The position numbers and the translations under genes are program-made. Of a DNA stretch of 64,000 nucleotides, positions 1 to 64,000 are shown piece by piece. The stretch comes from Ectocarpus siliculosus (Eukaryota > Sar > Phaeophyceae > Ectocarpales > Ectocarpaceae), in contig FN648605.1 in NCBI GenBank assembly GCA_000310025.1, forward strand, positions 56,307 to 120,306, read 5' to 3'. Every line of letters begins with the position of its first letter. Position 1 is the stretch's first letter. A model generated the notes under the pieces. It was not told where the DNA came from. It did no database searches and was given only the letters and a program-made list of their open reading frames with translations.

Positions 1-248
1 CGTACCCCGGGGTCGTCGTATCTCGTGGATGGATGCATCCAACGGAAGTGAAGCACGGACGGACCTGTTCAACCACCAACAAGGACGCGCGAAATATGTC
101 ATTGAAACATGGAGTTAGGATAAATCAGACCACACGATCTTTCGGTACGACGTGGAGATCTGACGTGCAATAATGCCGGGCACGACATCCCCAACCCCAA
201 TCCCATGGAACGATATATTATGTACCTGCCTGAAGAAGTAGCCAGGTC

Positions 249-2257
249 TCAGTTCCAGGCGTCGGTTACGAGATCCGCAACCCCATCATCTGTGTCTCCA
301 TCACTCCAGTTGGAGTCGACTCTCTTCTCGCTCACCCCGTCAGGTTCCCCATCGCTGGAGCCAGATTCGCTCGAATCCACCTTGATCAAATCGTCGAGTG
401 CTCCGACCGAACCGTCGCCGTTATCGTCCGACTCGGGGTCCTCCAACTCTTCATCGGCGTAGCGATGCTTCTCGCGTGTCCCGGGGGTGTTCTTCAGGGC
501 AGGGTCACTCTCCACGTCGGCTCGAACAATTCTACCAGCTGCCCGCACGACGGACATCCTTGCGTCTGCGTCCTCCGTGTCCTTCTCGACTTCCTTCAGA
601 ATCGACTCGAGAGACCTACCCTTATCCGCTAGCTGGTTGGATGGTGGCTGTGCGGGTGCGTTACGTCGAGCACGCAGCATAAACTCAACGAGATGCTTGT
701 CCCCAAGGGTGTTTGGGAAGAGGAAGAGTTCCCGCTAGCGTGCATCTCCTTGCGCTCCGTCGGCTCGGACCAATCGTGATTTGCTGTCGGGGTCTGCGTC
801 CATCCCGGTAAACAAGTCCTGGACGATGCTTCGTGCGTACTTCCCCGTTATCTCCTCCATGCCAACCTTCGCTCGTTCAGCAGCTAGCCAACCGGCGACG
901 TCCTGCCAGCAAAGGATATCACCTCGACCGAGGACGTCATCCACCATCCTCCGCACCGTGCTCAAAGGCTCTAGAAGCGTCGGCACCTCGTCCCCCGATC
1001 CACATGGCTTGTTCGCTGCTTGCTCTGGCGGTTTGTCGTCTCTCTTCATGCCGTTCAAGCGGCTCTGGTAGCAACGGCCGCACCACCAGTCACCATCACT
1101 CACCATCGCATTACCCTCCGCGACATGGTCTCCTGCAGCATCCATGGGATACCACCTTACGCGGCTCTTGTCCGATTTCCGGTACTTGCATTTACTGCAT
1201 TGGCGAAGCTCTGCCTTCCTTTCTTTCTCGGCGAAATAAGCTAGGAAGCAGTCTGGGCGTTGGCAGAGGCAGTCCTTGCTGGGACTAAAGTCTCGCATGA
1301 TAGCTAGAGGCAGGGTTTTCTCTCCTTGTCTCAACGCGGCTACGAAGGTTACAGCTCGCCCTAGCCGGTCCGCGCGGAGGTGCGTGAAACCTTCGTCGTC
1401 CGGCAATCTGTGGCATGCCGAACATAGTCTCTCGTCGGCCGAGTGCACTACACTCCCGGGGCATGTGCTACACTTGGTGCGAGGGTAGTGTGTAACCCAA
1501 CCGCATTCCTGACGGCCGCACACCTTTTTTCGCTTCTTGCCTGTTGGTTGTCCTACAGGTAGCACCGCCGGGGCAGAAAGTCTCCTGCCCGCATTCCGCT
1601 TGCCTGGCAGATGACCGGGCTTGTCTTGGGTTCCCGCCGTGGCTCCTACGCCGAGTATCAACGGGGTTATTCCCCCCGGCCTCTGATTGTCGCCGTTCAT
1701 CTTCGGCAATCGCGCGATCTCTACGAGCCGTGGCCTCTCTCCTGGCCTCGCTCTGCTGCTTGTAGTAATCCTCCTCCTCGAGCTTGCTCTCGAGGTTGGG
1801 TAGGCACCCACCCGTGACACTAGCAGAGGGCCTCCTCTTCCTCCTCCGTTTCCTGCCCGACCGGGTCTTTCCTCCCCGTCCGACGGACACGTGCACCGGA
1901 ATCTCCCGCGTCGCGCTTTGTCGCGGCGATGGGGGTGCGCGCCTCGTTGGTTAGGTAACCCTCTCCCCTGCTCCCGCTCCGTCTCCGTTCACTTGTGGCG
2001 TCTCCTTCTGTGTCGTCGACCACTGGCTGACACGGGGTTAGCGCGCCTTCCGTGAGCTGGCGAAGGGTTAGTATCGGCTGTATACCCCCGCTTCCGGGTG
2101 TAGTAGGGCTCCCATACTGGTTCCGAGGCAACGCCGGTGGCGTACCCGGCAGAGCTGTGGGGCTCTTCACCCCACAAGCCGGTTGGCCCACCCTACGTGG
2201 ACGGGAATTCATCTGGCAGCAGCTCGACCTATGCCGGCCGTTTTTCCATGCATTCAA
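249..2257 (-). CDS. Cys-rich protein of unknown function, several exons
   Basis: Not recognised. On the minus strand, protein-like sequence runs from about 2257 to 249 in changing frames, so exons or indels must separate the parts. The first part (2257-1820) is basic and ends in a Glu-rich tail. A second stretch near 1890-1650, in another frame, is charged and coil-like (LEEEDYYKQQSEARREATAR). The main block (about 1600-735) holds many Cys pairs: CGRQECG, CSTCPG, CSACH, CLCQRPDC, CSKCKY and CGRCYQ, which suggests several zinc-binding ribbons. A TAG at 735-737 separates it, in the same frame, from an acidic Ser/Asp-rich C-terminal part (680-249); the TAG could be a splice acceptor. Zinc clusters plus an acidic tail would fit a nucleic-acid-binding protein or a transposon-encoded protein, but that is inference. 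The neighbourhood gives no clue. Confidence 0.45.
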
Positions 2258-2264
2258 AACCTGA

Positions 2265-3540
2265 CCAGAGTTACGACAACAACATGTTACTTTTGCACGT
2301 ACAGCTATAAGCCAGGCGCACGCCTATTCGTGGGGTGGGATTTTCGGTGCCTCTTGACAGCCATGCATAAGGGCTGATCCTCTTTACGGGCGCGCCTATG
2401 CACCTGAGCACGCAACGGACAGAAACCTGTTCAAATACGTAGTTATACTCTAGAGTGTCTGCAGCTAAGCGCCCCCGAGTGTCTGCAGCTAAGCGCCCCG
2501 AGTCATGTTCGGCTCGTATATTGGCAAAGCACCGAGCGTAATAATTGAACTCGAAGAAATCGTACTTGCCCTCTTGAAGCCCAATTTGTCTGCAACTTGT
2601 AGTGATAGGCTGACCCTGAGCTGGCATTATTGTACCGGGCATTTCCATCGTATCTTGGGGTGGGAATGGTGTATCCAAATGTACCTACATGCGCAACGTG
2701 CAAGAGCGCTGCGGACCCACGGCATGGACTCTTCTGAAATTTGAATTTTCAACACACCATGCTTATCCCCTGCCACACTAAATCGCCTCAAACCTTTTGC
2801 ATTAGGTGGCAATACAACCTAGGTATAAGGCGGTAGCATAGTTAGGCTGCAATACAACCACCTCGCGCAGAGGTCGGGTCGCATGTGAAGCTCGCTCCCT
2901 GATTTTGGAGCTGCTGCATGGTGGTACACTCTAGCTAAAGTCCAACTTTTTCACCCTACCGTTCACAACTGTACGTATAAAACATACCCTGGTGTACCCT
3001 GGCATCTTATTTACATAACTCTCTTGAAATCTGGACAGTTTATGCTCTCGTTCGCCCTCTAGAGCCGATGCTAGGTGTGGAGGTCTGGTGCCGAGCGAGC
3101 TGCCTGATCAGAGGGGTTTCCACAAGGGGCTGCTTTCCCGTTGGAAGCTTTATTCGGCGTACTTACTTTTTTTTTTTTTCAGCCGTGCAGCACTGCAACG
3201 GCTTCAGCAAGCTTCAGCGGGGGGGGGCTCCACTGATCGGAGTTGGTAGGAGGGGGTATGCACATATAATTTTTTACTTTTTCGCTTAAACGCGCCGCTT
3301 GAACCAGGGCACCTGTGGGGTCGCATATGTGGCGATATGGTGACAGCTTTGAAGCATCACAACATCACAACGACACCTACGGACCCCACAACGCACGCCC
3401 TGATGGAGCGTTTGTTTCATACACATACATTTGCGTCTACTCGCTCGCACCATCTATAGTTTTACGCCTGATGTGTCTGCTGTGTCTGCAATGATAATAT
3501 ATCCGTCCGTGTATGCATCATCCAAGGCCTCAATGCTTCT
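2265..3540. other. No gene seen; short tandem duplication
   Basis: I see no convincing coding sequence in this stretch. The only clear structure is a 24-bp unit (GAGTGTCTGCAGCTAAGCGC plus C's) present twice head to tail at about 2453-2500. A T-rich run near 3167-3179 and a G run near 3221 are simple homopolymers. Confidence 0.5.
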
Positions 3541-4250
3541 TGCACTCTAGAGGGTGTTCGATTTTGAATCCTGTGAAGGGTTTTCATATCTATTGCGTGT
3601 CATAAATCCTCTAGAGGGACCGGCTCCAAACGCTATAGAGGGTTTGTGATCTCTGAACCCTCTACAGCATACCAAAAGCAACCTCTCCCCTTCGAGGGTA
3701 CCAACAATATTCCCTCCAGAGGTTTTGTTGCAAATAGATCCCTCTGAAGGCACTGTGTGCAACAACTACCTCTAGAGGCGTGTGTTCCGATGCCCTCTAG
3801 AGGGGCATGCCAAAACAAACTCTCGACAGGGCACCGAAGAAAATATCCCCCTAGAGGGGTATCATTAATATTCCCTCTAGAGTTTTTTGTCTAATAATCC
3901 CTCTATAGGCATTGTGTGTAAGAACTACCTCTAGAGGCATGTGTTTCGCTGCCCTCTAGAGGGTCATGCCAAAATAAACTCTCTACAGGAGTCAGAATAA
4001 ACCCCCCTCCAGAGGGTGCGTATATCAAACCCTCTATAGAATTTTAAACAAATGTTCCCTCTAGAGGCTTGAATATCTTAAATATCACTCTAGAGGTTCT
4101 AGCCAACCTGCCATCTAGAGGTTTTTCAAGAAAAAGCCTCCAGAGGGAGTCCACATTCCTTTTCCCCATGGAGGGTTTACATTGTTAACGCTCGACACAG
4201 TTTTCAGTTTGCATTCCCTCTAGAGGGTTTGCAAACCCTCCAGAGGGAAC
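3541..4250. repeat. Array of CCTCTAGAGGG palindromes
   Basis: About 22 exact or near copies of the palindrome CCCTCTAGAGGG occur every 25-40 bp. There is a higher-order period of about 160 bp: the block at 3696-3835 (AATATTCCCTCCAGAGG, then ACCTCTAGAGGCG, then GCCCTCTAGAGGGGCATGCC) recurs at 3857-3990 with mismatches. Variants such as CTATAGAG and CCAGAG look like decayed copies. The spacer is AT-rich and non-coding. I cannot tell from sequence whether it is a protein-binding array, a satellite or part of a mobile element. Confidence 0.85.
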
Positions 4251-5410
4251 GCGTGCTCGGAATGCGGAACGGGGAGAGGGCGCTGGAGAGGAATCGGCCG
4301 CCAGAACCAACGCCGAACAACGCCCGACCAATCAGAACGCGTTAGAACGCGCAGTCCTAAAGATCTACTATCAATGTGTAAACACTACTCTGTCCAGGCG
4401 TGCTGTCGCACTCGTATCATACGTCAGTGGGTGTTCGCATCATTCGGGACCCTTAGCGTTTGGGGAATGGTCTATTGTAATCCAATTTCCTAAGCACCAG
4501 CCGGGTCTGCATGTCTGCGTCCAACGTTCGTACTCGTCAAGTGTTGTTTTCCGTGGACGACTACAAAAGGCCTTGGTTCGTACATACTCTTCGTGTTTTA
4601 CGGAGGAGGTGGGAAACGTACACTAGTAGGGACTAATTCGGTGTAGACCCTCTATCTACACCAAAGTCTACCACCGTGAAGGCTGTGTAGCCCTTAACCT
4701 CCCGCGCGGAATTGTCAGCAGCCGATCATAAGACACCCAGCGCTGCCCACCGCTACCTTTGGGGTTAGGAAAGAATGATACACGCTGCAGCAGTGCGATG
4801 GCGAAGTGCATGTGCGTGCCTATCCGTGATTGAAAAAAAATGACCAACGGCGATATTACCTTTTCCCTCACCCCGCGTTGCGTGCATGGCCAGAGCTGGT
4901 ATGCTTAGGGACACTCACGCCCCAACAAACATCGAAACCTAACCCAACATCGAATACGGTGCACAAGTCGGTTTTTCATGTGTGCAGAAACAAACAGCAG
5001 TACACGCTGATTGGAGGCGTACTGCTGTAGATGGGGGCTGAGATCTGTGACAGCAGCGTGCAGAAGCGCGGGAGGCCACAAACAAAATCGTGATCCGCTC
5101 ACATGGTTGTCTCGGTTCTCGGCTATGCGGCTGCTGAAGAACCGGCCTCGGTCCTCGTAACCATTCGCCATCGGCTGACGCATGCTCAGCACCATGCGTT
5201 ATCCTTTGTATCCATGCGCCCCCTCCTGTCCATGTGCGCACACGTCCATGCGTGGTGAACAGGCTGGAGTGTGGTGCCGTTTAGGGGGACACGCTGTTAG
5301 GATCAACAGATTACCCCATTATGTCAGCAGTACATCAATACCAAGCTATGCGCCCCCCCACACGACGCCCCACCCTCCGTCGGCTCTGTCTCATTGAACC
5401 ACAGCAGCCC
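4251..5410. other. No gene seen
   Basis: No supported coding sequence. It contains a 29-bp module at 4353-4381 (AGTCCTAAAGATCTACTATC...) that recurs at 13022-13050 beside another palindrome array. The rest is unremarkable mixed-composition DNA. Confidence 0.4.
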
Positions 5411-5639
5411 ATGGCACAAACGAGGCCGCGGAGAGTGAGCCTCAAGAATTTTCCTGGCCGCGGTTATGAGTGTAGTGCCTGTGGTGCGTCGTTCAGCTCG
5501 TTGAAGAACGGTGGGGCGCACGTCGCGATATGTGGAGCGCCCTCAGCGCCGTCAGGCGCCACTACACCTAGTTCCGCCGCATCGCACGTCAGCGACGGCG
5601 GTGGTGGAGGGGACAGGGTTAGGAGGGACAGCACTGATG
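5411..5639 (+). CDS. Exon encoding a CCHC zinc-finger N-terminus
   Basis: The reading frame from ATG 5411 begins MAQTRPRRVSLKNFPGRGY and is followed by a compact finger with spacing C-x2-C-x12-H-x3-C (ECSACGASF...GGAHVAIC), then a Ser/Ala/Gly linker. A good splice donor, GATG|GTGAGC, lies at 5639/5640, so I end the exon there. A single N-terminal finger with an intrinsically disordered tail resembles DNA-binding ends of transposases or transcription factors, but I cannot assign a family. The following exons were not found before the assembly gap at 6404, so the gene is partial as seen here. Confidence 0.45.
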
Positions 5640-6403
5640 GTGAGCACTCTTCAATCAGATATAGTTGCGGGCTTATGTATTGCCTCGCGTGCGCACGACC
5701 CACTCGGTCGTCCTTGGGTGGTGTGGTGGTGAACCTCTCAAATCTCTGGCAACAGGTTGTTCGAATATCTCTCTGGGCTGCAATCTCTTGTGGGCAACAA
5801 ACACCCGTCGAGGGCGGCAGGTAGAGCAGGAGTCGGCACTATCCTCCCTCACGTATGCATACGAACACGACAAGGCTTGATCACTGACGCTGGTATAAGT
5901 CTGGCGATGTGACGGACACACTCACACGTCCCTCTCGGTTCGTTGGATTGTACCTGGTATAATTTAGCACCCTACCACTGCCGGGGTACACCGTCTTGCC
6001 TCCCAGCAATGACGCCGCGTTCACCCTCTTGTGCACCATTGCTCTTTTTATTCAAACGGTTCACGCAATGTCTCGAAAGTCATACGTACTTCTACGTAGA
6101 ACAAAGAAGCCGAGGCGATAGGCTTGAGGCCGATGCTGATGTTGTACGATATAGCCTCGCACGATGCAGGGAGGGGGGGGCATTTAGTCGTTCGTCGCGT
6201 CGCTTCTAGTACAGTTGAGTCTTGCGTTCGAAGTGCGCTATAACTGCCATGTACCTCACATTTATTTGCCATTTCACATGCATAGGTGTGCATGAGCACT
6301 CTCAATTCGAGGTTGGGGGGGGGGGGGGGGGGGGGGGGGAACCCCAAACCCGGCCGCCCCAAACCTTTTACCCCTTAGGGGGGGGGGGGGGGGGGGCGGC
6401 CAA
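5640..6403. other. No gene seen; G homopolymers before the gap
   Basis: No supported exon. G runs of about 23 and 18 bases (6317-6339 and 6379-6396) directly precede the assembly gap. Confidence 0.5.
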
Positions 6404-6503
6404 NNNNNNNNNNNNNNNNNNNNNNNNNNNNNNNNNNNNNNNNNNNNNNNNNNNNNNNNNNNNNNNNNNNNNNNNNNNNNNNNNNNNNNNNNNNNNNNNN
6501 NNN
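6404..6503. other. Assembly gap (100 N) between G homopolymers
   Basis: Exactly 100 N, the usual placeholder length, flanked on both sides by poly(G). The true gap size is unknown; the homopolymers probably caused the break. Confidence 0.95.
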
Positions 6504-6819
6504 GGGGGTGGGGGGGGGGGGGCAGTCTAAACGTCCTACGCCCGTGAATTGTAATAGTTATCGCGCGATGCGGTTCACTACGGCGGATGTGTGCTCTCGA
6601 CCTCCCCCGTCAACATCCTACACGAGATGCCGGTACCGCTGAGTGTATGCAACACTATCGGCCTGTGGGGACGAGAGAGCGCGATGAACAACATCACCCA
6701 CAGATTTCGAAGAATTTTCCGTTGCTGTATCGATCGCATACTTCTGGTGAGCTCTGTCGATCTCGTGGTTGGTCCTCTTTCCCTTTTCCGTGGCACATCC
6801 TGGCCAAGTTGACTCGTGA

Positions 6820-8132
6820 TTGTCTGTTGCTAACACAACTCGCTCCACTCGCCATTTTATGTTCGCGACGCCAGGCGGCAGCGGTACGTGCGACGAAGGG
6901 TTTGAGGGCAATGCCGGAGGTGATGACACCACGGGTGAAGCCGGCAGTGGAGCCGGTGATCCAGCGAGCGACGGGTCGGCGAAGGTACCACCCTGGCTGG
7001 GACATTTGCACAAACTTACCGAGGAATACATGAACGCAGAGGTAGTCGACGGCGAAGATCTGAATTTTGCTGGTTTGGCGCTAGGCAGCCGCTTTTTTCC
7101 CTGGGCGAACCTCACCGAGATACTCGTATCGGTATGGGCCATAGTCTGCAGGCCGTCAGGTGGAGTGCGAAAGGTCGCGTAGGCGGGGTCGAGGTCACGA
7201 AGGAGCTGACAGCTGGCCCTCTCTGCCGGGAAGTGCTTCAGGAGGTGTTCAAGATCTTGCCGTTGCAGACATCTCCAGCAGCCTCGGAAGACGGCACGAC
7301 GGGAAGAAGGGGGGGGCGGCCGCACGGTTACCAACAGTGGGATGCCGGGTTGGGTCCAACTCGGCTCGAGACCGGTCTGGACGCCCCGGCATGGCAGCAG
7401 GCGATATTGAAAACATTGCCATCCGCCGAGCAACTAGAAAAGCGCTACGACGATGCGCTTGGGTGTGGTAGGACCTCGCAGGAGGCGCCATGTAGTAGGC
7501 GGACGTGCTCTTTTTTCTAGAGGAACAGAGGCCAAGGCATCGTCCGTCAGACGGTCGTGGTGTTTAACCATTGGGGCCAGGCTCCGGCGGAAGTCAGTGC
7601 TGGAATCGGCACCATCCGTGGCGGCCCGGTCAAAGACGCGGGTACCCCTACGTGGATCCGGTCGGCGGCATCGCGTGGCAATGACGTCGAGATATACCTC
7701 AAGGCCGAAGACCAGCGAGCTGGAAACCGAGGGCTAGGTCGCACGACTCTCGAGAAAGTGGCCTATTTTTTCGAGCACCAAGGCAACGACTGGAGACGAG
7801 GTGATAGCAGCAACGCCATTCCGGAGGGAGAATTCACCATTTGGGTGGCGGTGGCGAATTATGTGAGAGCAGGAGTTGGCAACAAGCGCAAGGTCGATCC
7901 GGTGACCGGTTTGGACATGCTTCGGATGCGCACGTCCCTTACGTTTTTCCCTGCCTCGGCCATCCGGTGCGTAGTGCATATGATGCATGCCTGTTCCACA
8001 ACTGGGACATCCGCCTGCCGCCTGGTCGACGAGGGGAGCAAGCGGCCGGTGTGGCGGTGCAACCTGACAGGAAACCCGAACTACCTCCTCAACAAGTACT
8101 TCCACAGTGTTCTGCGAGACTCCATCGCCTGA
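6820..8132 (+). CDS. Multi-exon gene, C-terminal domain shared with the gene at 63138
   Basis: Family not recognised. Three protein-like segments follow each other: 6820-7182 (acidic, Gly-rich, then PPWLGHLHKLTEEYMNAEVV), about 7190-7470 in another frame (KELTAGPLCREVLQEVFKIL...), and 7518-8132. The last two are in the same frame, separated by a TAG at 7518-7520. That TAG follows a CTCTTTTTTC tract and is probably a splice acceptor, with a donor near 7461 (TTGG|GTGTGG). The C-terminal domain (about 7690-8130) matches the protein at 63138-63983 over about 130 residues. Shared landmarks are VAYFFEHQGN, IWVAVANYVRAGVGN, a Val-Thr step, LRMRTSL..FFPASAIR, VHMMHAC and the terminal YLLNKYFHS. The gene ends with TGA at 8130-8132. 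The exact start is uncertain because of the upstream gap. A role in a mobile element is possible since two diverged copies lie 55 kb apart, but this is inference. Confidence 0.5.
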
Positions 8133-9507
8133 GCCGTGAGTGACGACGGGTTCGTTGTATGCGATTGACCGTATGCATACCCTTTCTGTCTCCCCTGCCT
8201 CCGCAAGTTGTCTGAGATGGGAACCTAGAGCAACCTAGAGCCATACGGCAATCTAGTGATTTAGTTTCATTTCCCTCCTACACCGCGGACGATCGATGTT
8301 TTGTGGTTTGTTGGAAAGAATCTGCAATTGAATGGCCTTTTGCTTCGCATCGAGCAAGCCAAGGAAGGGATACCACCGTACGTTTAGGTTCTTCATCGGA
8401 AGTAGTTGGGCTACGGGGGGGGGACTGGCAAAGGATCGTGCCTACAACTATGGAAACTGTTTTGCCTCTCTGACACACGCACACATTCACCAGTTGCCGC
8501 TTGCAATGAGCCTGATCCCCCGTCATGTACTCGAAAAATCTCGGTGGGAAACATGGAGTCCTAGGTTTCGCCTTGGTCTGGTATTTTACTCTCGTTTTCT
8601 GCGACTACCAGGGCATTCGATGTACATGCATGGAGTACCGGAATCCGATAATATAAAAACATGTTGTCTTTGCTCTGTTTTTTAGTTGCATCGCCGGCGT
8701 GGATATGTTGCCGTCTACGCCCGACGGGCTGTTTCGCATTCGTGCTGTTTGTTTCTGGGTCCTTGGTTGTTCTCTTTGGTTTGTCCTAGAGTGTGCCCTC
8801 TTTGGGTATATAGGTAGCTTCCAAGCTGTGACCACGGAAGTCGTCCGCGCCATCTGTACTCGTAGGGATTGCTCCATATTGGAGGCAAGCAGCAACAACA
8901 ACAATCCGGAGGCTAAGACCGCTCCTTGATTCTCGGACCCTACTGACGAGGTACCCCTCCCTCCACTTCCGTCGCGCAATTCCGCGCTCCTACTTTGTAA
9001 TCAATCAGGTCTCAGGATGGGGATACGCGTGGATGACATTCCGGTGCTCTACAGATTTTCTCCTGTTTTTTATCGACTTCTCGAGTCGCGGGTCTCGTTG
9101 GGCGGAGTCAAGCGGGAGGGCGGGGGAGGCGCAAGGAGTGCGGGATGGGAGCGGGATGGGGGCGGAAGGCCACGCCGCGAGGCTGAGCTGCTGTGGAGAA
9201 TGATTCTGCTTGCTTTAGGACGTGTATTGTCGGGGGCAGCCTGCAAAAAGCACTTCCGGGCCCACCAGAGCCTCTTTGGGGGACAGGCGGGTCGGGATAT
9301 TTTCGCGAGGAAGGTCATAGCAGGATAAGGGCACAGCCACTACGGTATGGCCGTAGACCGCCATTTTCGATTGTCGTGGTTGTCTTTGTTGTTGACCGTA
9401 AGCAAAGCGTCAGGTTGGAAAAATGAAGCATTCGGAGAGGCCTAAACGTGTGTGTGTGTTTTTTTTGTAAATGATCCTGGAGTATTTTTTGGTTTTGGGA
9501 AAAACAA
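8133..9507. other. No gene seen
   Basis: Intergenic DNA without supported exons, RNA genes or repeats that I can recognise. Open frames here are short and low in protein character. Confidence 0.45.
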
Positions 9508-10060
9508 AACATGTTTTGCGGGGATCGAACTCCCGACCTCCTCCTCCTCCTTACTACGCGTATCATACGCCTTCGCGATAAATTTTGCGCTTACATACTT
9601 TTTTTGGTTTTGGGAAGATTTTTTTTTTTTCGCGGGGACCGAAGTATCAACCTCCTCCGTACTACGCATATCATACGCCTACGCCTTCGCGGGAAATTTC
9701 GAAATTTCGCGCATAATTCGTTGGTTTTGGGGAAAAAAAAACATATTTTGCGGGGATCGAACTCGCGACCTCCTCCTTACACGAACTACGCTTGCTTGTC
9801 ATACGTCTTCGCGATAAATTTCGCGCTTACTTTTTTGGTTTTGCGAAGAAAAAAAAAGTGTTTCCCGGGGACCGAAGTACTGACCTCCTCCGTACTACGC
9901 ATATCATATGCCTATGCCCTCGCGAGAAATTTCGAAATTTCGCGTAAAATTTGTTGGCTTTTGGGGGAATAAATATACCTGTATGTTTTGCGGGGATCGA
10001 ACCCCCGACCTCCTCCTTACTGCGCGTATGTATGTCATTCGCCTTCGAGATAATTTCGCC
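9508..10060 (-). repeat. Tandem tRNA-like modules (five, alternating two types)
   Basis: Five modules follow one another. On the minus strand each contains a T-arm/B-box-like segment. In type A (centres near 9525, 9755, 9995) it reads GGGAGTTCGATCCCCGC or similar. In type B (near 9640, 9870) it reads as a degenerate ACTTCGGTCCCCG. Upstream of it on the minus strand come GGAGGAGGT and a GGCGTATGAT segment resembling the middle of a tRNA. In the 9985-10010 copy the T arm forms a perfect 5-bp stem with a 7-nt loop. I could not build a matching acceptor stem, so these are tRNA-derived repeats rather than functional tRNAs. A-to-A spacing is about 235 bp and A-to-B about 115 bp, so the repeat is a tandem dimer. 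Linkers contain TTTTGGTTTTGGG and paired GAAATTTCGAAATTTCGCG. Confidence 0.65.
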
Positions 10061-12606
10061 CCTCTCCCCGGCGCACTTTACTGCGTGCGGGATCCCCCGG
10101 CTTACGTGATCGAGCTCACGTTTCGGACCTGAGGGAGTACCATATTTTTTTTGTTTATCGCCCAATCATCATCCTCGTGTGGTGTACTCCTTCCTTGTGT
10201 GTGTGCTTCGTAATCCTTGTGTGGGATTGTTCCTGGCCTCGACGCGAAGGCTCGCGTCGCTGGGTGGGGTGATTGTCACCCAGCTGCGGGCGAGCTTGCA
10301 CCCATTTGTTTTGGATCGAGGTTGCCAGCCCGACAAGGCAAGGTTAAAATTGATTTCCTAACCCGATAGAAAACCGGCGGTTGGTAACCCAGCATGAAGA
10401 GGTTATACAGCGTATATCCAACCTGGACAGGTTATGCGCGGGCATAACCTCCCATAACGTGCCCCACCGGCCACCTGTGGAGCTTCTTCACGGCGCGCGC
10501 GAACAAGAGAGAGCGACATGCCGGCAGCAGTTTCTGCTTAGGTAAGCTATTCCCTGCAGTTTTACCTGGATGGTAGCAAAATAAGGATGAATGAAGGGAA
10601 AGTTGTGTGTTGTGTACATTATTATCCCTGTGTCCCCTGCGGGAGAGGCGCGAACTCAGCATTTAGTGTCAGACACCAGCAGTTTGTCCTGCACACCCAA
10701 TGGCTCTGGGCCTACTGCACGCATGCAGCTCTTACTCATCATGTACAACGGGGAATTGTCCCGAAGGCGTCAATCAGTGCCCAGCCTCATTAGACATTGT
10801 TTAGGGCGGGGGATGTACATGCTGCTGTAGGCACTTCGCCATTTCTCAACGTTCTTTTGCGGGGGTTGTGCTTGTAGTATTATTCATCAGTATTTTGTGA
10901 CAACGCGCATGTCGGCTGTATGACGTGTCCACACACATGCCTAGCATAGACCGCGTGAACCGTCCAGAGGCATCAGCCGACGCCCAGCCCTTAACACGCC
11001 CTGTTTTTTTAGACAAATTGTTCGATTGACACAGGGTCGTTCACTCGTCGCAATATTGTAAACATGCGTTCGTTTTGAAAGCAAGAATTGACTACCGTAG
11101 GTTGCATAAGATACCACACCCCCCCTTAACCGAATTTCGCACCTCTATTTTTCCACGACAAAGACAATGATATGCCAAAGTCAAACGATACATTTTTGGA
11201 AAGTTCTGGACTGGACAGTTCCAATGCTACCATTTTCAGCACCGCCACCTCTTCTGCTGGGGAGTAAACAGGGTTTGGAAATTGGTCCAGGGGGCGTGAT
11301 ATCTTAAGCAACCAACTGCTGTGAGACAGCAGTGGATTCGATTCTCCTCTGCGCCATCGTTTTCTTCCCACCACCCTTTTCTTCTTTTTCTTTTCCTCGG
11401 GAAATTGATGTCCACTTTGGAATAGAAATATACGTTTGTTGGCCGTAAATACCAAGTAAGGCAGTTTCTCATGAGAACCACTTGCTACCCCTATTTTCAT
11501 AACACTTTCTACCCCATACCATATCATGATCGGTCGGTTTGTGTTTTCTTGGATCTCTGCGCACTGGGTGACACAACAGCAATAGCAAAGCATGCGCCCA
11601 TGTCTGTACGTATGTATGGTGCCTCATGTGGGGTGGTTGTTACAGACCGTGAGGCGTGGGGAGGCTGATAATTGAAGTTGGTGAGAGGGCCAACTGCTGT
11701 TCGAAGAAGACACCCCGCTCGAACACACTCCGAACACACAGCTCGAATATTGACAAGTTATTTGCAACGTCACAGGTTTGGTTTCGTAGCGACCCCTCTT
11801 AACTGACCGAACCAACAGATACCACAACGCCACCCGCCCGTAGCTGCGTGTATGGTGCTTCTTGTGCTGTGGTTTTCACAGGCCGTGACGGGCTGGGGGG
11901 CTGAGCAACGAAGTTGGCGAGGGTCGACTGCTGTTCGAAAAATGACATGCCGCTCACTGCTGTACATATTTATTTCTTGCCATTTCACCAGTGGCGTTGT
12001 AGTTATCCCTCCACTGAACAAGCCAACAGCCACGACGCAGTCCCTCCGATAGAGAGCGGTCTGATGGAGCTCACATCCTCGCAAGTTTCAGCAGGAGGGT
12101 GATCTAGCGAGCAAGAAATTGAAGACTTTGTCCATCAATGTGTGTGTTGGGATGATGCTGCGTCTGTTTGCGGGTCTTTCTTTGCAAGTCTGAACAAGCG
12201 GTGCTGCGTGAGCTGGCCAACATTTCGCTTTGAGCGCACCTCGCCACACGGCAACCAAATATCAACGGCTGAGATGGCAGCACGTGCTCCGAGGGTTGCT
12301 ACGACCAACTTGCTGCGCAATCGATGTTTATTTCCGTGTGGTGTGCATTTCCAAACGCAATAAACAAACGCGCCATCGGATCAAACATTTGTCATCACTT
12401 CCGAACGCATGGCCGCTTGAAACGAAGTCGAAAATCTTCAGCCGGAAATAATTTTCTAGTCCTACAGTGTATAAGAAACGTTTTATTGTCCGATTTCATC
12501 AATTACACTTTTTTCCCGAGAAAAATGATAAATTACGAACAGCCTAAACCCCTGAAAACAAGGCGTGTCAGATATCGGGTCTTGTACATTATCGGCATTT
12601 TCACAA
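10061..12606. other. No gene seen; diverged direct repeat at 11614-11955
   Basis: No supported exon. A stretch at 11614-11710 (GTATGGTGCCTCATGTGG, a PuCCGTGA step, AACTGCTGTTCGAA) recurs about 233 bp downstream at 11848-11955 with many mismatches. This indicates an old tandem duplication. Near 10420-10460 there are short inverted motifs around GGTTATG. Confidence 0.45.
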
Positions 12607-12895
12607 TGGTTAACCATGGTTGGTCATGACCATAGTTAACCACCATGGTCAACCATGGTCAACCATGGTCAACCATGGTCAATGACCATGGTTAGTCATG
12701 GTCATCCATGGTCATACATGGTCAGCGACCATGGTCAACCATGGTTAACCATGGTTGACCATGGTTAGCCATGGTTGACCACCATGGTTAACCATGGTTA
12801 ACCATGGTGAAGTTCACCATGGTTAACCATGGTGGCTAACCATGGTGAACCATGGTGAACCAAGGTCATGATCATGGTGAACCATGGTTGCCCAG
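12607..12895. repeat. CCATGG palindromic simple-sequence array
   Basis: Roughly 290 bp made almost entirely of ACCATGGT separated by TAA, CAA or short spacers, as in AACCATGGTTAACCATGG. Both strands read alike and the spacing is mostly 8-12 bp. It has strong hairpin potential. It is followed at 12896 by GC-rich unique sequence containing a NotI site and then a telomere-like tract. Confidence 0.9.
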
Positions 12896-12929
12896 TTCGC
12901 GGCCGCTAGGCCGTGCTTTGGCCGTGGGT

Positions 12930-12953
12930 GAGGGTTAGGGTTAGGGTTAGGGT
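12930..12953 (+). repeat. Interstitial TTAGGG repeat
   Basis: GAGGGTTAGGG continues as just over three TTAGGG units. The repeat type matches telomeres of many protists, fungi and animals. It is too short to be a chromosome end and sits inside the contig, so it is an interstitial tract. Confidence 0.8.
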
Positions 12954-13960
12954 AGATGTGGGGTGAGCAACCTAGCCTTGCTCGCGTGAAGAACCTAGCC
13001 TTGCTACGTTCAACATCGGTTAGTCCTAAAGAGTTACTATCAATGTGTAACCAAGTCTCCCTGGACAATGCAACCTCCCAATGGGTTGCGATTCGAAAAG
13101 ATACAAGTAAAAATTGTAACGGGTTTTTTTGGGGTCCAAAACATGAATCGCTTTCTCTGACGCTCTGAATTCACTGCTAGTCTATCTTAGACTCTTCTTA
13201 GCTAGAAATGGATTCGTTGGGTCATATCATATATGTTAAGAAAATTATATTGATAAAACATGTGTGTTGTGTGTTGCCGAGACCGGGAATGATATGTGTG
13301 TGTTTGCGGTGCCCCTTTTCAAATGCGTCCGCCAAACTCCGTCCAGAAAATAAGCGCTTTGCTCTTTATTTGCCATGAAACAAAAGTGAAGCCAAATACC
13401 AACGGCGGAGACCTGCCAGAAAAACACCGCTGGCAAACAATATCGGTCATTTCTGTCCCAAAGGTCGCCTCGGACGAACAAACACATACATACTACCAAT
13501 GTTGCGCGGATGGCCTTAGACAGAAAGATGCCCGATTATCAACGTTCCACAGACCACCTCGGGCAATCCATGGCCATTCGTATGGCATTCAGATTGCACG
13601 ATGGATCTTGAGCGTGCGGACCCTCACCTGCAGTTTCCCATGCTTTCGGAACAGACGGGCATCGTTCTGACGTCTCAATGCTATGTACAGCAGTAGTCCC
13701 TAACACGAACTTCAACTTTGCAATGGGCATTGGTCAAGTACACTCAAGCGATAGATGCATTCGTACATTTTCTTCTTTTCTTGTAACTGAACTAATTTGT
13801 TTGTTGTAACAATAATCCAAAGTTTCCATGATCGGTGCGTTGTTTTTTTCTCAGCGTCGTGCAATCGCTCGCTCCACCCTCGACGCCCCTCCTCCACACA
13901 ACATTCTCTCTCCTTTCCCTCAACCCTTCACCTCCGAATTCCTCACCTTTCCTTTTCGGT
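12954..13960. other. No gene seen; 5' flank of the next gene
   Basis: Contains two adjacent copies of AACCTAGCCTTGCT (12969-13010), the 29-bp module at 13022-13050 shared with 4353-4381, and a pyrimidine-rich leader (13866-13955) just before the ATG at 13961. I cannot define a promoter. Confidence 0.4.
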
Positions 13961-16900
13961 ATGTCTCATTCGATGGGCGGTGGCAGCAGCAGCTCGGGGC
14001 GTGCCCGCTTGCCGCTCGGGGACCTCGGCAACGCGGGCTCCAACGCTGTCCGCGGCCGCTCCAAGAACAAAGCAACCTCCCGGAAGTACACCGAGGATGC
14101 TCCCATCAGCAGCAAGCGCAGCGCGCGCAGCTCTTCCACAAGCCACAGGCAGAGGCTACGGTCCACAACGACAAGTGCCGAGAACTCGGACCCCGTGGGG
14201 AGCGCCATCGCCCTCGCCATGGTGCGTATCGTTTGTCGTTTGCTTCGCCGATGAACGTATGTTGCCTTTAGTGGGTGTTGATTGCCGAGTGTTTCCCGAG
14301 CGTCGTGGGGTTACCCAGCCTCCTCTGTGTGCCATGGACCAACCGCATGAAAATTTCTGTGCTCTTTTGTGCCGAACAACCCTCACCATTGTTCGCGATC
14401 ATGCCAGCTGGATGGTTTCTCTTGGCCCCTTCAACCCCCCCCGCCCCCCCACCCACCCACCCAACCCCGACCCCCACCACCACAACCACCCACCCACCCA
14501 CCCACCACGGCGACTTTTTTTTGTTTCTTTATTGTTTGGATGCCGCTGAGGCTGCTGCAAGGTAGCTTCATAGCTCGGTCAACGCAAACTTAACGCGCAC
14601 GGCTACCTAACGCACTGCAAATAGTGTCAGTGGCATTGATTTTCATTGCTTCATTGTGAATATGTTGGTGGTATTGGTAAACATTTTGAGCCGCTTTCGG
14701 CAACGCAGTGAGGAAGGATTGGCCATCGGTGATCGCCCGTGAACAATGGTACGTCTTGCGGAGGACCTGTGATCAATGCTTTATATCAACCACTTCAGCA
14801 AGACAATATTCCGCCCCCGTACCCCACCTGGCCACCCAGCAAAAAATCTCCAATTTGTTGGTGCATTTTGACCCCCTCGCTCCCCCCCACCCCCACCCGA
14901 TGTTTACCATCGGGGTTGGGTTTTCGTCGCTCGGCAGATATGTAAAAAAGCCAATGCACTTCGTGAACTCGGCAACCAGGTTACCGGTTTTTTTTTTACC
15001 TCTGTTTTTTTATTGGCGGTAACCATGAATGGTGGTCGAGTAGATTATGTTGTGCGGGATCGAGAACCCTCACTCCCCGCAATGGCGACAATCGCACCAC
15101 GTTGTGTTAAATCGGTCAAGCACCCTCGAGGCAGTTACACAGTGCTTACAATTGTCTCTGGAAGTGAAGGCACCAGAAAAAAGCACCAGAAACAAAATTG
15201 AGTCATACGCAGCAGTCATCCATGCGCAAGGAAGTAAGCAAAGATGCCGAACACCCTTAGCAGGATGCAGCGCACCCTTCATGCGACGCGCCGAATACCT
15301 CGCCGCTCCGCGCTTGGTGATGTGAGAGCCTGGTCCGGTGAGAACCGGCGTGCTCCGTCCCGGCTTTGTAGGGATGCAAGGTCAATTGCCTAACGACTAC
15401 GGCATGAACGACAATGAGTACACCCCCACCCCACCCCCTCGCTCACGTCGTTGGATCTTTCCTTGTTGTACGGGAAGGGGTTGGATTTTCTTGCTAGGGT
15501 TTTAGCGTGCTCTCACTCACTCTCCATGGGAGCAACTCCCCCCTTTTCTCACGTTGCCTTTCTTATTCTCAAAATCATCGCCTGACCGCGTAAAGCACCA
15601 AGACGCAGTCACTTTCGGCCAACATTCCCACTGCCGCGAAGGGTTTCCTCAAGAAGTCCAAGGACTGGCCTGAAGCTCTGAAGCTACAAGTAGGGTGCAG
15701 CCTGCTCAAGGCCCAAAACCTGCGGGTGCGTCTTTGGTGTGTCACTCTCTCGTGCGCTTGAGGCATCAAATCGAAGGTTGTCCCGTCTGGTTCCCGGTTG
15801 GATCTAGCAAGCTCGTTTCGAATGGCCCTTCATCTCCCGAGTTTTTGGAAGCAGCATGCCGCAGCAGTTTGACCCCCCGTTGCAAGTGGCGCTCCACACC
15901 CCATTGACCACCCTCCCCCCTCCCCCCATATGCTACAGTTCTACGCTGGGCCGGCTGCGACAAGGGAGGCCACCAAGGGAGATACTACCGCCATAAGCGC
16001 CATTCTTCATCTGGTCTTCTAGTACTCCCCGGTGTTCGCAGCCAACCCGAGCTGGCGCACCTCGGCTTCTCTCGAGGAATATCCCATCCTCAAGATGGCC
16101 TACAGGGTGTATCGGGCCCGCGGAGGCGTGTCAAGTGCACGCATGTTTGTCGGTGAGGCCATTTGTTGTGCACATTGCGTATGCATAGGTATGATTGAAA
16201 GACGCGAAGCTGAGAAGCTTGGGATGCCTTGATAGCCCCAGTTGTGGAATAGAATGATCCGGCTTGTCACCCGCACGAGCACAGCATGTATAGCCCACAC
16301 GAGCATACGAGCAGATATACTCGACAGTAAGCGTTACCCTAATGCGGATTCTCTTGCTTCTCGTTTTTTTACCACAGGCAAGCTTGGCAAAAACCTGGCC
16401 GCCACGTGGTCGGAGTGCCACAAGCATGTCCGGATCACGGTGTGCAAGCTCACCCTCCAGGCGGTCCGGTGCGTCGAGGCCGACGTCAAGGAGGGCGATG
16501 CGCCCTCGAAGCGAACGGCACGCAACCTGGCAAAGGCTTCTCGAAGGTCTCTCCGCAAATTGGTACGTACAACTTTCGTCCAACGCTGGCCCTAAGCTTT
16601 CTAGACGGTACTCAACTGCTTGACGACATCGCAACATAACGATGGTGACTAGGGACAAACCCTAACCCAGAGCCCCCCCCCCCCCATGTGTAACAAAATT
16701 AAGCGTTGCCCGGGGCCTTCGTGATGGCACACATATAGGACTGTGTTTCGGTTTGATGCTTGTGAGCGAGCCTGACTCGGATACAGCGGTGTGGCCGGGA
16801 AACGTCACTCTAGTCAAGTCTAACTTGTCTGTTAACGTCTCTAGGGCGAGGGGATCTGTTTACATGGGTCGCGGTGGTGCCTAACTGTTTGTCCGAGCCA

Positions 16901-18686
16901 TGTTTGGGGCACTTAGATTTCAGCTCTTTGGACATGTTTCCACAGAGGATAGCAGCGTATCGGTCGTGTCGCTTTCTTTTCTGGCACTCGAGGCAACGTG
17001 GGGTGTTCACTCCATCCCGCAAGACTCGATGTCAACAGCGTCTAGCGTCCTCTTCCCCTGCATACCGCCGTCCTGTGTGTCGTCTACAGCATGATGAGAT
17101 GAAGACCGCGCAAGCCAATATGGCCCTGGCTCCGGTGCTTTCACCGGCCAAGCACTACGCCACCGCTCTCGGCGGCTCCGGGACCCCTTCTCTCGGGACG
17201 CAAGTACCGTGGCACGACGTCTTCGGCTGCTCGGAGTATCTTTTTTATGACATGGCGAGTTGAGCATGTGCTGAGAGTGTTTCCGAGCCGAAGTGTGGCG
17301 TGACGATGTTCTGTTTTGTCCCTCGGAATATGCAGGCTCCTGGCCCGGTTTGAGTTCCAATGTTCGCCTTCTCTACCTTAGTTCGGTGGCATTTGCTTGC
17401 TGCGACTCGTATTGCTCGTGTGTTTTTTGACACGGTTGCTCCGCCTCGTCGAGACATGTGTAGTCCGGGTTGTCTCGGCCTTCGGGTGACTTGATAGAAG
17501 CAGATCCAAGTCACTTTGGGGAGATCGCCGCACTGCTCACTATCGCCTTCGGACTTTGAGCCACACTATTCGTGGAATATAGCCTTCGCCCGAAATCAAA
17601 GCTGCTCCTTCCCCGTGTTGTCTTCAGGCATATTGTACTGTAGCAAAACGGACGTGGTGTCGTTATTAGGTCTCCAGTGCTTTGCTGTACTTTGTGGCCG
17701 GTTGTTCGGTCGTTTGGCGAGGTTATCGTTTGGTTCATCCATCCCACCCTTCTCCCCCGTGGATGAAACGGTCGCAGGTCATTCTCCCCCTCACAAAGGA
17801 GTTTCTGGGCGAGATTGGCGCGCAGCTCGCGTCAGCGGTTAGCGTCTACCGGCAATCCCAGGGAGGGGATGACTCCGAGTCCGACGAGGATGACGGCACC
17901 GAAGACCCACCGGGCTTCAACACCCGTCGCACCATCCGGGAGCTGATCAAGACGAAGGGAAAGCTTCCCCCTGGCGGCGGCGACAAGCACCACAAGGCCT
18001 TCCTCGCGCGGTAAGACTCCCTCGAACCTTGTTGCCTCTGCATGTACACATTTCGTAGTCTGTTGTTGAGCAAGTGCGTGTTGACACTCGTGGTAGCGGA
18101 GGGTTATCACGAGGTAGTTTTTGAGTCGTGTATGTCCTGAGCCTACACCCAAGAAGGGTGCAGCGGTGCAGCAACCGCGGACTTGTCCTTCCGCAACTAG
18201 ATTTTTTGGCTCAGCGGCTCAGCATTCTTACCGCTGACGCTTCTTCTGTTGCCTCGCCCAACCCATATGCACCACAGGTTCAAGGTCATTATGCTCGACT
18301 TCGTCCACGAAGCTCAGGGCGAACTGCCGGCAGCTAACGAATGCTCGTTGGAAGTCGCCGAGGAATTTTGTTTTCCTTACAACTACACCAACGGCGTTCT
18401 GGGTGGCGGTGACGCTGGCGGTGACGCTGGCGGTGATGCTGGCGCTGGCGCTGACGCTGGCGGTGGCGGTGGCGATGGGGGCGTCGACGAGGAGAGCAGC
18501 GACAGAGAGGAGAGCAGCGACGGAGAGCAGAGCAGCGACGGAGAGGAGAGCAGCGCCGGAGAGGAGAGCAGCGACGGAGAGGAGAGCAACGATGAAGGGT
18601 CCGTCCAGAACGACCAGGAAAACGCCGACACCGAGTTGGAGTACGAAGAAGGGACGGGTGCCGGCGACACTGAGACGGAGGACTAG
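13961..18686 (+). CDS. Eight-exon gene, conserved-looking protein of unknown function
   Basis: Not recognised. Exons whose phases fit: 13961-14221/14225, 14709-14748, 15596-15725, 16023-16152, 16378-16562, 17090-17203, 17778-18010 and 18278-18686, giving about 500 residues. Donors such as TTG|GTACGT, GTCG|GTGAGG and CGCG|GTAAGA and acceptors such as ACCACAG support them. The first donor is ambiguous; 14225 keeps the frame. The N-terminus is Ser/Gly/Arg-rich and disordered. The middle (AAKGFLKKSKDWPEALKLQV, YPILKMAYRVYRARGGVSSA, NLAATWSECHKHVRITVCKL) is rich in Lys and helices. Exon 7 has an acidic DDSESDEDDGTED segment. Exon 8 begins FKVIMLDFVHEAQGEL and ends in Gly-Asp-Ala repeats, then acidic SSDGEE repeats and a TAG stop. 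Acidic tail plus basic core could suit a chromatin or nucleic-acid partner; that is inference. Its middle and acidic tail do not resemble the gene at 35499-46271. Confidence 0.7.
18413..18595 (+). repeat. Coding repeats: Gly-Asp-Ala then Ser-Ser-Asp-Gly-Glu-Glu
   Basis: Inside the last exon of the eight-exon gene, GGTGACGCTGGC-type units (about 18413-18475) are followed by seven 15-bp units related to GAGGAGAGCAGCGACGGA (about 18490-18595). Both are codon-multiple repeats, so length changes keep the frame. Confidence 0.8.
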
Positions 18687-20940
18687 AAGATTCATCTAGG
18701 CGAGAACCGATGTTTTCTTGTGCAGTGCATCCTGTTCGTTCAACTTGTTTTTCCACAGTGGCGGTAGAAAGATACGTAGTGTGTTTCGAGGTGTCTCAAG
18801 GCAAGGAGGTTGGGTATATGCATTCGTTGGGGATTGTCTGCTTCGCAGCGTCCTTTAGTTCAGTGTATTCCAACTCTTCAATTTCGCGAGACAAGAATAA
18901 TCCTTTGGAGCTTTTGGGTGGCTGACGACACCAGTTATTGACAGTACTGTACCCTTTAGTATGCTACATATGTAACACATTTCCACTTGAGTATTTTTGA
19001 ACTTCCCGAGTTCTTTGGTAGCCCAAGGCCAAGTCACTTATGTTCACGGTGATCCGCCGACCGTCTGTACAACTCTGTCGTTTGTACTCAACACCCAATG
19101 GGCCGCTCGATTACACCGTCCCCGGTTTGCTTGTTTTGAACTGCCTGTATGTTTTTCAGTCACGTGAGGGAAGATTTAACGTCAGCGCGACAACGGCGTC
19201 GCGAACATCTTCTTCACAAGGCCGGCGAGACGACCGGCGTGTGTTTCTTCGGTTCTCTGGCATCGGTCTGGCGCTACCGTCGCGGCACTTTTTTTCGACG
19301 GGTGGGGAAGGGGATCATGGCAACGCCCCATGCTTTTTGTGTTTTCTGTCAATATCCAGACTATATCGTATGTGCGGACGGAAGGGGTGTCGACGATGGG
19401 CTGCGCCGTTGCTTGTTTGCGTTGGGGAAAGTCCAATTGTTCGGGTGGTACAGTTTGGTCGGGATTTTGTGTGGAGCCTGGGTGAGTTGGGGAAAAGTGG
19501 GCCAGGGAGGGCGGTTGGGGGGGGGGGGGGGCTGCAGTTTTAAGGGTGTTAACGATTGTTGAAAGCTTCAACCTCGGGCGGTGACTTTAAGCCCGCGTAA
19601 GCGACCACCGTTTTTTTCGATTCGCTGGCATCTGTGACGTGCTCACAAGTCGCCGAAGGGGCACGATTGAGGTCGTTTTGTCAAGGCCAAGTGCTGTGTT
19701 TTTGTTTTTGTTTTCTTGGGTAGTCGGTCAATCTCCGGACCGTTTAGTATATGCCGAGAAGTTTTTACCGGGGCGTGTTTCCTCACTCGTACTGACTTTA
19801 GTATAATAAACTTTTGTTCTTCGGCTTCCTCGGTGCAATTGCTTGTTTGTGCGGGAGGTTGAGAAGTGGTGATCCGGTCGAAAAAAATGTGTGGAGCCGC
19901 TCATGGCTGTGTGGGGCTAGGTATGCATATTTTGTTTTTTTGAACGTCATCACGGTTCTTGGTTCGGGAAGCCGCGGCCATCTTGTCCGCCCTCGTTCCG
20001 CCGTAATTATCTCGCGGTACACGTACAATCTACTTTGCGTCGTGCGTGCCCTAAACGAAGCACAGGCCACGATTGATTGTGGTTGCTGGGACCTTGGTTT
20101 GAGGCGTCGTTTATTCGTTTCTGCAGAAAAGCTTTTGTATCGTTTTTTTTTGCCGGGGTGTCATGCGCTCACCACGGTGTGGACGCACGGGAACCTGCAT
20201 ATGTGCAACTACGCGCTAACGCATTAACGACCGACGAATTAATACAAAAGAACACAAACCTGTTATCCGGCTGCGAACGTTTGTCCCGAGGGGCAGAACA
20301 ACGTTGCATGATGAGAGGGCACAATCTGGCGACGTTGTGAGCCAAGGCTTTCTCTAACCCACGAGGTTATGCTGTGTGTGCTTACCTGACCTGGCCAGGT
20401 TATGCCACCGGGGTCAGCAACCTGACCAGGTTATGCCACCGGGGTCAGCAACCTGGGACGTTGTATTAACTGCAAATAGAGTGCTTTTTTTTCGGCATTG
20501 TACAATGGTGCATATAATGTGCACGTTGGCCACCTGTGTCGTCTTGCCGCTCTTAGCAGCACAAGTGCGGCGGGTTAGCCGCGGCGGCTGCCGTGCCCCA
20601 AGTCCGAGCATCCAGAGATAGTAGCCTGTTGCCTTGGTTACGAGAGGAATGCCATCAGTCTAATCGCTATTCGTCTTGGCACGCTGCGGCCTCTGGTGGC
20701 CTGTGTCAAGGCTCGTCATGTGGAAACGAGGGCGCGCAGGCCACAACGCAACACACCACCACACACAACGGAAACCCACCAACAGGGGGCTCGCTGGTTC
20801 GAATGCACACACCCCACTCTAGCCTCTCATCTGTCTGGCGGGATCGGTTGCCAACTGCCTCCCAACCTGTATCTTCGGTGCTTTCACCACCGGGAGGTCT
20901 GGCCTAAGGTTGTAGCTGCTTCCCAACCTGTTGGGTCTGT
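18687..20940. other. No gene seen; diverged duplications
   Basis: No convincing exon. The segment 19180-19500 is echoed at about 19590-19910 in the same order: TCTCTGGCATC / CGCTGGCATC, GTCAATATCCAGAC / GTCAATCTCCGGAC, TTGCTTGTTTGCG / TTGCTTGTTTGTG and TGTGTGGAGCC twice. This indicates an old tandem copy of about 410 bp. At 20389-20460 a 38-bp unit containing CAGGTTATGCCACCGGGGTC is present twice. A G run lies at 19517-19530. Confidence 0.45.
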
Positions 20941-20944
20941 GTTT

Positions 20945-21110
20945 GTACAACCAGGAGGGCTGGCCAAGGTTGTGACAGCCCTCCCAACCTTCAGCACCCA
21001 GCCTTGTACAACCAGGAGGGCTAGCCAAGGTTGTGACAGCCCTCCCAACCTTCAGCACCCAGCCTTGTACAACCAAGAGGGCTAGCCAAGGTTCTGGCTG
21101 CCTCCCAACC
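20945..21110. repeat. 61-62 bp tandem repeat, about 3 copies
   Basis: Units start at 20945, 21006 and 21068 with TACAACCAGGAGGGCT (AAGAGG in the third), followed by AGCCAAGGTTGTGACAGCCC and TTCAGCACCCAGCC. A more diverged unit precedes at about 20880. It lies just 3' of the Gypsy-type coding region, in what would be its 3' untranslated end. Confidence 0.85.
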
Positions 21111-21385
21111 CCCCTCCACAACCTGCCCGACATTGGGGGTGCTCCCAACCTACCCCCAATGTGTACTTTGGCCACCTGTGTTGTCCAAAAAAGTGGAAGC
21201 TCTGATTTGTTTGGTAAAAAGGTTATCCCCCCAGAGGAAACCCCTCCCACCGAAAGCTCTGGAGGATCACTGTCCGAAATCCTCTGGAGGAAGTTGTAAT
21301 GTATTCCACGTAACACTGCCGCCACCCCCCCCCCCAGCTCCCCGCATGGGGAACGGAAGATGGCTGGCGGTGTACCACTTCACGA

Positions 21386-23401
21386 TTATTGAGCAGTCAG
21401 CGGTGGGAGTCTGGTGGCAAGATCCATTCCACGCCTTAGCTCTCTGCGATTGAGCTCTTCCCAATCTCCGTCGCTGAACTCCACCCTCCAACACGGATCA
21501 TAGAAGTCACAGACCTTTCCTCTGCTGAGCACAATGTTGTTCTCTTGATCCATGAGTTCCCGTCCAACCATGGTTCCACGGGGAAATTCCGCGAGAGCTT
21601 CGGCCCGTGTTGCTACTTCGCGCTCTCCTCGTGACGGTGGTCCCTGGGGTCTCGGTGGTATATTTACCCCGTGAAAGTCTTCCCACAGGGCATGAAAAAC
21701 ATCAAGTTGCAAAGGCGAGAAACTGTCCCTGGCAGTGTCTTCGGTGATCCACGGGGAGGTGGTGCCATCCTGGTACTTCCCCCTATACTCCCATGCCAAT
21801 GCGGACGCTATTCCTCCAGCGCCCTGGACCACCCGTCTATTCACCAAAGTGTACAGAGGTACCGCGACGACTGAGTCTTCCGCTAATCCTAAATCCGGCG
21901 ACCATACAAAATGACCAAACTCATCTTCGAATGGATGTCTGATGTCTGGTGGTCGCAAATGAAACGGCTTGAAGTTCGTGGCTGCCACCGTCCTCTGGCG
22001 AATTTGACGCCCATGCAGTCTTACAGTGAAGCTCAACCCCTCTCGCACGACGTGCACGACTTGCCACGGTCCTGTGAAGTGGTCATGGGCAAGTTTAGAG
22101 TGGACGCCATCCCTGTAGAGTGTACTGGCGCTCTCTTTGACCAATACCTTGTCGCCCACCTTAGCCTTGGTGCCTGGTGATGCACGTTTTATCTTCGCGT
22201 TCTGGAGTTCTCGGTGTCTATTCCGATTTTCCTGTCTCACTTTTAGCACTTGCATCACTTCCACAGTCTTCCTTCTCGTTTCCTCCACCGTCCTTTCCAA
22301 CGGCAATGCTGGGCCCGAGTTGTCTAGTGATGGCGACATGTGATCAAATGATGTCCTTGGCGCCCGTCCAAAAAGCAGTTGATGCGCTGACTCTTTATTT
22401 GGAAGACTTTCATCCGGCGTCGTACGATGGTCCCAAGCGACCACTGCCACATACTCATCCCACCTGTTCGGCCATGCCTGGCAGAGCTCCGAGAATATCT
22501 CCTTGTTCTGATGTCCCCGTTTCAAGAAGAAGCATCCCTGTCTTCTCAAAAAGGCACCGACCGTGGGTGTCGACGGTGCAGTTCTCTCCACATTCTTCTT
22601 CCACTGAGATAGTTTAGCTGTCAAATTGGGATCCCCGCTCTTCTTGACTGCTACCACAAACACTCTTCGTTTTGTTGTGGGTATCCCGACTGCTGTCGCT
22701 GACAAAGACGCGGTTGCCGTTTCACAGCCCACCAGGTGCAGTTCTGGTTGAAGAATGTTCTTCCATCTCTCTGACCCTGCAAAGCCTACTGGACTCTCCA
22801 TTACCAAGATCTGGATTGGGGACGACACGAAAATCTGCACAATGTTGTCTGCAAGTCGCCTTGTCCTCGCTCCTTCGTCTTGACCATCCTCAATGGCGCA
22901 CGCATTGCCAATGAGAATTTCGGGTTTGTTCTCGAGGATCGTTTGGCGTGTGGCGGGTTCTAAAGGCTGACGAATCAATGTTGCATCACCGGCTCCTCCG
23001 TTGACTCTGATGCATTCCATGGTCTTCCTATCCGAGTCAATCACACATTTTACGTCCAGCATACCTTCAACGGCTTGTAATGCTCCACCTGCTCCTCGAC
23101 CGAGAACAGCCGCCCTTGTCTGTCTTGGTGTAAAGAGGCCTTGTGCTCGTTGATACGCCACTACGTACTCCTCGTCCCTCGGTGTCAGCGCATCAGGTGT
23201 GATCTGCAATGCATAGAACACACTGAGATTCTCCACTTCTCTGTCATCGACCTCTGTTGGCCCCAGGTCAGCTAAGCAGATTCCATCGAGTTTGATGTCT
23301 TCCTTGTGGAGAGTGGCTAACCTTGGCTGTGAGTCACTTTTCTCCTCTTCTTCCACCAGTTGTGATTGTGCCATCCTTTGGAGAGGAACCCCTTCCAACA
23401 C
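21386..23401 (-). CDS. Gypsy pol C-terminal part: C5-methyltransferase-like domain plus integrase C-terminus
   Basis: Counted from 23401, residues about 97-297 show cytosine-C5 methyltransferase landmarks in order. Motif I is like VLGRGAGGALQAVEG, followed by a CVIDSD acidic step, GDATLI, motif IV-like ILIGNACAIED (the catalytic-position Cys is kept, the usual Pro is Ala), motif VI-like LVMESPVGF, and motif VIII-like VGIPTTKRRVFVVAV. Residues about 300-470 look like the C-terminal half of a Gypsy integrase: WPNRWDEYVAVVAWDHRT, LLFGRAPR, and a GPY/F-like HFTGPWQVV. I see no HHCC finger and no DD35E core. The last 100 residues (CWRVEFSDGDWEELNRREL) resemble Tudor/chromo-like tails. It is joined in frame to the RT ORF through a TGA at 23423-23425. 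Likely an in-frame fusion or internal deletion that removed the methyltransferase end and integrase core. Whether either activity remains is doubtful. Confidence 0.75.
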   Translation of the reverse strand: MLEGVPLQRMAQSQLVEEEEKSDSQPRLATLHKEDIKLDGICLADLGPTEVDDREVENLSVFYALQITPDALTPRDEEYVVAYQRAQGLFTPRQTRAAVLGRGAGGALQAVEGMLDVKCVIDSDRKTMECIRVNGGAGDATLIRQPLEPATRQTILENKPEILIGNACAIEDGQDEGARTRRLADNIVQIFVSSPIQILVMESPVGFAGSERWKNILQPELHLVGCETATASLSATAVGIPTTKRRVFVVAVKKSGDPNLTAKLSQWKKNVERTAPSTPTVGAFLRRQGCFFLKRGHQNKEIFSELCQAWPNRWDEYVAVVAWDHRTTPDESLPNKESAHQLLFGRAPRTSFDHMSPSLDNSGPALPLERTVEETRRKTVEVMQVLKVRQENRNRHRELQNAKIKRASPGTKAKVGDKVLVKESASTLYRDGVHSKLAHDHFTGPWQVVHVVREGLSFTVRLHGRQIRQRTVAATNFKPFHLRPPDIRHPFEDEFGHFVWSPDLGLAEDSVVAVPLYTLVNRRVVQGAGGIASALAWEYRGKYQDGTTSPWITEDTARDSFSPLQLDVFHALWEDFHGVNIPPRPQGPPSRGEREVATRAEALAEFPRGTMVGRELMDQENNIVLSRGKVCDFYDPCWRVEFSDGDWEELNRRELRRGMDLATRLPPLTAQ

Positions 23402-23422
23402 TGGTCCCGCCGGCCCGCTCCC

Positions 23423-25999
23423 TCATACTTCGCCAGCTCCATCACCCGGCAATGTGGTGTCGACATCGGGTTCGGCAGAACCTTTCCGCCGGAGTCTAGA
23501 AAGAGCGTCTGGAACGACATGGTCTGTTCCCCTTCTCCACTTCAAGACCATATCATACGCCATCATCTTTAGCGCCCAACGGTGCATCTTTGACGATAGG
23601 CTGAAGAGCCACATCAAGGCTGCACAGTCCGTGATGAGAGTGAACTGACGGTGCTGAAGGAAAATCTTGAAATGGTTTAGTGCATACAACACTCCCAGAA
23701 CCTCCCGATCGTTTGACGACAGTTTTTCCTCCGACCTGGACAGCCTCTTACTGGCGTACCCGACCGGCGCCTCTCTGTTCTCCACCTGCTGTGTCAGGAC
23801 TGACCCTGCCGCGATCAAGCTGGCATCCGTATGTAGCGTGAAGGGTTCCAGCCAATTAGGTAGTACCAGCACTGGGTATGCGGTCAGTTTCTCCACGATT
23901 TTCATATACGCCTCCATTTGTGGAGGTCCCATGACGACTCGTTTGTGACGGGCTCGTTTAGAACTAAATTCCTTGTTCCTCAGGATGTCCGATAGTGGAG
24001 CGGCGATGGCGCTGAAGTTGGGTACGAATCCCCTCAAGTAGTTGGCAAGTCCAAGGAAGGACCTCAACTCTCCCACCGTCGACGGCATTTCCATTCCTTG
24101 CACGGCTGTTACTTTCGATGGTGCTGGTCGAGTTCCATCCCTTCCGACCATGACTCCTAAGAACTCGAGCTCTGGCAATAGAAATTCGCTTTTCACGAAG
24201 TGACCTGTGTACCCTTTTCGTTTCAGGATAGTGAGGACCTTCTCCAGCAGTACAAAATGTTCTTCCAACGTCTTTGTGTGGAGTGCGATGTCATCCAGCC
24301 ATTTCTCCAAGCCCTTGCCCAATAACTCTCGCAGATCATCACCCAACGTGGCTGAGAAGACGGCGGGAATTGTGGTGATACCAAAGGCGCATCGATTTGA
24401 CTCGAGTAGACGTCCCGTGGGGTCCCTGAAGGCCGTCTTATGTTTGTCCGTCTCCTCAAGTTCCAGTTGATGATATGCTTGTGCCAAGTCGAGAGATGAG
24501 AAGAACTTACTCCCTTTCATCCGATCGAGCATGCCCGTAATGTCGCCAAGCCCACCACTATCCTTCTTGATGAGCTTGTTGAGAGCTCTGTAGTCTATAC
24601 AGATGCGGTATGTGCCGTCGGATTTAGGCACCGGCACAATCCGTGAGCACCACGAAGAGGTGGATAGCCTGAAGGTTCCCGCTGCCAGTCCCTGATTGAG
24701 CTGTTTCATCAAGATATCAGCCATAGGAGGACTCCACCTCTGAGCTTTGCAGGCGATTGGGGTGACGTTTTCGTCTATGAGTGGCAGTCCCACCTTCCGT
24801 CCATGTTTAATCTTGACGACCTTCGTGTTCTTCGGGAAAAGGCTCCTAAACTTGTAGAGCAACGCTAATAGTCTCGCTCGCGTCGTCGGGCTCGTCTGGC
24901 CTGTCTTGGCCGTGCTTACGTCCACCGACTGCTCCTCATGCCTCTGGCTCTGTTCCAAGGTCTGTCGTGTGCCCATTAAGTCGGGTGTTGCTTTCCCCGG
25001 CAGTGGTTCTTTGAGGAGTAGCATTCTTTCGACATCACCACAGTTAACCACTATTGCCCGCGCGACTTGAGTTGACTCCGTAATGGTCTCATAAGAGGTT
25101 GTTTTGTTAACCACTTTGATCTTCATCCTGACACTCGGGTCCCACCACTGAACACCTTTCGCGACTCCAAGTACTCCTCCCTGTTCCATATCGAAGGGTG
25201 CCACCGGAAAAACCAACACCAGAGTTTTGGTAAACGGTATTGGACCTTTGACCCGTGCATCCACCTCAACACTCACGCTGCCAGGTACGCTGGTCTCTTT
25301 GTCCACATAGATGGGCCATGTCAATGTCCCATCATCCTCCCACGCTGTGGACCCTAATTCCAGAGCCTCCATTGCCAGCACTTCCGACGGTGGTGACAGT
25401 CGAACGTCTTCCTCTGCATGATCTTCCACCATGTAGAACGCTTGAGTTGGTTCGTTCTCCTCGTTGGGTCTCCGACATAGTTCCTGGGGTCTCTTAGCTT
25501 TCACTCTCGAAGGCTCCATGTACGGCAGCAGTGGTGTTCGATCAGATGTGGGTGATGGTCGAAACCACCCAGACCCCGAGCCTCCAAAGTCTAGCGTGCT
25601 GTTGTATTGACGCATGAACGCAGTGCCTAGAATGAGACCTACAGGAAGTCCCTCCACGACTCTGACTCTCACACCGAAAATCTCATTTATCAAGGGAAAG
25701 ACTAAGAACAGCACACATGTCCCTCGAATGGTCATCGGAGCTACTCCACTGTCACTCGGATTAGCTGCTCGTAGTCGGCCCCTTCCCTTCGTTGACACCA
25801 TGTTCTTTCCTCCATACTGGTTTCTTTCCACTCCTTGGATGAACTTCCAAGACGCGTAGTTGCCTCCTCCCGCACCCGAGTCCACCAGCACTTCCACTGC
25901 CTGAGTCTTTTGTCTTGTTTGCTTATTCCATAGACTCGCTTTGACCCATGCTTGCTGGGACCCTCGAGGCGGCGGAGCTGTCTTGTTTGTGGGAGTCAC
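23423..25999 (-). CDS. Gypsy protease, reverse transcriptase and RNase H
   Basis: 858 codons. A retropepsin-like site, EVLVDSGAGGGN, lies near residue 40, with GLILGTAFM further on as the second half of the fold. The RT follows: YRICIDYRALNKLI, FFSSLDLAQAYHQLEL, RCAFGITTIPAVF, the catalytic WLDDIALH (usually YLDDI; both Asp kept) and LEFLGVMV. The RNase H-like block has FTLHTDASLIAAGSVL, SNDREVLGVLYAL and LITDCAALMW, and ends with the connection motif VVPDALSRL. All are Ty3/Gypsy signatures. The frame stops at a TGA and resumes in the same frame for the methyltransferase/integrase part, so readthrough or a nonsense mutation must be considered. Confidence 0.92.
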   Translation of the reverse strand: MTPTNKTAPPPRGSQQAWVKASLWNKQTRQKTQAVEVLVDSGAGGGNYASWKFIQGVERNQYGGKNMVSTKGRGRLRAANPSDSGVAPMTIRGTCVLFLVFPLINEIFGVRVRVVEGLPVGLILGTAFMRQYNSTLDFGGSGSGWFRPSPTSDRTPLLPYMEPSRVKAKRPQELCRRPNEENEPTQAFYMVEDHAEEDVRLSPPSEVLAMEALELGSTAWEDDGTLTWPIYVDKETSVPGSVSVEVDARVKGPIPFTKTLVLVFPVAPFDMEQGGVLGVAKGVQWWDPSVRMKIKVVNKTTSYETITESTQVARAIVVNCGDVERMLLLKEPLPGKATPDLMGTRQTLEQSQRHEEQSVDVSTAKTGQTSPTTRARLLALLYKFRSLFPKNTKVVKIKHGRKVGLPLIDENVTPIACKAQRWSPPMADILMKQLNQGLAAGTFRLSTSSWCSRIVPVPKSDGTYRICIDYRALNKLIKKDSGGLGDITGMLDRMKGSKFFSSLDLAQAYHQLELEETDKHKTAFRDPTGRLLESNRCAFGITTIPAVFSATLGDDLRELLGKGLEKWLDDIALHTKTLEEHFVLLEKVLTILKRKGYTGHFVKSEFLLPELEFLGVMVGRDGTRPAPSKVTAVQGMEMPSTVGELRSFLGLANYLRGFVPNFSAIAAPLSDILRNKEFSSKRARHKRVVMGPPQMEAYMKIVEKLTAYPVLVLPNWLEPFTLHTDASLIAAGSVLTQQVENREAPVGYASKRLSRSEEKLSSNDREVLGVLYALNHFKIFLQHRQFTLITDCAALMWLFSLSSKMHRWALKMMAYDMVLKWRRGTDHVVPDALSRLRRKGSAEPDVDTTLPGDGAGEV

Positions 26000-26095
26000 A
26001 GCGGCAACTTCATTGTCCAGGGCGCTGTCGCCGGACTCCCGCGTTGGATGCCTATCCTGTGTGTTCCCCAGGAGTCTTGCTCCTAGGGCGCACCC

Positions 26096-28697
26096 TCAGT
26101 GAGACGCTGAGTGCTCTCCCTCCTCGTCTTCAAAGTCCATCTCCTCTTGCAGCGCCTCCCTCACATCACCCCTTGTCTCCTCGTCGTCGCGCGAGAGTTG
26201 TTCCAAAGTGATCATAGCGAGATGTACTTTCGCTGAGACCCTCTCCTTGTAGGGGTAGATTCCAAAGGGTACTTTTTCATGACTGTAGTTGCAAAATAAT
26301 TGTTCAACCATGTGAGGACAAGATGCTCCTCGGGCGTGGAAGAAGCAAGTCTTTGAGCGCATGATATACCTCTTAATGTTCTCTGCGGAGTCCTCTGGCT
26401 TCGGTGCATCCTCCGGGAGGTTCCACTGGAAGGTCCTGCGTTCTTTCTGTTTCCCCTTGTCTGAGGTCACTCCCGGGGAGAAAGTGCGGGACTGTGACGT
26501 TTGAATGTCTGTGGGGTCTCCCATCCGTCTCCCTCTCTTTTATAGCCTCCCTGGTTGCCTCGTTGCCTTGGTCCGGCCGAGTGGTCTTCCATGGCCGTGA
26601 TGTGCTCCTCGTCATGGAGATTACCCTTAGCCGTAGGTTCCTCCACCATGCACAAGGCCGACTGATTAGCCTCGCCCTTCCATGTCTCCGGGTATTGACG
26701 AGTTTGCAAAGGCAATTTGTTGGATGCCAATGCATTCATCTTAGCCGATGCCGGAGACGTCGGTGTTTTGTAACGTCCGGCATCGTGGGCTAAGGTGTTG
26801 GAGAACTTTGTGAATATCTCCTTGGTGAGTGCTCCTCTCCTGGCCATGTAAGGCGAGCCCAGCTCGTGTCGAATGGTTGGCATGTTGTCGAGCTGCTGTC
26901 GGTACCGTTCTCTGATCGTGAGCAATTGAGCCTCGCGTGGCATCCTGTCTCCCCATTGAGGAAAGCACAACTGCAACGCTTTCTCCTCCAAGATCTGAAG
27001 ATCACGCATAGAGAGTAAGTAGCTGCCAGAAGTAACCTTCTTCTGTAGCGTACGGGGCCTCCGGGTCAAGGTTTGAGGCTCGGAAATACTGCACCATTCG
27101 CACTTGCGCCGCCAACCACGACTCGTTGAGTCCCAGCACTATACCGTTGAATGCTGCGATGGCTGTACGACGCGTAGCATGTTTCCGTGCTTCTTCTTCT
27201 GTCATGAGCCTCAGGAGACCCAGCGCCGTCACCTCATGTTGAGGTACATACCGTTTTCCACCCCTCACATCGTGGACTAGCATTTCTTGGCCCCGCGATG
27301 CATGGTACTCTGTGACGACTGCCATTTCCTGTGGCAGCAACCCAAGGAGAATTTCCACTCGCGCCGGAGTGAAATCATCGGGCTCGGGGTGAACCACCTG
27401 ATGTCCCGAAGCTGGATGAGTAGCCATGCGACCAGGCGGAAACTTGGCTACCGCACCGGACTCCATGGCGTACGCCTTTGTGACGACGTCTTGGAAGACC
27501 AGCGGATCATTTCGAGCCTTCAAAATGGGTGTGTCCTTCGTGTTGATCTGCAACGGGGGTCCTTCCAAACCTGCTTCTCCCGTACCTTGGACGATGCGTT
27601 TCTTGATACCTTCCCACACTTGGCGACGCTGTTTAGGATCCGCCATGTTGACCGCATACACCGAGGAGAAGGGTGACGGCCCATAGTATCCTCCGTTGTA
27701 TCCATATCCGTGAGGCGCCGACCCCACACCTCCCCCTCCTCCATGTTGTAGAGGCGAGAAGCCATGACATGGACCCCCGGAATGCGGCTGTCCCCCCCCT
27801 CCGTGGTTGGGGAATGGCTGAGGTTGTTGATGAAACCTTCCCTGCGACGGGAAGTCCCCCCCACTATAGGGCATGTGGACGTGTCCTCCGTCAACGTTCG
27901 CATGGGACGGAAACTGTCCGTGGGACGGTGCCAGCTGATGAGGAACGCCCCATGAATGGGGGAATCCTCCTTGGTGCTGAAGAGGTCCTCCCGCCTGTGG
28001 GTAGGGTGCTGGAAATCCGCCCTGATGATGGGATGGTCCTCCCGGTTGCGGAGGTGTCGGCAGAAGTGGCTCTCCTGGCTGATGAAGATATTGAGGTGGT
28101 TGTCTTCCATAATTCTGAGGAAACTGTCCTCCTTGTTGTTGGAGTTGCGAAGACGGAGGTCCTCCCGGGGGAGGAGGCGGTCCTCCCTGAGGCAAAGGAG
28201 GTGGTCCTCCCTGCTGTTGAGATTGCTGAGGAGGCGGTCCTCCAGGCGGCGGAAGAGGCGGTCCTCCCTGCTGTTGAGGTTGCTGAGGAGGCGGTCCTCC
28301 AGGCGGTAGAGGAAGCTGTCCTCCCGGCTGTTGAAGTTGCTGAGAAGGCGGTCCTCCAGGCGGCGGAGGGGGCGGCCCTCCCGGCAGTGGAAGGGGCGGG
28401 CCCTCCCTGCTGGTGGAGTTGCTGAGGAGGCGGTCCTCCAGGCGGCGGAAGGGGCGGCCCTCCCGACAGTGGAAGGGGCTGCCCTCCCTGCTGGTGGAGT
28501 TGCTGAGGGGGCGGTCCTCCAGGCGGCGGGGGGGGCGGCCCTCCCGGCATGGGAAGGGGTGGCCCTCCCTGCTGTTGGAGTTGCTGAGGAGGCGGTCCCC
28601 TAGGCGGCGGAGGGGGCGGCCCTCCCTGCGGGTACTGCGGCTGGTTGTTCATGTTGTCTGTGCCATTGAGAGGTGAACAGTAATCACAAATCATCAC
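26096..28697 (-). CDS. Gypsy gag region, broken into several frames
   Basis: Starts near 28697 (or the Met at 28652, MNNQPQYPQGG). The N-terminal third is Pro/Gln/Gly repeats. The frame then passes to the one ending at 27002, which holds a capsid-like segment (QRRQVWEGIKKRIVQ, VEILLGLLPQEMAVVTEYHA, LNESWLAAQVRMVQYF). A further frame covers about 27050-26467 (LQILEEKALQLCFPQWGDRM). The last, 26524-26096, has a Cys/His cluster (CFFHARGASCPHMVEQLFC and NYSH), a CCCH-like arrangement in place of the usual CCHC knuckle. Three frame changes mean indels or introns. Gag function is inferred from position 5' of pol and from composition. Confidence 0.6.
28130..28640 (-). repeat. Coding minisatellite in gag (Pro/Gln/Gly-rich)
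   Basis: About seven units of roughly 75 bp encode GGPPPPPPGGPPPQQL-type blocks separated by QQGG. The unit is close to a codon multiple, but open frames switch inside the array near 28195-28100, so at least one length change was not in frame. Confidence 0.8.
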
Positions 28698-29492
28698 TCC
28701 GCAGCATCGCTGGTGTTGGCATTAAACCTTGAGACGTTGAGAATGAGTGATAGACCTGTGGCACGATCTCCCTAATACAGTCTTTGGCGTTCATTATCGC
28801 CTCAAGGTCATATCCATCGCAGAAAGACGGTGCTTGGCATGATTCATTGTGCATTCTCTGGCATTATTGTAATCAACAACACGGCGACACGCGGTGATTG
28901 TGGTGACCACTAGCATTAAACCCGGGTACAAGGTCAGTGTGGACATGTACGTGTGCCTTGGGATATCACCGAAAACCTAAAGCTTGAAGGAAATCCCTTC
29001 AAGGTCATATCCATCGCAGAACCACGGTGCTTGGCACGATTCATTGTGCATTCTCTGGCATTATAAAGACCGTTGTAACTAACAACACGGCCCATACATG
29101 AACAACCATTCATTAGGCGTATGCATATTTTGCATTATATACATAAAAAAAAGAATGAACGTTGCAACCAACACATGACCAATGACTTCCACCATCCTAC
29201 ACAAGGCATCGGCGAACATCGTGTGTCGACGATCCTTCCCGGACATACGTTATTCCCATAACTTCCTCAAATACATGTCAGCACTGCCCTTGGTGGTTTA
29301 CGTGTATGATACATTGGCGTTCCTAAGTGTGATAAGCACGGCCTCCGCAACAACTAGATAAACCCCATCTCTCAACATTGTGGACACTCTACAACATTCC
29401 CACACAGTCCAGTCCAACGTGTTTCATTTTTCCTCTTTGGCATCCACGCTGAAGACATACAGGCTTACTGCCTACTAGGATACCGTACTTGT
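28698..29492. other. No gene seen; about 85-bp direct repeat
   Basis: Upstream flank of the Gypsy element. A block including AAGGTCATATCCATCGCAGA, CGGTGCTTGGCA and ATTCATTGTGCATTCTCTGG lies at 28803-28870 and again at 29001-29062, 198 bp apart. It could be leader or LTR-like DNA, but no partner was found at the 3' end of the element. Confidence 0.5.
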
Positions 29493-29951
29493 TCATAGGT
29501 ACTCCTTGCACCGGCCCCGTAGAATATCCCCAACCACGCGGGCGGCATCCCTCTTGTCGAAGTATACTTGATAGGCATGTGGAGCCCACGACACCGACCG
29601 AGTTCTTTGTTTCTTCGAAGGCTGCCGGTCCCTGGGGTCGCTATACCCATATTTGCGTGACCTCGTGGAAGCTACGGAACCGTCAATAGCAATGTCAGTC
29701 ACACGAGGAGCCAAGTGTTTCCGCCCTCCTTTAAGAGCACTCAACAAAATCCTTCTGTCTTCATCCTCCTCAACCGTGTTCTCTATGCCCCCCCCCTCAT
29801 CGGAAGGTGCCAGCATCTTCGGATGTAGTGGCATATGGTTGAAGGTGATCGTAAAGGTCGTGGTGTCGTGCTGCGGGTTTCCGTCATAATTTTTGCGGAT
29901 CACCATGCCATCTACGGTCGTCATGGTGCGGGTGTCGGTGTTGGAAGCCAT
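29493..29951 (-). CDS. Hypothetical protein, 152 residues
   Basis: Not recognised. I chose the Met at 29951 (MASNTDTRTMTTVDGMVIRK). Upstream of it a pyrimidine-poor CTGTGTCAG could be an acceptor, and the frame also stays open to 30098. The protein is charged, with an acidic middle (ENTVEEDEDRRILLSALKGG) and a basic C-terminus (RDRQPSKKQRTRSVSWAP), ending in TGA. No membrane segment or known motif is visible. It could be one exon of a longer gene. Confidence 0.35.
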   Translation of the reverse strand: MASNTDTRTMTTVDGMVIRKNYDGNPQHDTTTFTITFNHMPLHPKMLAPSDEGGGIENTVEEDEDRRILLSALKGGRKHLAPRVTDIAIDGSVASTRSRKYGYSDPRDRQPSKKQRTRSVSWAPHAYQVYFDKRDAARVVGDILRGRCKEYL

Positions 29952-30039
29952 GTGTTTTTGCACCTGACACAGAAATAATGGATCGGCAGGGGAGTATGGG
30001 AACGACACAGACGTGGTACTGAGAATATGCCACCCATGT

Positions 30040-30570
30040 CCGAGACAAGTAATGGAAGATCGTAGTGCAGCACCCAGTGTAACGACGTAGCAGTACAATT
30101 TAGGTATACTTATTCATGTCGTCCTGGATAATAACAGTCGACTTGTAGCTCTCACTACTCACACTATTATGCAGTAGTCGACGTTTTTAGAATGTGCTAC
30201 ACAACACACTAATGTGCTGTCATCACGATCGATCCATCCCTTGTTCGGACATCTGCAGAATACGTCCCAAGAACCACGGATAATGACAGAAGGTGTTGAA
30301 ACGGCATCAGAGACACGGTTGGTTGAAGATACCGCGTTTGTGGAAAATTATGCCACTGGTGGTCGAGACAAGTCATAGAAGATCGTAGTGCAGCACCCAG
30401 TGTAACGACACAGCAGTAATATTCTATTTTTTTTCGTCCTCCTGGTCAATGACAGTCGACTTTTTAGCTCTTTCACTCTATTATGCAGTAGTAGCAGTCG
30501 ACCTGTTTAGAATATGCTACACAACACACTAAGGTGCTGTAATCACGATCGGTCCATCCCTTGTTCGGAC
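30040..30570. repeat. Tandem duplication, about 320 bp period
   Basis: Positions 30040-30250 recur at 30360-30570. Shared blocks are GAAGATCGTAGTGCAGCACC, TATGCAGTAGTCGAC-like sequence, GCTACACAACACACTAA and CGGTCCATCCCTTGTTCGGACAT-like sequence. A weaker third echo is near 30750. Non-coding; nature unknown. Confidence 0.75.
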
Positions 30571-32618
30571 ATTAGCGTAATATTTTCCAAAGATTGCATG
30601 AAATACATGTCTTCCGATGGATGCCTAGTATATGCGAAAAACAACCCAACGATGAGCAGCAGCAGCCTTAACTGACGACCACGTCACTGTTGTCGATGCG
30701 ACACGGTTAATTGACTCCGATGCATGGGGAAGATATGCCACAGACAGCCGTCGAGTGGTAGAAAGATACAACTATTAATATTGATCGTAGCGCTACAGTA
30801 CATGACGTACCTGTATCACTACACAAGTATATTTTCCTCTCTTCCTATACCATATGCTGTACACACAACAAGCACAATGGAAATAAATCTACATAATCAT
30901 TTAGCATTCCACTATTTATTATTATGATCGATCCATTTCCTGACGGTGTGTGTCAGCATATGATTCCCCATGTATGTATGGTTGAACGATAACAGCGTCG
31001 CGTCAATGCTGTTTTCGCATAATTGAGGAAAGTACCCCTCAGCAGCAGGGCCATATCTGCCACATGTAGCATAGCTCTTCAAGCGAATCCTAGTCCCATA
31101 CCAAAGATATTCTGTAATGGTGGGTAAAGGACTGCTGCTGCATCTGTACATCAGCTGTGGCAAGGGCGAACGAAACGCCTGCTGCATGACGGTTTCAGAG
31201 AGGTACAGCGGAGAATTGCATGCATACGTGTGCGGAGATTTGATAAACACCAGCACAACCTTGCCAACCCTCGCACCGCATAGTGTCACGTGCATCCCTA
31301 AATTGGTTTGGAACACACTCCAACCCACAAGAAAATAGGGAAAACGCAGCACTGCCAATGACATAAACAGTGGGTTGGTGGCATGTCCACGCTCGGTATG
31401 TGGAGATAGCGGAAAAGGACGGGGTAAAAAAAAAAAAATGTACGAAATCTACGAACCGCTGTGGTAGAGCATCAATCAAGAGGTGATGACAACCAACTGG
31501 CATAACGGCGCGGGTATAGAGCAGATTGCCTACAGGAACTCGCAGCCATATGGATGGATGAAAGCTTCTGCTGGTTGTACCAGGTGAAGAGCATGAGTGT
31601 ATGGCGCAATGCCCCCGAAAAAACGTTGTGTCCAGAGCGCAATATGCGGTGCATTAGCATTTTGTGAGGAAAGTGCTTACTCCTCCACCATGTCACAGTG
31701 GTTATAACGCTATCGCTTAGGGTAGCTCACTCATGTGTTAGCGTAACAAGCACTGGCTAGGGTTCAATTAGTTTCATCCATTTCATGGTCAGTTTCATCG
31801 TATCTTACCATTGGATTCAAGTTGGGGGCTAGCAAAAGGGATACCATCCCGGTGGGTCTAGCCCTGTGGGTCTAATCAAGTGGGATTAGCAAGGGGGGTC
31901 TAGGCAAGATCTATCCAGATCTACCTCTCATGCTTTGACTCACAGACTGGTTGCTTCTTAGCGGGTGGGTCAAAGTTCCTCTTCCGAGATTGGCCGTGTT
32001 AACAGTGAGCGATCACCCAAAATACGTGTTGAGGCGGAGCTCTAGATGTTGATATTTTGTGGCGTGTTCGTCTGCGTGCTAGCAAATGCCGGCAGCGCCT
32101 ACTATTTCCTATCGCAAAACATCGTAGTCGCGTTATCGCGCGCGTGTGACAACTTGGCAATGCGACTGCTGCATCCGGGATGAAATGACGATCACAAACC
32201 AAATCGCGGGTGTCCCCGCCGGACCCAAACGAAAACAACCAGTGCCGCTTGTTCCGATATTGTATCAAGTCACCCAATTCGTATCAACATGTCCCAACGC
32301 GCTCGACGCGAAAACAATGATCCAAGACGAAACACACAGACGGCTCTGCCTCACGCTTCCAACTGTACTGGCCCTCCTGCGAGCCATTTGTCGCGCCGGG
32401 TGGTATGCTCCGCGCTATATCTGACGCCGTAGGACGCGCTTGTCTGACGGCATCGTACGTGAGGCCAACATCAGTGCGTCTTGCCGACCTCGAGCGACAG
32501 GTCTTGGATGTAAAAATATGTGAGCGAAGATGTGTTTCCTGCACCTACTCGCGCCTAATGCGCCTCCTTACAGGCAGGCCGTCTCAAAACCTCACACGCA
32601 TGCGGAAATAAAACTCAC
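30571..32618. other. No gene supported
   Basis: Low-complexity patches (A run at 31426-31438; GGGTCTA-type short repeats at 31855-31915) but no exon I can defend. Downstream exons of the minus-strand gene ending at 32619 should lie here. A candidate acceptor is on the minus strand near 32513, but the frame cannot be settled. Confidence 0.35.
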
Positions 32619-33269
32619 CTCCGCCTGCACCGACACCTTGAACAACGGACGATCGCTGCCCGCGCTGTCCCCCGCTGCCATCCTCTTGGAAGGCTCTCCC
32701 GCCAAAGAACTGCCAGCCACTCCTTCCGCTCCATCCGTACGGGCCCGCTTTTTTGCGCCCTCCTCGTCGTCCTCCGTGTGGCTCCCCGGCGGTGCTGCGG
32801 GCCCAGACGTCGCGGCCGCCGCGGTGGCGGCAGAAGACGTAGCGGCTGCCGTGTTGGCTGTCGCTGCGGGCGCGGGAGGAGAGGCGGGCGCGCTGGCGGC
32901 TGGCGCGGGGGGCGGCGGAACCACGGGCTGGGCCGCAGGAGGAGCTGCCGAATACACCGACGGCAGGAAGACAGCGCCGGGAAGCACGCGGAGGTCCCCG
33001 TGGTTGACCCGCTTGAAGAGGTACTCGAGCGTGGCGTGGACCAGAGCAATCTTGGCACGCGTGAGGACCTCCGCTCCGCTCCCGCCCGCGTCACGTGCCG
33101 CCGACCACAGATCCAGAAATATAGGTTTGGGTTCGTAGTCGTGCGCATCGACCAGTGGTTGCAGGACCGCGATCAGCACGGAGAGGTTCTTGGTGCCCGC
33201 GCACGACCTCAGCCCGGGAAACACCCCCACGCGCTCGAGATCCATGACGCGGGTGTCGCCGCGCTGCAC
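32619..33269 (-). CDS. Hypothetical protein exon, Ala/Pro-rich C-terminal part
   Basis: Not recognised. The frame reads VQRGDTRVMDLERVGVFPGL, LSVLIAVLQPLVDAHDYEPK, PIFLDLWSAARDAGGSGAEV, AKIALVHATLEYLFKRVN and VLPGAVFLPSVYSAAPPAA, then an Ala/Pro/Thr low-complexity linker and an acidic-basic tail. It ends at a textbook donor, GCGGAG|GTGAGT, at 32619, so the coding frame beyond the donor (to 32592) is intronic. The frame is also open upstream to about 33360, where CTACAG could be an acceptor. Compact helical first half plus disordered second half; no function can be inferred. Confidence 0.5.
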
Positions 33270-33359
33270 GAGGATGGGATCTTGGACGACGGCGTAGTCC
33301 GCCCCTGCCTCATGGGGGACGCGGCCGCCGGATCGGCGGGCATGCGAGCCGGCGAGGAC

Positions 33360-34099
33360 ATGGCGACCACTGCTGTAGATACGGGAAACACGAGGAAAGA
33401 CGCTGCGGCCGCCACGCGCGTCGACAAACGCAAGACTGCACTTGTGGCGTGCGCCTCGCTACTACCAGACCCCGGGTGTCGTACAGCCGGGGCAACCCTG
33501 ACGAATGCACTGCTGCAGAAAGTGCTCTCTCTTTTCTCCTGTTTGCGGTGTCGACACTTGGTTGCCCAAAGAATAGGGATGAGAGGCATCCCTGTGATAC
33601 GTGTGCTTTCGTGTGCGAACGTTCCTGGAAATTGTTTAGAACATTGTGATAGCAACTCGACGAGTATTGTCGCGTTGCCTGTCTGAAGCTTTCCAGTTTA
33701 TAGCCGTTAATAAAGTCGAGGGCGCACACCGCGACACGCTCGCCCACCAAGCACGACAAAGAGTTCTATACACAGAGTAGATGACGTAAGATATCACACC
33801 CGCTTCACAATTTTTAATTTTCAAAGCTCGATTACTCCACAGCAGAAATCGTGGCCGGGCAGCGTTGGCACCGATAGCTTTCCGAAACAAACCTATCGTT
33901 TGACATCCTCGTCGTCGTGGACTAACATTATTAGCTGTGAATACTGATGGTGCGATATATTCTGATATATTGTCACCTACTACTGCCGGTACATGCCGTG
34001 CATAGGAACAACGAGCACCCTCCATACTCCAGTAAGTAAGTTACCGTAGTAGTTGAATTGAAACCTCTCATTACCCATCCATGAAGAAGTCGTTTTATA
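33360..34099. other. No gene seen
   Basis: Probably the intron or 5' flank of the minus-strand gene at 32619-33269. Nothing else recognisable. Confidence 0.3.
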
Positions 34100-35513
34100 C
34101 ACAAATACTTAACAAAAAAGTGCTGCAAAAACTATCCATGGACGAACCCAGCAGTGCCGTTGCTGTTATCTTCACAATTAATTACAAAAAACCGTTCGTT
34201 CTGTTCTCTCTACCCAGTACCTTCTTGTACCTTCTTCGTCTGTTCGTACTATCATACATGATAGTCTGACACTTGACGCGGTCGATTCCCGCCGTGGTCA
34301 CAGGCTATCTTATCCAAAAAGTTATACGAAAATAAAATGGACCCGAAGAAGGGTCCGCAAGTCAACGACAGACTAGTCTAGGACCTTCCGCTCGCTTCGA
34401 TATGCTATGCGAGGTAGTATCTGTAGACTGGACAATGAACCAAACAATGAGCAAACGAATGTTAGAGGCGACCTCACGCGCACCCGAAAAACCGTCAGTC
34501 TTCGACCGGCATATCTCACTACGCCCATCCATGCGCATGCACTTTTTTGTGGCGAGGGACTCCATGCTTTCAAGAATCATCTCGTTGATCTGTTTTTTTC
34601 GTTTACATACATGTAGTGCGCACGTCATACCCGAATGAAAAGGAGACCACACCCAGAACGTGCTCTTCCGCACGCTGGGAAAGAATCCGGGACTAAATGA
34701 ATGCGGACCCCAGAGGATACGCTTTTAACAGTAGGTTTCCTCTCCGAAACGAAAGAACCGGACGGGAGAGAGGGAAAAAAGAAAAGAGAAGAGACGTAGG
34801 ACACGTTCCCCGTCATGGGCATTTCATAAGAGTCGTATTGTGGTAGTGGCATGAACCTCTCTCTGCGATCAGGTCAGAAGACCACCAGTCCCCGGAGCTC
34901 TTCTGTTGGACCCACCATTGGACGCAGTAGTAGCGCATGTCCTGTAGTAGACAACTACTGCTGAAAATATTGGAGACCACGAATGAATCATACCGACAGG
35001 TGGGTCGTGGGTGGGCGGGGGACCCTAAGAAATAGTCAGACTCAGCCAGTTTACATCCTCATAGTTTCTTGCAAGCAATAACGAAGGGCGATCACAAAAG
35101 AGAGACCACCAGCGACAGGAAACAAAGAAGAGAAGTAGAGGAGAGCAGAGCTAAGAAACAAGTGAAGAAACAAGACCCCCTTGCCGCTCTCACCCACTGG
35201 AAGCTTTCCATGTACCGCAGCAAACAGCAGGGGCAGCACCCACTACGTTACATGCAGTAGCCGGATACATGCACGGACTGGTACGTAGTAGAAGTTTAGT
35301 CTCTTTCTCCGGCAAGAACAATAACGCCCGGGCGAACTTGAACGTGTAGTCACAAGAAATAGCGTCATGATGACGTCATCCATTCTGCTTGCCATGGGAG
35401 ATGCGCATCGTTACGGGAGGAAGGCGTGAACTCTTCGCATAGAATATGCTGCCGTAGACCCTATATCCTTCAAGGTCAACTACAGCTACACCCGATACAT
35501 GGTAGCATGCGCC
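34100..35513 (+). repeat. Long dispersed repeat, copy A
   Basis: Nearly the whole stretch matches the reverse complement of 56873-59470 at high identity. Anchors are GTGCATGCGCATGGATGG (34523-34545 region), AACAATAACGCCCGGGCG (35319-35337), GATGACGTCATCC (35370-35382) and ATACATGGTAGCAT (35497-35510). Copy A lacks the 832-bp insertion found in copy B. Its right edge overlaps the first recognisable exon of the gene at 35499-46271. Confidence 0.85.
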
Positions 35514-38500
35514 CAGCACTTGAAGGCACCCCTCACAGACTTAGCCAAGGCACAGGTGAGGCACGGTATTGATATTGGGTGCATAGTTTCGAGTTCCATC
35601 TCTTAGAGTTGTTTGGTGCAACCGGCGCATTTAAGAAACAAGTATGTAGGTGTTGGCGTACGCGTGACAAGGGACATGAATCAACGACCTGCCGAAATAC
35701 CCATGAACACGTACCAAATATCCCGCGTAACCACCCCCCGAATGCGTCCGTAGCACAAGAAAAGCCTCGAGAGTATCCCGTGGCTACATCCCCGACTATA
35801 TTTGTTTTTTTTTCATCTCACCTCGGTGTTGTTTGTTTTCGTTATATAACCCCCCTACCTACCACAATGCCCCGGTGCGTATTTTTAGTTAAACGATTTC
35901 CATCCGCCTCGTGTAGTGGGTGGTCACAGCATGGGAATTTATTTGCTAGTTGCCAACTCTGCATGACCATGTTGCTGTAGCTGCTGATGGTGCTGCTCGT
36001 GCAGTGATTTGGTGAGGTCTGCAACGAACGGCCGGCAAACAGACCCTCATGGACATGTGTACATTCTTGTCTCGGCCCTGTGAATCGTGTTATCTTGCCT
36101 GTGACACAGACGGACGCTGCCAACAAGTGGAAGGACAACTCCGTCGAGGCGGCAAACAAATGGAAGACCACCGCCCAAGCACTCGCGAAATCTTCAGCAC
36201 AGGTGACGACCAATGCGTTTATGTCGTGCGTTGACTAACGGTTGCGGGGTCTGGTGACGGTTATTCTGGTAATACTCTTTAAGCCCAGCAATCCCTACAA
36301 GGCGATGTCGTGGGAAAATCCTTCGACCTCCACACCTCGGGCAGGACGTTGACGGTAGGGCAAGACGAGTGTGTTGGTCTACTGACGTATCACACTCTCG
36401 TGCTTGAGCATTTTGTTCAAGCTCTACCCAAAACCAGCCTTCCTGTCTGGGATCAAGGACGTTGTGTCCTTCCAGGATGCCCCCTCGTGGACAAAAACAC
36501 GTCCGTTGCGCCCAAAAATATGAAAATGCGGGGCGATGTTTCCTTTGGTTATTCCTCTTCGCCCGTCATTACCTACGAGTTCGTCCCTCATGGAATTTTG
36601 CGTAATGCATGTGGATGTGTGGGGGTACATATAACTGTATGTTTTTTCGTTGCGGATTTTGGCAACACCGCTGTTATTGCTGCTAGCATTGGCTGTTATT
36701 GGAAGTGCTGTGCATGTCCGGCGTTGTGGTTACCCGCGCGGGAGGTACGTGTGGCAAATGATTTATTTTTCCATTGAAGGTCCCCCGAACCGCAGATTTG
36801 GTGACCTGTCGCATCATTCCAGAACGTAGCCGCGCGAGTCCTGAGGATGGATCTGGAGAACGTACCTGTTAGGATGATCCGAACTGGGGGTAGCTTGTCG
36901 CAAGACGTGTGTTGAATAGGGTGTCGGCAACTCGGCGAACTAGCGCCAAGGAGGAAAGATGTGCTGGGCTTGTTGTATAGACTTCTTCTTCACATGAAAA
37001 ACATGGACTCACATGAACACATGAACGAACTGCACGCACACGCGCACGCACCATCAGTACGGGGGCAACGCAGTATACAACAGGGGTACCTTGCACACCC
37101 TGGAAATACATTCCACGTACCACACAATCCTACAACCACTTGGCATTGCTACAAGTATATCTATCAGCCCCCCTGCTTGTGACCATGCCATGTCTTTTTC
37201 GATCCTCAATAACTCCAAAACACAAGAAAATAAAATCATAAACTCAATTCAACTCCAGAACAATAGCCTTCTTGGCTAGACATCAATACCCTTCCCCGAT
37301 CATACCAGTTATAATTCTTCGAACTTCAGCGAACTAATTGCCCCCCAGCCTAGAACACCATCCATTGAGAAAAACCATAGGCAAAAATGCAAAATATTGC
37401 CACCCTAGTTGTTTGATCGCACACAAAATAAACCCAAACATAAAAATATTAATCCATACTCATTACGAAGTTACGATGAAACTCGAAATTTCCCACGTTA
37501 AGTGCCTTCGTGAGGAAGCCAGCATGTTGATACGCCGATTCCACGTGAAAAATCGAAATCTCCTTCCTGCGTACCAAATCCCTGATAAAGTGGTGCCTTA
37601 CGTCGATGTGCTTCGAGTTACTGTTGCTAATTGGGTTCTGTGCCAACTGAATAGCCCCCTGGTTATCCTCGAACACCGGAATACACGGCATACCGGCTTC
37701 TGGCAACATGAAACGCCATACTTGCCTCAGAAACAACACTTCCTTCATCACATTCGCAAGGGAGACATACTCCGCCTCTGTCGTGCTCAACGTAACGCAC
37801 TTCTGCGTCCTTGAAAACCAAGAAATACATCCCCCCCCACACATCACCAATCCTCCTGACACAGACCTCCTATCGGCAGCCTTACTTGCATAGTCTGCGT
37901 CTGCGAACACCTCCATGCTCAACCCTGCTACACTACCCCTCCTGAATGTAATACCCAAGTCACTAGTCCTTACTACATACCCCAAAATACCAAGACCTGC
38001 TCTCCAATGAATCTCTTTGGGAGAGGCACAGTACCGTGCTACCGCTCTCACTGCGTTCGCGATATCTGGCCTCGTTTGCGTTGCCAGCCACATCAATGAT
38101 CCTATCAGCTCACGAAAAGGCCTTGATACCACTTCTTCATCTTGGTCAAACTCTGAAAGCTTCAACCCTACAGGAAGAGGAATTTCCTTCCCGTACTCTA
38201 CCCCAAACTCCATCCCCAACTCTTCAGCGTACGTCTGCTGCGATATCTTCAAAGTCCCTGCATCCCAATCTCTCTCATAAAAGCATCCTGAATACCACCT
38301 CAAATCCCCAAGATTCTTCACCGGTACCATGGTGTTGAGATCTCTGCCAAACTGGTCACACCTCTCCTCCTCTCCTATCGAAAATATATCATCTACATGT
38401 ACCACCAGAGTTACTACCACTTTTCCCTCCTCAATCAATCGAAACACACACGTGTCCGCCATGCATTGAATAAAACCCAAACAAATCAAACACCTCGCCA

Positions 38501-41500
38501 AGTCTGAATGCCATTTCCTCGATGCCTGCTTAAGGCCATACAGACTCTTGTTCAACTTCACTATCATACCTGACAATCTACCACACCCCTCTGGCAGACG
38601 CATGAAAACATCCTCATCCAAATCCGACTGGACAAATGCTTGCTTGATGTCAAAATGACGGAGAGAAAGATTTTGCTCACACGCCATCGCTGCCAATAAA
38701 CGAACGCTAGAAACCGCTACAGTCGGTGCATACGTCTCTCCACAATCTACATGTACTCGCTGCATATCTCCTCTCGCTACTAGCCGTGATTTCACACTAG
38801 TTGGCCATCCGTATTCATCAGACTTCCAATCAAATACCCACTTCGCCTTGATAACACTCTCTGGTTGCTACAATACTTCCTCAAAGGTACCAGCCTCGAT
38901 CAGACCTCTGAACTCCCTCTCTACAGATGCCATCCACAAGTCAGCATGCTCAGAGGACACAGCCTCCCTATACGTTTTGGGGACGCGCAAGTCACTAGCA
39001 TAGCATTGGGGCAAGTCCGGTGCCACTTCCGGGGGATCTAAATCCCTCATCGCGCGATCAATGTCCTCGCGGGAGGCAAGTAAGGTGGCGCACGCAAATG
39101 GGACTTCTTCACGCAGTCCTTCTGTTTTCGTGCCCCCCCGCTCTTCCCCCCCCAGCTCCGCTCCACCATGTCCTCTGGCTGAACTCGGGATCTCCTTTCT
39201 CCCCCCATCGACGACGCTGCGAGTGGTGAGGGTTGACAGGAGCGTTGTCTTGTCCTGCAGGGAAACAAGTCCGAAGCGGTGGGCGGGAGCGTCGCCGCTC
39301 CCGCCATGTGTCGTCGACCGCTCGTCCCCTTCATCCTGGAAACGCACCCTCCGATCCCTCAACCTCCCCGGCACCCGCGTCTCTCGTCCCAAGTCCAGCT
39401 CTCGATTGGCCCTGGCAGAGAGGGGCGGCATTGACGAAGCCCGCCCCCCCCCCTGGGCCTTAGCGGCTGCCCTCGTGCGCCCAGAAACCCTCATGTCCCC
39501 GCGTCCCACGTCCAGTTCACGGATGGTCCTCGTGGTGAGCGGCGGCATGTTGGTCGATGGCGCGGCACCGGGCGGCACGGCGGCGGGAGACGGTGTTACT
39601 GACGGAGCAGGCGGTGGCCCGGCGACGAACGGCGTTGCAGGCGGCGCGGTGGTGGTGACCGGTGGCGCGGCGGCGAACGGCGTTGCAGGCGGCGCGGTGG
39701 TGGTGACCGGTGGCGCGGCGGCGAACGGCGTTGCAGGCGGCGCGGTGGTGGTGACCGGTGGCGGGGCTGCGGTAGACGGCGCCGCCGGCGATGGTGGTGT
39801 GGAAGTTGCCGGCGGCGCCTGTGAGGGTATGGCAGCGGGTGAAGTGGGGGTTCGGGCGAACGGTGAGGGGGGTAAGAGAGGCGGTGCAATGTACTCAATT
39901 AAAAACGTCGGTGCGGCGGCGACATCTGAATCCCCCCCCTCGCCCGCCGGTGCCGGCAGCTCCAGCGGCGGGGTCAGCAACGGCGCGCGGTCGGAGACCC
40001 ACACAATGTTATTCGTCATGCACACGCGCCCCGTAGCAAACTTGAGAACCTTGACCGCCGAGTCGTGGTGGTTGTCGCCATTGTTGAGGTAGCAGCACAG
40101 CACTGCCTGGGGGTCCATCTTCCGCGTACGCGTCACACGCATGTACCCCGGCTGCAAGAACGGGACGATCTGGAGTGGGGGCGGGCGACCGGTGAAGAGC
40201 TCGTGCGGCGACTTGTACCCTCCGTTCGCCGTGGTCGGGGAACGGTTGAAGCCGCCGGCAGCCCAGTGACATGACTCTAGCCAGAGCCGCTCGCCATCGC
40301 GCCCGTAGCCAGGGATGCGGGTGAAGTCGATCTTGGGGAACAGGCGGCATGCTTCGAGACGAGCGGCGTGGCCGGTCTTGTTCACGCGCCAGATCGCGCT
40401 CTCCGCCGGGCCATTTTGTTGCGGAGTGCCCGGCGCCGTGTACGTACGGCGGATGCCGGCGTGGTCGCAGAAGGCGATGAAGTCGTGGCTGAGGAACTCC
40501 CCCCCGTTGTCCATCCGGAAAGAACGAGGAACACCGGTGCCACTCATGTCGGCGAGGAACTTCTTGACGAAGGCGAGGGTGTCCGACTTGCGCCTCATCC
40601 CGTACAGCTTCATCCACCGCGAGAAACTGTCCACGAACATGATCATGAAAAATGATCCCCCCAGCGACGCCGTCATGGGCCCACATAGATCGATGTGCCA
40701 AAGATCGTGCGGCCCGCTCGCGCGCGCGCCCATTTTATGGGGCACGCCCGCCTTCTTCCCCTTCGCCTGTATGCAACCACCACAAGGCTGCAGAACACCG
40801 GTCAGGCGGAGGCCGTGCTGCTTCGAAAGTTCACGCAACAAAAACTCATTCGCATGGGAACACGAGACGTGGAGAAGATTAATGTCAACAACGGGTGGTG
40901 GGTTTCCCCACCGAAAAAGGTCGCTTGCCCGGGGCCATGACTGGGACGGCAAAGGCAACATCATCGAAGACATTCGCAAAGCCAGACTCAAACATCAACT
41001 CCAAAAATTCATGGGGGTCGTCTGATTCTTCTCGTCGCTCTAAGAGGTACACAGCCCACTCGTAATCTCCCTGCTCCGTGAACGGAATGCACCCACGGTC
41101 ATCATCATCAATACTCTCTTGAAAAACGGAGACGTCGGGCGAGGGCAGCCCGGGAACACCTACCAACTCCATTCCATGAGGTACTTGAGGAGCGGAAGAA
41201 AAAACCACACTCCTGTCAGCGAGGGGGGGGGCATTCATTGCCGGAGGAACGACGCTGTTCCCAGCGGGCGGGACACCGGACACAGCAGAGGGTACTACGC
41301 TGTTTGCAGCGGGAGGGTAACCGTACATCGTGGAAGGTACTACGCCGGTAGCAGCGGGCGGAAAATTCGACACGGGTGCATGAAAAATATTCCTGTGGGG
41401 GGGGTCTCCATGAGGTACTACGCTGCTGGCAGCGGGCGGGAAACCAGAAACATGGGACGGCACTATGCTCCTCGGAACAGATGGATGCACGACACTGCTT

Positions 41501-44500
41501 GCAGTGGGCGGGAACCTAAACACCGTTGGAGGTACTACACTGCTGGCGCTGGCGACAGTGGGCGGTACACTAAACACCGAGGGAGGGGGCACGTACGCTA
41601 CACCTTGGGGGGAAGGCTGCATGCGGGGGATTGCATGCATAGATTCAAGACCACTCATACTAACGTAATCGGCAGAACGAGGGGCGGGCGGGGGAAACGG
41701 CGTTGTCACGGGCACAACAATGGGCGTCCCGTAATTCGGGGGCAGGCGAGTGGCTCTCAACGATGAACCACGCTCGCCACGGGGAAAAGTTAAATTTCCG
41801 TCCAATAGGTGAATGCCTACAGGATCCATTACTATGCGTTGCCCGCCCATGGCCTTGTGAAGCGAAAATAAATTAAATCCATTCCCTCAACGTGGCGTAC
41901 GTTGGTGAGCTTCACGCAAAACTCGCTCCTACCGTTGTGGAACTTTACGTTCAGGCTCCCGATACCAAGTACAGATATAATCCTTCCATCTCCAATCACC
42001 ACTCGCTCGCTACCAGGGGGAGGAATCATCACATCGTACATGCACCTAGGGTCTCCTGTGGAGTGGTTCGTTGCGCCAGAGTCTGCAAGCCAAGTTTCGT
42101 CTCCTACACTCTCATCTATCATGTTCATCATGGCATATCCTTCGACCCTACGCTCTACAAGCACACCATTCTCTGACTCACGTGGAAAAGCCCACATCAC
42201 ACACGCATGCAAATCCCCACCAGCCGATGGAGACGTTCCGGTCGAAGGCGCCGGAGGAGCGTACGGGCTGGGGATGGACTGCTGCTGCTGTTGCACGGGG
42301 GGGGGGGGGGTACTCCGGCTGCTGCTGTTGGGGCGGGTACTGGTAAACGCCGCTCGCGTGCGTCACAGGATTATGGTAAACGCCGCTCACGTGCATCACC
42401 GGTTGCTGTTGCGCTTCTGCCGCCGCTCCTGCTGATGTGCCTGCTGCCGCTCCTGTCTCGTGCGCCTCTCCGCCGTACTGCTGTGCGGTGTTAGCCTGGC
42501 CGTAGGAGTGCGCCCACGGTGGCCGCTGGGTGTTGTATCCCGCGGCCGGGGGCCGGGGCGGTGCGGGCGCTGCGGGCTGGCCGGCTGGTCTGCCTACATC
42601 CACCCGTGAAGGGCAGAAGATGTGGTTGTGGCCCATCTCACCGCAGTTTTCGCACCGCTTCCTCGGATCTGCTGCGTGGATAGGTGGCTCGTTTCCTTGG
42701 GGGCGGTAGATGTTCGGAGGGTAAGCGCTGTAGTCGTACCCCTGCTGAGGCACGGGGTAGGCGGGAAGATTGCTGCCTGGTGCTCCCTGGTGAGGAGGGC
42801 CTCTGCCCCATCCACCGGGAGTGGCGCCACGTCCACCGTGTCTTCCTCTTGCCAGCTGCTGCTGATGACGTCCTCCTCCAGAAAAGCCCCGGCCCCCATG
42901 CTGGGGCCCGTACCTTCCGCCGTATCTCGCATCTTGGCTGCCCGAGGGACCTCCCCAACCTCGCTGCCAGCGACACTCATCGTTGCTGTGGGACGGGGTG
43001 TTGTGGAGGTCACAATATCTTATCTCGGGCGGGTGCGGCGGCGGGTACATCTGTTGCTGTCGATAGAAGTATTGCTGATTCTGCTGCTGTGGCTGCTGCG
43101 GTTGTTGCTGCTGTTGTCGCGCTCCCGTCCTCCGTTGTCCTCTCGACTGCCCTGGTCCCCCCGTGTTCCCTCCCCCGCCACTACGGTTCTCACCGCCAGT
43201 GACGAGGGCGTAAGCCCCCACGCTCTCCTGCTTCTTCTTCCTTCTCGCCTCCATCTCCGCCCAAGCATTCACTATGATTCTTTCTACCCTCTCCCTCTCC
43301 AGACCATTCTCGGACATGAGAAAACCTGTGTATACATCATAATCCGGGAGGAGGTTGCGCACGAGGTGTCTGTTGGCATCATCTTCAGTTATCATCACGC
43401 CGCATGACGACAATCTTTGCCTTAGCACCCACCCTCTCGACAGGTACTCTTTGGGATGTTGGTCTCCCTTCTGCGTCAATTGTTGCCACTCTAGTTGGAG
43501 GCTAGTCTTTTCTGTGTGGGCGTGCACTTCAAAGTAGTTTCGGAATATCCTCCATGATTCCGTGGGGCAACCACTAGAGATAATGGCTGGAACGATCGAT
43601 GCAACCTGAATCTTCGCCAGTATTAGCTGCCATGCCTTCATAGCCTTCTCTACGGCCCTCCTACCATACTCCTCCTTCAGATTGGGAATGTCTGCATCTG
43701 GTTTCCCCACCTTGATCGTCTCTTCTGATTGTATCGCGCTCAGGCAATCTTCTTGTTGCAGCAACATCCGAAATTGGCTCTCAAAAACCTGCACTCTAAC
43801 CTGGACATCGACACTCGAATCGAACACACCCGTAAATGGGGCTACATGTATTACAGGACTGACACGAATGGTGTCCTTAGGGGGTAAGACTTCCCTGGTT
43901 TCCTCCCCCGGAGTGTTGGTCCTCCGCATTGCCCGCGCGAAGGACTCAACGAGACGGTCCTCCAACGATCGTGGCTGGTCTTCAGGTTGCGGGTCTAACG
44001 CTGTTCCAGCCGGCCGAGCATGCCGGGGATCGCCTCCATCGGGGGGCTTGTCCACGCTCTCTGATGCGGGACGCTTCTCTTCGGTAAACTTGATTTTTTC
44101 TTGTACTCCTCTCTCCACTTCCTCTTTGATGTGCGCCGATAATGCTTGGCGGTCCTCTTCAGTTAAGCTGCTGAGGTCGAGGGCTTCCATGATCTACTTC
44201 TCTAGCCGAACCCTTTTATAGCTAACCTCACCTAGGGATCCCGTGTGATATCACACGCTAGCGTGTTAGGATGATCCGAACTGGGGGTAGCTTGTCGCAA
44301 GACGTGTGTTGAATAGGGTGTCGGCAACTCGGCGAACTAGCGCCAAGGAGGAAAGATGTGCTGGGTTGTTGTATAGACTTCTTCTTCACATGAAAAACAT
44401 GGACTCACATGAACACATGAACGAACTGCACGCACACGCGCACGCACCATCAGTACGGGGGCGACGCAGTATACAACAGGGGTACCTTGCACACCCTGGA

Positions 44501-46271
44501 AATACATTCCACGTACCACACAATCCTACAACCACTTGGCATTGCTACAAGTATATCTATCAGTACCCGTAAATACGAAAAATCGGTCCCTAGAAGCTGT
44601 GCTCGGGAGGAAAGCCGCATCTTTCTCCGGCTGCCTTGGACTTTGTCATTCGCCAACCGAAGACTGATGTGGCACCTATGGCATATTCCTCATTACTCGT
44701 CCGCCCCCCAACAACATGTCGTGCCGCCTGCCCAAACCGCGTCCGTAGAAAAGCACTCCGCAGGTGTCAGACGCCAAGCTGACCGCGGCAGCCAAAGCCG
44801 GCGTCATGGCCAACAACGAGGCACTGATGACCCTGGTGAAGACCGAGGTCGCAAGTCAAGTACTGCAGCTGAAGACGGGCCTGGAGGCACGGTTGACTGA
44901 GATGGAGAGCAGCGCGAAAGCCGACCAAGAGACGCGTTTTGGGTCGCTGTTCACCAGCATCCAAAGCGGCTTGACGAACGCATGCGAGTACATCACCGGG
45001 GTCGTGAAGGAGAACGGCCGCCAGCTCGACGAGTGAGTGTTGATGTTTGTTCCTGGAGTGTTTTCGGGGCACCCCACACAAGGGTGGGTGATGCCCCCGC
45101 AACGAAGTACCCAATTCGTTGTTCTAGACCTTTCGGGTGTATGTGGGTGTGCGGCATAGGTTTTTTGTTGTTGTTGTTGTTGTTGTATACGTGAGTGTTC
45201 TGGGAAAGAGGTCGACGAGGGCACCGTTGCGTGCGCCGCCTTTGGTTTTTGACTCTCCGAGTCGCGAGTAAGTGTTCCGGCTTAGTCGGGTCTTGGGCGT
45301 CGTTGGTTAGGGAAACAAGTGCTCCGACAGCCACCCCATACCCCTCTAACCCCTCCTTCCAACGCTCCAACCCCCCTCTATTTAACTCTCCGCCTCCCGT
45401 CCATTCGATCCTCCGCTACGCATCTGCCAAAAACCCACAGGAGTATTTCGGGCAACAAGAGAGGCCCCCCATCCAAGACTCCATCGCCGAAAAGGCGCAG
45501 TCCGCGTGAGCACGAGACTACGCGGAGGAGGTGAGTACACTTGGTGTAATTTGGTTGTGGCCCGTCACCTTTTTCTCCGTCGCTGACGCTTTATAGCATC
45601 CACGCAGCCACCGCAAATCGTAAATCAAGGCGAGGAAGGTTAGGTTGTAAAAGGTCGGACTGTCTCTCTTCGTTGGTTCCATTTCGAGAGCTGGTGATAC
45701 GTTGCAAAGTACCCGCGGATAGACTCAACACCCGCTTCTTTCTGACGCGTGTCCTGCGTTGTCGTGATGGTGCGTGTCCAGTGACGAACGTGAAGAGGCG
45801 ACGACGCATGGGGCTCTGGCGACGGTGGATGGTAACACGTTAATGAAGATAGCCGCTGAAATGGGCACCGCTTTGTCGCAGGGCAACGCCAATCAAGCAC
45901 GTGTTTCCGACCAGGCCCACAACAACGCCATGGCTCAAGGCACCCAGTCAATGGGGGGGTTCGTGTCGGTGCCACACAACATGATGCAGACCCGGGGGGC
46001 TGGTGCTTCCACGATGGGGATGATGCAGAACCAGGGGGCGGGTGCGTCCTCGATGAGGATGATGCCGACCCAGGGGGCGGGGGCGTCGTCGATGGGGATG
46101 ATGCCGACCCAGGGGGCAGGGGGGTCGTCGATGGGGATGGGTGCACCCACACAGCGGATGGGTACACCCTCCCAAGGTGCCACCAACCAGAGTGGCTATA
46201 TGCAGCTTTTCGGGCAACAGAACAACGACCTCAATCAGGGCAATGGCTATCCTCCCTTCCGATTTAACTAG
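35499..46271 (+). CDS. Multi-exon gene of unknown function, interrupted by a Copia element
   Basis: Exons whose phases fit: 35499-35555 (open upstream to about 35443), 36110-36202, 36289-36354, 36823-36861, 44764-45032, 45441-45530 and 45782-46271. The first five joins are phase 0. The last two joins split a codon after its second base, and both work (GA|GTGAGT to CAG|G; GAGGAG|GTGAGT to CCAG|T). The protein is helical and Ala/Lys-rich (NKWKDNSVEAANKWKTTAQA, ALMTLVKTEVASQVLQLKTG, GLEARLTEMESSAKADQETR), so a coiled coil is likely. A basic proline-rich linker (RGPPSKTPSPKRRSP) follows. The C-terminus has four Met-rich repeats (QGAGASSMGMM) and a Gln/Asn-rich end before TAG. Not recognised. The 7.9-kb fourth intron holds the antisense Copia element. 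The true first exon may lie further upstream in repeat copy A. Confidence 0.65.
36867..37166 (-). repeat. Copia 3' LTR
   Basis: 300 bp, starts TGTTAGGATG and ends TATCTATCA on the plus strand. It is preceded by GTACC and followed inward by the purine-rich tract of the element. Confidence 0.95.
37449..38795 (-). CDS. Copia reverse transcriptase and RNase H
   Basis: The frame contains the RVT_2-type signatures KSRLVARGDMQ, GETYAPTVAVSSVRLL, LRHFDIKQAFVQSDLDEDVF, LNKSLYGLKQASRKWH and the catalytic VVHVDDIF (both Asp kept; Tyr replaced by His). RNase H motifs follow: FADADYASKAADRRSVSG, TLSTTEAEYVSLA, EDNQGAIQLA and SKHIDVRHHFIRD. The stop is at 37449. Upstream the frame is open through 38796-38867 (24 codons, including KAKWVFDWK) to an in-frame TAG at 38868-38870 that joins it to the integrase frame. 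Confidence 0.95.
   Translation of the reverse strand: MKSRLVARGDMQRVHVDCGETYAPTVAVSSVRLLAAMACEQNLSLRHFDIKQAFVQSDLDEDVFMRLPEGCGRLSGMIVKLNKSLYGLKQASRKWHSDLARCLICLGFIQCMADTCVFRLIEEGKVVVTLVVHVDDIFSIGEEERCDQFGRDLNTMVPVKNLGDLRWYSGCFYERDWDAGTLKISQQTYAEELGMEFGVEYGKEIPLPVGLKLSEFDQDEEVVSRPFRELIGSLMWLATQTRPDIANAVRAVARYCASPKEIHWRAGLGILGYVVRTSDLGITFRRGSVAGLSMEVFADADYASKAADRRSVSGGLVMCGGGCISWFSRTQKCVTLSTTEAEYVSLANVMKEVLFLRQVWRFMLPEAGMPCIPVFEDNQGAIQLAQNPISNSNSKHIDVRHHFIRDLVRRKEISIFHVESAYQHAGFLTKALNVGNFEFHRNFVMSMD
38868..40991 (-). CDS. Copia GAG-pre-integrase and integrase
   Basis: A zinc-binding GAG-pre-integrase HHCC (LLHVSCSHANEF...PCGGC) is followed by the DDE core: LWHIDLCGPM, FRMDNGGEFLSHDF and PQQNGPAESAIW. 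A proline/threonine-rich linker with three exact-looking repeats (VTTTAPPATPFAA) and a region leading to RT (SSEHADLWMASVEREFRGLI) complete it. The frame ends at UAG followed by CAA CCA, then continues into RT in the same frame. Confidence 0.93.
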   Translation of the reverse strand: MSLALRMSSMMLPLPSQSWPRASDLFRWGNPPPVVDINLLHVSCSHANEFLLRELSKQHGLRLTGVLQPCGGCIQAKGKKAGVPHKMGARASGPHDLWHIDLCGPMTASLGGSFFMIMFVDSFSRWMKLYGMRRKSDTLAFVKKFLADMSGTGVPRSFRMDNGGEFLSHDFIAFCDHAGIRRTYTAPGTPQQNGPAESAIWRVNKTGHAARLEACRLFPKIDFTRIPGYGRDGERLWLESCHWAAGGFNRSPTTANGGYKSPHELFTGRPPPLQIVPFLQPGYMRVTRTRKMDPQAVLCCYLNNGDNHHDSAVKVLKFATGRVCMTNNIVWVSDRAPLLTPPLELPAPAGEGGDSDVAAAPTFLIEYIAPPLLPPSPFARTPTSPAAIPSQAPPATSTPPSPAAPSTAAPPPVTTTAPPATPFAAAPPVTTTAPPATPFAAAPPVTTTAPPATPFVAGPPPAPSVTPSPAAVPPGAAPSTNMPPLTTRTIRELDVGRGDMRVSGRTRAAAKAQGGGRASSMPPLSARANRELDLGRETRVPGRLRDRRVRFQDEGDERSTTHGGSGDAPAHRFGLVSLQDKTTLLSTLTTRSVVDGGRKEIPSSARGHGGAELGGEERGGTKTEGLREEVPFACATLLASREDIDRAMRDLDPPEVAPDLPQCYASDLRVPKTYREAVSSEHADLWMASVEREFRGLIEAGTFEEVL
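40885..41850 (-). CDS. Copia pol segment between protease and integrase (shifted frame)
   Basis: Continues the protease domain in another frame: the sequence before its first Met reads NLFSLHKAMGG, the usual end of Copia proteases. A long Val/Pro/Ser repeat region (FPPAASSVVP-type units) and an acidic segment follow. The frame runs out at 40885, where the integrase frame has already opened (40991), so a second shift is needed near a T5 run at about 40917. Confidence 0.75.
   Translation of the reverse strand: MGGQRIVMDPVGIHLLDGNLTFPRGERGSSLRATRLPPNYGTPIVVPVTTPFPPPAPRSADYVSMSGLESMHAIPRMQPSPQGVAYVPPPSVFSVPPTVASASSVVPPTVFRFPPTASSVVHPSVPRSIVPSHVSGFPPAASSVVPHGDPPHRNIFHAPVSNFPPAATGVVPSTMYGYPPAANSVVPSAVSGVPPAGNSVVPPAMNAPPLADRSVVFSSAPQVPHGMELVGVPGLPSPDVSVFQESIDDDDRGCIPFTEQGDYEWAVYLLERREESDDPHEFLELMFESGFANVFDDVAFAVPVMAPGKRPFSVGKPTTRC
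41832..42296 (-). CDS. Copia aspartic protease
   Basis: Contains the retropepsin-type catalytic motif TWLADSGATNHSTG, then VVIGDGRIISVLGIGSL and LTNVRHVEG, the typical Copia protease layout. It is in a different frame from gag upstream; the switch falls at a run of 14 C on the coding strand (42297-42310). A run of 13 C would make gag and protease continuous. Confidence 0.88.
   Translation of the reverse strand: MQQQQQSIPSPYAPPAPSTGTSPSAGGDLHACVMWAFPRESENGVLVERRVEGYAMMNMIDESVGDETWLADSGATNHSTGDPRCMYDVMIPPPGSERVVIGDGRIISVLGIGSLNVKFHNGRSEFCVKLTNVRHVEGMDLIYFRFTRPWAGNA
42178..44190 (-). CDS. Copia gag polyprotein
   Basis: Starts MEALDLSSLTEEDRQAL at 44190. The capsid-like region resembles UBN2-type gag (WQLILAKIQVASIVPAIISS, WRIFRNYFEVHAHTEKTSLQ, QRLSSCGVMITEDDANRHLV, LLPDYDVYTGFLMSENGLER). 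A Gln/Pro/Gly-rich linker follows, then one CCHC zinc knuckle (C-x2-C-x4-H-x4-C: CENCGEMGHNHIFC). The true product probably passes into the protease frame at the C14 run; the annotated end at 42178 is the unshifted frame. Confidence 0.9.
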   Translation of the reverse strand: MEALDLSSLTEEDRQALSAHIKEEVERGVQEKIKFTEEKRPASESVDKPPDGGDPRHARPAGTALDPQPEDQPRSLEDRLVESFARAMRRTNTPGEETREVLPPKDTIRVSPVIHVAPFTGVFDSSVDVQVRVQVFESQFRMLLQQEDCLSAIQSEETIKVGKPDADIPNLKEEYGRRAVEKAMKAWQLILAKIQVASIVPAIISSGCPTESWRIFRNYFEVHAHTEKTSLQLEWQQLTQKGDQHPKEYLSRGWVLRQRLSSCGVMITEDDANRHLVRNLLPDYDVYTGFLMSENGLERERVERIIVNAWAEMEARRKKKQESVGAYALVTGGENRSGGGGNTGGPGQSRGQRRTGARQQQQQPQQPQQQNQQYFYRQQQMYPPPHPPEIRYCDLHNTPSHSNDECRWQRGWGGPSGSQDARYGGRYGPQHGGRGFSGGGRHQQQLARGRHGGRGATPGGWGRGPPHQGAPGSNLPAYPVPQQGYDYSAYPPNIYRPQGNEPPIHAADPRKRCENCGEMGHNHIFCPSRVDVGRPAGQPAAPAPPRPPAAGYNTQRPPWAHSYGQANTAQQYGGEAHETGAAAGTSAGAAAEAQQQPVMHVSGVYHNPVTHASGVYQYPPQQQQPEYPPPPRATAAAVHPQPVRSSGAFDRNVSIGWWGFACVCDVGFST
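44264..44562 (-). repeat. Copia 5' LTR
   Basis: 299 bp, one base shorter than the 3' copy (GGGTTG against GGGCTTG) and with one substitution. Just inside it (44243-44256) is the 14-bp palindrome GTGTGATATCACAC. I do not see a standard initiator-Met primer-binding site. Confidence 0.95.
45782..46271 (+). other. Last exon of the interrupted gene, with Met/Gly-rich repeats
   Basis: The exon encodes GNTLMKIAAEMGTALSQGNA, then tandem QGAGASSM-type units at about 45985-46140 (45-bp period, 4 units), then a QQNNDLNQGNG end and TAG. Repeat length is a codon multiple. The coding assignment is part of the gene entry 35499-46271. Confidence 0.6.
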
Positions 46272-47423
46272 GTTGACGATATTTCTGAGCATGCCGGTCA
46301 AACGCTTTTGGTTTTTAGTCGATCGCCAAACGGCCCGCCTCAAGGGGGACGCCTCAAGGGGGTCCTCGTTTTGCGAAGGAAAGTGCAGTCATTTTGGTGT
46401 TTTTGTGAGGCGGGTGTGTGTTGTCCTTTTTTTTTACGAGGGGGGGGGGGGGGGTTGCACGTTATCAATTTTCGCAGTCGTAAGGGACGCAGTAGATTAC
46501 GAGAAAGAAAGAAGAAGGGGTCGCCATTGGCAGAGGGGGGGGGGGCGTTTAGGAGTCGGGGGACGATTTATGTATGCCGTTTGTGTATCCTCTCAGGTCA
46601 GGTCAGCTTTCTTTGTGGTACTGGTAGTGGTGGGTTGTCGTGGTTCATTTCTTGTATGGGTACGTGGGCACCCGATACAACGAGTGTAGATCGTTCTAAT
46701 GTCAGGTGCCAAACGACCCTCGGCGTCGTTGATTGTGTTGTTCTGTTTTAAGTATCATATCTGCCCTCGTTGGTATGACAGCAGTCGTTGGTATGACAGC
46801 AGGCAACAAACGACGCGCAACACAAGTATGCATCTATCTGCATATGGTAAACCAGAGTGTAGTAAGGAGAACTGCGCACACTCGCACCAGTGGCGATTCA
46901 GCGTCAGGCACTTGTCTCTGTCTACGCTTGTGACGAGGTGGCTTACATCCAAGTTGCGAGCCACCGAAGTTGTTGACCTGTCTCTCCTAACACACGACTT
47001 TCGACTCGTGCGTGTAGAAGACATGATCAATGCTTCGAATAATATTGCAGTAGTGGAGCAGCTGCTTTAAAATAGGGGGTGCTGCCGCGCCCTTGCCGCC
47101 AGTCAGTACATGACGTACGACATGAGGTGCGTGGCATCCACACCCTCGATAGTCTCGGGGGAGCCTGACAAGCACGCTGTGACAGCTGGCCAATCCTCTG
47201 CTGCTGCACCATCCTCCACTCGCCACACGGGCCGAAGCGACCATCCTACATCCTACTCCGGTCTCCAAAAGCGGCCCCGAACAGCCCGCCGTTGAAAAAT
47301 TTATTGCCTTTTGCAACACAGAGACCGGTCCAGTCGCATGCTCGAACTTGGTCCTTTTCGGGGACCTCTCTCCCATCTGCCACTCCTCTCTGTCACCCCC
47401 ACGCCCTCTTTCCTTCAGTTGGG
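46272..47423. other. No gene supported; flank of the nuclease gene
   Basis: Contains a G run (46441-46454), two copies of TCGTTGGTATGACAGCA (46768-46801), and just before the nuclease ATG a pyrimidine-rich CCTTTCCTTCAG (47407-47418) that looks like a splice acceptor, suggesting a 5' untranslated exon upstream. No terminal inverted repeat was recognised here. Confidence 0.4.
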
Positions 47424-50400
47424 ATGGGAGTCAATTCGCTCTCCCGCTTGTCTAAAAGCGTGGCTTCGGTCAGGATTGATCTTGAAAACGGACAAGGCAA
47501 ACATCATGTCATCGTCGACGGCGGGTTCCTAAATCACCGCATGTGTTTGAGGGGGGTAGCGGCGGCAAATTTACTTCTCAACAACGACGTCTCCCGTCAA
47601 GTAGAGGAGTGTGCCCGAGATATGAAGCTCTTTGAAGACCGCAATTTCCTAGTGACGGTAGTGTTCGACGGTCGGCCGCCTCCGGCCAAGAGTGGGACAT
47701 CTCAACACCGACGAGAAAGGAGGCAGAAGAGTGCACAACAGGCGCGCGCTCTACACGACGCCGGTGGCTGTCCCGTGGAGATCAACAAGTTGGCCAGCGC
47801 TGCTTGTGCTTTCGACGGTCGAGTTACCGCTGAGATCGCAACGCGCTTGAGAGCCCGTATCAGGGGGGAGGTTTACATCGCCCCAGGCGAAGCGGATCCA
47901 CAGCTTGTAGTTTTCCAGGACATCCATCTCGCAACAGGGGCGAACGTGTACGTGTATGCCAATGACTCCGACTTAACAGTTCTTGGGGTACGGGATCTTT
48001 TGGTGGAAGTGGTCAAGAACGCGAGAGGAGAGCTTGTCGGAAGATGCGTCCGGCAGAGGCTGCTCTTCCAACCCACCGCATGGTCCTTCCTCCGGAGCGG
48101 GGATGCTCATGGTTGGCTGCGCCAGCTGCACGGGATACACCAGCCAGTTGACGAGGGCTTAGACTACACGCCTCTACCGGAACCGACCGCCCGCCGCCGC
48201 CTTCTCTTGTTCGCCATTATCGTAGGCAACGACTTCGCGAAATTCAAAAATGTCGGACCAGTTACTGCTGCAAGGCTAGCTTTCGTTGACACCGAAAGCG
48301 GTGTCTGGGCGGCATCTTTGCTACCATTCGATGCGGTTGTGGGATACCTGGCCTCAAGGCTGCTGGTGGAGTCCAGGGAGGAGGACACGCCTGCTGTGCG
48401 GCGTGAGTTTGAGATCCGACTGCGCGCCTGCCACACCATGTTTACACAGCCCGTGGTGTGGAACCCGCTGAGCGGAGAACTCCAACATTTGTCCGGCGCG
48501 CCGACCAGGGAGGAAATCACCCGCCATGCAGGTCAGTGTTCCGCGTTTTTGTGTGTGTAAGAATGCTCCTCGTACCTGAGACCAGCTTTTGGTTGATGTT
48601 TCCCGACGTCACCTTACTTGTAGTCGGGCGCCAGCAGTGAGACCTTACACACTAGTAAAATGTGTCCTTTACACTGGAGTCTGCGTGCAGCAAGGAGGTC
48701 TGATGTACCTTCAAACATGCTTTCTACAAAGTAGATTTGCAGGTAAACCCACCAATGACCTCGGTCTGGCTTTGCTCGTCCCGTGATTACACGGCTCCCG
48801 CTGTACTGCATACTGTGTAAGCCTGCTGTACTGAAGCAGATACATTTAGTGACGGCGTTGCATATACTATCGCCTGAACTCCCTTCACTGTCATGCTCGC
48901 ATCCTGCACGTACAGGGACGTCGGAGCTATCCCCGCTGGCGTCCCGTGTGGCCCGGAGAGATGCCTGTCCGCTGACCGGGCGCGAATGGGACCCACCGCT
49001 GGGTACAGCACAAGCGAAGGGGCAGGCGGTAGGCGAGGATGCTGGCAGGCAGAAGAAAAGGGCAACACCCGAGACGGCTAGCACCCGCCCCCCGAATGCT
49101 AGCAGCAGGGCGTCTCGCTCTCGAGGTCCTCAAGACACAAACAACTACCGCGAGCACGGCTTCAGCAGACTCCCGGCGGAAACTGAAGATTACACCAAGT
49201 TGACCGTGCCTAAGCTTCGCGAGTTTCTAAGCGTGAGTAAAATATGGGTTTTTAGCGACATTTTTTCTAGAGAGCTACTGTCAGTAGGGTACTAGTCGGG
49301 GAGGGTACTTACAGTTATGGCTGTGACAGAATATTTGGTCCATAGACTATTACTACTTCAAAATATATTTTGGGTAAAGAGTGCATCCTGTGTTGTAAAC
49401 TTGGCGCTTCGTCTTTCAGACTGCCGTTACTGGCTTCCGGGTGCGCCTGTCGACCATCCAACAGCAGGTTGAGCGATGTACGCACACACGCTTACAAAAG
49501 AGACCACACACCACGTTCCGCTTTGCACACAGCGCACTGCGGCTGCTGTTAGTAAGGTTCGGGGCGGATATCCCGATTGGTTTAAGAAGTAATGTTTTTG
49601 AAATAGCCCCAAAATGGTACCCCACAAGTTATCACAAGTTGTGCGATTTTGGACTGTAGTTAAATTGTTCGCGTACGGTGGGCCACGCTCAGAGCAGATT
49701 AAGTACACCATTGGCGCCGGATATGTGCAATTCAGCCCCCCTCGCAGTATGTTTACGGTAATGGTCACGTTGACCACAAGTCAGATATTGATGTCCGTCA
49801 ACCACTTCGTTACAGCAGTCGTTCGAACACGGGATTATTGTGCGTAGGGTAACAACGAACCTACAAGTTTTGGTTTCTTCGCGTTCTGTTCGAGGCAGCG
49901 GTGGGGTACGAGATGCACGCGGCAACTGCACGTGGAGATTGCAAATTGTAACCGAAGATATACATTGTTCTTCGCCTAAGATAAGCGGGTGGGTTTCGGT
50001 GTGCGTCATCAGCTAAGCATGAACGTATATGCGCCCCACACGCTTGGGATTCTCCTCTTGTCGTGTGCATTTCTGCCGTCAGGTTTTTAGGTGTCTCGAC
50101 AACGCCGGGACCAGTGGGTTCAACAAAGCACTCCTTGCTCAGATGGCTGGGGATGTCGTCAGGCTGATAAGGAGCTGCGGTGTGTTGGACACCAACTTGG
50201 CGTTTCGCCATCCCGTTCCGGACCTCAGCTCTTTTGAGGAAAAGGAGGCCAGGCTAATGACGGATCTTCCTGCGACAGGGCTGCGCATAAAGGAGTGGTC
50301 CGCTATGCGGCGGTATCTCCCCGAGATATCGAAAGCCGTCATCTTACGGTTCATGGGAGAAGTGAAGAAACTCGCCGGCGAGGGCTCGCGGCTCTGGTAT

Positions 50401-51730
50401 AGATCGGTGCAGCGGGTGTTGGACATGGGGAACCTCAGCAGGTTTTGGGCCGTTCCGGCAGCGGGGGGCATTATGTGGATTGGGACTAGGTGAGGCGCAC
50501 GAAATGCACCCCGCCTGGAAGGAGGATAGGCATATACTGCTTCGCGTTGCCGTCATATTGTTTCCGGTGTGTGTTCTAACGTTGTTATGTTTTGATGTTC
50601 GGATTACTTAGATGGAGTATGCTTGATCTAGTCCCGACGTACGATTCGACGGTGACAGCGCAGCATATTGCCACCCGGGTCTGTGTGCATTATGCGCACA
50701 CGTACTTTCCGTTGCATTCGTGCTTTTCTGCCTTGACCATGTTTATAACCGTGTAGATGTTCCCGTCGGAATGACGCTGATGCCAGCATCGTACACAAAA
50801 CAAGTTACCCTCTACGATACTCGAGGGACAGACCCGGTCCCCCACGTGTTCTTGCCTTGCTTTCCCCGCACGTCATGACGGCGCGGTACGCTGCATTTCG
50901 TTGACTTTGTTTTCGATCGTTGCCTGCTCCGTCAGCAACGTTGTAGTGGAGATTAAAAACTCGAAAATGAAAGACTGCGCCTAACAACCTTCCCATCCCG
51001 ATGAAATCATCTCCAACTGATAACACACAGCGCGGGCGCCTCCTTCTCGGCCGACAAGGAGTACCGCATCCGCATCAAACTACGAGTGGAAGAAGTGGAT
51101 GAGAGCGCACCCCCGACGGAGCAAGAGGAGAAGGAGGGGGAGGAAGAGGAGGAGGTCGTGGGCAATGACCCGCGGTCGGCGCAAACCCTGGTAGCCCTGG
51201 AGGTCATCGCGGCTCTCTGCGAATGTCCTGCGGGCATTAAGGGGGGGTGCTCCCACGCCGCCATGGCGCTGTTTTTAGGTAGACTGCTCCAGATGTCTGA
51301 AGAACAGCTAGCCACGTTCAATCCTACCACGTGTACGGGAATGGCATGCCGCTGGATAATGCAGCATGGCAAGGGTTCTCGATCGGCCAAACAGTGCGAG
51401 CTATACGGCATGAGTATGTCGGTAGGAACCACGGTCGTCCGGAGTGTTCGGGACCCGAAAGGGAATGTAGGATGGGACGACGACAAACAAGTCCACGCGA
51501 GTGGGGTTCCACCCATAGATCGAATGAACCAATTCAACCCGCATCCTACCGGGGGAATGTGGGCCGCACGCAAAGTGCACTTCGATGCTGGCGAGGACAT
51601 CAGCAAACTCAAGAGGGACAAATTAATGGCGTTCGTAAATCACGAGAGGCGATCGGACCACCAAGAGGTGTGCCTGGATTATCTACCGCCAAGAGTACGC
51701 GAAGAAAACAATTCTTCACACTTTGCGTAG
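47424..51730 (+). CDS. XPG/FEN1-type nuclease fused to SAP and SWIM domains
   Basis: Exons: 47424-48531, 48916-49232, 49420-49551 (donor tentative), 50083-50489, 50612 to about 50690 (end unresolved), possibly 50757-50873, and 51031-51730. From MGVNSLSRL (FEN1-like start, preceded by an acceptor), exon 1 holds the XPG-N and XPG-I folds with all metal ligands: VIVDGGF (D32), VVFDGRPPPAKS (D82), APGEADPQ (E156, D158), ANDSDLTVLG (D181, D183) and VGNDF...NVGPVTAARL (D270 plus the H2TH turn). Exons 2 and 3 join in phase to make a SAP domain (KLTVPKLREFLS | TAVTGFRVRL). Exon 4 is helical and continues into WSMLDLVPTYDS. The last exon has an acidic stretch and a SWIM finger, CECPAGIKGGCSH. Ends TAG. 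XPG enzymes cut branched DNA; SAP and SWIM usually bind DNA or partners. It is convergent with a transposase, so it may be the second gene of a DNA transposon. The combination is unfamiliar to me. Confidence 0.82.
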
Positions 51731-51884
51731 CCACGTTGAAAAGTGCTTGCGTGTGCATTCGTGAAGTGATTCTGTGTGTGTGGCGGGGGGGGGTCGTGGG
51801 TTGCTGTAATTGTCACGACCCAAGCTGGGGCGTGTTTCTCTCTTGCCCGGAGGGGAACTTGGTGGAGGAATGCGGTACAAGAGG
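51731..51884. other. Short sequence between nuclease stop and gap
   Basis: Contains GTGTGTGTGGCGGGG and no further exon signal. The gene's 3' end may run into the gap. Confidence 0.4.
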
Positions 51885-52076
51885 NNNNNNNNNNNNNNNN
51901 NNNNNNNNNNNNNNNNNNNNNNNNNNNNNNNNNNNNNNNNNNNNNNNNNNNNNNNNNNNNNNNNNNNNNNNNNNNNNNNNNNNNNNNNNNNNNNNNNNNN
52001 NNNNNNNNNNNNNNNNNNNNNNNNNNNNNNNNNNNNNNNNNNNNNNNNNNNNNNNNNNNNNNNNNNNNNNNNNNNN
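51885..52076. other. Assembly gap (192 N) followed by a G run
   Basis: 192 N, an estimated rather than placeholder length, followed directly by about 34 G. It lies between the nuclease gene and the convergent transposase. Confidence 0.95.
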
Positions 52077-52110
<34 letters not shown>

Positions 52111-52111
<1 letters not shown>

Positions 52112-52792
52112 CCTTTTTCTTTTTTATGGATTTAGGCTAATTTTGCACCTGGGCCTGCCTGGGGATACAACATGGTGTTTTCCGCTACGAAGTATGTGTT
52201 ACTCTCTTCTTGAAACCCTTTGACACCGATTCTACGCTGTGATGCGAATACCCCGATGCCTAAAATACAACGTTACAAAAATTGACGACAGGTTGCACTC
52301 CTCAACCCCAATACCCTATTCTTCGCACTGTGTCGCACGGGGAGCCAGCAAGATGCACGAAACCTCTAACATGGCACCGAAACACGGGGTTCGGTTGTGC
52401 CAAGCCCTAGGCAATATGCAGTTCGATGAGGTCGTCATCCTAGGCGTCTTCCCGTTTCCCATGTTAATATTCGCACGCTCGCTGTTCGCCGCGTTACCTT
52501 ACGTCCCACGAGGACAGCACTGACGCTGCAAGAGATTCATCTTGTTCCGTCCCCAAGGAAATTCCAGACGCGATAGTCTAACTCCAACTTAAGGATGTCC
52601 AACGTTCACGAGGGTTACCAAACAAAGAGTATTCCGTCCGAGGCTTGGAAACAACCGATGCAAGTCATGGGCCGGTATGCCGTTCACCAACCCAACACTA
52701 CGCCCGAAATAAGAACTCGTTTCTCAGCAAAAAAGAAACAACTCTAAACTCCAACAGGAGATAAAGAAAGAAATAAGAGAAGACTAACAAAT
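52111..52792. other. No gene seen; 3' flank of the transposase
   Basis: No exon supported. If nuclease and transposase form one element, this is the interior between their two 3' ends. Confidence 0.4.
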
Positions 52793-54280
52793 TTACTTAT
52801 CGCTCTTGAACGGCTGCTGAATCATGTTTACTAGAGCTGCAACCACATGGAAGCACATCTCCAAGTGATCGAGTTGCTTATGGTTGAATTTCTTGTCGAC
52901 AATGCTCCACTTCTTCATGGCCCCGATTGCCCGCTCTACATGAATGCGCAGATTCGCTACCTCCCAGTTGGATTCCATGTCGGCTTCAGTGAACTGCTTC
53001 TCCTTCTGCCGCTTGTAAGGGGGCGCCACGTACAGGAAACCTTCCTGGATCAACAACGGCGACACCGAATTGAACCCCTTGTCCGCCATGACCATGAGGC
53101 CTTCGTGATCAAGGCCATTGTCCCTCATGGCGTCGACAAGACCAGACGCCTTTACAACCTCAACATCGGACATCCTACCGGGATACGCGGGCCCAATGTA
53201 ACAAATCGCACCCCCAGGGGTGACCGCGACAAGTAATTTCGCCGTCTGTCTGCCCTTGTACGTGGAATATGTGATCCAGTTCCAGTCAGTTTGCCAAGAC
53301 CTGCACATTTCTATCTCAGTGGCGTCCAGAACTAGAACACACTTTGCATACCCATGATCGACAAAGTTCTGCGGGACGAACTCGTCCACCTCTGCTAAAG
53401 TAGGAAGCCGAACCAAAGGTCGAAGACTACGCCAAAGGAAGTTTAACCACGTCGTGAACGCCCTCCCCCCGGTAGTCTCGTGGACACCAAACAGGGCCGA
53501 TGCCACCACAATCGGCGTCGCGGTGCGCAGGACCATCAACGTGAAAAAAAGTCCGTTCATTCCCCGAAATATCTTTCGCCTCTGCTCAACCCTTGTCCCG
53601 TCTGCTGTTATCCCGCCTCCCTCTCGCTGGTCATAGAACACCATATTCTCCGCCTGACCCTCAGCATCCAGGAACTCGTACAACTTCTGCAGGCGGTGGC
53701 ACGTGGGGTGATGACGAAGATGCGACAAAGGTAGCATTGCGGGTATCAGCACATGAAAACTATTTGCATGACTCGGGTGACAGTAGATATCACATGAAAT
53801 ATTATGACTGCATCCGACTGGCGCGGAGTCTTCGTGACCTTTCGTTGCCGTTAAACGAAACACGAACCCTCCATTTTCCCAACAGAAGAGCAGCAACAGC
53901 AGCAGTCACCCTATAGAGGCGAAAAACAACAAGGGTCGATCCGAACTCTGCTAGATTGGTAGCGAGATCAATACAATGGAAGGAACTTACATACCGCACT
54001 GCCGCGCTATCTCATGCTTGACGAGAAATATGTCACTATGGCCTTTTATGTCAAGAACAACGATGTACGCGCTGCTGTATGCATGACAATGTATGCATTC
54101 TTCAGCAGCGGTCATTGGAGCATATACTTATTTTACAACTGCTGCTGTGTCGGCGGCATGCAGTAATGTGGCGTGCTCGTAGCTTACGGAACTGGCCGGT
54201 TTAGAGAGAGACAGAGCGAGAGACAGAGGGAAAGAGAGGGAGAGAGAGGGAGGGACACATGGGCAGAGAGAGACAGAGCG

Positions 54281-54368
<88 letters not shown>

Positions 54369-55132
54369 ACACACACACACACAGCGAGAGCCAGAGAGAG
54401 ACGGAAAGTCGTCCAGCCGGCCGACCAAGCGAGCAAGTGCAAGGACCTACAAACATGTATTGACCAAGCAAGTGCTAGCACATATCCTACGTTACGGCCG
54501 GTCTTGGGTACTCTGATTACACGCACAAGCCTCAGAACACTTACCTCGAGAGACTCATGGTCGCTGAGACCGACGAGGGAGCGAACTCCCACAGGCTGCA
54601 AAGAACGCAGTAAGTTGTGGTCGATCCCAATCACACCAGGGGCTGTTCCTGCCGCTTCCTTTGCACTCCTCTCGTTCTGCTTCGCTTCCTTAAGCTCCGC
54701 CTTCAGCACCGAGATGCGTAGCCTAAGCTTCCTCGCCTCGCCATTGAGTCGTCGCTGCTCCTCGTTGTCATCCAGCAGTGCTGCCCTGTATCTTGTCACC
54801 AGAGCATCGGACTTCCGACTCCTTGCAAGGGCACCCCTCGAAGCATTGAACATTTCGTCGCTTGACTAATCTGGCAGAGCTCCATCTTTAACCCTTACAC
54901 CCAACGTACTACCATCCACCGAGTTGATAGTGTTCTCGGCTTCCAGGCTCCCAGGTGGAAAGTGAGCAGCGGAAATCCTTGCGTCGCGTACTGGCCTCGG
55001 GAGGTCGCTCCGGCCGAAAAGGGCGTGGCACCAGCTTTCTCTCTTCTCAGGGTCAATCGTCATCCGTATGGTTGCGTGACCGCCGTCTACTCGGCAAAAT
55101 TCAGTATCACAGACGCATTTGTGGTTCCCCAT
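52793..55132 (-). CDS. THAP-type DDE_Tnp_4 transposase, multi-exon
   Basis: Exons on the minus strand: 55132 to about 54869, then 54865-54545, then 53686-52793. Donor GAG|GTAAGT at 54545 and acceptor CGCCTGCAG at 53687 join in phase 0. The first exon is THAP-like: CDTEFC, a central WCHALFG, and RISAAHF where the family normally has a Cys before the Ser. A TAG at 54866-54868 interrupts the frame and may be an acceptor. Exon 2 is a coiled coil (LRLRISVLKAELKEAKQN). The last exon starts KLYEFLDAEG, has an HTH_Tnp_4-like segment (GLFFTLMVLRTATPIVVASA), and the DDE core with D121 (LVLDATEIEM), D202 (VMADKGFN) and E251 (HVERAIGAM), plus TYKGRQTAKLLVAVTPGG and PGRMSDVE typical of DDE_Tnp_4. It catalyses cut-and-paste transposition if intact. 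No terminal repeats were found by eye. Confidence 0.85.
54202..54383. repeat. GA/CA microsatellite in the transposase intron
   Basis: An interrupted purine tract leads to an uninterrupted (GA)n at about 54284-54364, followed by (CA)9 to 54383. It lies within the intron 54544-53687 of the transposase. It produces spurious Arg-Glu or Leu-Ser open frames that are not genes. Confidence 0.95.
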
Positions 55133-56430
55133 CGGGGTGTCGGTCGCAGCAATCGAGTCGGATGTGAAGGCGATACCGGAGAATACCGGAGAGAGTGGGT
55201 GTGGATTGCTGCCTTGGTGCTGTGGTTGCTGTCGCTGTGGCTTGTTGTGGCTTGTGTTTTTTGCTTTTTGTTTGAAAGGGCGGAATACGGTGAGATTTGC
55301 GCTGGTGTGACGTTGTGGGTGCTATTCAAGCCAGGTGTATCAATCATCTCGTGGCTTTGGTTGTATGCACCCCCTTGGCGCAGAAAGTGGCCTGCGGTGC
55401 GTAAGGGTGTGTGTGTAACCCGTGTCCAGCGCTGTAACAACGTTGTGAGGCCTGTGCATCCGAGGGCGGTGCTAGGATGATGAGCCCACCACAACGAGAA
55501 CCTGGGGGCAAATGTGTCTTGAAAATAGACTGGGAATCAGCCTGATCCCCCCCCCCCCCCCACAGCCACTTTTGGGAATTTGGCGGCCCAATTGCAGGAA
55601 GCCTATTGTACACATGCGGCTGCTGCTGCTGTTTCTGCTGTTATGGTCGGAATGTGCTGCAATGGTCGTACGGTTATCGTAGTCAGGTTTGACAACAGTC
55701 TGCTCGTTCGTATAGCGGTAGCGGTGCTCATCTATCGCGACGGCAAGCGCATTGAGATAATAGTTCGTCCGCCGTGCTTCTAGTCTATACAGACAGATAG
55801 TCGTGTTCTTCTCTGTTGCCACTTCATACCAGAAAAGAAAGAAAGTCTCCACCAACTTAGAGTATCTCCACATCTCCACAGCAGTTCGGAAACGACGACT
55901 ATTTTTCTTTTGTCGTGTTTTTTTGTTGCTGAGCGCACATCGGATGTCGCCGTTCGTTACACGTGTTCAAGCCTGCGGTGGACCAGAGGGATGAGAGTGG
56001 GTGTCTTCTCTAGAGTTCATGCCTTGTATTCTCTAGTCTCTCTTCTTTTAGTCTGCCTCTCCCTCTCTGTTGCATTTTCGCCGTTAGGGTCCCCAATAAC
56101 ATCGAACGTCAACGGCAATCGTTTGGCCTCTTGCTGAGTAGGAGAGGCTACCCGTGTACCCGGCTGCTGCATGTGAGGCAATGGGCGCCGCCTCTTTCCG
56201 TCAAGCAATTCGCACGGCCCCCACAGTTCGCCGCACATGCAGTGCTGTGTGAGAGCTTCCAGCGCTTCAGAGCGTCGACGGTGTTTTTCGCCAGTAGAGC
56301 CCCAGAACAACGCGAACCCCGCGACTGTTTCATTGTTTTGGGGTCCCCCACTCACCCACCCATCCATGAATTTCAGCAGTTTTCGTTGGGGGGATGTTTT
56401 TCTTGTCATGTCCATGACGTGGTGCCCCGA
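55133..56430. other. No gene supported
   Basis: 5' flank of the transposase. A C run lies at 55547-55561. Short open frames, including one with a Leu/Val-rich hydrophobic stretch near 55200-55270 (plus), have no further support. Confidence 0.35.
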
Positions 56431-56845
56431 GCGAGTATGGTTCGGTAGGGACTCGCAAGCCATGACCCCTCCCCGAGTTTGAGCATCAGCTTCGGCCCCC
56501 TGTGACCGACAAGAAGACCGGAAATTGTCTCGCCATCCAAACAACAGTTGGCGAGTTGAAAAAAGAGGGTCCGGTCCGCCGAAGATTTTGTTTTTATATT
56601 TCCCTGCCGACAAATAACCTCGTCTACGGCAGTGCAAATCTCATGGCGCCTCAAGTACGGTTCCGTAGGGAAGTGCAAATCACGACCCCTCCCCGACTTT
56701 GAGTATAGCTTCCACCTCCTGCGGCGGATAAGACCGACGTCAAACCCTAGATTTTGTCTGTCTGTGTCGCCATGCTGTCGCCATCCACGAACAGCAGTTG
56801 GAGAGTCACAATAAAGAGGGTCCGCTTCGCCACCAAGAAAACAGT
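56431..56845. repeat. Diverged direct duplication, about 210 bp units
   Basis: The blocks GTTCGGTAGGGACTCGCAA, CATGACCCCTCCCCGAGTTTGAG, CGCCATCC..ACAGTTGG and AAGAGGGTCCG at 56437-56575 recur in the same order at 56650-56825. Next to the start of repeat copy B. Confidence 0.75.
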
Positions 56846-56872
56846 TTTTTTTTCGATTCTTCTACAGCTGGA

Positions 56873-59470
56873 TATGATGCTACCATGTATCGGGTATAGC
56901 TGTGGTTCAGCGTGAGGGATATAGGGTCTACGGCAGCATATTCTATGCGAAGAGTTCACGCCTTCCTCGCGTAACGATGCGCATCTCCCATGGCAAACAG
57001 GATGGATGACGTCATCATGACGCCATTTCTTGTGACTATAAGTTCAAGTTCGCCCGGGCGTTATTGTTCTTGCCGGAGAAAGAGACTAAACTTCTACTAC
57101 GTACCAGTCCGTGCATGTATCCGGCTACTGCTTGTGAGGTAGTGGGTGCTGCCCCTGCTGTTTGCTGCGGTACATGGAAAGCTTCCAGTGGGTCAGAGCG
57201 GCAAGGGGGTCTTGTTTCTTCACTTGTTTCTTAGCTCTGCTCTCCTCTACTTCTTCTTCTTTGTTTCCTGTCGCTGGCGGTCTCTCTTTTGTGATCGCCC
57301 TTCGTTATTGCTTGCAAAAACTATGAGGATGTAAAATTGCTGACTCTGACTGTTTCTTATAGGGTGCCCCGCCCACCCACGACCCACCTGTCGGTATGAT
57401 TCATTCGTGGTCTCCAATTTTTCAGCAGTAGTAGTTGTCTACTACAGGACCTGCGCTACTCCTACTGCGTCCATAGGTGGGTGCAACAGAAGAGCTCCGG
57501 AGACTGGTGGTCTTCTGACCTGATCGCAGAGAGAGGTTCCTGGCACTACCACAATACGATTCTTATGAAATGCCCATAACGGGGAACGCGTCCTACGCCT
57601 CTTCTCTTTTTTGTTCTTTTTTTCTTAATATGACACAACGAATCCATCTCTATCATTGATAAAAGTCAGAGACAGAATAGCAATGAATTCATAGCTTCTC
57701 TTTTCTTCTTTCCCTCTCTCCCGTCCGGTTCGTTCGTTTCGGAGAGGAAACCTACTGTGAAAAGCGTATCTTCTGGGGTCCGCATTCATCCGGATTCTTT
57801 CCCAGCGTGGGGAAGAGCGCGTTCTGGGTGTGGTCCGCTTTTCATTCGAGTGTGACGTCCGCCCTACATGTATGTAAACGAAAGTAACAGATCAACGAGA
57901 TGATTCTTGAAAGCATGGCGTCCCTCGCCACAAAAAAGTGCATGCGCATGGATGGGCTTAGTGAGATATGCTGGTCGAAGACTGACGATTTTTTCGGGTG
58001 CGCGTGAGGTCGCCTCTAACATTCGTTTGCTCATTGGGGAGTTTCGGAACCGTGTTCGACCAAAATAGATTTAGGTGGAACTTCTAGATTTAGGTGGAAG
58101 GGTCTAGTTCTGGGAACGTTCCTCAAAGCGGGGGAACATCGAGCTCCTAAATCTGGAAAGGGGCTTTCAGATTTAGAAAAGTAGAGGCTTGGCGCCGCTT
58201 TTTTCTAAATCGAAATCGCTTTCAGGAGACGATATAGATTTAAGGAGGAAGGAGCAAAGAGACCCACCACCACAACAACAACAGCTGCAGTATGGAGCTC
58301 CAGGCACCACGGAAGGTGCGGTTGTGTGGGCTCCATCGCTGCCAACGAAGAGAGGAGGTCAGACCTACACCTACCTGGGGGTTGGTTGCTCTGCGTGTGT
58401 GTGTGGAAGTGCGGTACGTATGAGGCGTGGAGCATTCCAAGAAAGAAAAAGCACGCGTGCGTGCGTGCGTGTGTTTGATCACCACCTGTCAGTCTGTTTT
58501 GTTGTTGCTGCTGCTGGGTTGTTGCTGGGCAAGAGAAGAAGCGACACGAGGAAAAGAGGAAGATCAGACTTGTCTAGACACGGCTCGGCGATGAGCTCTA
58601 CTATGGTGCAGCCCCTCAACTACATGCGTGCGTGGTCTGTGTCAACCTCCTCATCAACCTCCACACCGCCGTGTGTGTGTCTGCCGATGTGTGATGTGAT
58701 GTTTCGATGCAGCAGCAGCTGTCCCTTTTTTTTTTCTGCCGCCTTTCCGCGCCGGCGTGTTTTCTTGCCGCGTTCAACTCCGTGGTCTCCACAAAATAAA
58801 GTTCCGAGAACGTTCGTTACACCTAAATCGAAAAGTTGTCTTCCTAAATCGAGAAGTTGTTCCGAAACTCTCTATTATTGTTTGCTTCACTATCCAGTAC
58901 CTCGCACAGCGTATTGAAGCGAGCGGAGGGTCCTAGACTAATCTGTCGTTGACTTGTGTTATAGGATTCAGATGTGTAGACGGAACATAGAAGAGCTTGG
59001 CTCCTTCTAGAAGGCGCGGAGAGATGTAACGCTCCGCGGAAGGATAAAAAGCAGGGGACAGGATCTTGTAGCCCCTGCTTGTGCAGAGGATCCTGTGCCC
59101 CTTGGTGTCATTCCTACCGATACCCAAGGCAACAGCTACTGCTGCTGCTGTTCTACAAGAGTATCAACAAGTGAGTTCTTCTTCACGGGTCAACCAGACT
59201 TCATCACGCGTGCATACCACTACACTTGCGGGCCCTTCTTCGGGTCCATTTCATTTTCGTATAACTTTTTGGGTAAGTTTGGCTGTGACCAAGGCGGGAT
59301 TCGACCGCGTCAAGTGTCAGACTATCATACAAAATTGTACGAATAGACGAAGAAGGTACAAGAAGGACTGGGTAGAGAGAACAGAACGAACGGTTTTTTG
59401 TATTTAATTGTGAAGACAACAACAACGGCACTGCTGGGTTCGTCAATGGATATTTTTTGCAGCACTTGTT
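56873..59470 (-). repeat. Long dispersed repeat, copy B (inverted), split by an insertion
   Basis: Reverse-complement match to 34100-35513. The match runs 56873-58036 and resumes at about 58871-59470. The 834 bases between are the TIR element at 58039-58870. Both copies conserve a coding-like stretch: on the minus strand of B near 56950-56885 and the plus strand of A near 35442-35515 both read EYAAVDPIS and SYTRYMVA. In A this is the first exon of a gene. Confidence 0.85.
58039..58870. mobile_element. 832-bp element with 12-bp perfect terminal inverted repeats
   Basis: Ends GAGTTTCGGAAC (58039-58050) and GTTCCGAAACTC (58859-58870). Further inward, imperfect inverted sequence continues with TAGATTTAGGTGG-type and CTAAATCGAAAAG-type motifs. 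Comparison with the unsplit repeat copy A shows it is an insertion. ATTG is present on both sides near the junctions, but the target duplication is not cleanly resolved. The 242-codon open frame inside (from 58189) is low-complexity and I do not call it a gene; this is probably a non-autonomous DNA transposon. Confidence 0.75.
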
Positions 59471-59879
59471 TTTTAGAGCAGTGGCCAAAATCGGGTACAC
59501 CCGGTCCAAACACGGCCAAAATCAGGTACCCCTACAAGATGCTGCTGAGAGCGGCCGCATGCCACCATCTGATTGGCCGACGCCCGCCCGTACCCGACCT
59601 TGACCGCCTTTCCACCGGGTGCACCCGATCTTGGCTACTCACCCCCCGGAGGAGTACCCGGTTTTTCTTCCCCCAACCCGAAAATGGCTGGGCTGTTCGA
59701 CCAAAACCCATGCACACAAGTACACGTCAGCAACGCCCTGCCCTCGAATTCGGACCTTCTGACGGCCCGGCTGGCGAAGGTAGACCCCCCGCCGGCGGTG
59801 GAATTCTCCCTAGAGGGAAACGGCAGCCGGTCTCTGCAAATGATCGAGAAGAAGAAAGTGCTGGATGACTACACCGGTG

Positions 59880-62330
59880 GCCACTTTGCTCAGGGCTGTG
59901 GACACCCTGTGGAGGGTTTCACCCTGTACCTGACCCTGTGGGTACCCTGTCGAGGTAAAAAATATTGCCAGGGTCACTGGGTCAACAATGACAGGGTTAG
60001 GGTACCCACAGGGTCGACGAAGAAACACACCCTGCGGGTCTGGAAAGTTCGACAGGGTCATTTCGCGAACCTTGCCAGGGTCACGTCATCCGCAGGGTCA
60101 CCAAAACCCGACCTTGGGGATATCGTATGGTCTACAGGGTTACAAGTTATCGCCATGACAGGGTGCCGATACCCGCAGGGTCGGTAAAGGAACACACAAT
60201 GTGGGGTTTGAAAGTTCTACAGGGTCATTCGGTTCACCTTGCCAGGGTTACCTCATCCGCAGCGTCACGAAAACCTGAACTTGGGGGTATCGTGTGGTCC
60301 GCAGGGTACCATGTGCTCACCATGACAGGGTTTCGGTACCCTCAGGGTCGTCGACGTAGAACAGTATGTGGGGGTTGAAAATTCTACAGCGTCAGTCGGT
60401 GAAGCTTGCCAGGGTGGGGTCATCCGCAGGGTCATGAAAACCCGACCTTGGGGATATTGTATAGTCCACAGGGTGCCACGTGCTCACCATGACAGGGTTT
60501 CGGTACCCACAGGGTCGGCGAAGGAATACACCCTGCGGGGCTTGAAAGTTCTACAGGGTCATTCGATGAACCTCGCCAGGGGGGCGTCATCCGCAGCGTC
60601 ACGAAAGTTAAACTTTGGTGATATCGTGTGGTCCCCAGGGTTACAAGCTCTAGCCACGACAGGGTGCCGATACCCACAGGGTCGGTAAAGAAACACACCA
60701 TGCGGGGCTTGAAAGTTCTACAGGGTCATTCTGTGAGCCTTGCCAGGGTTACGTCATCCGCAGGGTCACCAAAACCCGACCTTGGGGATATCGTGTGGTC
60801 CACAGGGTTACAAGTCATCGCCATGGCAGGGTGCCGATACCCGCAGGGTCGGTAAAGGAACGGTTTGAAAGTTCTACAGGGTCATTCGGTAAACCTTGCC
60901 AGGGTTACCTCATCCGCAGCGTCACGAAAACCTGACCTTGGGGGTATCGTGTGGTCCGCAGGGTACCATGTGCTCACCATGACAGGGTTTCGGTACCCAC
61001 AGGGTCGGCGACGTAGTACAGTATTTGGGGGTTGAAAATTCTACAGGGTCATCCGGTGAACCTTGCCAGGGTGGGGTCATCCGCTGGGTCACGAAAACCC
61101 GACCTTGGGGATATCGTATAGTCCACAGGGTGCCACGTGCTCACCATGACAGGGTGCCGATCTCCACAGGGTCGGTGAAGCAACACACCCTGCGGGGCTT
61201 GAAAGTTCCACAGGGTTATTCTGTGAACCTTGCCAGTGTTACTTTATCCACAGGGTCACGTAATTAAAACCTTGGGGATACCGTGTGGTCTAGAGGGTTA
61301 CCAGTGCTCGGCGCGACAGGGTGCCGATACCCGCAGGGTCAGTGAAGGAACACACCATATGGGGTTTGAAAGTTCTATGACCCTTGCCAGGGTGGCGTCA
61401 TCTACAGCGTCACGAAAACCCAACATTGGGGATATCGTGTGGCCCGCAGGGTTTCAAAATATTGCCGTGACAGAGTGTCGATACGCACAAGATCGGCGAA
61501 GGTACAGACCATCTGTGTCTTGAACTTCTGCAGGGTCATTGGGTGCACCTTGCCAGGGTTGCGTCATTCGCAGGGTCACCAAAACTTGACCTTGGGAATA
61601 CCGTGTCGTCCACAGGTTTACAAGCTCTCGCCATGACAGGGTGCCCATACCCACAGGGTCGGTGAAGGAACACACAATGTGGGGCTTGAAAGTTCTACAG
61701 GAGGGTCATTGTATGCACCTTGCCAGTGTTACGTCATCCGCAGGGTCACGAAAACCTGACCTTGGGGATACCGTAGTTCACAGGGTTACAAATTATCGCC
61801 GTGACAGGGTGTCGATACCCGCAGATATCCGCAGGGTCGGTGAAGCAATACACCATGTGGGGCTTGAAAGTTCCACAGGGTCGTTTTGTTCACCTTGGCA
61901 GTGTACGTCATCCGCAGTAGCGTCACAAAAGTTAAACCTTGGGGGTATTGATAATCCACAGGGTCACATATTATCGCCTTGACAGGGTACCGATACCCAC
62001 AGGGTCGATGAAGGATCACACCATGCCGGTCTTCACAATTCGACAGGGTAGTTCGGGGAACCTTGCCAGTGTTACGTTATCCACAGGGTCACGTAAGTCA
62101 AACCTTGGGGATGTCGTATGTGGTCCTTAGTGTCACGAATTCTAGCCACGACAGGGTATCGGCACCCACAGGGTCAGGGAAGCATACATCATGTGGGCTT
62201 TGAAAGTTCGACAGGGTGCACCTTGCCAGGGTTGCGTCATCCGCAGGGTCACGAAAACCAGACATTGGGGATATCGTATGGTCCACAGGGCATGCAGGCA
62301 TTGACCGCGGGTCCGACATGTGACGGTGTT
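59880..62330. repeat. Satellite array, about 14 units of about 166 bp, CAGGGT cores
   Basis: The landmark GAAAGTTCTACAGGGTCATT, exact or varied, starts units near 60045, 60210, 60378, 60545, 60711, 60866, 61034, 61200, 61368, 61523, 61688, 61866, 62030 and 62200, spacing 155-178 bp. Within each unit CAGGGT recurs about six times every 25-30 bp: CCAGGGTTAC, GCAGGGTCACGAAAACC, CACAGGGTTACAA, GACAGGGTGCCGATACC and CAGGGTCGG. Flanks at 59480-59880 have looser ACCCGG-type motifs. The unit length is not a codon multiple and the sequence is not coding. Confidence 0.92.
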
Positions 62331-63137
62331 TGGTCCCTCAGGCTAAGATACCGTCTGGGCGGGTATATCTTCCCAAAATGATATCCCGACCACCTGCGGA
62401 GATTCTCATTATTTTATTATTTACATGTGTATTTTTTTTTTTGCTATTCCGACTTCATATAGCAAGTTGCGGCGATGGTTGGTAGCATCACAGCAAGCAG
62501 CGTGCTCTGTTTTTGTCCTCTACGCGTCTCAGTATGGCCTGGGAGTGAGCGATAGCGAGCGATTGGAGGAGATAAACGGAAGGAAGGAACTAAACGGAGG
62601 GAACCCAAGCTCTCATAGCCTGCACACAGCGCCACGGTCGGGCTATTTGCACACTTCAATTATGTGACACGTGAGTACTCGCGTCGCTTTTTCGATTCTC
62701 TTCGGGGAAAACCTTTGATTTACATGTAGGTTACTTTTTTTTTTTTCTCTTCTCCTTCGCCACAAGCCATCGCGAGCTCCCAACATGTTCGCGCCCACAG
62801 CCGGCTGCCCCGACTCAGCAGCCACCACCCCCGCGGCACGGAGAGGCCTCCGCCCGTTCCTGCTCTCCTGCTGTCAGCAGCCCTGACGGCAGCAGCATCA
62901 CAGCTCTCCGCCTTCGGCACAATCTGTGGTAGATCCGGCCGACATCAGCATCTTCGCTTGCACCTTATTTATTGCCGACAAATTCGCCACAGGTTTCACG
63001 CATCACCTCTCGCCAGTGCTCCGTGATACCCAACAGACAGCACACTTCGGCAGGAATGCTCTCTCATGTCTCGCCGACAGGGAATATGAAAATAGCTCAG
63101 GCTACAACGCATGCAGCAGCTTATTCTCTCGCTCTTT
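62331..63137. other. No gene seen
   Basis: Downstream flank of the minus-strand gene at 63138. T runs at 62427 and 62728. No repeats or exons recognised. Confidence 0.4.
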
Positions 63138-63983
63138 TCAGGTCGCGAACGAAGTCTGGCAGATGCTGTGGTGGTGTTCGTTCAACAGGTACTTGTCCTC
63201 TTCCCCAGCCCGCTCGGCAAGCTTGAACCCATGCCGCCAGGTTGCAGCCCGTCCGCTGCGGCCACCCTGTGATGCTGACCCCGTCGACGAAACACCACAA
63301 CACCGTGGCGGCGGCGGCCCGGCTGGCTATGCACCGTCGTCTTCGTCCTGTCCAGTTGCCGCGACGTGGCCGAGGGAAGGCGCCGGGCACATGTGGTAAA
63401 GATGCACGTGTCGTCGAATGTTTTCTGCTGGGAACACCACTGGGGACCGTCGCCCACGCAACCTCATCACCGGGTGTTGGGTCACGGTATCGGCCAGACG
63501 CGCGTTCCCCGACCCGGCGGACACGTACTCGAACAAGAGCACCCACCACGTCTCTGGACCGGGCTCGGCTGTTCCCTCCCTCGCATTCCCCCGGTGTCTG
63601 AAGAAATACACGATCTTACCCATCGATAGGTTCTCGACTGATGATGATGATGCTGTCGCGTCGCCGCCCGTGGGTGGAGTTCCTCTCCATACCTCGACGT
63701 CCTGTCCGCCCCCCTCCCCGAGCACCCAGGCATGAGGTGGGCTGTCATCTTGTAGGTAGTCCGCCGCGGAGCGCGCATCTCCGCCCTTCCAGGTTCCTGT
63801 ACCGCTGCTGGCCAACAGTGAAGCGAAGTGGTTGTACCTGGAACACTGGATCGTTGACGAATCCAGATTTCCCGTGTTTGTCCAGCACGTGGGGCAGCGT
63901 AGTTCGGCGCAGCGAGGTGTACCTTCTCCTGCCTTCCTGCGGCACGCGAATGAAGCCTTATATGCCGCCTTCATGGCCGGCAA
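63138..63983 (-). CDS. C-terminal part of a gene paralogous to 6820-8132; runs off the window
   Basis: Family not recognised. The minus-strand frame is open from the window edge region (first Met 63983) and probably continues beyond 64000. Early in it are a CPTC pair and RYNHFASLLASSG. The shared domain follows: GQDVEVWRG, KIVYFFRHRGN, WWVLLFEYVSAGSGN, VTQHPVMRLRGR, VVFPAENIRRHVHLYHMC. A TAG at 63327-63329 interrupts the frame, but the same frame continues for 62 codons to YLLNEHHHS and TGA at 63138-63140, matching the C-terminus of the other copy. The TAG is therefore either a splice acceptor (GGTGCATAG) or a nonsense mutation. The inserted Gly/Pro/Arg-rich segment around it is absent from the other copy, which favours an intron. 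Confidence 0.55.
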
Positions 63984-64000
63984 GGTCGGGCGAAAACGTC

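Follow-up and report, generated by a model that had tools for sequence, protein, structure and literature searches.

ISL2EU transposons, described for animals within the PHIS or Harbinger-like superfamily, combine a DDE transposase with a second gene encoding a YqaJ nuclease, and are bounded by inverted repeats of 6-259 bp that usually start with GG, with AT as the target (PMC4482050, PMC9179366). The functions of the additional genes in these transposons were stated to be unknown (PMC4482050), and a Myb-like helper was later described for Harbinger (PMC9179366). The Harbinger and Pangu elements of Ectocarpus harbor two tail-to-tail genes, and their target duplications span three bases, ANT or TNA; the terms XPG, exonuclease and THAP do not occur in the main text describing them (PMC12477816). 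An XPG-bearing variant of such elements was not found in the open-licence literature.

The window, a stretch of 64,000 nucleotides from the brown alga Ectocarpus siliculosus, carries a transposase gene lying tail to tail with an XPG nuclease gene. Like ISL2EU, the algal element possesses two main genes, encoding a DDE transposase with an HTH and perhaps a THAP-like start, and a nuclease-bearing second protein. It differs from ISL2EU in that this second protein has an XPG/EXO1-like nuclease rather than YqaJ, in carrying a third gene, and in its host, brown algae rather than the animals for which ISL2EU is described. No YqaJ domain was found in searches at the element copies, and the single match to YqaJ genome-wide lies on a contig (C16) without an element copy. 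The element resembles Ectocarpus Harbinger and Pangu as a brown-algal DNA transposon with two tail-to-tail genes, and Pfam scans of the nuclease protein and of gene-1 exons gave no match to the Myb/SANT domain of the second gene of PIF/Harbinger and Pangu. Judged from sequence, it is best read as a brown-algal lineage of ISL2EU-like DNA transposons in which the second protein would bear a 5' nuclease of the EXO1 type rather than YqaJ.

Genomic copies, termini and target site

The nuclease and transposase genes are parts of one multi-copy transposon family in E. siliculosus. Searches of the host genome matched the transposase on 19 contigs and the SWIM-like last exon of the nuclease gene on 18, with 17 contigs common to both, and the two genes lie tail to tail in 16 of these 17. 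Of the 17 contigs on which the XPG exon was matched, 15 carry the SWIM-like exon downstream of it in the same orientation; none of the other element parts was found at the XPG loci on C4 and C372 in genome searches, and no XPG exon was detected at the SWIM-like loci on C12, C223 and C200. Inverted repeats at both ends enclose these parts in four copies (C15, C390, C53 and C13) spanning 12.2-15.2 kb, and the copy on C390 retains both an open transposase gene and an open nuclease gene. The nuclease accompanies the transposase across subfamilies, though the transposases are only about half identical between them. Copies on C261, C223, C200 and C94 make up subgroup C, and those on C187 and C454 subgroup D. 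Among viral contigs, none of 39 pattern matches was a relative.

The inverted repeats are approximately 310 bp long in subfamily B and 430 bp in subfamily A, exceeding the range of ISL2EU, and start with AGG inside AT rather than usually with GG. AT was present at 19 of the 22 element ends read, and the base outside it is mostly C, in contrast to A in ISL2EU. In the five copies with both ends, only AT is common to the two borders, as opposed to the three-base TNA/TWA or ANT duplication of PIF/Harbinger and Pangu. AT is also present at the uninterrupted site in nine of the ten repeat copies read, and the junction AT derives from the target. Its duplication at insertion is suggested by the copies with both ends, taken across the family rather than from a single copy paired with its own empty site. 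A candidate left end of subfamily B (L059 424 / L060 439) was rejected, being an inner break and not a terminus.

The sequence-only reading had proposed a candidate two-gene transposon within 7.7 kb, to be checked by co-occurrence of the genes, shared terminal inverted repeats and a fixed target duplication. The co-occurrence (17 contigs), the repeats spanning both genes (four copies) and a dinucleotide target, AT as in ISL2EU, were all found; the element is a transposon, but one of 12-15 kb with at least three genes. The proposed interval covers both main genes but not the whole element, which in the window runs from 35504 (left) to 55604 (right) and is interrupted by a retrotransposon (Table 1). 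The window copy is damaged: its left end is lost, an LTR retrotransposon lies inside it, and its transposase has a premature stop. The third gene, with a Cys/His-rich product, sits inside the left end of the element; neither this gene nor the TAG in the transposase appeared in the sequence-only reading.

Table 1. Features of the element copy in the window (positions within the window).
Feature	Position	Strand	Evidence or remark
Left remaining element piece with third-gene (Cys/His-rich) exons	35504-36866	+	98% identity to C15
Inserted LTR retrotransposon	36867-44562		301-bp LTRs, GTACC on both sides
Element resumes after retrotransposon; later third-gene exons	44563-46475	+	98% identity to C15
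Nuclease exon 1, XPG/EXO1-like nuclease domain	47424-48531	+	Open frame, splice sites; XPG_N 28 bits; best solved relative EXO1
Nuclease exon 2, linker and start of SAP-like segment	48916-49232	+	Splice model
Nuclease exon 3, remainder of SAP-like segment and linker	50083-50489	+	Splice model; junction as in P0001
Nuclease exon 4, SWIM-like CxCx7CxH motif, stop codon	51031-51730	+	Splice model; motif invariant in 7 copies; no Pfam match
Assembly gap (N) between genes	51885-52076		Copy C15 has a ~30-base G-rich stretch there
Transposase exon 2, HTH_Tnp_4 and DDE_Tnp_4	52793-53686	-	Pfam
Transposase exon 1, THAP-like start and helical linker	54545-55132	-	In-frame TAG at 54868-54866 in window copy; THAP below cut-off
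Right terminal inverted repeat	55154-55604		Right end common to window, C15 and C114; inverted partner in C15
Target-derived AT	55605-55606		At uninterrupted site in 9/10 repeat copies read

Transposase and nuclease

The transposase, encoded by two minus-strand exons, has Pfam matches over the cut-off to DDE_Tnp_4 (113 bits in the window and 112 in C390) and HTH_Tnp_4 (30 and 36.5 bits, respectively). For THAP, the window transposase exon had no listed Pfam match at E <= 0.1, and the match in C390 was weak (15.4 bits, E 0.034, cut-off 23.9); a profile comparison gave an E of 0.0017 but a probability of 15%, and the C..H pair lacks its Cys. The Pfam THAP model yielded 0 matches across the genome and also 0 in its 14 controls, making this search uninformative. 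Relatives of the transposase outside the algal group have HTH_Tnp_4 and DDE_Tnp_4, with THAP in eight and YqaJ also in one, and a search of solved structures with the transposase returned 0 matches.

The nuclease gene (47424-51730, plus strand) joins four exons into an open frame of 843 residues, with the splice into exon 3 modelled on the Pylaiella protein P0001. A 48-base exon (49420-49467), which P0001, P0002 and P0004 splice past, was dropped from the gene model; the searches that gave the Ectocarpus 'Exo1' matches, the Pfam scores for C390 and the SWIM-like region matches used the 859-residue model including it. XPG_N scored 28 bits in the window, over the cut-off of 22, and 21.9 bits in C390, just under it, and XPG_I gave a weak match in the window (15 bits, cut-off 24.9). 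The sequence-only reading had called the XPG nuclease fully conserved, which holds for the seven acidic residues checked (D32, D82, E156, D158, D181, D183 and D270), present in the window and C390. The catalytic residues, paired with those of EXO1 partly from alignment and otherwise from known motifs, persist in both subfamily A and subfamily B as well as in one metagenome relative, and a Pylaiella relative has Glu in place of the last acidic residue (D270). EXO1 is the best solved-structure relative, the match to the human protein being distant (E 5e-4), and the fold model best matches EXO1/FEN1-like structures (TM ~0.43), with a mean pLDDT of 52 and values below 50 for residues 154-272. The protein is EXO1/FEN1-like in sequence, in its catalytic residues and in a low-confidence fold, with a predicted nuclease activity. 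It shares the XPG_N match, catalytic acidic residues and modelled fold with EXO1 and FEN1 of the XPG family, but is transposon-encoded, fused to a SWIM-like module and only distantly similar.

SWIM zinc fingers are defined by a CxCx(n)CxH motif. The CxCx7CxH motif in the last nuclease exon is invariant across seven copies, whereas the Pfam SWIM profile matched none of the seven SWIM-like exons, and the structure model of this exon has a mean pLDDT of 36. Used as the sole query, in a search aimed at YqaJ proteins, the SWIM-like region matched three algal proteins only. The Pfam SAP profile matched none of five nuclease homologues, and SAP reached an E of 0.14 over only 15 residues in one unspliced frame. 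Because of these Pfam outcomes, the initial labels XPG and DDE_Tnp_4 stand, whereas THAP, SWIM and SAP, below curated thresholds, are motif-level labels; the tail-to-tail gene pair itself is real, with open frames and with DDE_Tnp_4 and XPG_N over the cut-off in the window.

Between subfamilies A and B, the XPG exon shows a dN/dS of approximately 0.22 at a dS of 1.9, which is near saturation. Within subfamily B, the exons appear less constrained on tiny counts, with a dN/dS of 0.48 from 10 changes for XPG (C390-C71) and 0.61 from 9 changes for the SWIM-like exon (C390-C33). Co-occurrence and selection together support the nuclease as an integral part of the element, retained since before the subfamily split.

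Possible role of the nuclease in transposition

The family is probably a transposon of the Harbinger/ISL2EU kind, 12-15 kb long, in which the protein that combines a SWIM-like zinc motif with an XPG nuclease resembling EXO1 is integral and likely processes DNA ends. The DDE transposase, by analogy with its family, would cut and paste the element, and the zinc-binding part may direct the nuclease either to the ends of the element or to the transposase. At the break left by excision, at the gaps flanking the insertion or at both, the nuclease could then remove 5' strands or flaps. Such 5' removal may steer donor repair to copying from sister DNA, so that the element is restored at the donor site and its copy number rises, or alternatively may tidy the new junction. 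At duplex ends, 5' strands are degraded by EXO1 and by YqaJ/lambda-type exonucleases alike, so that the likely job of the nuclease would be DNA-end processing in transposition.

That the nuclease gene is instead cargo, an EXO1-type gene taken up from the host that plays no part in transposition, appears unlikely. Giant Ectocarpus transposons with cargo genes have been reported (PMC12477816), the best relative of the nuclease is a host-type repair nuclease, and there is no clear constraint within subfamily B; however, the nuclease accompanies transposases that have diverged to about half identity, its catalytic residues are kept in both subfamilies and the metagenome relative, and the second gene of ISL2EU likewise encodes a nuclease (PMC4482050, PMC9179366). 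A service to the element away from the cut ends, such as against host silencing or in replication, is a slimmer prospect still: other activities do occur among the accessory proteins of transposons, as in a methyltransferase-carrying element (PMC12477816), but end processing would be the most direct fit for a 5' nuclease encoded next to a DDE transposase. Two unrelated host genes side by side by chance, as the naming of Ectocarpus relatives as ordinary genes ('Exo1') might suggest, are ruled out by copies on 17 contigs and by common ends around all parts in four of them.

The earlier proposal that YqaJ has been replaced in this brown-algal lineage would be a plausible account. A tentative extension, which we consider possible but doubtful, is that in ISL2EU-like transposons the second protein is an enzyme dedicated to end resection, that this lineage swapped YqaJ for an unrelated EXO1-type enzyme on a SWIM-like targeting part, and that the transposon may thereby control repair of its excision break and be copied back at the donor site. 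The presence of an unrelated nuclease type in the brown-algal lineage points to a conserved need for nuclease activity. For annotation, it matters that related genes are listed as 'Exonuclease 1' or 'Exo1' in Ectocarpus records. The algal element makes the unexplained second gene of such transposons open to experiment.

Copies of the element and their ends

The Ectocarpus siliculosus genome searched comprised 189.5 Mb in 492 contigs, with the window at G000:C131:56307-120306; the best candidates were scored, and match counts are therefore lower bounds. The transposase exon gave at least 33 matches on at least 19 contigs, the SWIM-like last exon of the nuclease gene at least 25 matches on at least 18 contigs, and its XPG exon at least 27 matches on at least 17 contigs, in 15 of which the SWIM-like exon followed downstream on the same strand. 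Transposase and SWIM-like exon shared at least 17 contigs, lying less than 3 kb apart in 15 of the 17 (5.7 kb on C122, 11.7 kb on C239) and tail to tail in 16 (exception C12), the co-occurrence that the sequence-only reading of a two-gene transposon would predict. Exceptions to this sharing were C376, where 226 bases separate the SWIM-like exon from the end of the contig, C454, where the expected nuclease gene position, judged by spacing, falls past the contig end, and C114, where the copy starts only from the region of the gap. Among the matches listed, C12, C223 and C200 carry the SWIM-like exon with no XPG exon detected, and C4 and C372 carry diverged XPG relatives with neither SWIM-like exon nor transposase detected; the latter may represent a host relative, the source gene or a decayed element.

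One right end is common to the window, C15 and C114 copies (subfamily A), beyond which the sequences diverge, and on C15 its inverted counterpart, matching at 395 of 427 bases, lies 14.67 kb away. In subfamily B (transposase identity 72-74%) the inverted repeats are different ones, of ~310 bp, paired over 12,205 bp in C390, 15,203 in C53 and 14,291 in C13 and 96-98% alike. Paired inverted repeats enclose the XPG, SWIM-like and transposase matches in C15, C390, C53 and C13, as expected of termini shared by both genes. The motif ATAGG stands at the border in 19 of the 22 ends read (exceptions C124 left, C186 and C71). On its right the window copy borders on a repeat (373 candidates at first look, 40 of them scored), and at least 40 places, its own locus counted, carry a stretch spanning the insertion point without a break. 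Nine of ten uninterrupted sites read have AT exactly at the junction and one has CT, indicating that the junction AT belongs to the target; since AT also stands on either side of each of the five copies whose ends are both good, a 2-base AT target duplication is deduced from these copies. The same duplication pattern is described for ISL2EU (PMC4482050), whereas the base outside the AT is mostly C here (11 of 19 ends), versus A|AT|T. The joint travel of the parts, the ends, the AT in the target and the EXO1-like sequence were all observed, and the identity of the element is very likely right.

The repeat in which the window copy lies, distinct from the element itself, is abundant (373-455 candidates at first look, 40 of them scored), and a 124-base piece of it stands inverted at the left border. 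Two short copies with A-type ends, on C124 and C19, retain remnants of the first exon of a third gene and are probably non-autonomous derivatives.

Coordinates of the features (window positions unless a contig or extracted stretch is named)
Feature	Position	Strand	Remarks
Nuclease gene	47424-51730	+	four exons, open frame of 843 residues
Transposase	55132-54545, 53686-52793	-	two exons; DDE_Tnp_4, HTH_Tnp_4 above cut-off
GA microsatellite	54284-54366		long; in transposase intron
LTR retrotransposon	36867-44562		301-bp LTRs 99.3% identical; GTACC both sides
Gap	51885		G-rich stretch of ~30 bases in C15
Flanking repeat	55607-57000, 35385-35508
Short copy, C124	G000:C124:71903-73343
Short copy, C19	G000:C19:129853-130336
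XPG relative, C4	G000:C4:3957063-3957899
XPG relative, C372	G000:C372:8108-9182
YqaJ match	G000:C16:4387488-4387868		41 bits
Insertion, C53	L070:1999-3988		~2 kb
Insertion, C13	L071:1692 to L065:571		~2 kb

Gene content and condition of the copies

The nuclease gene had been read as joining a fully conserved XPG/FEN1 nuclease, a SAP domain and a SWIM finger. Seven acidic residues (D32, D82, E156, D158, D181, D183 and D270) are present in both the window and C390, and XPG_N scores 28 bits in exon 1 of the window (Pfam cut-off 22), but XPG_I falls short (15 bits, cut-off 24.9); in C390, whose gene is open over ~800-860 residues (start of exon 2 uncertain), XPG_N reaches 21.9 bits, slightly below the cut-off. 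The same residue motifs are retained in the metagenome relative P0005, and the Pylaiella relative P0001 has Glu at the position of D270. The SWIM assignment keeps its CxCx7CxH pattern, invariant across seven aligned copies of the last exon, but not a Pfam match, and the SAP domain found no support in Pfam. The top solved relative is human EXO1 (E 5e-4), followed by FEN1; in a PDB comparison of a weak fold model (mean pLDDT 52, 6 sequences, below 50 in 204 of 369 residues), EXO1 likewise holds the top 14 places (TM ~0.43), with FEN1 after. Protein searches placed the nearest relatives in Pylaiella littoralis and E. siliculosus, the relatives comprising Pylaiella, two E. siliculosus proteins, Scytosiphon and P0005 (on a 7,677-base contig). 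Public records title the two close E. siliculosus relatives, P0002 and P0003, 'Exonuclease I Exo1' or 'Exonuclease 1', probably transposon genes misread as host genes.

For the transposase, DDE_Tnp_4 and HTH_Tnp_4 uphold the proposed THAP/DDE_Tnp_4 type in part, while the THAP-like start lies under the Pfam cut-off. Its exon 1 has a TAG in the window copy, while the corresponding codon of C15 and C114 is a sense codon; the C15 gene is broken later, within exon 2, and the C390 gene is open (487 residues). A third gene, for a Cys/His-rich protein, lies directly inside the left end, and its exon 1 was found at eight loci, every one close to an element end. This exon in C390 gave no Pfam match at E <= 1, and among the further exon frames scanned, three gave weak sub-cut-off matches only. 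The window copy lacks the left 2.4 kb relative to C15 and contains an LTR retrotransposon, a recent nested insertion. An insertion at one element position is present in C53 and C13 and absent in C390; if the two inserts are one and the same, the C53 and C13 copies moved after it was acquired.

Subgroup C (C261, C223, C200 and C94; 72-96% among themselves) has transposases 37-51% identical to that of the window and nucleases, where found (C261, C94), 34-37% identical. With a dS of 1.9, close to saturation, the XPG exon has dN/dS ~0.22 between subfamilies A and B. Inside subfamily B, the changes are too few for a verdict (XPG 0.48, 10 changes; SWIM-like exon 0.61, 9 changes). Selection on the nuclease is supported by the comparison between A and B.

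Kinship and possible role of the nuclease

Among 67 transposase relatives listed (candidates sharing most words), 38 are at least 43% identical, including named Pylaiella and Ectocarpus proteins and one Undaria model. The remaining 29 (25-36% identical) carry DDE_Tnp_4 in all cases, HTH_Tnp_4 in 28 and THAP in 8, and one, P0061, also has YqaJ (50 bits). Another relative, P0015, also stands on a 7,677-base contig; judging from the equal length, this and the P0005 contig are probably one and the same, with both genes on it. The only YqaJ match in the genome (six-frame search, exon by exon) lies on C16, where searches with the transposase, SWIM-like and XPG exons found no element copy. Because the YqaJ gene, a feature of ISL2EU, was looked for here and found at no copy, the family, named from its features, is called ISL2EU-like rather than a member.

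By analogy with known families, the DDE transposase would cut and join the element. The nuclease may act at the donor break or where the element is newly inserted, trimming 5' ends or flaps. This end-processing role is tentative, with somewhat less than an even chance; the nuclease may instead act outside the cut ends, or be cargo without a role. Transposon identity and nuclease role taken as one statement are reasonably likely to be correct. YqaJ/lambda exonuclease and EXO1 each remove 5' strands from duplex ends, so exchanging one enzyme type for the other would keep this step.
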